Below, in pieces: positions 1 through 64,000 of a stretch of DNA of 64,000 bases. Position 1 is the first letter of the stretch, and each line of letters begins with the position of its first letter. Both the position numbers and the translations under genes were made by a program. Source of the DNA: Tachypleus tridentatus (Eukaryota; Arthropoda; Merostomata; Xiphosura; Limulidae); assembly GCF_004210375.1 (NCBI RefSeq), contig NC_134830.1, positions 48,675,094-48,739,093 of the forward strand. Reading direction: 5' to 3'. Under the pieces are notes generated by a model. That model searched no databases. It was not told the origin of the DNA and worked only from the letters and a program-made list of their open reading frames with translations.

Positions 1-622
1 GTTCACAAACAAATCGCTGTATCATTGGGAGAACCCGCATTTTAGTCTTCTAAGTCTGTAAGTTTTACGCGATTTCACCGGGGGCTTGCTTTGATAAACG
101 AATGAATTTTTAACGGATCTCACTATACATCTTGAAATATATATTAGGAAACTTTCTTTCTATAGCAAACTAGAATGATTTATTCTTACACGAAATCGGT
201 TTTAGCTGAAAATACCATGAGGATTTTTCTATAGTTGGGTGTTATGAAGTGATACTGGAATAATCTTGAAAATAATTAATAAAACGAAACTTCAAATTAA
301 AAGTGAAAACACGTTTAGATATTTTAACTAAACAAATAAGTAAGTCGATTCATTTCCGCTTAATTATTTGAAAATAGTTTTGTTGAAATTGTTGATATTG
401 ATAACTTAAAATGAAATAAAATATATTGAACATTTTGCCAGGTTTATTTTTTAACAAATAAAAGTTTCCTGTTTTGATAATTTAATATTTATGAACTGGA
501 ATTTTAAACAAATATTTTCATTAATTACAACATATTTTGCAGGCATGTTTTGTCAGCTCGTTAACTTGTTATACCTCGAATTGTTCGTAATTGAGTAAAA
601 GAAACGTGTCTCAACATGATAA
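1..622. other. Upstream flank, no gene recognised
   Basis: AT-rich sequence ahead of the PCNA promoter. I see no exon of a neighbouring gene, no repeat shared with the rest of the window and no long open frame. Confidence 0.5.
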
Positions 623-673
623 TGCGCATGCGTATGCTGTAGATTAGGTGGCGGGAAATACTGACTTTGGCGG
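623..673 (+). promoter_or_regulatory. PCNA promoter: NRF1-like site and two E2F-like sites
   Basis: Three candidate sites lie 105-155 bp before the PCNA start codon. TGCGCATGCGTA at 623-634 matches the palindromic NRF1 consensus except near its last bases. GCGGGAAA at 651-658 is the reverse complement of TTTCCCGC, a standard E2F site. TTTGGCGG at 666-673 is a second E2F-like site. PCNA is a classical E2F target in animals, so the placement is what one would expect. No convincing TATA box is seen; the TA-rich run just before the ATG is too close to it. The binding itself is inferred. Confidence 0.6.
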
Positions 674-693
674 TAAAGATTTCGCAGTTTTGA

Positions 694-8261
<7,568 letters not shown>

Positions 8262-11200
8262 TTATGGAAGAAACTGAAGTGAAATGCTGGTTTTGGATTT
8301 CAGTCATGTGAATGTAAATAATTCTTGTTTTATTATGTTTCTTCTATATTGAAACAAAAGAAATTTTAAGATAAATGGTGTTTGTTTGTTTTCTTTCACA
8401 TTATTTTTAACACTTGCTTAAACACAGAAAACATACAATTAATCATGAAATTGTAGTGGTATTTATTAAGTACTAAACAAAGTTAAGAAACAAGTAACAA
8501 CAAAGTTATTTTGGTTTGGATCAATCATGACTTGTTTATTAAAAGTCAAAACTGCAAAAACACTATTTAAATAGGACTAATGTTATTTTTATAATTAACA
8601 TCTGCTACTGTAAAATGAGTAATCTCATTCTAAAGGGCTGGATTAACTTAAGGTGTTTGTGTTCCAATTGGTTATCTAGTCTCAAAAATGTTACTTTTAG
8701 TGAAAACAAAAACAGAACAGTTTTACAAAATTATTATCAGTAGTTTCTGTTTATTTTATTTAGATACCTTGAAATAAATTTTTTTGCTTTATAATACTGT
8801 TATGATTATACTGATACACTGTATATTCTCTGCACATTAATTTTCTTGTGGCCGTAATAACAAGTACGAAACAGTCTTGTATTTTGTTGGTGACTGACAG
8901 TGAAAGGCAAAGACATCAAACACAAGTCCCAGATTTCATTTTATATATATTTTTTCTTTACTGTCATATAAGTAACTGATGTTAAAATTAGAAAGGTATA
9001 AGGTTAGATTAGCTAAGATAATGAAAAATAATTATACAATAACCTATGTGGAAAGGGCTGATTTTTGTGAGCTTGGAAAATTGGAAATAGTCAAGTAAAA
9101 TAAAGTGGATGACCATTTCTGGAGTTCATTAGGAAAAAACATTTCTGTTTTCATTGGGGTGTTTTATTGTTTGAAACGAAAATCAGAAATTATAATTCAG
9201 TTCTAAAAGAAGACAAACTTGTGATAGTTGTGTTGGAATAGCAGCTGGCTAAGTGTTGTCAAGTACACAAGCTATGGAAATAATTTAAAGGAAAGTACTT
9301 TTATTTTTGCTATATTAAACTGTTTTGTTTTCTTTCCAGAAAGAGCTTGAAGTGGCTTATTAGATAAAGGCTTGTTAGATCTGAAGTACCTATAAATGGC
9401 CTAACTATCAACTAAAGTAATAAGGTCGTTAAAATTATGAATAACATGGTATTCCAAGCATATAATTCACAGATATGATAATTGCTAAGCATGGAAAAAG
9501 ATGTAGAAAAAAAACAAATATTAGTGGCTTACGAGTTTTAGAGTAACCACTGATAAGAAATGTATATATCTTAAAGTAGGTGTTAGGTATGTATATATAG
9601 TGTACATTACAAACTGGCTAGGCCATCATTAAATTAGCTGAAAACTTGGATTTTGCATGATTTCTTGTTTTATATACAGATTTAAGTTGTAGAACTGTAA
9701 AAGAAATAAGATTACTGCCTGATTGGTCCAGACTTCAATACTACAGTTTGTATAAAAAAGAAATTTTGCTTTAATTAGATCATCTAACAGTTCATTTGTA
9801 ACATTGTCAATTCACAAGCTGTTTTTTTTATTGAGGCTATAACATGAACTGTTTCTTTTTGTATATACAAAGAGGAATGGTAAATGACAAACCTGACCAA
9901 GTAATACCTGCATTGACTTGTAATGATTGTATAATGATCAAATGCTTATAATTATTAAAGTGAAAACTGACAACTTTTATTAGTTTGAAAATGAATTTTT
10001 GTTAGAGTACATCAACATTTCGGTATACACATTGAGTAATTAAGCATTGGTATTGTATAAAGATAAGGTAAAAATGTTACTTGTAGTGCCATTATTTTTT
10101 AATCTGTTGACTGCCAAGTATTTCAGCTGCTACGGCAGCTCCTATGCCGGGTGTTTTTCAGCAAAATTGAGTAATTTTTAAAACAAAGGAAATAAGCAGC
10201 AAATACTATTTTTTCTTTAAGCCAAACTTATAGTAGTACATAAAATGAAGAAATATGTACTAAACATAAAACAATAACTCGTCTGTGGCACTGTGTTACC
10301 GAACGACTTGGACAGCTCGTCTACAGCACTGAACAGGTTAAGTCTTGTAACTTTTTAAAATTTGATGTCTTAAATGTATTTCACTGCCAGTTCTAAATTT
10401 ATATGGAGAACTTTAAATGCTTAACTTAATGGTGCTATATTGTACTCTTATTTTTGTCAAATTATTGAGAGTAAAGAACAATGATGGTAACCAAATGGAT
10501 ATATAGAGTAACAGCATATATAAAAATATAATGTTAATAAAGTTCAGGATAAGTTTTCTTTAACTTGGTAACACAATTGCAGTATCTATTACAACTTGTG
10601 CATCTTGTGTTGTATAATCGTGTTATAAATGTCGCATGTTACTTCACAATTAATTCAGTTATGTGGTTGCCTTTGACATTGTCAGACTTTGTGTAACTTT
10701 GTACACATAAGAATGTTTATATAAGAACATTGAAGGTCAAGTTGTGATTGCAAGTGTTCAGTTAGTATCTTTTGGAAAGCTATTATTTTACTAATACAAA
10801 GGATCATTGCTTTGTCAGACAGGTTGTATTTCTGAAGTAAAGGCATGATGGATCACAGTGTGCCTATGCTTGTCAGCAGTCAGGATACCATCAATTTTGT
10901 ATGGATCACAAATACTGTTGGCCTTCTTACCTACTCTTCATTTGTAGAAATTCTTTGAATTTGGACTGGTAGATTTCTCCACCACTAACCTTGGATTTAT
11001 CTGTAAAGAATGTTTTTAGCTCTTATCACTCCACATTTCATTTCAGTTTATTTCTTAATGGCTACACATTCACCAAAATACTTTTTACTAATGTCTTTAC
11101 AGCAAGATATGTATTAACCTTTGTCTGTTTTATGAAATGTGTAATCTGAGATCCTAAACACCATGGAGAGTCCAGTCTTCTGTGGAAAAAAATTTTAGTT

Positions 11201-12870
11201 TCACATGCTTCTCAGTCTGGTGAAAACCAGTCAGTGCATAAATTATTAACATGTGTATTTATCTTGGCCAAGATAAATTTCACATCGCCTAGTGAAACAA
11301 AATTTTTCTATACCTTGTTCCTCATTGTTTTTGTAATTATTTACCAGAGCTGTGTAAATATTTATAATTTAACCCTGCTTTTTTATGGGTATTTTCGAAG
11401 TGATTTCCTGTCTTAGTGCTATAAGAAAATAGTGTTTCACAACCAGTAATCCTTATAACACGAATCTTCTATGTTACTGCAGTATCCCGTTGATCGTAAT
11501 AAACATTACTATGTTCATGAATGTATCTTTCTGCTCACGGTAGGACTCATCACAAGATAAGAATATTAACATGTTAGTTAATTCAAATTATACATTTGTA
11601 ACTAGTTATTTGTTTATAAGTTGTTAATGGGGTCTTGTTAAATAATGCCTTAAGCCTGAAAGTTTTGAAAATGTTTTTGGTTTCAGTTGATTTATATATT
11701 TAAAATGAAACATTTAATATCGTACAATAATACTTTGAAATAATATTGACGTAATTTTTTATATTCTCTCCATGACTTTTAATTGAAATTCCTATGGTTT
11801 TAGTATTTAAGCACATGATTGAGGAAGGATAACTAAATGTTTTATTTTTGGGCACATTGAAGAGAAGTTGGATGATAGAACAGGACAGTAGAATGTTACC
11901 TACTCTATTTTAAAAGCCCAATGAATTATTAGTATTAGTCAGAAATGCCAAGATAAAAACAGAAGTATCTGTAGTAGACAAAACTTGTAGTTTCAGTGTT
12001 GCAGTCAATGATAATACAAAAGTATTAATGAAATCTAAGATGTAATTTTCTCTACATAATGATGCATGTAATCCTTTGTTCCTAATTCCAGAAATCAACT
12101 GGTCATGCTCCTCCCTTAAAAAGGATGTACAAAAGGTTATTCATGCTTTCTGGAACACTTTCACCATACTGATGTTCTCTCTATCTTTTGTAGTTTTCTA
12201 GGATTTGGTTAATTTATTAAGTGCACTACAGGGGATGTGTTGTGTGGGGCCTGTGGTCAAACAGTACTGGACTGATGCTATTTGTGTTATTAAAATTACA
12301 AGGTATGGTTGGAACCGTGTAAGCCTTCACTGACTGAAAGTCCTTGTATTATTATTGTTACCTTATTAGAAAGTATTAAGTTTCATTAAAGTGGGGGTGT
12401 CTTTAGAGATTTTACTTCCAAACCTCTAGCAACTTTGACCCAAATGTTCATAAATTGGTTACAGAAGAATAAGAAAATACAGATGTATGGTTCATCTAAA
12501 TACGAGACTGTCTAAACCACGACTTACTTTAAATAGCACTCATTCATCAGATGATGACTTCTCTTCCAACCATGTTCAAGTTTGTTGATATTCTATTTAC
12601 CTTCAGTGATGGCATGCCCACTATGAGACAATCTATAATGATTGAGTATATAACTTATTCTCTTATCAATGTATTAAATGATTAAAGATTTAGATGTTCC
12701 TGACGAGAGTTATGGAATTGCATATTTAATAAATAGTTTTACAACGCTGCATGAAGGAAGGTCTGAGTAATGTATAAAACAAATTTTACATATCCAAGAA
12801 TGTAAAACAATTTCTCAACTAAAATGCTTTTATAAAAAAGAAACCAAAACCAAGAGACTATTGAAAAGTT
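8262..12870. other. Convergent intergenic region between PCNA and SIRT1
   Basis: It holds the PCNA 3' UTR at its left end and no gene that I can support. Around 10105-10340 is an unusual CG-containing block (CTGCTACGGCAGCTCC and, later, CGAACGACTTGGACAGCTCG) that looks like an old interspersed repeat, though no second copy is in this window. At about 10700-11060 the - strand can be read in pieces resembling a Tc1-type transposase (KIDGILTADKHR...IHHA), but stops and frameshifts are dense and no terminal repeats were found, so that call is weak. Confidence 0.4.
8773..8778 (+). promoter_or_regulatory. Candidate PCNA polyadenylation signal
   Basis: First canonical AATAAA after the PCNA stop codon, 512 bp downstream. 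A weaker GATAAA lies near 8370 and could serve a shorter transcript. Only transcript ends would decide. Confidence 0.45.
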
Positions 12871-12876
12871 TTTATT
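12871..12876 (-). promoter_or_regulatory. Candidate SIRT1 polyadenylation signal
   Basis: AATAAA on the - strand (TTTATT on +), about 2.0 kb after the SIRT1 stop. I found no canonical AATAAA closer to the stop. If used, 12860-14867 is the SIRT1 3' UTR; the small open frame at 13270-13530 in it has no recognisable product. Confidence 0.5.
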
Positions 12877-14432
12877 TACACACGTGTCTCATTTCTATAT
12901 GACCCATGATTACAAATTTAGTCTATAAATATATAAATTGATGCACATTCTTAAATTCTTTATAAACTTAAAGGATACAAAATATTTTTACACACCTTGC
13001 TTAAAACATGAGAAAACCTTATTTGACTACTTAATGTTATGGACTTTTCTCTTTCTTGTAAATATAAACCAATTAATATAATAAAACTGATTGTCAAACA
13101 GTGATTTTTACCCTTTTTTTATGGTATAATGTATAAGCAACTGGTTGTTTATCTGCTTGAACACTGAGCACTCCGTTTGTACAGGTATGACTCATTAAAC
13201 GTACATGGGATTTTATAAAACAATTAAAATACATTATCTTCATGGGTTTTTAAATCATGTCTTTGTTTCTCATTTTTCACTATTAAAATACACCCCCACA
13301 TCGATACAAGATCTTTGACAAAAAATTTCAACTGTAGTCAGTTTGTAATGTGCATTACTAAAGATCATGCAACTTCTCAAGTAGGCTATTATGAAATGAG
13401 TAACAAAAAGATCAAAAACAAGTGGGGGGTTAACTTTTAACCAGCAGGACCTGCCTGAAAATACTACTACCCTGACTAGTGTATCAGTTCTGTAACCATT
13501 AAATGGTAAAATGTAAGTCTCACAAACCATTGTTTAAGACAACAGGTGTGAAGAAGTCTCTTTCCCCTGATTTTGCTTTAGCCAATGTATTTTCAATTAG
13601 AGCTTATGGCTCAATAGTTTACATTGTTTTTGTTTTCTATATTATTATTATTAATACTGAGAACATGATACAATCCTAACATGATTATGCACCATACTGT
13701 CCTTTATGGTTGAAGGTATTTAACAATTCTTGACAAAGATAAACCTGTTACAGGTGAGGTAGACAAAACAATGTCAAGGTTGGTAAATGGAGTATCATGC
13801 TGCACACGTTGAAGATAAAACCACTTAAACCTAACCTTTCATACTAATAAATCCACCTACATTTTACTAATTTCCTAAAACAATCATCATTTCCCTACTT
13901 ACATGCTACAAGATAGCAGTTTTTACTTTTCAAGTTAGTTCTTTTTAGTTAAAGACTAGCTCCAAAAACAACAGTTGTTCACTTGAACATTTCTACAAAC
14001 AAGTAATACAGCTTCAACCAGAACCTTGTAGTATTCCATTTACAATGCAGTGTTTTCTGCTGTAGGAAACCAACTTAATTTCAGTTGCTATTCAGACAGA
14101 TTCAAATAAAACCTGTAATATTATAAAGGGTTAGCTAAACATTTCAACAAGTATCATTCTGACAGATTGGGAATTATTATTCAAAACAAACTATATATTC
14201 AAACTACTGTGGGTCAATTAAACATTTAATGGCTCTCAGAGTAAAAACATGTTTAATTAGTTTCAGTGTACACTTTCAATACTGATATTTAGGAAACTTT
14301 TTTTTCTGTCAAATGATTTAAAGAACAAGTCAGTGTAATAAAGATTTGTCTGTTTTCTTCCTCAGAATGTTTGCATTATTTTCAAACTTGCTAGATTGGT
14401 GAATGTTTCTCAAAATATGAAACTATAGTGCT

Positions 14433-14556
14433 ATTCACTGATTAATTCTATTGGGAATGAACAAGTCTATGAAACATTCGCTTATGAATTAGTGTCATTC
14501 ACTGATTAATTCTATTGGGAGTGAACAAGCCTATGAAACATTCGCTTATGAATTAA
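14433..14556. repeat. 64-bp tandem duplication in the probable SIRT1 3' UTR
   Basis: Two near-identical copies with a 64-bp period begin at 14433 and 14497, each starting ATTCACTGATTAATTC and ending near TTCGCTTATGAATT. They differ at only a few bases, which suggests a recent local duplication. Confidence 0.85.
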
Positions 14557-14867
14557 ACTATTTGTAGAGAATCGGTGAAGAAACTCGTCACTGATTGATC
14601 ATTATTCTGTACAAACAGCAAACATAATAAATTATCCAGTAATTCACTTGTATGATTTATATAAGGTTTGTTTCTGATGTCTCTTATTAGCACTTCTATA
14701 TATCCAAGATTGTGTTGTCACATCTGATCATTTTAGCATACTAGTGAGTACACGTGTAGTCACATCATCATACGGGCGAGCACACGTGATCACTTCACTG
14801 TAGTAGTGTCTGCATGAAGCAGCAGTTATTGTCCTTGTTCTGTGTATAAATAATCTTTCAACATTCT

Positions 14868-17800
14868 TCATGTTTCAGATATAACCTTACACTCTTGATT
14901 GTCCATAGCCTTAGTGGGAGGGTGGCTGTGTAGTGAATTTGGGGTATGTTCCTTGTCATGACAATTATTTAAATCACCACTGTTTCCTGGATATTCTTCT
15001 GCTCCGTGGAATATATAACGATTGGGAGAGATAAACAGAAAGCTGTTTTCTAAAACAGAAAATGATATTATCACAGGATAGTTTTTAATAAATAAATATG
15101 TACACCACTGTCTGTACTTTACTCAATCTATTCAAATAATAACCACTTAACTGCTTGACATTTTTTCTTTCTACCTGTTCCCATGTTTACCTTGGTACAG
15201 TACTTGTAGCACATCAGAAAAAATTAAAGAAAAACAACCATCTAATTCATTTAGACTTTTGAAAATGTTCTTGGTTCCCTACAATGCTCTATATTACTTA
15301 AAACATACTTTGATTAGTTTATTTACCAATAATAAGTTTGATTTTTAAAAAAAATCAACAAATTGTTTCAAAGCTTTATTTCAAATGAGTGAATTGTTCT
15401 TGTACATGGTAAATGTATTTTTTGTTATATTTTTACACGTTTTTAAATTAACACCTGCCACATGAGCCAGTTCAATGTCTTTTAGTACGAAGCCTAGAGA
15501 GGTCAATAGGGGGTGAAATTCCAACAAACAACACAATTACAATGAAAGTACGACATGATGAAATATGTATTGATTATACTCTGGTAGTATTATATTGGAC
15601 ATATATATTTACTCTTCATTGAAAAAGTAAAATTTTTAATTTGAGAACAACTACAGAAATCATTATGTAATGCATTTGCTTCTTATTCAACACTGCCTTT
15701 TGGACATTAGTTTCACAGAATATTAGAATTAATGTGGTCCCAGTCTCCTCTTCTTCTGAAGTTAACTTACACTAGGAGCCTGAATTTTTATGTTTTGAAG
15801 TTAACTACATGAGAGAGCCCAATATTTTATTTTCTGTTCTCAAACCAGTAATCAGTTGATGAATATCCACTTCAACTGATATGTTTGAATACGTTTTTCC
15901 CTAAACTCTCACAGTATAGCTTAAAAAGTACACTTAAGCTATCACATTCACAACTACATCCAATTCTCACATTATTTTACTTGACACTTCACAAGTTATA
16001 TTCTCCTTGCTGGATCTCATGGTCTTGAGTCAGGTCCAACAACCTAGACCTTAAAGATAGTACTAAACATCTTTTTGTTTAATAAAAACAATTCAAACCT
16101 TTCATTCATCAAGATGCTGGGCTGGCTGGTAAAGAGGGTGTTAATACAATCTTTCAATAACATTTATAAATTAAAGAAATTTACAGTTTACGATAAAAAC
16201 ACATCAATAACATTTAATTGTCCAATCATAAATGTACAGATGAATATTACAGTAAACTGTGTTTAGTAAAATAAAGTGTTATTATGTTTCACTCTAGAAA
16301 GCAACAGTGATGTAAGAAGTAAGGTAACCAGTAGCATAACTCACAAAAGTAAGCTAACCAATGCCAAAAAAACTTTTAATTTCAAGACTATATCGTTTTT
16401 TTTTGTTTTTTTTTTACAAATATGTACAACTTGCTAAACCTTGTTTATCAACCTCAGCATTAGAGTTTAGTGAAACTAAATAAAGTTATTCACATGCTAA
16501 ATACTTTGTTCTAAACACGTTTATTTGAAAATACACCGATTAAACTTTATGTATTAATAACAGTTTTTAACATAATAACTTTATCTCTTATTATAAGGTT
16601 ATTTTATGGCCTGCTATGATATTATATTGGAAACCAGCATCCAGTTAGAAATACACTACATATTTGTTAATATTTCACTTAAAATTAAATACCAATAAGC
16701 CTAATGTAAGAAAATGAAATAGATTACTTTAAGCATGGGAATTATGCTATTAGCAGAGAGCAGAACATTTATAAAGAGACAGAAAACCAGTTTCATTTTT
16801 AAAAGATTTTATCTTAAAAAAAAGTGTGGGACCCTGTCATTGTGAATATCTCTTATGTTAACACATTTATATAAAACTAATTCAGTTTATCAATATTCTA
16901 CAATCTTACACCAGCTATTCTTTAATCAAACACATTTTACAAACATAAACTCAGACTTTATTTAATCAAAACTTTTCTATAACATTATTTTTACAGTGAA
17001 GCATTATTTTAATCAAATATATTCTACAATACCATTTACTATTTTATTCTCACATCTCAGATGTGTAAGTAAATAATATATAAATACAGACTTACTTGGA
17101 GGTATGAGCAATGTTGGTTTGTTGGGTTCAGGTTGCTTGTAATCTTGTAGGGTTTTAGATTCTTGATTAATGTTTTTAGGTTTGTGTGATGTTTCTATGA
17201 TAGTTGATGTGTTTTCTGGAGGATCTTCGAGATGGATGTCAGAGAGTTCACTGCACTCACTGCATGTACTCTCTTCTTCTACTAGAGGCCGTGTACTGCA
17301 CAGTTGGCAACTACCAAGCCATCTACTGGATACTTCAAAATTTTCTCTGATTAGGCTAGTGCTAGTGTTTTTCCTACATTGTGAAAAACTTGTTAAGGGA
17401 ACACTTTTTGTACATACTGGTGTTAAACTTGTAAGAGGGTTAGGAAGACATTCTGATATCTGCTGTAACGTAGAACTTTCCTGTTCTACTTCACACCAGC
17501 TTTCCCCAAGCCTATAACAAACATACAGCAAACTAAATACCAATATATTAATTACATTCACAACTTAAATACAACTAAATGAGATAGAAGAAATTCTTTA
17601 AACTAACAGGGAAGCATCTACCTGAATGCCATATGCATTCTACAAGCTCACTTTTCAAAATGTTTTCCTCAAAGAAAAGAAAATCAAACATCTGTTGTGA
17701 AATCAGTGATGTTTAAAATGACACAAATCAGTTGTTTATCATAGCTTTCAATCCAACTCTCTCCAATGAAACTGGATACAATAAATTAACCTTTTTCCCT

Positions 17801-20800
17801 TAAGTATTCATAAAATTTCGCTACAAAAACAAAATTGTTACCAAAGATAAAAGTATTTGTAGAAAGGCCATGAACTGTTGTGAAATCTAGCATCAAAAGG
17901 ATGAGTTTGCTCCCAAACACTAAGAAACCCACTATGGTGTCATTCTGAGCTTTTGACTAGTTACTTGTATGTTGTAAACAGAAGTAGGTGTATATAAGCA
18001 AGTCTTTCCAAAAATGGACAAAGGTAGATGGAGCCACTGTGTTTGATTAAGTAAATGTAGTGATATTCAGCAAACAGAAAAGACAGGAGGTTCTTATTTT
18101 ATACTCTGTTTGTAAAAATTGGTCATTCGAGTTTCTAGTTCATAAAAATCTACAAACTTGGTACTTGGATATCACAAACATCTAACCTGAACCAATGCTT
18201 CATTCAACATACCACATACAAAATATTGATATTTAGGAATTTTTAAAATATTTACTTTAAAATTACAAAATTAAATAGTGTATAATACTAAAATATTAAT
18301 GCTGGCTTTCATAAATACCTGAATGTTTCATGATTTTACTTACATATACTCATATTACACAACACTTTTCCAGATATACCACAACCACTGACAAGTCACA
18401 AGTGTTATGTTACAACTTTTGAAATCTTCCAACCATACAAAAACATTTTCAATGCTTAAATACATGTTCCTGTTAAGAAACCAACTGAAACAACGTCCTA
18501 CCGTTGACATAATTCTTGAATAATAACATCACAGTCTCCAAGTAGCTCCACGTCAAATGTCAAATGCTTAAGACGCTCTCGATTAATCAGAATTTGTGGA
18601 ACTTCAGGAGGTATAGAGCCTGTATAAGGTGTGTTAAGATATTTTAAAATGACAAAGATAAGAACCATACTAAAAACTGAAAATGTTTATTTATGATGAA
18701 ATAAAAAAAATATAATTAATGCAACATATCTTAAAAATAATTCATTGACAATTTATTACAATTTATTATTTGAAAGCCTATATTCTTTCTAATCGTTTTA
18801 GACAAGAAAAAAAACCAGTGTGCCAATACCAACATAAAGAACAATACAGTGTGTTATTACATGAACAAACAATGTGCCACTCGGGTGTGCTAACACTACT
18901 GTAAAAATAAAAACTCATTTCAGTGCATGTATAACACAAAAATACTTTAGTGTGCTAATACCATACCATCACACAAAAAGCTACAAGTGAGCAGATATTA
19001 ACATACAATATATAAATTCTAGTGTACTGATACCAACACAACATACCTCTGAACACCAGTACCAATTTACATGTACTTAACCCTAAGGCTACTGGCTACA
19101 AACTTGTTTAGTAAGTTATGTTACTCTTGTCATATTTCATTCTAAAAATAAAACTAGTGGATGAAATTTTGGAATTTGACAAAATCTTTCCTAAAAGTAT
19201 GTAGTTTCAGCAAAAAAAAAAAAATTATTTAATTTTAACTTTGTTCTTCCATCGATAATAAAATATTCATTTTTCAATATGGTTATCTACACTCACAAGG
19301 TGATTTTTATATGAAGTATAAAAATACTGTTATGCAATTGTAATCCAATCTAAAAAAAACTTCTGATTTAAAAATTATGCCCATAAGTGAAATCTGTAAA
19401 ATGTCTTGACAGGAACATATACATGGAAAGAAAGGAGACTGTAGTGTTTATAGATGTTGCTTATCTTTGGAATCCTGATTGAATAAAACAAATCATATTA
19501 ACTGGAAGTGAAGAAATGATGCTGAAAATGGAGATAGAATAACGTTTGTTTGTTTTTTGAATTTCACACAAAGCTACATGAGGGCTATCTGCATTAGCCA
19601 TCCCTAATTTTGTAGTGTAGGACTATAGGGAAGACAGTTAGTCATCACCACCCATTGCCAACTCTTGGGCTACTCTTTTACCAATGAATAGTGGGATTGA
19701 CCATCATATTATATTGCCCTCACGGCTGAAAGGGCTAGCATGTTTGGTGAGATGGGGATTTGAACCCGCAACCTTCAGATTATGAGTCAAATGCCTTAAC
19801 CCACCTGGCCATGCCAGGCCATATAGTAGTAAGAAGGACAAGTGACCCGAGAAATCAAAACAGAATTAGACAGAATAAAGCACGGTGCATGACATCGATT
19901 CTGGAGAAGAGGGAAATGCTGAAACCTCTAAAACCATTATTGCTATATTCAGCTGTATTGTTTTTCATACTTCACAGATTTCATTTCTGAAGAAAAAAAT
20001 CCAAGTAGTATATTTCTACCAATCAGTACTTTCTGGGACATAATATTTCAAAATTTCGCACAATGCCTATATGGGTCAGTTTTTCTTAAAGTTAATTTTT
20101 TTAAAATTAACAAATAGAAATGTTTACATACTTTTTAAATTTTCATAGAAATCCAGTTGAATATTCACACCTTTCTTATGTGCATAATTTCACATATTTA
20201 TCTTTACACTTTGGTTATTTTTCATTTTCTTTCAAAATTCTTCTGCTATCATTTTTTTGCCTACATAATAATAATTGATGAATTTAAGAAGATGTTTTTT
20301 CAGTAGACTTCCTGCAGAGATATGTTGCCAACACAAGATGGCACTTACAAACATGATCATGTTTATAAAATGTTTCAACATTCAGTTAAACTTATAAAAA
20401 TCATTAAAGCATTCATATATAATTTTTAAAACACACATAATACATAATTAACTAAAATATAAAAGTACAACCTAAATACAATTTAACCATCTCTCTAAGT
20501 ATAGCAGATATAGATAAAAAAACAAAAAAAACCATGGTACATGCCACAATCGATCAAGAAGACAACAATATGAACAGCAGTTACACGTCTGCTGTAATAA
20601 ATACTGGATGAAAGTTTCAAATAAACAACTGTTAGAGTATTGTATAAACCGAGCTCTTTCTAATAACTATATATGCTTGTGTCTACTAACTACATGTATG
20701 TTGTAGATTTTAAGGCAATACAAAGTAGGTGGGTGTGGCAACTGTCAAGGGTTGGAAAATTTATTTCTCTTTCCCAATGAATACAGTTGTATTCACCTTA

Positions 20801-23800
20801 TAAGTGTACAGAAAGGCTACAGATACTTTTCTCAAGTACAGTTATGTAGCAGACTTAGCTCAGTATTATGTTGTAATTCGAACATGGTGTTTAAACTTAA
20901 CTGAAAAAAAATGGCTGTCCTGATACAACTTGTCAGCAATATTGTATTTTGATGCCTTGAATGACATCAAGCTAAAATCAACTTACTTGGAATTAGAGCT
21001 ACTGGCCTAACTTTGAGAGAAGAGCCCATTACGATAAGTAAGTCACACTGATCCTTGTCTTTTGCCATCATCTGATGAAACTCATTTGATAGTCCTTCTC
21101 CAAAAAAAACGATGTCTGGTTTCATAATTGCTAAACCATCACCAACCTTCAGACATTTTGGACATCTTGGTATCCTCTAAAAATAGAGGTGTAATTCTTT
21201 ACTGATAAAACATTATTTTCCGTATGAAATTAATACTTACATTTTCAAAATGGACAGAACCTTCGATAATACTAACATAACATCATATCTTCAGCTCATA
21301 GCGACAACAGTTGTTACACTATGGAAGTACCTCAATTTTGACAGTCTGGAAGAAGTGATATGTGCATATTAAAAATATGAACTATGAAATAAATTGCAGC
21401 TTGTATGTGAAGATATGTATCTACTCTCAAACAAGAATCAATTTACAAATAATCAAATCTCTATTTATTCACATTAAACAAACATTATTTTACCATGATT
21501 CAAATGTATCATGTTACACTACACATCTACCACCATTCACTTAAACTTTAATCATTACACCTATTTGCTAGCATTTAATGAGAAGACCTAACACTGTCAT
21601 TTAATCAAGAGCTATTTCCAAGTAAAACATCTAAAATATAATGCTGCTACTGATAGCACTGACTATATAATGTAATACTGTTACAGATGACACTTGCTAC
21701 ATAGTATAATATTGCTACCAATGACACTATGTAACACTGCTACAAGTGGCACTTACTATATATAATACTGATACCACTGGTAGTTGCTACATAATATTAC
21801 TACCACCAGTTGTACTTATGATGTAATACAATATAATGTCGTTACCACTGTCACTTACTATACAATATAATGTAACTTATTATACAATACACTCTTGCTA
21901 CCACTGTCACTTTCTATACAATATAATGTAACTTGTTATATAACACAATGTTGCTATCACTGCCACTTACTACATAATACACTGTTGCTACACTGTCACT
22001 TACTATATATATATATAATACATTGTTGCTACCACTGTCACTTACTATATAATACACTTGCTACCACTGTCACTTACTATATATATAATACATTGTTGCT
22101 ACCACTGTCACTTACTACATAATACACTGTTGCTACCACTGTCACTTACTGTACAATATAATGTTGCTACCACTATCACATACCATACAATATAATGTTG
22201 CTACCACTGTCATTTACTGTACAATATAATGTTGTTACTACTATCACTTACTGTACAATATACTGTTGCTACCACTGTCACTTATTATACAATATAATGT
22301 AACTTATTATACAATACACTGTTGCTACCACTGTCACTTACTATACAATATAATGTATTGTTTGATTGATTTAGTGTTTTATGGCACAAAGCAGCTAGGC
22401 TATCTGCGCCAAACGTCCAGTAAAAAGGTAAAAATAAATTAAATGTAGTAAAATACAGAACAGGAAATGAAGGTAAAACAAAACATCAGTGAAAAACAGA
22501 AAAAACATAAAACCAATGTTGACACCTAGTTTACAATGTTAGGAGAGAAAGCAGAGTAAGAGAAGTTGTAAAGGACTTACTCTAGCAAAATGGAAATGAT
22601 CATATAACCTACCAGAAAAACTAACAGGTAAGTTCAAGAAACACCGTCAGTGACCTGAAGTTGGCCTTTCCAGTCCTGGTTCCAGGTTATGTGTCATAGC
22701 AGCCATTATCAAAATGTAAAAGAATAGAAGTTTTAAAAGACATATAGCAAAATCGTAATAATGAGTAGCCAAATGTCCAGTAAAAAGATAAAAGTCAAGT
22801 AAATGGAGTAAAATTTGTAAAAGTAATTGAAGATAAAAACAAAATGGCAATTAAAACAGAAAATGGTGCAAAAACAAATGTTGACATCCAGTCAACAAAG
22901 TTGTAAAGGACTTCCTGTAGCAGAATGGTAATGATCATAACCTGCCAGGAAGACTAACAGGCAAGTACCAGAACCACCATCAGTCACCTGAAGTTGGTCT
23001 TTCCAGTCCTGGTTCCGGGTTATGTGTCATTATGGCCAGTACCAAAGGGTAAAGTAATAAAAGTTTAAAAGACATGCAGCAAAATTAGAATAACAACTCG
23101 ACAGGACGACTAACGGGTAGTTCAAACGAATAGTTCAAACAGCAGCGTTAGTTACCTGAAGTTGGCCTTTCCAGTCCTGGTGTCGAATTATTTAATGTTA
23201 CGGCCATTTTTCAATGTCAAATTGAACTAGAGAGAAAGAAACTGTGAAAAGGGAACCACAATTAAAAAGGTGTAATGAATAAATATCCAACACTTAAATC
23301 AGATTAAAAAGATTAATGGCCATTAAAAAACTAAAAACTTTATCAAGGTGGACAGAGTCACCATCACCAATAACACTGTCCAATAAACAGATAAACCCTG
23401 GGAAAAAAACATGTTTAAAAATATTGCCGTCATTGAGAATCGTAACGATGGCAAGAAAGTAAAATGTGGCTGATAGTGATTTGAGTGTTACACAAACTAC
23501 ACACTGGTGCATCAGTTCCAGATAAAAAAAAAACGATGAGTTAAAAAACTGTGACCAATGTGTAGTCTAGTTAGAACAACTTCCTCCTTCCGAACCTTAC
23601 GGAAGCTAGATGGCCAAAGCCTAACATAGGGTTTTATTTGAAAAAGCTTGTTGTCGCGTTGCTACTCCAAGTGGACTGCCAGCTGGCACAGAGCCGAGCC
23701 TTGAATACAGGACCATAGTCTATGTATGGAATAGGCACAGTGGTGATAGTGCCAGAGCAGATAGATTTAGCTGCCGTGTTTGCAAGCTCATTCCCTTGAA

Positions 23801-26800
23801 TACCAACATGGCCTGGTATCCAGAAAAACGGGATAGAAGTAGCAGTTAATGAGAAATGGGCCAGTCAGTTTTGAATATCAGCGAGAACAGGGTGTGAGCC
23901 AACGTGTAGCGATTCCAGGGCCAGTATAGAACTAAGCGAGTCAGTATAAATAGTGCAGTTGGAGGACTGCTCAGCTTCAATATTATCCAGGGCAAGAGAT
24001 ATGGCATACAGTTCAGCAGTGAACACAGAAGCAGTAGAGGGGATTCTGCGTGCAACCACCGAACCACAGCAAACCATAGCAGAGCCCACTGAATTACCTG
24101 ATTTGGAACCATCTGTATAAATGGGAAAGGAATGATTGTTTAAAAGATGTTCATTAAATAAATGACGGTACTTCCAATCTGGAGTACCTGCCTTTTCAGA
24201 TCACTGAAAGAAAGGTCACATTTGGGGGCTGTAATAAGCCATGGTGGGATGAGCTGACCTGTGGAATCTGCAATGTTATTCAAGGACTGACCCAAGTCAT
24301 CCAATTAGGTCTGGATGCGAAGGCCAAACGAAGCAATGGCAGATCGTCTGTTCTGAAAAAGTACAGCCCACCGAGGAAGGAAAACACATTCTCAGGTGGG
24401 ATGCGGTGGTAAGGAACGAAGTTTTGAAGAATATAGTAAAGATAGTTGCAAACGGCGAAGGTGCAGAGAAGGTTCATGAGATTCAATGTATAAGCTTTGA
24501 ACTGGAGAGGTGTGGAAAGCCCCAGTTCAGAGTTGAAGCCCTTGGTGATGAATGGAGTCTAGCATCTTTAAGGCTGAAGGTCTGGCAGATCCACAGATCA
24601 TTGATCCATAGTCGATTCTGATCGAATAAGAGCACAATATACCTTTAACATAGAACATCAATCTGCTCCCCAACTGGTAGTAGAGAGAACACGGAGGATG
24701 TTCAGTGCTCTTGTGCATTTGACCTGCAGCTGCTTTAAGTGTGGTATAAAGGTTAGCTTACGGTCAAAGATAAGCCCCAAGAACTTGGTCTCAGGAACCA
24801 CTGGCAGCAAAACTTCACCGATATGAAGTACAGGATCAGGGTGAATTTCCCGTTGGCGGAAAAAGTGCATGCAAACGGTTTTAGAGAGAGAGACATTAAA
24901 ACCGTTCGCCATAGTCCACTTCAGTACATGATTGAGGGCAGTTTGTAGTTGCCGCTCAATATATCTCATGTTCGACAACTGACATGAGATGTGAAAGTCG
25001 TCAACATACAAATCATTTGCAATAGTGAGAGGGAGTTGTTCAGTGATGGCATTTATCTTTATACTGAAAAGTGTGACACTCAAAACACAGCCCTGAGGGA
25101 CTCCAAGTTCCTGTACAAAAGAACGGGAAAGTGTTTAACCAACACGAACTTGGAATCTCCTGTCCATTAAAAAAATTTTAATAAACATGGGTGAATGGCC
25201 ATGTAACCCATATGTATGGAGGTCTCACAAAACGCCATACCTCCATGTTGTGTCATAAGCCTTCTCAATGTCAAAGAATATTGGTACAAGATGTTGGCAT
25301 TTGAGAAAGGCTTCTCTCATTGATGTTTCAACTCGAATTAAATGGTCTGTGGTGGAGTGCTGTCGTTGGAACCCACACTGGGTGGGCGAGAGGAGGTTGT
25401 TTGATTCGAGGAACCAAACAAGACGAGCATTAACCATCCTTTCTAAGGTCTTACAGAGACAGCTCGTCAAAGCAATTGGACGGTAGTTTGAAGGAATCTT
25501 GGGATCTTTCCCTGGCTTAGAGAAAGGTAAAATAATAGCCTGGCGCCAGGCATCAGGAAAAACATTCTCCTGCCAGATCCAGTTAAAGGCAATTAGAAGG
25601 ACATCAAGAGAAGCAGGAGATAGATGGTTCAGTATGTCATGGTGTACATCATCAGGTCCAACAGATGTACTGCCAGACCGATGAAGGGCCATTTTCAGTT
25701 CCACCAGTGTAAAGGGATAATTATAGTCAAAGAGACAGTCAGTTCGAAAGGAAAGAGGTGAACGCTCTGCCCAAGTCTTGGTGGCCAAGAAGGTGGAGGA
25801 ACAAGCAGAAGTGCTAGATACCTGGCAAACGCTTTCACCTAGAGTATCAGTGATGCTCCGAACATCAGCCACCTCCTGACCATCACAGAGTAAGATCGAG
25901 AAGGGGACAGAATTGTAGTGCCCACTGACCTTTCGAATCCTGTCCCATATGACCTTGGAACTGGTGGTAGAAGATATGCTAGTTGTGAACTTAATCCAAG
26001 ATTCCTTCTGGCTTTGACTTCTTACCCACCTAGCATGTGCACAGGCCCGTTGGAAAGCGACGAAGTTCGAAAGTGTGGGATATCTATGAAAAGTATCCCA
26101 GGCCCGTTTTTGAGCCTTCTGTGCCAAGTGGCAAGCAGGATTCCAACACGGACGAGGATATCGTGGAAAATGTGTCGAGGTTTTAGGAATACACTGAGCA
26201 GCTGTTTGTATAATACAGCCAGTTACCGCTGCCACACAGTTGTCTATTGATGGCTGATTCACGATGACAGGATCAAGTTCTGCGAGAGCAGTGAAAGTGG
26301 GCCAGTCTGCCTGAACCAGCTTCCACTGGGCACGCGGGTAGGGTGGCATCAATCACACCCAGTTTCTCTCAAAAGTATAGGAAAATGATCACTGCCTAGT
26401 GGATAATTGTGTACCCTCCATGAAAAATGGGAGAATAATGAAGGGGAGCAAACTGAAAGATCAATAGCAGTAAAAAACTGACTAGGTGCATGAAAATAAG
26501 TGGAAGAACCAGTATTGAAAAGAGAAAGATTGTGATCAGAGAGCATACGCTCTACAGGGCGACCCCTCCCATTAATAACAGCACTTCCCCAGAGGGGATG
26601 ATGTCCATTAAAGTCCCCCAGGAGTAGAAAGGGAGACGGCAACTGTTCAACGAGAGCATCAAGGTCTGATTAATCATATGTCTCTCCAGGGGGACTTTAA
26701 TGGACATCATCCCCTCTGGGGAAGTGATGTTATTGATGGGAGAAAAAACAGTGATGATATGACCCAAGGAAACATGGATAGCTACGGCCTCCAAGGGTGT

Positions 26801-29800
26801 GTTGAGTGACAAAGACAGGGTGGGCACATGCTGATCAACCAATAGTGCCACCCCTCCATGTACTCATCCATCACACAGCCTGTCATTTCTGTACAGAGAA
26901 AACTGCTGAATGGTGACAGTATCAGCAGGTTTTAGAAATGTTTCTTGTAAGAAAAGACACACGGGATGGTAGGAAGCAATCAGTGTTTTGATATCATCCA
27001 GATTAGAACGTAAACCTCGACAGTTCCTTTGTATCAAGGTGGCCATTTTTAATGATGGGTAGGCGAAGTGGCTGGAGAACCCTTTTGTGTACGACCACGT
27101 CTTTTTTCCTTACTGTCCTTAGTCGGAGGAGGTCTATCAACCTCCATGGATCCTGCCCTGGGTCGATTGGGCAGGTCTTTGTTATTGGAAGGGGATTCCA
27201 GTGACTGAGGATGCGAAAGAATGATTGTTTTGCCTCTTGGGGTGGGAGAAAAAATGTATCAGAAGAAATGCCTGTATTTGAAACTGAAGGATGTGGATCT
27301 TGAGGTTTGTTGGAATGTATGGAAGGAACAGAAATGGGTGCAGAAGTCGATTCATCAACCTTTTTAACCATGGAGGTTAAAAGGCTTTTCATTTGTTTTG
27401 AAAACGATTCTCTTGGAGGCACAGAGAGATCTGTCTGCACTCCCACTGTAGTTGTGGAATGAAGTGCAGCAGCATATGTCCGAGATGGAGTGGTGGACAG
27501 CAACTTTCGAGCCTCAGGATAAGTAATGTTATGCATCATTTTCAAATGCTACACCTCTTTTCCTCCAACTATTTTGGGCAAGAACAAAAGTAGGAAGGGT
27601 AAGAACCATTGCAGTTGACACAATGTGGGTCCATGTCACATTCATAGGCATTGTGGTCCTTGCCACTGCAACGAGCACATGTCAGGGAACCACGACATGA
27701 TGTCTTTGAGTGGCCGAACCATTGAAAACATCGGAGAGGGTTTGGAATGTATGGCCGTACCCTGCAAATTAGATAACCTGCCTTGATGGTGGCAGGTGCA
27801 TGTGATGATGTAAATGTCAAAACGAGGGTATCTGTTGGCAGTGTAACTCCATCTTTGCGAGTGGAGATGCGCCTCACTGCAGAAACTCCTTGAGTGGAGA
27901 GACCAGCGAGAATCTCTGACTCGGGGACATTCTTCAAATCCCTCTCAAGAATAACTCCTCGTGATGAATTCAAGGTAGCATGAGGGGTAACCTCAATAGA
28001 TATATCCCAATTTCCGTTGAATTCAAGAGGAGTTCACTGTGGTGGGTTGAGGATGTTTCAACTAATATATCTCCAGATCGAAGCTTCTTTACTGACTTTG
28101 GAGAGCCAGCAAGACCCTCTAGTCCCTTCTGAATAAAAAAAGGGGATAATTGCCCTAAAGGTTTTTCTGAAAGAGAATGTAATATAAGAAAATGAGGTAC
28201 ATGTGTTACAGATGTCGAAGATTGCTGCTCAGTGTCTTCAAGACGTGGTCGCTTACCTATTGACTGTTTTCCCACTATTTTATTTAAATTTTTTGAAGGA
28301 GGATCCATAGGAAAAAAGAAAAATTTCGGTACCCACTGATCCCACCCACCATGGAGCCCTACAAGGGGACGCACTACAATGTCATGCAAGGACAATGCAG
28401 CAACGCCAGGGTTTCGTGAGCACTATACCCAAACACCAGCATCAGGCACAATGTCCACAACACCCGTTGAGAACTTCCAACGCTGGTACTTGGTTGACTC
28501 CAGCCCAAGTGGACCAGCCGACTGACCCAAGGGGGGCCACCCATCTACAGGAATTCAAGGCCAAAGTGGTGTGTTAGGGTTGAACCCCTCAACCACAAGG
28601 ATTCTCTCCTCCCCTTCACGGGTCACCACGCACGACAAACACGTGAGTGGATGTTTAGATCCCAGAGAAGGTAACCAGACAGAACAGAACCTTCCCTGGA
28701 AGGTCCTCTCACCATGTACAGGAATCCACACCGAGGGGCAATATAATGTAACTTGTTATATAATACAGTTGCTTTCACTGTCACTTACTATATAATACAC
28801 TGTTGCTTCCACTGTCACTTACTATATAATACACTGTGGCTACCACTGTCACTTACTATAAAATATAATGTAACTTCTTATATAATACACTGTTGCTGCC
28901 ACTGTCACTTACTATATAATACACTGTTGCTGCCACTGTCACTTACTATATAATACACTGTTGCTACCACTGTCACTTATAAAATATAATGTAACTTGTT
29001 ATATAATGCACTGTTGCTACCACTGTCACTTACTATACATACAATAAACTGTAACTTATACAATACACTGTTGCTACCACTGTCACTTAGTATACAATAT
29101 AATGTAACTTATTATACAATACACTTTTGCTACTACTGTCACTTACTATACAATATAATGTAACTTATTATACAATACACTGTTGCTACCACTGTCACTT
29201 ACTGTACAATATGATGTTGCTTCTACTGTCATTTACTATACAATATCATGTTGTTACTACTATCACTTACTATAAAATATAATGTTGCTACCTCTGTCAG
29301 TTACTGTACAATATATTGTTGCTACCACTGTCACTTATTATACAATATAATGTAACTTATTATACAATACACTGTTGCTGCCATTGTCACTTTCTATACA
29401 ATATAATGTAACTTATTATACAATACACTGTTGCTAACACTGTCACTTACTGTACAATACACTTGCTACCACTGTCACTTACTATACAATACACTTGCTA
29501 CCACTGTCACTTACTATACAATACACTTGCTACCACTGTCACTTACCATACAATACACTTGCTACCACTGTCACTTACCATACAATATAATGTAAATTAT
29601 TATACAATATAATGTTACCACTGGTAATACATACTATACAATCTATCTGGTAATCTATTTAATTACTACTAACCTGATTAAAAATGTCTTCTTTTATAAA
29701 TGTTGAATCCACGTTATACCCACACTTTGTACATGTAGCTGTAGCAAATGAACCTGTTAGAAAACCAGATGTTACACTGCATCAGACGAATGAATGAAAG

Positions 29801-32800
29801 CTATGTGATCAATATTTAACTAACCTCAGACAAAATGAATAGAAAATACCTTTTTAAAGGTTTGTCAAAGTAGAACTTTCTACTGACTATAATATGAAAC
29901 AGAATGGCTGGTAATATATACTGTTGACTTGATTCAAAACAACCAAACTGGATGAAACTTCACCAATATTAAAATTACAGAAGAAAATATATTTAGCAGT
30001 GAAGAATTTATGACTAATACTTTGGTGCATACAAGTAATTACAGTTTTAGTATTATGATGTTATCTTACTTTTGTTTACAAAATAAAACACTGATGGACT
30101 TTTGAATAATTTAAAATGAATTCAAAATCTCATGTTTTTTTTTAGACAAAAAACAACTTGCATTTTATGTTAATGAAGCATACGGGTATCTCCTATTGAC
30201 TGAGTGAAAAGTGCTAGTTCTTTATGTTAACACTTTATGACAGTACTGATATTTCTTGATGATGAGAAACCCACTTGAAATAAAAATGTATTTCAGAATG
30301 GCTGATATAGGTATTAAAACTTTTACTAATAAAGCAGAGAACAATGTTTCAAAATTCCTTGGTCATCTTCTGTTTTTTTTGCTAACCTGAAGATGACCTT
30401 GGAAGGTCAAAATGTTGTTCTTTGCTTTATTATTTAAAGTGTTATTACCTATCCCACTGTTGGTACTTCATGTTAACTTAATGATACTGCTGGTACTTCA
30501 TGCTAACTTAACGATACTGCTGGAACTTCATATTAATTTGATGACAGTGCTTGTATTTCATATTAACTTAATGATACTGTTGGTATTTCATGTTAACTTA
30601 ATGATAGTGCTGGTACTTTATGTTAACTCTCATAATGCAGGACTGATAATACTGACAGACCTTGTACCAATCAGCTTATCAAAGAAGACATAAGTGCTTT
30701 ACTACACTTCCCTTAAGTTCTCAATCTTTTGTCTGAATAAACAACGTTTAACCTGTAGGTGAAGTAACTAAAAATCTCTACTAAGAACAAGATAGCATGA
30801 TACATCATTTAGTAAAAATCTGACTTTCTACTGATTACAAAGGGTTTAACAGCAAATATTAGAGAGAAGTAGCTGCAACGTGTGAAAGAGAATATATAAA
30901 GTTGGGGGGCAAGTGGGTCTGACTTTCTAGTTTATATTTCCTTAAACAGAAAAAAGATTGAATGCTATAAAAATTAGGTTATCCCTCAGTAATATTCATA
31001 TTATAGCAAGTAATTTACATTAAGTTGGGACATCAGAGAGTGATGATGAAAAAAACTGAAGATGGGTCGGTTAGAATGAAAAATGAAATGTCACAATACA
31101 CAAAGAGGGGAGTTTGACAGTTTATTTAATCATCCTTTTAAATGTAAATTAAAATTTATAAGTACAAAAATATGATTTGTTAAAACCATTTTGATGCCAA
31201 GTTAATTCACATACATTGACAATAGAGTCATTTAATTAAATTTTCAACATAATTCTGTATATATTTATGCCATTCACACTTTGATCTACCACAAATGAAG
31301 GGTTAACTTCACTGACATTTTGTGATAACTTCATGAAAAGCATAATTTTTGTACTTTAATCTCACCATGGCATGTAACAGCCTTCCTGATGCCAGCAGTA
31401 TGTTCTAATGTGTCAATATTTTGAGTATAATTTCTCAATAACTTCCCATGGTCTTCAATGAGTCGAATGAACTTATGGCTTGCAGAAGGTTTAAACTGCC
31501 CAGGATATATTTCCTAAACAGAATGTTTAAAAGGTAATAAAGATATCTTGATAACAGTCAAGTGTGTTAATTTTCACACCATATAAAGTTATGTTTTATA
31601 GCTATTTTAAATTAATATTCCATTTTCAACTTAGGCTAAAAAATAACAAGTTTTAGTGTAGGGGATGTGAGCAGGCATGTAAGATTCCACAGTAAAATGA
31701 AATATAATAGGTAACTTTTGTACCAACTTGCATTAATTTAATGGTTACTTTTTGTCCTAAAATATAACACAATAAATCTCATTAAGTACAGCTATAACAC
31801 TGACATACATATTTAGAGTTGCCTAGTAAATTTCAATGGTTGAATCAAAAGTATATTTGCAAAACTGCAACACAGACATACTAACAAATTGCAGGAAGAG
31901 ATTCAACAATATGAAGGTGGTAAAGCACACATTAGAGTTAACATGTTTAGAAAGGAAGAAATAACATTTTTCATTGGTATGTTAATTAGTACCCTAATAA
32001 TCAGTTTTCATATATGCTTAGAAATGGAACATCTGTAACACACAGGAATAGCAGTATAGTGTCAGTGCAATAAACTATTATTACTTTAATGTTGTCTTTA
32101 TCTTCTGTTATATAATAAACATTTCTCAAAATCACAGACAATATGTCTAAGTCATAAGTTTTTACAAGAACATCGCTACCAGTGTTTCTACTACACAATA
32201 TCCCATCTCTTCTTGACTGACCATTTGAAAATATCTCATAACAAAAATAATTTAACCACCATCCACACAAATCCTTAGTTCATTAGAATATAACACTACT
32301 AAGCAATAAAATGTATTCAACCAAGTTATTTTGTTGCCATAACTTAGTCCTAGCAAGTAGCCTAGCTAATAAAACTGATTCTTATCATCTGAAAGGGTGG
32401 TTCAGTTCTTTAAAAAATTTTCTTAAACTTTCAGACAATATTCTAGAAGTTCAAATTTAGCACACTGATATATTTACCTTTCCTCAACTACTTACTGAAT
32501 TAGGACCACACAGGTTGTATTTAAATAAAATTATAGAAAATTCAGAAAATATTTACTTCAGACTACACAACCACATAAAAACAACTTCAAATAAGGGCAT
32601 TAGAACGTAACAAATGATAAAATGTTGATTTTATTCATAAAAGAACATTTGACCTAATCAAAGGTAATTATATATATCATCAGGTAATATAACACATGAT
32701 GAAAGACCAAGATTATATTAAAATTTAACCCTTTCATGAAGGGTAAAAGACCATATTATTCTACTTGTTGACTTGCATGGTATGTTGAATGCAGCACTGT

Positions 32801-35800
32801 TTTAAATCAGATGTTTGTGATGTCTAAATACTAAATCTATTATTTTTGTCCAAATTAGGAACTCAAATTACCAATATTGACAAGTTAGAATATGAAATAA
32901 GAACCTTGTATCTTATTTTATTTTGCTGGGATATGGCTTATGTACTTAATTAAACACAGTGACCCTGTTCACCACTTTCAATTTCTTGGTTGCTTATATA
33001 CACTTACAACAGTAAGTCATACAACAGTATATGACATATTTCAACAGCTTAAAATATCCCCAAAGTGGTTTTCTAAGCCATTTTAATCTGTGAAAAGGCT
33101 ACCACATTATTTTGATCCAAGATTTCAAGGAAGTTGTGTCTTTAGTCTGGTTGAAGTTTCATGTTTTATAAAATCTAAATGTATCTTAAGTTACTAAGCT
33201 TAATATAATAAGGGAAATTCAATGGCGTCAGTGTAGTTATTTATGATTTTTTTGGTTATTCAACTGTATATATAAAACCTAAAAAAATGTTTGTTTGATA
33301 TCTTCCATGTGCAAAATTTTCTAAGGCTTTTGATTGATTGATTTAGTGTTTTATGGCACAAAGCAGCGAGGCTATCTGCACCAAACATCCAGTAAAAATG
33401 TAAAAATAAAGTAGTAAAAGACATAAAAGGAAATGAAGGTAAAACGAAAAAGTATAAAACCAGTGTTGACACCTAGTCTACAATGTTAAGAGAGAAAGCA
33501 GAGTATAAGAAGTTGTAAGGTATTTACTCTAGCAAATTGGTAATGATCATAACCCGCCAGGAAGACTAACAGATAAGTTTAAGAACCACTGTCAGTCACC
33601 TGAAGTTGGCCTTTCCAGTCCTGGTTCCGGATGTGTCATAGCAGCCAGTATCAAAATGTAAAAGAATAGAAGTTTTAAAAGACACATAGCAAAATCGTAA
33701 TAATGAGTAGCCAAATGTCCAGTAAAAAGATAAAAGTCAAGTAAATGGAGTAAAATTTGTAAAAGTAAATGAAGGTAAAAACAAAACAGCAATTAAAACA
33801 GAAAATGGCGTAAAAACCAATGGTGACATCCAGTCAACAAGGTTGTAAAGTATTTACTCTAGCAAAATGGTAATGATCATAACCCGCCAGGAAGACTAAC
33901 AGGCAAGTACTAGAACCACCATCAGTCACCTGAAGTTGGTCTTTTCCGTCCTGGTTCCGGGTTATGTGTCATAGCAGCTATTATCAAAATGTAAAAGAAT
34001 AGAAGTTTTAAAAGACATATAGCAAAATCGTAATAATGAGTAGCCATATGTCCAGTAAAAAGATAAAAGTCAAGTAAATGGAGTAAAATTTGTAAAAGTA
34101 ATTGAAGATAAAAACAAAATGGCAATTAAAACAGAGAATGGTGCAAAAACCAATGTTGACATCCAGTCAACAAAGTTGTAAAGGACTACCTGTAGCAGAA
34201 TGGTAATGATCATAACCCGCCAGGAAGACTGACAGGTAAGTATAAAAACCACCGTCAGTCACCTGAAGTTGGTCTTTCCAGTCCTGGTTCTGGGTTATGA
34301 GTCAATATGGCCAGTACTAAAAGGTAAAGTAGTAAAAGTGTGAAATGATATGCAGCAAAAGTATAATAACAACTCTCCAGGACGACTAAAGAGTAGTTCA
34401 AACAGTAGCGTTAGTCACCTGAAGTTGGCCTTTCCAGTCCTGGTGTCGAGTTATTTAATGTTTTGGCCATTGTCCAATGTCAAATTGAATGAGAGAGATT
34501 AAAACTGTATAAAAGGAACCACAATTAAAAAGGTTTAATGAATAAATATGCAACACTTAAATGAGATTAAAAAGATTAATGGCCATTAAAAAATTAAAAA
34601 TGTTATCAAGGTGGACAGAGTCACCATCACCAATAACACTGTCCAATGTTACAGATTGACCCTGGGAAAAAATATGTTTAAAATATTGCCGTCGTTGAGA
34701 ATTGTAACGATGGCAAGAAAGTAAAACGTGGCTGATAGTGATTTGAGTGTTACACAAACTACACAATGGTGCATCAGTTCCAGATAAAAGAAAACAATGA
34801 GTTAAAAAACTGTGACCAATGCGTAGTCTAGTTAGAACAACTTCCTCCTTCCGAACCTTACGGAAGCTAGATGGCCAAAGCCTAACATAGGGTTTTATTT
34901 GAAAAAGCTTGTTGTCGCGTTGCTACTCCAAGTGGACTGCCAGCTGGCACAGAGCCGAGCCTTGAATACAGCACCATAGTCTATGTATGGAATAGGCACA
35001 GTGGTGATAGTGCCAGAGCAGATAGATTTAGCTGCCGTGTTTGCAAGCTCGTTTCCACAAATACCAACATGGCCTGGTATCCAGAAAAACTGGATTGAAG
35101 TAGCTGCTAATGAGAAATGGGCCAGTCAGTTTTGAATATCAGCGAGAACAGGGTGTGAGCCAACGTGTAGCGATTCCAGGGCCAGTATAGAACTAAGCGA
35201 ATCAGTATAAATAGTGCAGTTGGAGGACTGCTCAGCTGCAATATGATCCAGGGCAAGAGATATGACATACAGTTCAGCAGTGAACACAGAAGTTGTAGAG
35301 GGGATTCTGCACGCAACTACTGAACCACAGCAAACCATAGCAGAGCCCACTGAATTACCTGATTTGGAACCATCTGTATAAATGGGAACTGAATGAGTGT
35401 TTGAAAGATATTCATTGAATAAAAGACGGTACTTCCAATCTGGAGTATCTGCCTTTTTTAGGTGACTGAAAGAAAAGTCACTTTGGGGGCTGTAATAAGC
35501 CATGGTGGGATGGGCCGACCTATGGAATCTGCAATGTTATCCAAGGACAGACCCAATTCATCCAATTGCGCCCGGATGCGAAGGCCAAATGGAGCAATGA
35601 CAGATCGTCTGTTCTGAAAAAGTACTGCCCACCGAGGAAGGAAAACACATTCCCAGGTGGGATGTTTTGGTAAGGAACGAAGTTTCGAAGTATATTGTAA
35701 AGATAGTTGCAAACGGCGAAGGTGTAGAGAAGGTTCATGAGATTCAATGTATATGCTTTGAACTGGAGAGGTACGGAAAGCCCCAGTGCAGAGTCGAAGT

Positions 35801-38800
35801 CCTTGGTGATGAATGGGGTCCAGCATCTTTAAGGCCTAGGGTCTGGCAGAGCCATAGACCATTGATCCATAGTCGATTTACAATCGAATAAGAGCAGGAT
35901 ATACCTTTAACATTGAACATCGATCTGCTCCCCAACTGGTAGAAGAGAGGACACGGAGGATGTTCAGTGCTCTTGTTCATTTGACCCGAAGCTGCTTTAA
36001 ATGTGGTATAAAGGTCAGTTTACGATCAAAGATAAGCCCCAAGAACTTGGTCTCCGGGACCACTGGCAGCAAAACTTCACCAATATGAAGTTCAGGATCA
36101 GGGTGAATACCCCGTCGACGACAAAATTGCATGCATACGGTTTTAGAGAGAGAGAAATTAGAGCCGTGCGCCAGAGTCCACTTCCGTACACGATTGAGGG
36201 CAGTTTGTAGTTGCCGCTCAATATATCTCATGTTTGACGACTGACATGAGATGTGAAAGTCGTTGAGATACAGCCCATTCGCAACAGTGAGAGGGAGTTG
36301 TTCAGTGATGGCATTTATCTTTATACTGAAAAGTATGACACTCAATACACAGCTTTGAGGGACTCCAAATTCCTGTACAAAAGAACAGGAAAGTGTTGAA
36401 CCCACATGTACTTGGAATCTCCTGTCCATTAAAAAATTTTTAATAAACATGGGTAGATGGCCACGTAACCCATATGTATGGAGGTCTCGGAAAATGCCAT
36501 ACCTCCATGGTTGTGTCATAAGCCTTCTCAATGTCAAAGAATATTGATACAAGATGTTGGCGGTTGAGAAAGGCTTCTCTGATAGATGTTTCAAGACAAA
36601 TTAGGTGGTCTGTGGTGGAGTGCTGTCGACGGAACCCACACTGGGTGGGCGAGAGGAGATTGTTTGATTCAAGGAACCAAACAAGACGAGCATTAACCAT
36701 CCTTTCTAAGGTCTTACAGAGACAGCTCGTCAAAGCAATTGGACGGTAGTTTGAAGGAATCTTGGGATCTTTCCCTGGCTTAGAGAAAGGTAAAATAATA
36801 GCCTGGCGCCAGGCATCAGGAAAAACATTCTCCTGCCAGATCTGGTTGAAGACAATCAGAAGGACATCAAGAGAAGCAGGAGATAGATGGTGCAGCATGT
36901 CATAATGAATATCATCAGGTCCAACAGACGTACTGGCAGACCAATGAAGGGCCATTTTCAGTTCCACCAGGGTAAAGGGACAATTATAATCAAAGAAACA
37001 GTCAGTTTGAAAGGAAAGAGGTGACTGGTCTGCCCGAGTCTTGATGGCCAGGAAGGTGGAGGAAGAAGCAGAAGTGCTAGATACCCGGCAAAAGCTTTCA
37101 CCTAGAGTGTCAGCGATGCTCCAGACATCAGTCACCTCCTGACCAGAGAGTAAGATCGAGAGGGGGACAGAATTGTAGTGCCCATTAACCTTTCGAATCC
37201 TGTCCCATATGATCTTGGAACTGGTGGTAGAAGATATGCTAGTTGTGAACTTAATCCAAGATTCCTTCTGGCTTTGACGTCTTACCCACCTAGCATGTGC
37301 ACGAACCCGTTGGAAAGCAACACGGTTTGAAAGTGTGGGATATCTACGAAAAGTATCCCAGGCCTGTTTTTGAGCATTCCGTGCTAAGTTGCAAGCAGGA
37401 TTCCACCACGGACGAGGATTACGTGGAAAACGTGTCGAGGTTTTAGGAATACACTGAGCAGCTGCTTGTATAATACAGTCAGTTACCGCTGTTACACAGT
37501 CGTTTTTATAAGGCTTAGCAACCTATGTCCAGCAACAACAGAGTTCAGAGGTCACAACAAAAAGAAAACTGTGTGCTTTACTTTTTGATTGTTGTTCTAT
37601 ATTTTAAGAAAAATAAGTTTCATAACTTATTTCTAAATAGTAATAATCTGTATTGTTTTATGAGTGAAATGTGACTATATATATTACATAATGCTAGTCC
37701 ACTAAATCACAGCCAAGACAGGGTCACTTTATAAAGACTAAAGGTCAGTTTTATATCACTGGATGTGGTAACATGAGTGCACATGCACTGCATCACTGCA
37801 AGTTATGTAGTTAACTTTTAATGTACTAAAAATAATAAAATATACATGCTAATATATAACATAAGATTTATGCTACATACAGTAAAAATTTGTATTTTTG
37901 TGTTATAATATACAGTCATGAAACTAATATTTGAGATGTCTGGGATCAAGAGTAGTTTTTTAATCACAGCATGAAATAACTTTGCACTCAGACTAGTAAT
38001 GAAACAGCTATATTTTCACAAACAAACCTTTACTAAAAGTCTACCAAATTTTTTTACATGAACCTGATGGGTCCACAATAGTACTTTAGGGGGTCAGAAG
38101 CGATACATCAAACTTATGAAATTACCATATACTGAATGATTGGTTGATTTAATTGGTCTTTTATGGCACAAGGCAGCTAGGCTATCTGTGCCAAACATCC
38201 AGTGAAAAGTTAAAATTCAAGTAAAATTAGAAATTTAAGGTAAAATAAAACAAAGTTAAAAAAACAAAATGCATAAAACCAATGTTTACATCTAGTCTAC
38301 AGCAATACAAGTTGTAGAGGACTTTCTGTAGCAGAACTGTAATTATCATAACTCACCAGGAAGACTAACAGGTAAGTTCAAAGACCACTGTCATTCACCT
38401 GAAGTTGTCCTTTCCAGTCATAGTTCCGCGTTATTTGACGTTATGGTCATTTAAAAAAAAAAAGTAACAAAAGTTTTAAAAGACTTGTAGCAAAATTTTA
38501 ATAATAACTCACAAGGATGACTAACGGGTAGTTCAAACAGCAGCGTTAGTCACCTGAAGTTGGCCTTTCCAGTCCTGGTTTCGAGTTATTTGATGTTACA
38601 GCTATTTTCTGAATTTAAATTGAACTAGATGAACTGTAATTCTTAAAAAGGAATCACAGTAAAAAAGGTCCAATGTATAAATGGAAAAACTTAAATGACA
38701 TTAAAAAGATTAATGACCTTTAAAAAACTGAAAACATTTCCAAGGTGGACAGTGTCACCATCACCAATGACACTGTTCAACGTTATGGACAAACCTTGGG

Positions 38801-41800
38801 AGAAAATATGGTTAAAATGGTGCTATTCTTGAGAGTCATAACAAGGGTAAGAAAGTAAAATGTGGTTTACTGTGACCTGAGTATCACACAGACTACACAT
38901 TGGTGCATAAGTTCCAAATAAACTGCAAACTGGCATAGAGCCGAACTTTGAATACAGGACCATAGTCCATGTATGGAACAGGCACAGCAGTGATAGTCCA
39001 AGAGCAGACAGATTTACCTGAAGCATCGGCAAGCTCATACCCACGATTGCCAACATGGTCCAGTATCCAGAAAAACTGGATAAAAGTAGATATTAAAGAG
39101 AAATGAACCAGTTGGTTTTGAATATCGGCAGGAACAGGGTGTGAACAAACATGAAGTGATTCCAGGGTCAGAAGAGAACTAAGCAAGTCAGTATAGTGCA
39201 GTTTGAGTACTGCTTAGCTTCTATGTGATCCAGGGCAAGAGAAATGGCATACAGATCAACAGTGAACACTGAAGCCGTAGAGGGAATTCCGCGAGCAACC
39301 ACCAAACCATGGCAGAGCCCACATAGTATTTCCAATCAAGAGTGTCTGCTATTCTCAGATGACTTAAAGATAGGTCACATTTGAGATGGGCTGACCAGTG
39401 GATACAGCAATGTCATCCAAGGACAGACCTAATTCTTCCAACTGCACCTGGATATGAAGGCCAAAAGGAGCAAAGGCAGATCGTCTATTCTGAAAAGGTA
39501 TGGCCCATTTAGAAAGGAAAACACAATTCCAGGTGGGATGTTTTGATAAGGAAAGACGTTTTGAAGCATATAGTAAAGACAGTTGCAAATGGCAGAGGTC
39601 CAAAGAAATTTCACGAGACTCTATGTATAAGCTCTGAATTGGGGAAGTACAAAAAGACCCAGTGCAGAGCAGACGTCTTTGATGATGAATGGAATCCAGC
39701 ATCTTTAAGGCCAAACTCCTGGCAGAGACATAAACCAGCGATCCATAGTTAAGTTTCGAAGGAATAAGAGCATGATATATCTTTAGACCTTTGTCTCAGT
39801 GACCACAGGCAGCACAACCTTGCCAATATAGAGTTCAGGATCACGGTGAGTATCTTGTTGGTGGCAAAAGTGCATGCAAACGGTTTTAGAGAGACAGAAG
39901 TTACAGCCGTGTGCTGTGATTTACTTCAATAAATGTTTGAAGGCAGTCTGTAGCTACCGCTCAATATACATTATGTTTGATGGCTGACAGGAGGTGTGAA
40001 AGTCATCGACATAGAGCCCATTTGCAAAAGAAACAGGGAGTTGTTCAATGATGGCATTAATCTTTATTCTGAAAAGTGTGAGACTCAAAATACAGCCCTG
40101 AAGGACTCCAAGTTCCTCTAGAATAGAACGGGAAAGTTTCAAACCCACACAAACTTGGACTCTCCAGTCCATTAAAAAATAATAAAAATGGGCAAATGGC
40201 CACATAACCCATGTATATGGAGGTCTCACAAAATGCCATACCTTCATGTTGTATCATTTGCCTTCTCAATGTCAAAAAATACTGATACAAAATGTTATTT
40301 GAGAAAGGTTTCTCTGATGGACATTTTAAATCAATCAGGTGGTTAACATTGAAGCGCTGTCATCGGAACCCACACTGGGTGGATGAGAGGAAGTTGTTTC
40401 ATTCAAGGAACCAAATGAGATGAGCATTAACCATCCTCTCTAAAGTCTTACAGACACAGCTCGTCAAAGCAATTGGACAGTAGTTTGAAGGAATCTTGGT
40501 ATCCTACCCAGGCTTAGAGAAAGGTAGGGTGACAGCCTAGCACCAGGCATCAAGAAAAACATTCTCCTGTTAGATCCGGTTAAAAACAAGCAGAAGAATA
40601 AAAGAGAAGAAGTAGATAGATGGCACAGCATTTCATAATATACATCATCAGGTCCAACCAATAAAGGGCCAGTTTGAATTTCACCAGTGTAAAGAGACAA
40701 TTATAGTCATAGATACAATCAAATCAAAAGGACAGAGGTGTTTGCTCTGCCTGATTCTTGATGGCTAAAAAGGTGGAGGAAGAAGCAGAAGTGCTGATAC
40801 CCAGCAAAAGCTTTCACCTAAAGTATCAACGATGCTCTGGGTATCAGCTACTTCCTGGCCATCAGAGACCAAGATCGAGAGGAGGATGGAATTATACTGC
40901 CCACTGACCTTTCGAACTAGTGGTAAAATATATGCTGATTGTGAATTTAATCCAAGACTCCTTCTGGCTTTGACGTATTACCCACCGAGCATGTGCATGG
41001 GCCTGCTGGAAAACAATGTGGTGTGAGAGTGTGGGATACCTATGAAAAGTATCCTAGGTCTCTTTTTAAGCCTTCCATGCCATGTGACAAGCAGGATTCC
41101 ACCACGGACTAGGATATCATGGAAAAACATGTTGAGATTTTAAGAATACATTGAGCAGCTGCTTGTATAATAGAGTCAGTTACTGCTGTCACACAGTCTT
41201 CTATCAATGGCTTACAGACATTTGCAGGATCAAGTTCTGTGAGAGCATTGAAAGAGGGCCAGTTTGCTTGATCCAGTTTCCACCTGGGCACGTAGGTCAT
41301 GTGGCATCGACCAGGGCCAATCTCTCTCAAAATTATAGGAAAATGATCACTGCCTCCTGGATTATTGTCAACCCTTCAAAAAAAGTGGAAGAAATGTGAA
41401 GGAGAGCCAACTGAGAAGTCAGTAGCAGTAAAGGACTGACTAGGTGCATGGAAATAAGTGGACGAACCAGTACTGAAAAGAGAAAGGTTGTGATCAGAGT
41501 CATACGCTCTATACAGTGACCTCTCGTATCAATATCAGCAGTTACCCAGAAGGGATGACATCCATTAAAGTCCTCCAGGATTAAAAAGAGAAATAGCAAC
41601 TGTTCAACAAAAGCATCAAGGTCTGATTGATCATGTCTCTCCAGGCAACAGGTAGAGAGAACAAACAATGATGGTATGACCCAAGGAAATGCGGATGGCT
41701 TCGGCTTCCAAGGGTGTATTGAGTGGCAAAGTAGGGTGGGCACATGCTGATCAACCAACAGTGCCACCCCTCCATGCACTTGTCCATCACACAGCCTGTC

Positions 41801-44800
41801 ATTTTTGTACAAAGAAAGCCACTGCAAGGTGACTGTATCAGCAGGTTTCAGAAATGTTTCCTGTAAGGAAAGAAAAACAGGACGGTAGGAAGCAATCAGT
41901 GTTTTGATTTCATCCAGATTAGAACGTAAACCTTGAGAGTTCCATTGTATCAATATAGCCATTTTAATTTATGTGTAGGCAAATTGGGTGGAGAATCCTT
42001 CTGTTTATGACCACATCTTTTTTCTTTAATGTCCTTATTCGAGGGAGGTGTATCGAACTTCATGGATCCTGCTCTACGTTGACTGGGCAGGTCTTTGCTG
42101 TTGGAAGAGGATTTCGGCAACTGAGGATGTGAATTAATAATTGTTTTGCATGGTGAGGTAGGAGAAGAGAATGTATCCAAAGAAATGCGTGTACCCAAAA
42201 CCAGAGAAAGGGGATCTTGGGATTTGTTGGAATGTATGAAAGGGACAGAGATGAGTGTTGAAGTTGATTCATCAACCTTTTTAACCATGGAAGCCAAAAG
42301 ACTTTTCATTTCTTTTGAGAATGATTCTTTTGGAGGCATAGTGAGATTCATCTGCACTCCCACTGTAGTTGTGAAACAAAGTGCAGCAGCATATGTCCAA
42401 GATGAAGTGGTGGATAGCAACTTACGAGCTTCAGGATAAGTAATGTTATGAATTGTTTTCAAACCTTGCACCTTTTTTTCTTCCAAACATTTAGGGCAAG
42501 AACAAAAGTAGTACAGGTGAGAGCCATTGCAATTGACACAATGAGGGTCCATTTCACACTTGTAGGCATCATGGTCCTTGCCACTGCAACATACATACGT
42601 CAAGGAACCACAAAACAACATCTTTGAGTGACCAAACTGCTGATACTGGAAACATCTGAGAGGGTTTGGAATGTATGGCTGTAATCTGCAATTAAGATAA
42701 CCTGCCTTGATGGTGGCAGGTAGACATGGTGATGTAAATGTCAGAATGAGAACATTCGTCAGCATTATAATTCCATCTTTGCAAGTGGAGATACACCTCA
42801 CTGCAGAAACTCCTTGGGTGGAGAAACCAGTGAGAATCTCCAACTTGGGGATGTTGTTCAAATTCCTCTCAACAATATCTCCTCATGACGAATTCAAAGT
42901 AGCCTGAGGTGTAACTGCAATAGGTGTATCCCCAATTGCCTTTGAATGCAAAAGGAGTTCACTGTCTTGAGATGTGGATGTTTCCACCAATATGTCACCA
43001 GATTGAAGCTTCTTTACTGACTCTGGAAAGCCAGCAAGTCCCTCTAGTCCCTTCTGAATGAAAAAGGGAGGCATTTGACCTAAAGGTTTGTCTGAAAGTT
43101 AATGCAATATAAGAAACTGAGGTACAACAGATGGTAAGGATTGCTGCTCAGAATCTTCAAGACATGGTCATTTACCTATAGAGTGATTTTCACTATTTTA
43201 TTATGCTTTTTAATTGGAGTATCCAAAATGAAAAAGAAAATTTCGGTGCCCACTGACCCACCCACCACGGAGCCCCACAAGGGCTGCACTACAATGTCAA
43301 ACAAGGACATTGCAGCATCGCCAGGGTTTTGTGAGCACTATACCTAAACACCAGCAGCAGATACAATGTCTACAACACATGTTGAGAACATCCAACACTG
43401 GTACTTGGTTGCCCTACCCCAAGTGGACCAGCCGATTGACTCAAGGGGGGCTACCCCAAGGCTGCCCGTCTACAGGAATTCAAGGCCAAAGTGATGTGTA
43501 AGGGTTTGACCCCTGAACCACCATGATCCTCTCCTCCCCTTCACGGGTCGCCACGCATGGCAAACACATGGGTGGATGTTTAGATCCCAGAGGAGGTAAA
43601 CTGGAAGAACAGAACCTTTCCTGAGGATCCCCTCACCACATACAGGAATCCACACTGAGAGGATACTGAAAAAGTAACGAATAAAATAAAATGGTACAAC
43701 AGTATAAAACTAGTATGGTAAAATATATACAAGTCCCAAATTAATAACTGTAATTAACATAAATTGATACTTAATAATATCAATATTATTGATATTAATA
43801 TGCATATTAATATAACTTTAATATTAACTTTAATATGCATATCAGCCATTTTGAGGTACACTGACAAACATTATATTAAAATATATAAAAAATTATTATC
43901 TATTAACAAATGTAACGAGTAACATAACTATTATCAGGCAAACAGATTATATTAAAAATATATTAATATGATTTGAATAGTTTGTGTGCTCATGGGGAAT
44001 GTGAGATATAATGAATAGAGAAGAAATATTAATCTTGTGACGTAACCAGTCCTAACATAATAGTATTTTGATGTCTACCTTCAATTGGTCAGAGAAACTG
44101 TACCGAATATAGGTAGTCCCTCTCAAACATTACTGGAACTATGTTATAATGTTGCTATTCATTAAACAATTTTTCTCTTCCTCTTTATTTTAAATACCGA
44201 CCTTTGCAAACTTGAAAAAAGGTCTGGGGTCCTTTCTGAAGTAATGGATGTCAAACATTGCTTGGGGGTCAGGAAGTTCAGGAAAATCTTTACTAAGTCG
44301 AGCGTAAATACCGTTTCTGGACCTAAAATCTGGTATCCCACATGACACTGACACCTACAGAAAAATCATGGATTAATAAGATGTTATAGCATAACAGTAC
44401 ACAGGGAGAAATGTGTCATGAGTAATACATATTTCATTATCAAGATGTATGTCACGACTTGTACGTATTTTATCATCAACATGTGTGTCACGATTAATAC
44501 GTATTTTATCATCAAGATGTATGTCACAACAAATACGTATTGTATCATCAAGATGTATGTCATGACTAATACATATTTTATCATCAAGATGTATGCCACG
44601 ACTAATACATTTTGTCATAAAGACGAATGTCATGACTTGTACATTTTATCAAGATGTATGTCATGACTAATACATAGTTTTTATGTTTATAGGTCAGTAA
44701 TATCACACATCAAGTAAGAATATCAAAATATGTATTAGTCATGATATTCACTTTATGTTTAAGAGGATAATGTTACATGTACTGTTGAGATTGTTGTTGA

Positions 44801-47800
44801 ATTTCATCAGCACTGTTCAACATTAATTGAATATTAAATGTGTGTAATCCATGGTTACAGTAAAAATAAATTATTTTTTAGTTAACTTCTGACACGTTAG
44901 TTTTCTAAAACAATAAGTATTGTTCCTCACTTCTTGCAACTGTCTTATTTATTGAATCACAGAATGCATAAAAATTTATATTTTTAAAAGAAACAAATCT
45001 CTTGCAACCTTCTGATATGTACTTCACAAAAGTAAAATGTGAAATGTAATTTTAATATGTCATAAAACCTTTCTTAATTCTTTATTTTCTAAACTAAAGT
45101 TTTTTAAAATTCTCAACTTTGTAAACTTGTTTCTAGTATTTATTTAGAATGTAAGAACATTCATTTGGTTTGGAAGCCTATACTGCTAAACATGATTGGT
45201 CAGTTTATAAACAAGCATAAGTATTAATATTTTTGAGAAAAAACTAAAAATTTAGATTACGCATTTAATTTATAGGTACCAAAAAAAAAAAGTGTAACTT
45301 ATAAAATTTCCTCTCTATGAAACCAGAATAAGAAAACTGGACTTACTCCAGCTCCAGTAAGTATCATTATATTTTGAGAAGTTTGAATAAGGTTGACCAC
45401 ATCATCCAGGGTGTTAATGTGGGGTAGTTTGGTACGACGAGGGGGTTCATTCAGAACACTGACAATTATCTTCCACAAGGTAAGAGGATCTAAATGGGAT
45501 GAAATAAATGAGGTCTGTGGAAAGAGCTCTTCCAGGATGGTGCGAGGATCAATTCCTTGAATGATCTGCTGTTGAACCCAAGTAACTGGTCCTAGTGAAG
45601 GGCAGGATACACAATATGGTATACTAGTTACTTCAACAATTAAAACATATAAATCTCCATATCTAGAAGTTCTTCTTAATAGGTAAAGAAAATATAATCA
45701 AAACCCTTCCACTAAATGAAAAATATTTCCAAAAATATATCAGGTAAAACATTCAGTTGAACACAGTAACTGGCACTCAAATTATTGCAAAAGTGTTTTC
45801 AATCAAAAAGTTCCTTAAAAATAAACTAAATTATTAAAACATACTTATTACATTAAGTAACTATATTATCTTTAACTGATTACTTATTATTTGTCTAGAT
45901 AATAATGTCTTAACATTAATTTTTTGTATTTTTTAAAATTTTATTGCAAAAAACATCAATTTTTATCATTTCTTGCTCAACCTACAACAAGACCACCAGT
46001 TATGTCCACCACGTCAAAACTGACATCATCATATCAACACATTTCAAAATAACCAAAAAGAATATGTGAAAATTAATGTAGGTTTTGATATTAAATAGAA
46101 TCAAAAGTGTAAATTGTATTACAGAGAGGGGGTAGGAAATGATGTAGAAAACAATACTACAGAGGAGTGTTGGAAACTAATGTGAATTTTATAATATAGA
46201 GAAATCAGTTTGAAATGAAAAAAATGAACTTCTTATTTGTTTTTTCCAGCACTACAGCTTGATAGAATCAAGAGAATATCAAATGTAATAATAGGTACTT
46301 ATACAAAATGTCCAAATACAATTTCAGCTTATTTAATATCATCAGATTTCTGGAGGAATCTAGTTGGTTAGTTGGTTGATTTAGTGTTTTATGGCACAAA
46401 GCAGCTAGGCTATCTGTGCCAAACATCCGTTAAAAAGCTAAAATTAAATTTAATAAATTTCATAAAAGGAAATTAAGGTAAAACAAAACATAAATAGCAT
46501 GAAACTAATGTTCACATCTCGTTACAGCAGTAAGAGAAAAACTACAGTAATTCAAGTTGTAAAGGATTTTCTCTAGCATAATTGTAATTATCATAACTTG
46601 CCAGGAAGACAAACAGGTAAGTACAAAAATCACTGTCAGTCACCTGAAGTTGGCTTTTCCAGTCCTGGTTCCAAGTTATTTGACATTATGGCCATTTTCA
46701 AAAAGTAAAGCAATAAAAGTTTTAAAAGACTTGTGGTAAAAGTTTAATAATAACTCACCCGGATGACTAATGGGTAGTTCAAACATCTGCATCAGTCACC
46801 TTAAGTTGGCCTTTCCAGTTCTGGTTTCGAGTTATTTAATGTCGTGGCAATTTTCTAATTTCAAATTAAACTAGATAGACTGCAATTCTTAAAAAGGAAT
46901 CACAGTAAAAAAGATCCAATGTATAAATTGAAAAACTTAAATGACATTAATAAGATTAATGGCCTTTAAAAAACTAAAAACATTTCCAAGGTGAACAGTG
47001 TCACCATTACCAAAATTGTCTGATATTATGGACAAACCATGGGACAGAACATGTTTAAAATCATGCCGTCATTGAGAGTCATAACAACGGCAAGAAAGTA
47101 AAATGTGGCTTATTGTGATCTGAATGTTACACAGACTACACATTGGTGCATTAGTTCCAGATGAAAAAAAATGAGTTAAAAAAATGTAACCAATCCATAG
47201 TCTAGTTAAAACTTCCTCTTTCTGATCCTTATGAAAGCAAGATGTCCAAAGTCCAATATGGGGTTTTATTTGGAAAAGCTTGTTTTCATGTTGCTCACTC
47301 CAAGTTGACTGCAAGCTGGCATGAAGCTGAGCCTTGAATACAGGACTATAATCATATATGGAACAGGTACAGCTGTGATAGCATCAAAGCAGATAGATTT
47401 TGCTGCAACATCTGCGAGTTCATTCCCAGAAATACCAACGTGGCCCGGTATCCAGAAAAACTGGATAGAAGTAGATGTTAACGAGAAATAGGCCAGTCGG
47501 TTTTGAACATCAGCAAGAACATGGTGTGAACTAACATGAAGCGATTCCAGGGCCAGTATAGAACTAAGTGAGACAGTATAAATAATGCAGTTTGAGTACC
47601 GTTTAACTTCTATGTGATCGAGGGCAAGAGAAATGGCGTACAGTTCCGCAGTGAACACAAAAGCTGTAGAGGGGATTCTGCACGCAACCACCAAACCACA
47701 ACAAACCATGGCAGAGCCCACACAGTCACCTGATTTTGAACCATCTGTATAAATAGGAATGGAAGGATGGTTCAAAAGATGTTCAGCAAATAACAGACAG

Positions 47801-50800
47801 TATTTCCAATCAGGAGTGTCTGTTTTTCTCAGATGACTTAAAGATAGATCACATTTGGGGACTGTGAGAAGCCATGGTGGGATGGGTTGACCAGTGGATA
47901 CAGCAATGCTATCTAAGGACATACTCAATTCATCCAACTGTGCCTGGATATGAAGGCCAAAAGGAGCAATGGCAGATCATCTATTCTGAAAAAATATACT
48001 TCACCGATGAAGGAGAACATAATCCCAGGTGGTATACTTTGGTAAGGAAAGAAGTTTCAAAGCATATAGTAAAGACAGTTGTAAATGGCGGAGGTGCAAA
48101 GAAGGTTCATGAGACTCTATGTACAGGGTGTTCAGAAAGTCATTGTGCACTTATATATTTATTAACAGACATGCTTCTATATAGAATACAGGAAGTAAAT
48201 ATGAATAAATTATAAACAATGTTGAAAGTGACCCCCGTTAGCATCAATACAGGCTTGGATCCTTCTTATTTTGTTTCTAAACACTGCTATCAGTTGCTGG
48301 CTTGAAATAGACTAAATGAATGCTGTTACTGCTGCTTTCAAAACTGCACAGTGACTTTCCAAACACCCTGTACAAGGTCTGAACTAGAGAAGTGTGAAGA
48401 GCCCCACAGCAAAGCTAAAGTCCTTGATGATGAATGGGGTCCAGTATCTTTAAGGCTGAGGTACTGGCAAAGCCGTAGACCAGTGATCCATAGTCGAGTT
48501 TCGATCAAATAAGAGCATGACATATCTTTAGCATAGAACATTGATTTGCTCCCCAAGTGGTGGAAGAGAGGACATGGAGGATGTTCAGTCCTCTTGTACA
48601 TTTGACCAGTAGCTGCTTGATGTGGGGTATAAAGGTCAGCTTACAGTCAAAGATAAGCCCCAAGAACTTTATCTCAGAGACCACAAGCAGCACAACTTTA
48701 CCGATATGGAGTCCAGGATCACGGTGAATAGCCTGTTGGCAGCAAAAGTGCATGCAAATGGTTTTAGAGAGAGAGAGAAGTTAAAGTTGTTTGCTGTGGT
48801 CCACTTCAGTAAACAATTGAGGGCAGTCTGTAGCTGCTGCTCAATATACCTCATGTTCAATGATTGACATGAGATGTGAAAGTCATTGACATAGAGCCCA
48901 TTTTGCAACAGTGAGAGGGAGTTGTTCAATGATGGCATTAATCTTTATTCTGAAGAGTGTTACACTCAAAACACAGCCATAAGGGACTCTAAGTTCCTGC
49001 AGGAAAGAACAGAAAAGTGTCGAACCCACATGAACTTGGAGTCTTCTGTCCATTAAAAACTTTTTAATAAAAATGGGAAAATGGACACATAACCCATATA
49101 TATAGAGGTCTTGCAAAGTGCCTTACCTCCATGTTGTATCATAAGCCTTCTCAATGTCAAAGAATATTGATACAAGATGTTGTTTGAGAAAGGCTTCTCT
49201 GATTGATGTTTCAAGTTGAATAAGGTGGTCAACAGTGGAACACTGTCCTTGGAACCCACACTAGGTGAGTGAGAGGAGGTTGTTTGATTCGAGGAACCAA
49301 ACAAGACCAGCATTAACCATTCTCTCTTAAGGTCTCACAGAGACAGCTCATCAAAGCAATTGGACAGTAGTTTGAAGGAGTCTTGAGATCCTTCCCCCAG
49401 GCTTAGAGAAAGGTAGGACAATAGCCTGGCACCAGGCATCAGGAAAACATTCTCCTGCCAGATCCAGTTAAAAACAATCAGAAGAACAGCTAGAGAAGCA
49501 GGAGGTAGATGGTGCAGCATTTTATAGTGTACATCATCAGGTCCAACCGAAGCACTGCCAGACCAATGAAGGGCCAGTTTGAGTTCCACCAATGTAAAGG
49601 GAGGATTATAGTCATAGACACAATCAGGAAAGAGGTGATCACTCTGCCCAAGTCTTGATGGTTCAGAAGGTGGAGGAAGAAGCAGAAGTGCTAGATACCT
49701 GGCAAAAGTTTTCACCTAGAGTATCGGTGATGCTCTAGGTATCAGCTACTTCCAGGCCATCAGGGAGCAAGATCGAGAGGGGGACAGAATTATATTGCCC
49801 ATTGGCCTTTTGAATCTTTTCCCATATGGCTCTGGAACTGGTGGTAGAAGATATGCTGGTTGTGAACTTAATCCAAGATTCCTTTTGGCTTTGGCATCTT
49901 ACCCACTGAGCATGTGCATGGGCCTGCTGGAAAGCAATGCAGTTTGAGAGTGTGAGATATCTACGAAAAGTATCCCAGGCCTGTTTTTGAGCCTTCTGTG
50001 CAATGTGGCAGGCAGAATTCCACTAAGGATGAGGATATCATGGAAAATGTGAAAAGGGTTTTGGGAATACATTGAACAGCTGCTTATACAATAACCAGTT
50101 ACTGCTGCCTCATAGTCTTCTATTGATGTCTTACAGACAATGGCAGGATCAAGTTCTGCCAGAGCAGTGAAAGAGGGCCAGTTTGCTTGATCCAGTTTCC
50201 ACTGGGGCAAGCGGGTAATGCAGCATCGTCCACAGCCAATCTCTCTCAAAATTATAGGAAAATGATCACTGCCTCCTGGATTATTGTCAACCCTTCAAAA
50301 AAAGTGGAAGAAATGTGAAGGAGAGCAAACTGAGAAATCAATAGCAGTAAAGGACTGACTAGGTGCATGGAAATAAGTGGACGAACCAGTACTGAAAAGA
50401 GAAAGGTTGTGATCAGAGTCATACGCTCTATACAGTGACCTCTCGTATCAATATCAGCACTTACCCAGAAGGGATGACATCCATTAAAGTCCTCCAGGAT
50501 TAAAAAGAGAAATAGCAACTGTTCAACAAAAGCATCAAGGTCTGATTGATCATGTCTCTCCAGGCAACAGGTAGAGAGGACAAACAATGATGGTATGACC
50601 CAAGGAAATATGGATGGCTTCGGCTTCCAAGGGTGTGTTGAGTGGCAAAGTAGGGTGGGCACATGCTGATCAACCAACAGTGCCACCCTCCATGCACTCG
50701 TTCATCACACAGCCTGTCATTTCTGTAAAAAGGAAACTGCTGCAAGGTGACTGTATCAGCTGGTTTCAGAAATGTTTCCTGTAAGGAATGACATACAGGA

Positions 50801-53800
50801 TGGTAGGAAGCAATCAGTGTTTTGATTTCATCCAGATTAAAACGTAAACCTTGAGAGTTCCATTGTATCAAGGTGGCCATTTTAATTTATGTGTAGGCAA
50901 ATTTGGTGGAGAACTCTTCTGTTTACGACCACATCTTTTTTCCTTAATGTCCTTATTCAAGGGAGGTGTATCAGCCTCCACAAATCCTGTCCTGGGTTGA
51001 TTGGGCAGGTCTTTGCTGTTGGAAGGGGATTTGAGTGACTGAGGACTTGAATGAACGATCGTTTTGTACCTTGGGATGGGAGAAGAAGATGTATCTAAGG
51101 AAATGTCTGTTCCTGGAACCAAAGAAAGTGGATCTTGGGATTTGTTGGAATGTATGTAAGGGACAGAGATGGGTGTTGAAGTTGATTCATCAACATTTTT
51201 ACCCATGGAGGTCAAAAGACTTTTCATTTGTTTGGAGAATGATTCTTTTGGAGGCACAGAGAGATCTGCCTGCACTCCCATTGTAGTTGTGGAACAAAGT
51301 GCAGCAACATATGTCCGAGATGAAGTGGGGGACAGCAACTTTCGAGCCTCAGGATAAGTAATGTTGTGAATTATTTTCAAATGCTGCACTTCTTTTTCAT
51401 CCAACTATTTAGGGCAAGAACGAAATAAGGATGGGTGAAAGCCATTGCAACTGATGCAATGAGAGGGTCCATTTCACACTCTTAGGCATCATGATCCTTG
51501 CAACCACAACGAGCACACATCAGGGAACCATAACATGATGTCTTTGAGTGACTGAACTTCTGACACTGGAAACATCCGAGAGGGTCTGTAAATGTACAGC
51601 TGTACCCTCCAATTGAGATAAACTGCAATGATGGTGGCAGGTGGACATGGTGATGCAAATGTCAGAACGAGGATATTGGTCAGCATCGCAATTCCATCTT
51701 TGCGAGTGGAGATACGCCTCACTGCAGAAACTCCTTGAATGGAGAAACCAGTGAGAATCTCTGACTCTGGGATGTTCTTCAAATCCCTCTCAACAATAAC
51801 TCTTATGGTAAATTCAAAGTTACATGAGGTGTAACCTCAATAGGTACATCTCCAATTGCTTCTGAATGCAAGAGGAGTTCACTGTGCTGAGACGTGGATG
51901 TTTCCACCAATATGTCACCAGATCAAAGCTTATTTACTGACTTTGGAGAGCCAGCAAGTTCCTCTATTCCCTTCTGAATGAAAAAGGGAGACATCTGCCC
52001 TAATGGTTTGTCTGAAAGTGAATGCAATATTAGAAAATGAGGTATAACAGGTGGTACAGATGATGAGGATTGCTGCTCAGAATCTTCAAGATGCAGTCAT
52101 TTACCTATAGACTGTTTTTTCACTATTTAAGTTTTTATTTGGAGGATCCATAATAAAAAAAGGGATATTTTGGTGCCCACTGACCCCACCCACCTTGGAG
52201 CCCTATGAGGGGATGCACTACAATGGCAAACAAGAATACAACAGCAATGCCAGGGTTTCATGAGCACTATACACAAACACCAGCAGCAGATACAATGTCC
52301 ACAACACCTGTTGAGAACATCCAACACTGGTACTTAGTTGACCCTAGCCCAAGTGGACCAGCCGATTGACCCAAGGGGGCCCACCCCAAGACCGCCTGTC
52401 TACAGGAATTCAAAACCTAAGTGGTGTGTTAGGGTTGACTTCCTTAGCCACCATATACTCTCCTCCCCTTCACGGGTTGCTAAGCAATGCAAACACATGG
52501 GTGGATGTTTAGATCTCAGAGGAGGTAAACTGAAAAAACAGAACCTTCCTGGGAGGTCTCCTCACCATGTACAGGAATCCCCACCAAGAGGTGAGGAAAG
52601 TAGAAAATATTCCATGAACTCTCATGGAGAACCTGGACAAAGAGAGGTTTGAGAAGGTGATGAAGTACTTAAAATCTTATTGTTGGATCACATCTATGTT
52701 ATGATAAGCCTTTATACCTTTGGATTGAATGATACGGTGTTGTAAAGTTAATTCTGAATAAATATAGAGTTAGTTGTACTTATCAGGCTGATAATAGTTT
52801 AAAACTATGATAACAATCAAACATTTTAACAAAAGAATTTGATTTCTTGTTTTACTCTACTTTGTTGCGATGTTAGCATTAACCTTTAATTAAATTAGTT
52901 TGTCAAAACCTTGCAAGATATTAATGGGATGATGGTAAAAAATACTAATATTAGTGAGGGAAACCATCTGCTAAAACAATGTGTTCTAATCTTTATAGAT
53001 GGAAAAGGAAAGTATTTAATTAGCTATAAGAAGGTTGCCTGTGCTGATTAGAAGTTAATATAACTTATGCTTTACTTTCCACTCTTACACTGTCTGAAAG
53101 AGAGACACATTCTACAAAACAGGTGGAGAAGATTAGATAACTTATCTTACTTCTCGGTTTAATTTGCTTATCATGTGTTATTTCTGTAATATAACTAACT
53201 AATGCACAACAGAAAATTTTATGTTCTAGCATATGTTCTGAAGTAATCAAAAAGAAAAGATGTTTTTTTTCATTAAAGGTTGGAAATGAAAACAACATAA
53301 ACTCTTGCCAGAGGCATACAATCAATTGCCAGAACAGTTTCAGACCTTTAATAGTTCTGATGTAATAACCATAGCTTAAAGAATACAAAACTGGAACAGA
53401 ATTTAGAAACAAGACAAACTTTGAGGAACTCCCAGAATACTAGCTAACCCTATAAATGACAGATAAAAAAAGGAAAACAATCTTACGTTTGTTAAAACTC
53501 TTAACAGAAGTTAATGTAAAACTCCGATAACTGTAGATGATCTCATTAAAAAGTCAATACAAGTGTGTAAAACCACAATAAGAATTCTGAATTCTGAAAA
53601 CACTTGAACTTTCTCATCATTTTTATTCCAAACATTCTCAATGTACATAAATACTTTCTCTCAGGAACACACTTACCTGAAGTTGGTTTCCACCCCTGGC
53701 TACTGAGGTCTGACGTATCGGAGATGTCTGATAAGTTACTAACTGTAGAAGAAATTTCATCCTCATCATCTTCATGACATTTAACCCTCTCCTCCAGTTC

Positions 53801-56800
53801 TGAAGGATGCTCGTAATGCACACTGGTGTCAGCTTGTAAGGAAGATGCTATGAAACCATACTTAATTTAAGTTTTGAACATCATTCTAGAATGCAAACAA
53901 TAAAAAAGTGTGCAATAAGTCAGTAGTGTTGAAATTCTAACAAGCCATAATGTTAACAAATTAACCATTGGCAGGCTAAAGTGTGAGGAGCAAAGGACTG
54001 AAAGGGTAGCAAGTGAAGTGTGTGGGCACTAGGCAATAGAAATATTAAACCCCACTCACCTACAATCAGCTTTCATGCCCATCTCAAAAAAGTTTCTGCA
54101 TACATGATGAGTATTTAATTTCAATATTTATTAACCCCCAATTTTTTATTATGTCTGAAGAAATGAAGGTATTTTGAAACCAACTTTAAATATAGTGTTT
54201 GCCAAACAGACAGTTGGTAAGATGATGTATTGTTCATAGTTGTTTTTATATGGGAGAAAGTACAAAGTATGACTTGTTACAAGGACTACCTCATCAGTAG
54301 ATTAATGGTGGGAGATGATAGTTTATTTACATTTACTAGTGCAATGTTCACATAACACATTTCCAGTATTTTATAAAGGTCAGAATTGTGCTATTAGATA
54401 TACAGCACTGTACAAAAGTGTTAAAATAAAGTTAGGACTTAGATTATTTTTAAAGAACAATGGAAGGTATATTACAAGAGAAACATCCAAATTTTAATTG
54501 TATTCATAACAAGTACAAGAGAAACTCACTGGAAGTGCTTGAGTTCAGCAAACTCAATGTCTTCTGTTAATGTCTTCTGTGCACTGCTTTTACTTTAATA
54601 ACTGTGGACAGTCTTTTAGGTATTGTTGTAACATATTTGATAAAAGCATCCTTTAAGATGTTACATTAACTGCCTCTAATACATTAAAATAAAGTTTATT
54701 TGAAAGTAACTTTTGATGTGTCAAGTTTTTGCTCTATCAAATTCCAGATCTACTCATTTGGGTTGAAATCTGGTGTCTGTGGGGAGTCATTGTATCATTT
54801 GAATTAACTCCAGCAGTTTCTTTCTTAGTTAAGTAACTTCTGCATAGGTTATGATTAGTGTTCAGTCATTATCTTCCTAGCAATAGAATCCTTTACCAAT
54901 AATACACAAACCACTGGGTATAGCATGACAGTACTTGTACTTATGTACTGATGGTACTTGTACTGGCCTAATACTGCATCTATTTGGCAAATATCTTCTA
55001 TCATCTCAACAGAAAAACACTCCCAAACCATCATACTGCATTCCCTATGCTTCATGTTAGGTGCTATGCATTGAGATAAGCATTTTTTGCCTCTCTTCCA
55101 CTGAATGTACAGTCTACATTTTGAACCAAATATTTCATAATTGGACTCATTTATCCATGACACTAATTTTCAATCATCAACAGTCCATTTTTTAAGCAAA
55201 TTTTAGTCTCTTGATAACATTAAGAGATTGAAGTTAAGTTTTTTTAATTGATACATGACCAATTGTTCCATTCTTGTCAAGTCTGCTTGATACTGTATAT
55301 TTGGACACTGTTCTATTATTAATTATTACATAGTCTTTTATCTCATGCTTGAGATCATTAGAAGTCTTCCTTCTGTCCTGAAGGCTACATAAACAAAGAT
55401 ATTTATCATCACTATCATTAAGTTTAGGTGTTCTGCCTCTTTCTTTCCTATTTTCAGACTTACCTGTCTCAGTTTTGTTTCTGTTTTGTTTTTGAATTTC
55501 GCATAAAGCTACTCGAGGGCTATCTGTGCTAGCCGTCCCTAATTTAGCAGTGTAAGACTAGAGGGAAGACAGCTAGTCATCACCACCAACTCTTGGGCTA
55601 CTCTTTTACCAACGAATAGTGGGATTGACTGTCACATTATAATGCCCCCACAGCTGAAAGGGCAAGCATGTTTGGTGCGACTGGGATGCGAACCCGCGAC
55701 CCTCAGATTATGAGTCGCATGCCTTAACACGCTTGGCCACCTGTCTCAGTCTCATGATCTAGGGTGTAATTGATGGCGTTTGGAAAGCATTTCAAATCTG
55801 CAGTAATTTATCAGAGAATCCAACCTACATTATGTAAAACTTTTATGCAAACACTTTGCTCTACTGACAGTTTTTTTAGTTTTGGCATTACTACAACACT
55901 TGATATATAGTTATCCAGATTTATTTACAGAGTACTATTAAACTGATTTATTTTAGCATATACTTGTACAATATGCTAGCTTCTTTCTATATAGTTAAGA
56001 CACTACATGAAGTACCATGACAGTTATTTCAGACCCTAACTTTGATTAGTTTGTTTATTCAAGCAGAACTTTTATGAGATGCCTTTTGTACAAGTATATG
56101 GGTTGGTTTCTTTTAAATTTTGCACAAAGCTACATGAGAGCTATCTGCATAAGTATATGGGAATTCTAAAGAATAAGTATTATCACCCTGGCTCATTCAG
56201 TTGTTTACAGGAACTGGTGAAGCATTACCATAGTGTTGAAATTTACATTCTTTAATGATATGGAAGAATTAGGTCCACAAAATGTAAAGAATGACAATAT
56301 TATCTTAACAGTTTTGCACAGTACTGTACAACTGTGCATTAATTCCACTGTTTTAATCCACAAAATTCAGTGCTAAATATATCAAATTTTGATAAATAAA
56401 TTTCGTGAACTCATAAGATGACACTTAGTAACAACTAAATAAACATAAATTAGAGCCTAAGTGTACAGTATAATCTAATTATGTAATTACAGTTTTATAC
56501 TGGAATGTTATCAAGTTCACCTGTATTTTTTAAAAGTTATGTTATTTATTGCCAAATCTGAAGTATATGACATACATTTCTTAGTTACAGTGACATTTAG
56601 ACCAATTATGTCTTAAGTTCTTTAGAGTAATATTGTAGTACTTATAGCTTGGTATTATAATACATGATAGTCACAAACATTTGATATCACAGAATGTACT
56701 AGGAAGATATTTTAATTTCTTTGACTGTTTGTGAATATTTAAAATGGGATTTTCTGACTAAAGAGATTGTATTTTATGACAATATACCTATACCTATTTA

Positions 56801-59800
56801 AAATTATAAAATAATTATATAATAAACTTGTCTATATTCTACAAAAATTGTATAACACAATAAGAAATGTGAAATTCAAGGGAGGAAAAAAAAGTTAAAT
56901 TTTATCCAAAACGTTCTTATAGCATTAGACAAACCACAAATTTTAGTTAAACATCACAAATAAAATTACCATTGAAATGAGCTAGGTTCTCCTCATTTAA
57001 GACATGTTCTTGGTCTTCAGCAGAGGTGGGAGTGGCAAGGTCATGAAAACCTGAGTCATTCCCATACAAAACCACTTGGATGTCTTTGGAACTTCCTACA
57101 TTGTGAGCTATATTTAAAAATGAAATAATAAAGACATTACTCAGAATTGGAACTATGATGAATTATAATTATTTAGGATGGCCCCTTTGACATTCCTCGC
57201 ACAGTAGTTATCTAAACTAGTAGCTGGAATGTACATATTTTATGACTTAAGTTTGTAATCGAGGAGTATTTGACAGTCATGCTGACTAAACTTAGATAAT
57301 GGGTATTGCACATAGCCTACTTTCCTTGGCAAGAAATATGCAGGAAGATTTGTATAAAAAAGAGACAAGTTGGTTTTTCACATATTGTACATATTACAAA
57401 GGTTCCAAAATTTCAATAAGACCCTTGGCTAGAATTTTCTTGCTTCAACAGTTAGGGTAAGCCTGTTAACTCTAATAGGTTAGCCCTACTGTCAAAGGTC
57501 AAAGGGCACATCACTACTTTCTGTCAACTCACATGCAACATTTCACGGAACTACTATTTTAAACTTGTACGTCAATTGGTTTGGTACGAAATTATATATT
57601 ATAATTAAAGTTTTAGTTTTATACACTATTTAGTTTCTTAATTTGAAACTACGTATTATAAAACACAATAATTCTTTGTGTGTCATGTGGTATACTGACT
57701 GTAGCACTGATTCAAATTAGATGTTTGTAATGTCAAAATACAAAGTCTATAGTTTTTTACGAATTAGGAACTCAAATTACCAATATCAACAAGCTAGAAT
57801 GTAAAATAAGAATGCCCTATTTGTTTCTATTTTCTGAGATATTAATATATTTAATGAATCAACCAAGGTGGCCCCACCTACCTCTTCAATTTTTGAAAAT
57901 ATATGCATATGTACACTTATGTTGCCCAATGTGTGTATAATCAACTAAAAGCTCAGCATGTCCCCCTAGTGGCTTTTTCAGCCTCTGTGAAGTATAAGGG
58001 TTGCAAAAGCATTCTTTTTATGCTAGATTTTAAGAAGTAAGACACCAATTAACTCGAAATTTCATATTTTCTGTATTTTCAAATACATCCAAGTTTCTCA
58101 GCTTAACAGATTATAGTGGAATTTGTGGTATTGGTATAGTAATTTAAAATTTTTGGTTATTCCAAAATGTATATATATATATAACAACTTTAAAAATTAT
58201 TTCAATTCATAACCTCCAAATGCAAAATTTGATATGACTTAGCAATCTATGCTAAGCAGGAAATGTGTACAAAGTTTATAACTAGAAAATATAGTTGTTT
58301 GCTTCACTTCCTTATTTACTGTTCTGTTTTACTTAAAACAAGTTTAACAACTTGTTTGTAAATAGCAATAATCTACAGGGTGGCCCATAAGTCCCTACCC
58401 ATCCATATGTTATTATGTTATATCCAATTATGCATGCATTATAAATTTGTTTCTTTTGTTTCAGAGAAATATGGCCGATGTCAGCCAATTTACACTTGAA
58501 GAGTGTATTGTGACAAGTACGTGGGTACATGAGCGCAGCGATAATGAGGGACAGCTCACAGATACACAGGATACATAAGATATATGGATGGGTAGGGACT
58601 TACGGACCACTCTATATATACATGTACAGTTTATAATAATTGACATGTGACTGTATTTTACCAAATACTAGTCCACTAAAACACAACCAAGACAAGACAC
58701 TTTGTAATGGCTAGTTTCGTATTCCAGGATAGGTGACAAGAGGGCTCATGTGCCACATCATTGTAATTTCTGCAATGTTGGCCAGACACAATTGGAAGGT
58801 CCTTATTATAAATATTTATAATGTATACTGTTATCAGATTTAAACTTTATAGACTAAACAGTCATGTTTTCATGTCAAATTTGTAGTCATTCTATAACAA
58901 AAAATGCATGATTTAAATTTGTTTCCTAACTTTTTATGGTGGTTACAAGGTCAGTCAAATTGACCAAACCCATACAGAGATTTGAAAGTGAAAATAAGAA
59001 ATAAAATATAAAGTTTTTTTGAAAATATCACCTGGATGTAATAAAGATTTTGTATAGGAAACCTGAAAATATTCTAATACATGAAAGTATTATTAATCTT
59101 AAAATCAAAATTACTTTACACATTGGATAGTCAACAGTCAGAAAGAAAAATGTTATTTGAAAAATCATAAAACTAAATTTTAAAAAATCTGATATTTTGG
59201 GTATGAAAACCTCATATATACATATAAAACGAGGTGAAGAAACAGATACTAATATAAAAGATATATCATAAAAACTATAACAGGCATAAAATGGTTAAGA
59301 GGTTGTTCCTTTGGATCAAATCCATGATGAGAAAGTTAATTAGGATAAACCACTTCAATAATAATATTTCATTCCTGTTGTATATTATAACCATAATTTT
59401 TTAAAAGCCAAAACAAAACATATTAAAATTAAACAATTAAACAAAATACTCTGCATTTTTAAAAAAGATCTTAGGATACAAGCTACAATGTGGGATTATA
59501 ACGCGTCATAGGTTTTGGAGGTTACTGTGAAAGTAGGGCCCACACTGCGGTAGGGATACACTGTCTATCAGTCTTAACCTTTAATTTGGTAGTCTCACAT
59601 AAGAAATAGACACAATTAGACTAGAAATTAGGAGAGCAAGATGTGGGTGCTCAAACCCAAAACATCTATATCACCCCTCACTGCCTGCAGACAGTTGTGG
59701 GAAGGTGACTGCTCTCCCAAGTTAAAATTAGAATAAGATAAAAATAAAAAGATAAAAATAAGGAAATAAGGTACTACCATTTGGAGGTAAGTGAGATGAA

Positions 59801-61839
59801 ACTTGCTTCTTGGTGTTAACATTCCTATTCCCAATATGGGAGAGGCACTAATTGACACAACATTGAACCATATCAGTATACTAAGTTTACTGTGACTGTC
59901 ATGCTTTTATATGCGGTTCAAGGTATACATCCGCATAAAGTAGTGCAAGTTCTTAAACAACCTTATTTATAACTGAAAATAATTATTAGTAATTTTTAGT
60001 AAAATTTCTCCAATTTTTCTTTCTTTGTACTTATTTAGTACATTTTTGTATTTATTACAGAATAGTTTAATAATTTTATATAAAATGTCTTTATTAAATT
60101 CATTAACTATTAATTTTTGTATCAATATTTCAATATTATTAATAATTGTAAATTATGCACATAACAACAGCATTTATCATTATGGGAAACTAGTAAGGTC
60201 ACAGAGAGTAACAACTGTATATGATACAACTGAGTATGATATCCCTGTATATCATGAGATACGCTTCCTCTAATTAGGGATGTAATAGATACAAGTACAT
60301 TTAATTTTATTACACAGATTATACTGTTGAATAATCAGAACATGAAGACCAGCCCATTAACAAATTTAATCTTTCAGACTCACAATATGGAAACCTTCTG
60401 CATATTTCTTTTAGGTTTTTTTTTTTTTACAATATCAAAACCAGTAAAAAGTTAATTTCTGTGGTTATACTTACAAATTCTTCAACAATGAGTTAGTTAA
60501 ACTATAGAGAACACTAAAACTAATCCTAAAGGTACAACTTTGTGGCCTAATCTTCCAGCAAGTGTAAAGATATGTCAAACAAAAGGCTCGATAGTTATTA
60601 GAAATGATTTCTAGCAGCAGCGACAGTCCAAAGTTAGCACCCACCTGTTATTATATTTACAATTTTTCTTTCAAAGAATAATTTATTAATGATTTGCAAT
60701 ACGTCAAATTATCCTGATAACCGGAATTGAATTATAGAATGTATGGAATTTTTAGAACTATACCAAATTAAAAATATCAAAAGAAAAATTTATATATCTT
60801 CTTAACTTTGTTTTTCAGTCACATCAGACACAAAAAACAAGGACTAAATAACCCTTCAAGTTCAAATCTGTTCTTTCACATCCACCTTTTATAAAATGTA
60901 AAAACTTCAACTCTTGTAAAACAGTTACTTTCTGGAAGATCATTCATCACCCTTCTTTTCTCAAGAGAAAGAAAATTAAGACATTTTAGCTCATTCTCAT
61001 ATAACAGTTCTTTTATCTTCAGAATCATTATATTCTTAATAGTGCACTTTTGAGCCCTTTCTACTAATTCAATATCCTTTTTTTAGCCAAGACCAAAAGT
61101 TTACAAAGTTTTCCATATGAGGCTAAACTAGTGCTCTGTACAGTAATTAATGTTTATATATACACGATTAAAATTCTATTTGCCCTTCTACTATCAAAAC
61201 AGCGCTACTTTAATGGTATGGCTGATTCATAACTATGTCGAGTTAATTTTCTAGAAATGACCAACAGTTTAAATTCTAAAATATCAGAAGTTAGTCATCA
61301 GGGGCCTTTCTATGACCATGATGTCAATTTGAATTGAAAAGAAAGTTTTCTAATTTAATTAATAACTACAATGCACTTAATAATATATATATATATACAT
61401 ATTAACACACACAGCTACAACAATCTTGAAGTATTAAAAATTTTATGGCACTTACGTCAGTGTACTTCGTTTCAAACGAAAGAAAACCAAAACATATTGT
61501 GACGTCTTACGACCCCCCCCCCTCTCCCACCACCAAAGGTACATGAGCGACACTACACTTCAAAAATTTGAAACTAGTTTGTTTGTTTGTTTTTATAACC
61601 TGGCAAGACGCCAAAGACCCGCCGCCATTACAGGAAGCGTAATGTTAGGATTCTATCATCATCTGACATATTAAAATCTTACCGCTAGTAGACGCTAGGC
61701 CCACTGTAGATGTTGTTTGCTCATACGAAAGTAAACTGCGCTCTTCTACATCACAACTGGTAGTAATATTTTTTCCATCCCCCAATCTAGGTTTTTTGTG
61801 AGCTGGAAAATCAAATAGATTAGTACAACCATCATCCAT
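14868..61839 (-). CDS. SIRT1: NAD-dependent protein deacetylase sirtuin-1
   Basis: SIRT1 removes acetyl groups from histones and transcription factors using NAD+, mainly in the nucleus. Eleven exons on the - strand: 61839-61683, 57107-56970, 53847-53677, 45591-45347, 44354-44202, 31513-31366, 29753-29674, 21176-20987, 18619-18502, 17511-17096, 15049-14868. All junctions are GT-AG and in phase, giving 665 aa plus TGA. Visible landmarks: basic KKPRL near residues 15-19 (possible NLS); GAGVSVSCGIPDFRSRNGIY at 235-254; QNID; catalytic His337 in CHGSFAT; zinc cysteines 345, 348, 369 and 372; GSSLKVRP; and the C-terminal ESA-type segment SPNRYIFHGAE at 613-623. The GAG, His and Cys positions are offset from human SIRT1 by a constant 26 residues. 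I chose MDDGC as the start; an in-frame ATG at 61920 lies upstream, across a CRE. The N-terminus is shorter than the human one. No coding lesion was seen. Confidence 0.96.
15050..17095 (-). other. SIRT1 intron 10
   Basis: No repeat or gene recognised beyond short poly-A/T runs. If the donor at 17095 is not used, the exon 10 frame continues to a stop at 17013 and adds about 27 residues without the ESA-type segment. Confidence 0.5.
17790..18215 (-). repeat. Unnamed interspersed repeat R, copy in SIRT1 intron 9
   Basis: Read on the - strand, this stretch aligns by eye with 32755-33329 and 57680-58375. Shared blocks include the start near GTGGTAT, AGATGTTTGTGAT, GAAACTC/GAACTCAAATTACC and TGATGCTAGATTT. 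Identity looks moderate (an old copy). No open frame or terminal structure was recognised. Confidence 0.6.
18620..20986 (-). other. SIRT1 intron 8, mostly unassigned
   Basis: Apart from SINE copy C (19544-19820), I see only a degenerate run at about 18810-19065 with a recurring AGTGTGCTAATACCA-like phrase, possibly a decayed tandem repeat. Nothing else is recognised. Confidence 0.4.
19544..19820 (-). mobile_element. tRNA-derived SINE, copy C (SIRT1 intron 8)
   Basis: Full-length copy on the - strand. The GTTTGTTTGTTTT run at 19544 is the complement of its 3' tail, and the tRNA-like head ends at GGCCATGCCAGGCC near 19820. The body matches copies A, B and D throughout. No clear target-site duplication was found, so it may be older. 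The + strand open frame at 19760-19990 is a shadow of its head. Confidence 0.83.
21640..22357. repeat. Minisatellite, left block (SIRT1 intron 7)
   Basis: Imperfect tandem repeats built on TTGCTACCACTGTCACTTAC followed by TATACAATA-type spacers. The basic period is about 32 bp; longer units add an AATATAATGTAACTTATT insert. Quality rises from degenerate at the left to regular at the right. It continues at 28739 after LINE copy 1. Confidence 0.9.
22409..23098 (-). repeat. Tandem units in the 3' UTR of LINE copy 1
   Basis: Two units with a period of about 360 bp, starting at 22409 and 22769, each opening with CCAAA(C/T)GTCCAGTAAAAAG. Each unit contains the phrase CACCTGAAGTTGG followed by CTTTCCAGTCCTGGTT. 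Short open frames here encode hydrophobic runs only because of base composition. Confidence 0.8.
23294..27046 (-). pseudogene. LINE copy 1 ORF2: endonuclease, reverse transcriptase, RNase H (frameshifted)
   Basis: Would encode about 1250 aa for target-primed retrotransposition. Domains in order on the - strand: an AP-type endonuclease starting MATLIQRNCRGLRSN at 27046, with QETFLK, GDFNGHHPLWG and SDHFP; a reverse transcriptase with KPGKDPKIPSNYRPI, FFDIEKAYDTTW and the active-site YVDD near 25000; an RNase H with YTDGSKSG near 24115, AELYAISLALD and IYTDSLSS; and a C-terminal Cys/His cluster near 23500. It ends at the TAA at 23294. The frame is broken in several places, including a stop in the endonuclease near 26864 and an inverted duplication at 26566-26742. 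The last RNase H block reads NELANTAA, where other copies have NELADVAA. Confidence 0.9.
26566..26742. repeat. 54-bp inverted duplication inside the endonuclease of LINE copy 1
   Basis: Arms 26566-26619 and 26689-26742 are reverse complements with about three mismatches, separated by 69 bp. Copies 3 and 4 have a normal, non-palindromic sequence at the right-arm position (CTCTCCAGGCAACAGGTAG), so the right arm is a secondary inverted copy of the left. It disrupts the endonuclease frame. Confidence 0.9.
27003..28308 (-). pseudogene. LINE copy 1 ORF1: gag-like nucleic-acid-binding protein (broken)
   Basis: About 430 codons from ATG at 28308 (MDPPSKNLNKIVGKQ). It carries an SVKKLRSGDILVET segment, a LVLTF...IKAGYL segment and clustered zinc knuckles (SCRGSLTCARCSGKDH, DPHCVNCNG). 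Such ORF1 proteins coat the element's RNA. There is a frameshift near 27980 and a TAG just after FCSCPK near 27569. The end overlaps the ORF2 start by a few bases, as in copies 3 and 4. Confidence 0.85.
28739..29635. repeat. Minisatellite, right block, adjoining SIRT1 exon 7
   Basis: Continuation of the array at 21640-22357. The cleanest part is 29455-29580, where a 32-bp unit starting CACTTGCTACCACTG repeats with almost no change. The array stops about 40 bp from the exon 7 donor at 29673. Open frames at 28571-28953 are tandem-repeat artefacts. Confidence 0.92.
30259..30456. repeat. Long foldback element (SIRT1 intron 6)
   Basis: Arms of about 65 bp at roughly 30305-30370 and 30391-30456 are imperfect reverse complements around a 20-bp centre. 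Each arm contains a version of GGTCATCTTC/GAAGATGACC and GAACAATGTTTC/AATGTTGTTC. The left flank (GATGAGAAACCCACTTGAAA) is shared with the copy in PCNA intron 1. I suspect a foldback or Penelope-type terminal structure, but only the hairpin and the shared flank are seen. Confidence 0.7.
30455..30635. repeat. 30-bp minisatellite (SIRT1 intron 6)
   Basis: About six imperfect copies of ATACTGCTGGTACTTCATGC plus a TTAACTTAACG-like end. The period is ten codons, so a + strand frame (30412-30693) stays open with a repeating LVLHVNLMIL decapeptide. I do not regard it as a gene. Confidence 0.85.
31514..32754 (-). other. SIRT1 intron 5, proximal part, nothing recognised
   Basis: AT-rich, with no repeat or exon that I can identify. 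The open frame at 32001-32270 (-) has no recognisable similarity. Confidence 0.4.
32755..33329 (+). repeat. Repeat R, left part, interrupted by LINE copy 2
   Basis: Aligns by eye with 57680-58260: TGGTATGTTGAATGCAGCAC, AGATGTTTGTGATGTC, GGAACTCAAATTACCAATAT and GCAAAATTTT before the break. It continues at 37509 beyond the LINE. Confidence 0.75.
33381..34376 (-). repeat. Three tandem units in the 3' UTR of LINE copy 2
   Basis: Units of about 330 bp start at 33381, 33711 and 34044, each with an ATCCAGTAAAAA or TGTCCAGTAAAAAG start and a CCTGAAGTTGG phrase near the end. Copy 1 has two units; copies 3 and 4 have one. Confidence 0.8.
34557..37508 (-). pseudogene. LINE copy 2 ORF2 remnant: reverse transcriptase and RNase H
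   Basis: Begins inside ORF2 at the truncation point. A reverse transcriptase block follows (KPGKDPKIPSNYRPI, TQCGFRRQHSTTDHL, FFDIEKAYDTTM). The palm motif is degraded to LYLNDFH, where copy 1 has LYVDDFH, so the catalytic aspartate pair is lost. The RNase H is well kept (YTDGSKSGNSVGSAMVCCG, AELYVISLALD, YTDSLSS). The C-terminal Cys/His cluster reads CSLCNTQITISHVLLSC. It ends at 34557. Multiple frameshifts are present. Confidence 0.88.
37509..37800 (+). repeat. Repeat R, right part, after LINE copy 2
   Basis: Continues the alignment with 58240-58375 and 58613-58790: AGGCTTAGCAAC, AACTTATTTCTAAATAGTAATAATCT, then CTAGTCCACTAAAT and ACAGCCAAGACAGG. Confidence 0.75.
38691..41962 (-). pseudogene. 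LINE copy 3 ORF2 (endonuclease, RT, RNase H; decayed)
   Basis: Starts MATLIQ-like (MAILIQWNSQGLRSNLDEIK) at 41962. The endonuclease reads open to about 41333 after a frame change. The RT is broken into short frames (LYVDDFHTSCQ near 39990; the start of this motif is kept). The RNase H is deleted and frameshifted, with only fragments such as PVPYMDYGPVFK left. It is the most damaged ORF2 of the near full-length copies. Confidence 0.82.
41950..43227 (-). pseudogene. LINE copy 3 ORF1 (gag-like), start codon lost
   Basis: The position of the copy 1 ATG reads TTG here (near 43227). From 42861 to 41950 a 303-codon frame is uninterrupted and includes the zinc knuckles (DPHCVNCNGSHLYYFCSCPK) and the C-terminal SPPNLPTHKLKW. 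This is the longest undamaged ORF1 piece in the window. The last bases overlap the ORF2 start (41962). Confidence 0.83.
43671..44201 (-). other. AT-rich stretch in SIRT1 intron 5
   Basis: Contains a palindromic AATATCAATATTATTGATATT near 43775 and repeated TTAATATGCATAT phrases. No gene seen. Confidence 0.5.
44418..44676. repeat. 36-bp minisatellite before SIRT1 exon 5
   Basis: About seven copies of a 36-bp unit, TTTTATCATCAAGATGTATG followed by TCACGACTAATACGTA. It begins about 60 bp upstream (in gene sense) of the exon 5 acceptor at 44355. The period is twelve codons, which keeps frames open on both strands (for example 44373-44633) without coding meaning. Confidence 0.92.
45592..46363 (-). 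other. SIRT1 intron 3, distal part, nothing recognised
   Basis: AT-rich sequence between exon 4 and LINE copy 4. No repeat or gene identified. Confidence 0.4.
46937..50880 (-). pseudogene. LINE copy 4 ORF2 (endonuclease, RT, RNase H; broken)
   Basis: Starts MATLIQWNSQGLRFNLDEIK at 50880. The endonuclease lies at 50880-50252 with frame changes. RT fragments include VELKLALHWSGSASVGPDDVHYKM and a degraded palm motif (LYVNDFH, where copy 1 has LYVDDFH). The RNase H at 47770-47400 is largely open, with YTDGSKSGDCVGSAMVCCG, AELYAISLALD and GHVGISGNELADVAAK, keeping the last acidic residue that copy 1 lost. It is split by the MITE at 48124-48370. It ends at the TAA at 46937. Confidence 0.85.
48124..48370 (-). 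mobile_element. Internally deleted Tc1/mariner-superfamily transposon inside LINE copy 4
   Basis: A 247-bp element with TIRs of about 27 bp (CAGGGTGTTCAGAAAGTCA and its imperfect complement) flanked by TA dinucleotides (48122-48123, 48371-48372). The - strand still encodes a transposase C-terminus, QQLIAVFRNKIRRIQACIDA followed by NGGHFQHCL and a stop. It is therefore a MITE-like derivative of an autonomous transposon, younger than LINE copy 4. Confidence 0.88.
50868..52151 (-). pseudogene. LINE copy 4 ORF1 (gag-like; broken)
   Basis: The start codon is intact at 52151 (MDPPN-like). It shares SDKPLGQMSPFFIQ-type and GDILVE segments with copy 1. The zinc-knuckle region near 51540-51420 is frameshifted, with TAG after the CPK motif (PK*LDEKEVQHLK). 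The C-terminal half, 51404-50868, is open and ends KSSPPNLPTHKLKWPP, overlapping the ORF2 ATG by 13 bp. Confidence 0.8.
52593..53676 (-). other. SIRT1 intron 3, proximal part, nothing recognised
   Basis: AT-rich sequence between LINE copy 4 and exon 3. The open frame at 53065-53412 (-) has no recognisable similarity. Confidence 0.4.
54590..55888 (-). pseudogene. Tc1-like transposase, interrupted and decayed
   Basis: Starts MPKLKKLSVEQSVCIKVLHN at 55888 (paired-like DNA-binding region). After the SINE insertion it continues GRTPKLNDSDDKYLC. The catalytic core is at 55163-54855 (WINESNYEIFGSKCRLYIQW, MVWECF). Further on comes PQTPDFNPNE followed by a stop and IWNLIE, carrying the last acidic residue of the DDE-type site. 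The C-terminus is LKDAFIKYVTTIPKRLSTVI. There are several stops and frameshifts in addition to the SINE at 55474-55738. Confidence 0.88.
55474..55738 (-). mobile_element. tRNA-derived SINE, copy D (inside the Tc1-like element)
   Basis: Full-length SINE on the - strand, bounded by a perfect 12-bp target duplication, ACCTGTCTCAGT, at 55462-55473 and 55739-55750. Tail at 55474-55520; tRNA-like head with CTCATAA at the anticodon-loop position near 55710. Confidence 0.93.
56103..56150 (-). mobile_element. Severely 5'-truncated SINE (about 48 bp)
   Basis: Only the SINE 3' tail is present: complement of TTTTGCACAAAGCTACATGA plus GAGCTATCTGCAT. It is bounded by the perfect 11-bp duplication AAGTATATGGG at 56092-56102 and 56151-56161, so it is a genuine insertion rather than a decayed full copy. 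It also lies within the Tc1-like element. Confidence 0.88.
57680..58790 (+). repeat. Repeat R, longest copy (SIRT1 intron 1), interrupted by a MITE
   Basis: Homologous to 32755-33329 plus 37509-37800, and to the complement of 17790-18215. It carries the MITE at 58376-58612. No terminal repeats or convincing open frame. It gives the uninterrupted version of the site hit by LINE copy 2 (GCAAAATTTGATATGACTTA near 58230). Confidence 0.7.
58376..58612 (+). mobile_element. Internally deleted TA-flanked transposon inside repeat R
   Basis: A 237-bp element with 33-bp TIRs (CAGGGTGGCCCATAAGTCCC and continuing, against the complement at 58580-58612). TA dinucleotides at 58374-58375 and 58613-58614. 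A short frame reads MADVSQFTLEECIVTSTWVH plus ERSDNEGQL, resembling the N-terminal helix-turn-helix region of IS630/Tc1-type transposases. Confidence 0.85.
58800..60870 (-). other. SIRT1 intron 1, unassigned stretch
   Basis: No exon, repeat or RNA gene that I recognise. Open frames at 59628-59858 (-) and 60025-60273 (+) are AT-rich, with no similarity or splice context. Confidence 0.4.
60880..61140 (-). mobile_element. CR1-like LINE fragment (end of reverse transcriptase ORF)
   Basis: With one frame change the - strand reads YRALV*PHMENFVNFWSWL, then KDIELVERAQKCTIKNIMIL and ELLYENELKCLNFLSLEKRR. This matches the well-known C-terminal pattern of CR1-group reverse transcriptases (RPHLEYCxxxWSP, LExVQRRATK, YExRLxxLxLxSLxxRR). 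It is old, with stops, and distinct from the I-like LINE elsewhere in the window. Confidence 0.75.
61384..61420. repeat. (AT)n/(AC)n microsatellite
   Basis: Short AT run followed by a short AC run in SIRT1 intron 1. Confidence 0.7.
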
Positions 61840-61890
61840 TTTCGAATATAATGAAGTGAAATAACACTGTGCGCAAGTGTTTTGCGCGGC

Positions 61891-61898
61891 TGACGTCA
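61891..61898 (-). promoter_or_regulatory. CRE (TGACGTCA) upstream of SIRT1
   Basis: Perfect palindromic CREB/ATF site 52 bp before the chosen SIRT1 ATG, in GC-rich sequence. If transcription starts downstream of it, the upstream in-frame ATG at 61920 is not in the mRNA, which supports MDDGC as the start. Confidence 0.6.
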
Positions 61899-62210
61899 GC
61901 CATTCAGTATGGTGCGTCATGGATTGACGCGCGAGTTTTATTTCACAGTTGCTAAAAGATTAAGTCATGGTTTTAGTTTAGCATTGAAACTGTGAAAGAA
62001 TATAAATTGTTTACTAAAATTAAGTGAAAAACCTTGAATTGTATGAATGAAATATATATAATAACCGTTATAAATAATCTAAGATATGAAATGAAGGGAA
62101 CTCATGGGTCTGCATCAACAGCGAAAAAAGAAAATGAAACCAGCAGATAAGAGCATAATCAAAAACAAAACAATGTTCCACATTGTGCCATTGGTCATAG
62201 CAATACACTT

Positions 62211-62395
62211 TTTTTGTATTTCGCTCAAAGCTACAAGAGACCTACCTGCGCTAACCTTCCCTAATTTAGCAGTGTGAGACTAGAGGGAAAGCAGTTAGTT
62301 ATCGACACCCACCGCCAATTCTTGGGCTACTCTTTTACCAACGAATATTGGGATTGATCGTCACGTTATAGCACACCCATGGCTGAAAGCCGAAA
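62211..62395 (-). mobile_element. SINE copy E, headless, joined to another repeat end
   Basis: The tail and body of the SINE family are clear, but the sequence departs from it after GGCTGAAAG and continues as CCGAAACGTTGGGTTTGTAA ATAAAC. The tRNA-like head is absent. That continuation resembles 3' ends of other retroelements, so this may be a chimeric or recombined copy. Confidence 0.7.
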
Positions 62396-63103
62396 CGTTG
62401 GGTTTGTAAATAAACATATATCTGTAGTTTTTGTCGTCTTCATAATGTGACTTCATAAATTACTAGTTATGTCTTTATTCTGATTATTTTCGAAAAAAAG
62501 AGAGTAGGCTTTCATATTAGACGAGAAGTTCGAACAAATTTAATTAATTTATTTATTTTTGTAAAGTGAAATATTACTTTTTCAACGTTAAAAATGTAAT
62601 TTTCATTAATGCTTATGATTTTTGTAAGTACAATTACAAATTTAAATGCCTTTTTATATACTTTGATTTCTGTAGTACTTGAAACTTCGAATATCGCAAA
62701 GAAACGTACAAATATATTGAGAAGTAAAGCCTAGGGTTTTTGTTTTTTTACAATTATATGTAATTGAAGAAACTTTTCATGTCCTGAGATAACCTTTCAT
62801 TAATAATAATTATACATAATTGTCGTCCACAGGACGGGTTCTCGAGCTGGTTAAACAGTTTAGTGTATAAAATATTATATTAAGCCTTTTTTCAACGCGA
62901 ATTGTACAGTCTGGTTTCTCCGCTGACTCTGTGGTAGAATTTATGATATATTCTTTCATTGTTTGCCAGTTGCATATTGTAGTAACACTGTTTATTCGTT
63001 GATGGATTTTAAAAAGTATCATGAGAAAACAGTGCAAAATTCGTGTAACCTGCAACAAACCTTATTTCTTCTTTTTACATTTCTATTTGTACGCTGATGT
63101 ACC

Positions 63104-63291
63104 CACCGCGTACACCACCCACCGCCAACTCGTGGGTTACTCTTTTACCAACAAATAGTGGGATTGACTGTAACATTATAACGCCCCCACGGCTGGGAGG
63201 GCAAACATGTTTGGCGCAACGCGGGCGCGGACCCGCGACCCTCGGATTACGAGTCGCACGCCTTACGCGCTTGGCCATGCCAGGCCCCGGA
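63104..63291 (-). mobile_element. SINE copy F, tail missing, CpG-rich head
   Basis: The tRNA-like head is very well kept, with many CpG dinucleotides (B-box-like GGGTCCGCGCCC region; anticodon loop CTCGTAA). The body stops near 63104, and the tail is missing. Short open frames here on both strands (63097-63300, 63207-63410, 63075-63383) are artefacts of it. Confidence 0.8.
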
Positions 63292-63542
63292 TTAGAGTAA
63301 ATTATGTTATGTGTTTCGTTAGTAATATTTTGAGGCATGCGTATGTTCGATTCGATTTTGCTACTCATCAGTATTTTTACCAACCTGCCCTCAAACTGAA
63401 ATTATTTTAGGCAAAATTAGAAAAAAAAAATCTATGAGACTTTGGGCATGGTAAAATACTCACTCGAAAGGATTTGACCTCCTGAGCTCAAAATTGTAAT
63501 TAGATCTCAAAGTTGTCAAGAGATGACGGAGCTACAAACTAA

Positions 63543-63811
63543 CCCCGACATGGCTTAATAGTTAGGGCGTTTTACTTGCAATTTGAGGGTCGCGAGTTCG
63601 AATCCCCGTCATACCAAACATACTCGCCCTTTCAGCCATGGAAACGTTATAAAGTTTCGACCAATCCCACTTTTCGTTAGTAAAAGAGAAGTCCAAGAGT
63701 TAGCGGTGGATGGTGATGACTAGTTGCCTATCTTCTAGTTCTACACTGCTAAATTATGGAGGGCTACTGCACATAGTCCTCGTGTAGCTTTGCGCGAAAT
63801 TAAACAAACAA
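63543..63811 (+). mobile_element. SINE copy G, variant head
   Basis: Full-length copy on the + strand, with imperfect 13-bp duplications AGCTACAAACTAA (63530-63542) and AGCTACTAACTAA (63812-63824). The body matches the family, but the head differs: TGGCTTAATAGTTAGGGCGT and an anticodon-loop position reading CTTGCAA (TGC) instead of CTCGTAA (CGT). The B box, GAGTTCGAATCCC, is close to consensus. Confidence 0.85.
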
Positions 63812-64000
63812 AGCTACTAACTAAAATTTAAAAAAAAAATTCAAGGTCGTTCTGCAGGCCGCCATGCCGCGGCTAAAAATATTTTAGCATTTATTACACC
63901 TTCAGTTAACAAATGTTTTTCAGTTTTCGTTACTACACTGAGATTTTATACTTAGAGTTATAAATTATTTAAATCAAATAATGAGACTAGCTGTCACTCT

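Follow-up and report, generated by a model that had tools for sequence, protein, structure and literature searches.

A 3'-terminal hairpin shared by LINE-type tails and two SINE families with tRNA-like heads in Tachypleus tridentatus suggests a SINE/LINE partner lineage in horseshoe crabs

LINE and SINE copies in the window

The window, i.e., the whole 64,000-nucleotide stretch analyzed here (C6:48675094-48739093), lies in the 2.17-Gb genome of the horseshoe crab T. tridentatus and carries four copies (c1 to c4) of a single LINE family, all on the minus strand, with copies of a SINE family, designated SINE-A, around them (Table 1). In keeping with a horseshoe crab genome, coagulin (PF02035), a clotting protein of these animals, is matched in pieces of exon size at C11:9.017-9.022 Mb, over model positions 1-70 and 75-174; none of 14 control genomes gave such a match, a control of little weight because at least three of them are prokaryotes. 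Endonuclease (PF03372), reverse transcriptase (PF00078) and RNase H (PF00075) domains were found in the LINE family, each from a different broken copy, and from this domain make-up the family probably belongs to the I group.

Table 1. Positions of LINE and SINE-A features in the window
Feature	Position	Strand	Remarks
Hairpin core in the 3' tail of LINE c1	22383..22410	-	
LINE c1, 6381 bp	22358..28738	-	Exact 12-bp duplication, 22346-22357 and 28739-28750
LINE c2, 5'-truncated	33330..37503	-	8-bp duplication AAGCCTTA, by eye, ~5 nt off BLAST edge
LINE c3	38140..43662	-	8-bp duplication TTCAGTAT, by eye; endonuclease ORF 41333-41962
LINE c4	46372..52591	-	Imperfect duplication only, by eye; RNase H ORF 47266-47937
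SINE-A	19550..19824	-	Tail 19550-19600; tRNA-like head at high coordinates
SINE-A	55482..55739	-	
SINE-A	5286..5554	+	10-bp duplication, one mismatch
SINE-A	6135..6394	+	12-bp duplication, one mismatch
SINE-A	63544..63812	+	12-bp duplication, one mismatch
Tail-only SINE-A insertion, 48 bp	56103..56150	-	Exact 11-bp duplications, 56092-56102 and 56151-56161

An array of a ~34-bp tandem repeat is found on both sides of LINE c1 (window positions 21679-22357 and 28739-29650), suggesting that this copy was inserted into the array; since the 12-bp duplication at c1 sits inside the tandem repeat, it is less telling. Repeats of ~330 bp were also seen within the LINE 3' untranslated region (22604-23188 and 33510-34463), apparently in unequal number in c1 and c2. 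Around the SINE-A copy at 19550, stretches between 17000 and 21200 have, by eye, the look of host-gene exons, and the gene may encode a sirtuin.

The initial annotation of this window had reported that both families leave duplications of 8-13 bp, and such duplications were indeed recovered at c1, c2 and c3 (all by eye, with an imperfect duplication only at c4) and, at 10-13 bp, around SINE-A. When one mismatch was allowed, SINE-A duplications of 10-13 bp were scored in 14 of 34 near-full copies, compared to 1.4% of swapped-flank controls; 16 of these 34 copies had no flank match of at least 7 bp. The 48-bp tail-only insertion is what one would expect of copying that starts in the tail and is soon broken off.

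Similarity of the LINE and SINE tails

The same annotation had proposed that the LINE and the SINE share a 3' tail, with roughly 22 of 30 bases aligned, and this proposal was confirmed. The strings that it quoted are present at the stated positions and align over 30 columns with 21 identities, 2 mismatches and 7 gap positions, so its count was fair. Both elements also end in tetranucleotide runs, as it had described, but the runs differ: the LINE has AATC, the SINE AAAC. Alignment of the last 60 bp gave 45 identities, 11 mismatches and 6 gap positions from end to end, and the LINE/SINE tail alignment stops 2 nt short of the LINE end.

The score of 27 obtained for the LINE family tail against SINE-A was reached in 3 of 5000 SINE-masked genomic windows, drawn from 20 evenly chosen 3-kb pieces, and in none of 1000 dinucleotide shuffles. 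Outside the 3' end, there is no comparable likeness: the body of the SINE scored 22 and 23 against the two strands of the whole LINE, compared to 30 for the tail. Thirty PF00078 loci (L039-L068) from the same genome fell into three groups at 80% identity, presumably Jockey-like LINEs, with ends (12 of 30 inspected) that were A-rich, TG-rich or made of GTTTA repeats; the one tail tested per group scored 9-14, which is background, and with no tail similarity these LINEs were rejected as partners of the SINE. The presence on SINE-A of a tail of this LINE kind is well supported: the homology is anchored at the element ends, is absent from the three other LINE groups tested and covers a segment predicted to fold as a hairpin in which two pairs are changed on both sides.

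Fold and covariation of the shared hairpin

The core common to these tails, ~28 nt in length, is a hairpin of the form GCRCAGATAGC(C)-loop-GCTTTGYGC. An additional closing pair is G-C in the LINE-type tails and A-U in a second SINE family, SINE-B (see below), and SINE-A is without this outer pair, carrying A and G at the respective places. The predicted folds of four LINE forms had z-scores of -2.3 to -3.0, and in two of these forms the predicted inner helix is longer and the loop has 3 nt; the two SINE hairpin forms fold only slightly better than their shuffles (z of about -1.2). The loop is 8 or 9 nt long in the SINEs, compared to 5 nt in LINE-type tails, and both SINEs end in AATTC(C)-AAAC, whereas the LINE-type tails seen carry AATC, ACCA or ACCT.

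In a family-level alignment of 11 sequences, 97 of 99 cells were standard pairs, and two pairs were changed on both sides. Of 500 shuffles, 1 reached the true percentage paired, 1 the covariation score, 15 the count of two-sided pair changes and 478 the count of pair types. With the partners shifted by -3, the covariation score was as high as the true one (0.166 compared to 0.160), yet just 48.5% of cells then pair. Of the two covarying pairs, one falls within CpG sites, where decay can produce part of the same signal; among the first 100 of 2439 genomic matches to LINE-type hairpins, this pair was G-U in 50, A-U in 38, G-C in 11 and A.C in 1 (Fisher p = 0.026, or 0.044 on 29 distinct 28-mers, with copies that are not independent). 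The covariation is supportive of the hairpin rather than proof of it.

Other LINE-type tails and a second SINE family

Exact LINE-type tails were found at 3277 places genome-wide, and the reversed pattern was found at none. The hairpin was present in all 20 fetched copies of the window LINE family (with one changed base in L099), as is expected because these copies were chosen by a search with that end. Six further tails (L109-L114), picked from match lists for their different-looking loops, have the same core with other flanks and other terminal runs (ACCT, ACCA and AATC-like). Judged by their ends, these six tails probably also belong to LINEs. One of them, L114, resembles an insertion of the tail alone, with a duplication of 8 bp read by eye, and the L112 family is old, with 75-90% identity apart from L112 itself (40 scored of 56 candidates).

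SINE-B, of which L023:788-911 is an example, is a second tRNA-like SINE family with the same kind of hairpin at its end. ARAGORN folded positions 1-75 of SINE-A and 1-74 of SINE-B as tRNAs at a relaxed threshold only (typed consensuses); at the default setting it reported 0 tRNA genes in the window and none in the SINE consensuses. The sequence GTTCGAATC, a putative pol III box, is present in SINE-A, and a B-box pattern search found none in SINE-B. A near-identical mobile repeat, found on C9, C12 and C19 (L014-L019, L029 and L035-L037), combines a SINE-A tail with adjacent tandem repeats of the SINE body.

Abundance and age of the SINEs

In a 60-kb genomic sample of 20 pieces of 3 kb (L069-L088), SINE-A made up 8.7% of the sequence (bootstrap 5.3-12.0%; present in 12 of 20 pieces) and SINE-B 1.1% (0.4-2.0%; 8 of 20 pieces); in the window, SINE-A accounts for 2.7%. 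The exact SINE-A flank and tail core are kept at 68,701 places genome-wide, and the reversed pattern at 0. A common short element that ends in the hairpin of long elements suggests spread by borrowing of their copying machinery. Relative to their majority consensus, 38 copies of SINE-A had identities of 79.6-92.3% (median 86.5%, in a sample partly selected by likeness to one copy), and tail copies of the window LINE family were 97-99% identical over ~74 nt (as the best matches of many), which fits a SINE expansion older than the latest activity of the LINE.

By contrast, according to the available text of Nong et al. 2021 (PMC7815833), little of the repeat content of two horseshoe crabs consists of SINEs and LTR elements. 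For T. tridentatus, the available part of another report (PMC7011531) gives 13.26% transposable elements, composed of LINEs (6.21%), LTR elements (1.72%) and DNA elements (5.33%) with nothing left over, and the word SINE is absent from the main text of a third (PMC7210998). The published surveys may have left SINE-A and SINE-B among the unclassified repeats, and the present data suggest that horseshoe crab repeat annotations missed one of the commonest repeats as a SINE.

Candidate partners of the SINEs

The window LINE family is not the best match to either SINE. Against SINE-A, the tails scored 39 (L112), 37 (L111), 32 (L110 and L114), 30 (L109), 28 (L113) and 27 (window family); against SINE-B, they scored 38 (L109 and L110), 36 (L111), 30 (L112) and 21 (window family, L113 and L114). 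By comparison, the SINE-A and SINE-B tails scored 55 against each other (typed consensuses). The earlier suggestion that the I-like LINE of the window is the partner of the SINE consequently stands for the kind of LINE but not for this very family, as better tails exist; a much better match in another LINE family, which the annotation had named as grounds for abandoning its proposal, was found in part, in L112 for SINE-A and in L109-L111 for SINE-B.

Three exact-pattern searches of the genome did not reveal a LINE family with a SINE-type loop among the matches listed, with patterns that a family differing in the fixed letters would escape. The search for a 9-nt loop, whose flank filter would also exclude a flank like that of the window LINE, gave 236 matches; among the 100 listed, 66 had the flank CAG, as in SINE-B, and 92 agreed with it at 2 or more of 3 places. 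The closed stem of LINE-type tails was found with loops of 6-14 nt in 22 matches, compared to 2439 with a 5-nt loop, and 14 of the 22 have, by reading, SINE-type loops; these could derive from copies of the SINE whose closing bases have changed, or be something rarer. The SINE-A loop with a non-SINE flank gave 216 matches, and the 78 listed with letters had 52 distinct flanking 4-mers, compared to 50.8 (sd 3.2) for AT-biased random flanks. Since this diversity is that of random flanks, these matches look like tails cut at the hairpin, and their interpretation as a LINE family was rejected. A truncation hot spot at the hairpin base is not claimed, given 216 such matches against 68,701 intact cores.

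In zebrafish L2 LINEs, retrotransposition was lost when the stem-loop was deleted or swapped, and the loop is the part that the LINE protein reads most specifically, according to the available text of PMC4176376. If I-group proteins act like ZfL2, the window LINE would be a poor driver of the SINE, because its loop differs from the SINE loop; another LINE of this lineage, whether a sibling or now lost, is therefore preferred. Such a member, with a SINE-matching loop and AAAC run, would be the likelier driver, and the window LINE would be part of the partner lineage but probably not the direct driver.

Interpretation of the shared tail

Taken together, the shared tail quite probably serves an I-group-like LINE lineage as its 3'-terminal recognition hairpin and is carried by two SINE families with tRNA-like heads, with the window LINE a member of this lineage and probably not the direct driver. 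Under this explanation, transcription of the SINE would proceed from its tRNA-like head, a protein encoded by a LINE of the lineage would bind the hairpin and nick the target, and copying would start at the short terminal repeat, i.e., target-primed reverse transcription with mobilization in trans; the outcome would be duplications of ~8-13 bp and 5'-truncated copies, down to tail-only insertions. The sequence shows the homology and its confinement to the 3' end, along with the duplications, the tail-only insertion and a predicted fold, and this anatomy fits target-primed reverse transcription by a tail-reading LINE.

The reading of the initial annotation, in which the young LINE family of the window itself drives SINE-A directly and loop and terminal repeat are irrelevant, is unlikely. 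While the tail match is significant, the tail copies of this family are near-identical and the duplications left by LINE and SINE are of similar length, its tail is the weakest of seven LINE-type tails for SINE-A (27 compared to 28-39) and ties for the weakest for SINE-B; moreover, its loop length and terminal repeat are unlike those of the SINE, and the SINE-A copies look older (in the partly selected sample). Still less probable is a driver from a quite different LINE clade, with the hairpin likeness brought about by tail exchange between clades; in its favor, the two SINE tails are closer to each other than to any LINE tail found, but the three Jockey-like groups have unrelated ends and the matches with non-SINE flanks resemble random genomic flanks rather than a family. 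Chance, or an artefact of A-rich ends, is very improbable as the source of the likeness; even though the common core is just ~28 nt and a few genomic windows reach the score, no shuffle does, the alignment spans to both element ends and the core is repeated in several LINE-type tails and two SINEs.

In addition to the lineage-level explanation preferred here, one small hairpin could act as a replication handle common to several LINE families, whose 3' ends are otherwise different, and no fewer than two SINE families, all of which would retain it despite turnover of their loops, terminal repeats and upstream sequence. The longer loop of the SINEs may indicate that more than one LINE recognizes them, as generalist parasites. 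This broader scenario is speculative and rather doubtful; if true, recognition by more than one LINE would help explain the presence of SINE-A at about a tenth of the genome without a LINE of identical tail.

Comparison with known SINE/LINE pairs

No publication on horseshoe crab SINEs was found in a literature search with partial journal coverage, and a text search of the literature for the 12-mer GCGCAGATAGCC gave 7 papers, none of them on SINEs as judged by titles and the beginnings of abstracts. Sharing of tails between SINEs and LINEs is itself known, and the horseshoe crab pair is a new case that points to a specific partner lineage of LINEs in these animals, probably within the I group. 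The table of SINE/LINE pairs in PMC3747384 (its Table 1, in the available text) includes a single protostome SINE, Gecko of Aedes aegypti, whose listed partners are I-clade LINEs (I-74_AAe, MosquI and others). Gecko is a tRNA-headed SINE with the 3' tail of these LINEs; the horseshoe crab SINE resembles it in its tRNA-like head and in a LINE tail that is probably of the I group, but occurs in another animal, and the likeness is one of description. Among arthropods, the HaSE1 SINE and the HaRTE1.1 LINE of Helicoverpa armigera likewise have their 3'-terminal 43 bp in common at 82% identity, but HaRTE1.1 differs in being an RTE-type LINE with TGA repeats (PMC3272025, available text).

The proposed recognition of the hairpin is similar to that of ZfL2-1 and ZfL2-2 in zebrafish (PMC4176376, available text) and of UnaSINE and UnaL2 in eel (PMC3747384, available text), where the LINE protein recognizes a stem-loop in the 3' tail. 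Unlike these systems, which belong to the L2 clade, the horseshoe crab SINE and LINE have different loops and are described here from sequence; such natural variants, in which the stem is kept while the loop and the terminal repeat vary, could be used to test whether LINE proteins read the stem, the loop or the repeat. A further parallel is found in maize ZmSINE2 and ZmSINE3 with LINE1-1_ZM, a pair that differs in its plant L1 clade and in the poly(T) ends of its SINEs, but in which, as in the horseshoe crab, a 3' hairpin of a LINE group is kept, with compensatory changes, while the rest diverges, and is common to the SINEs (PMC3747384, available text).
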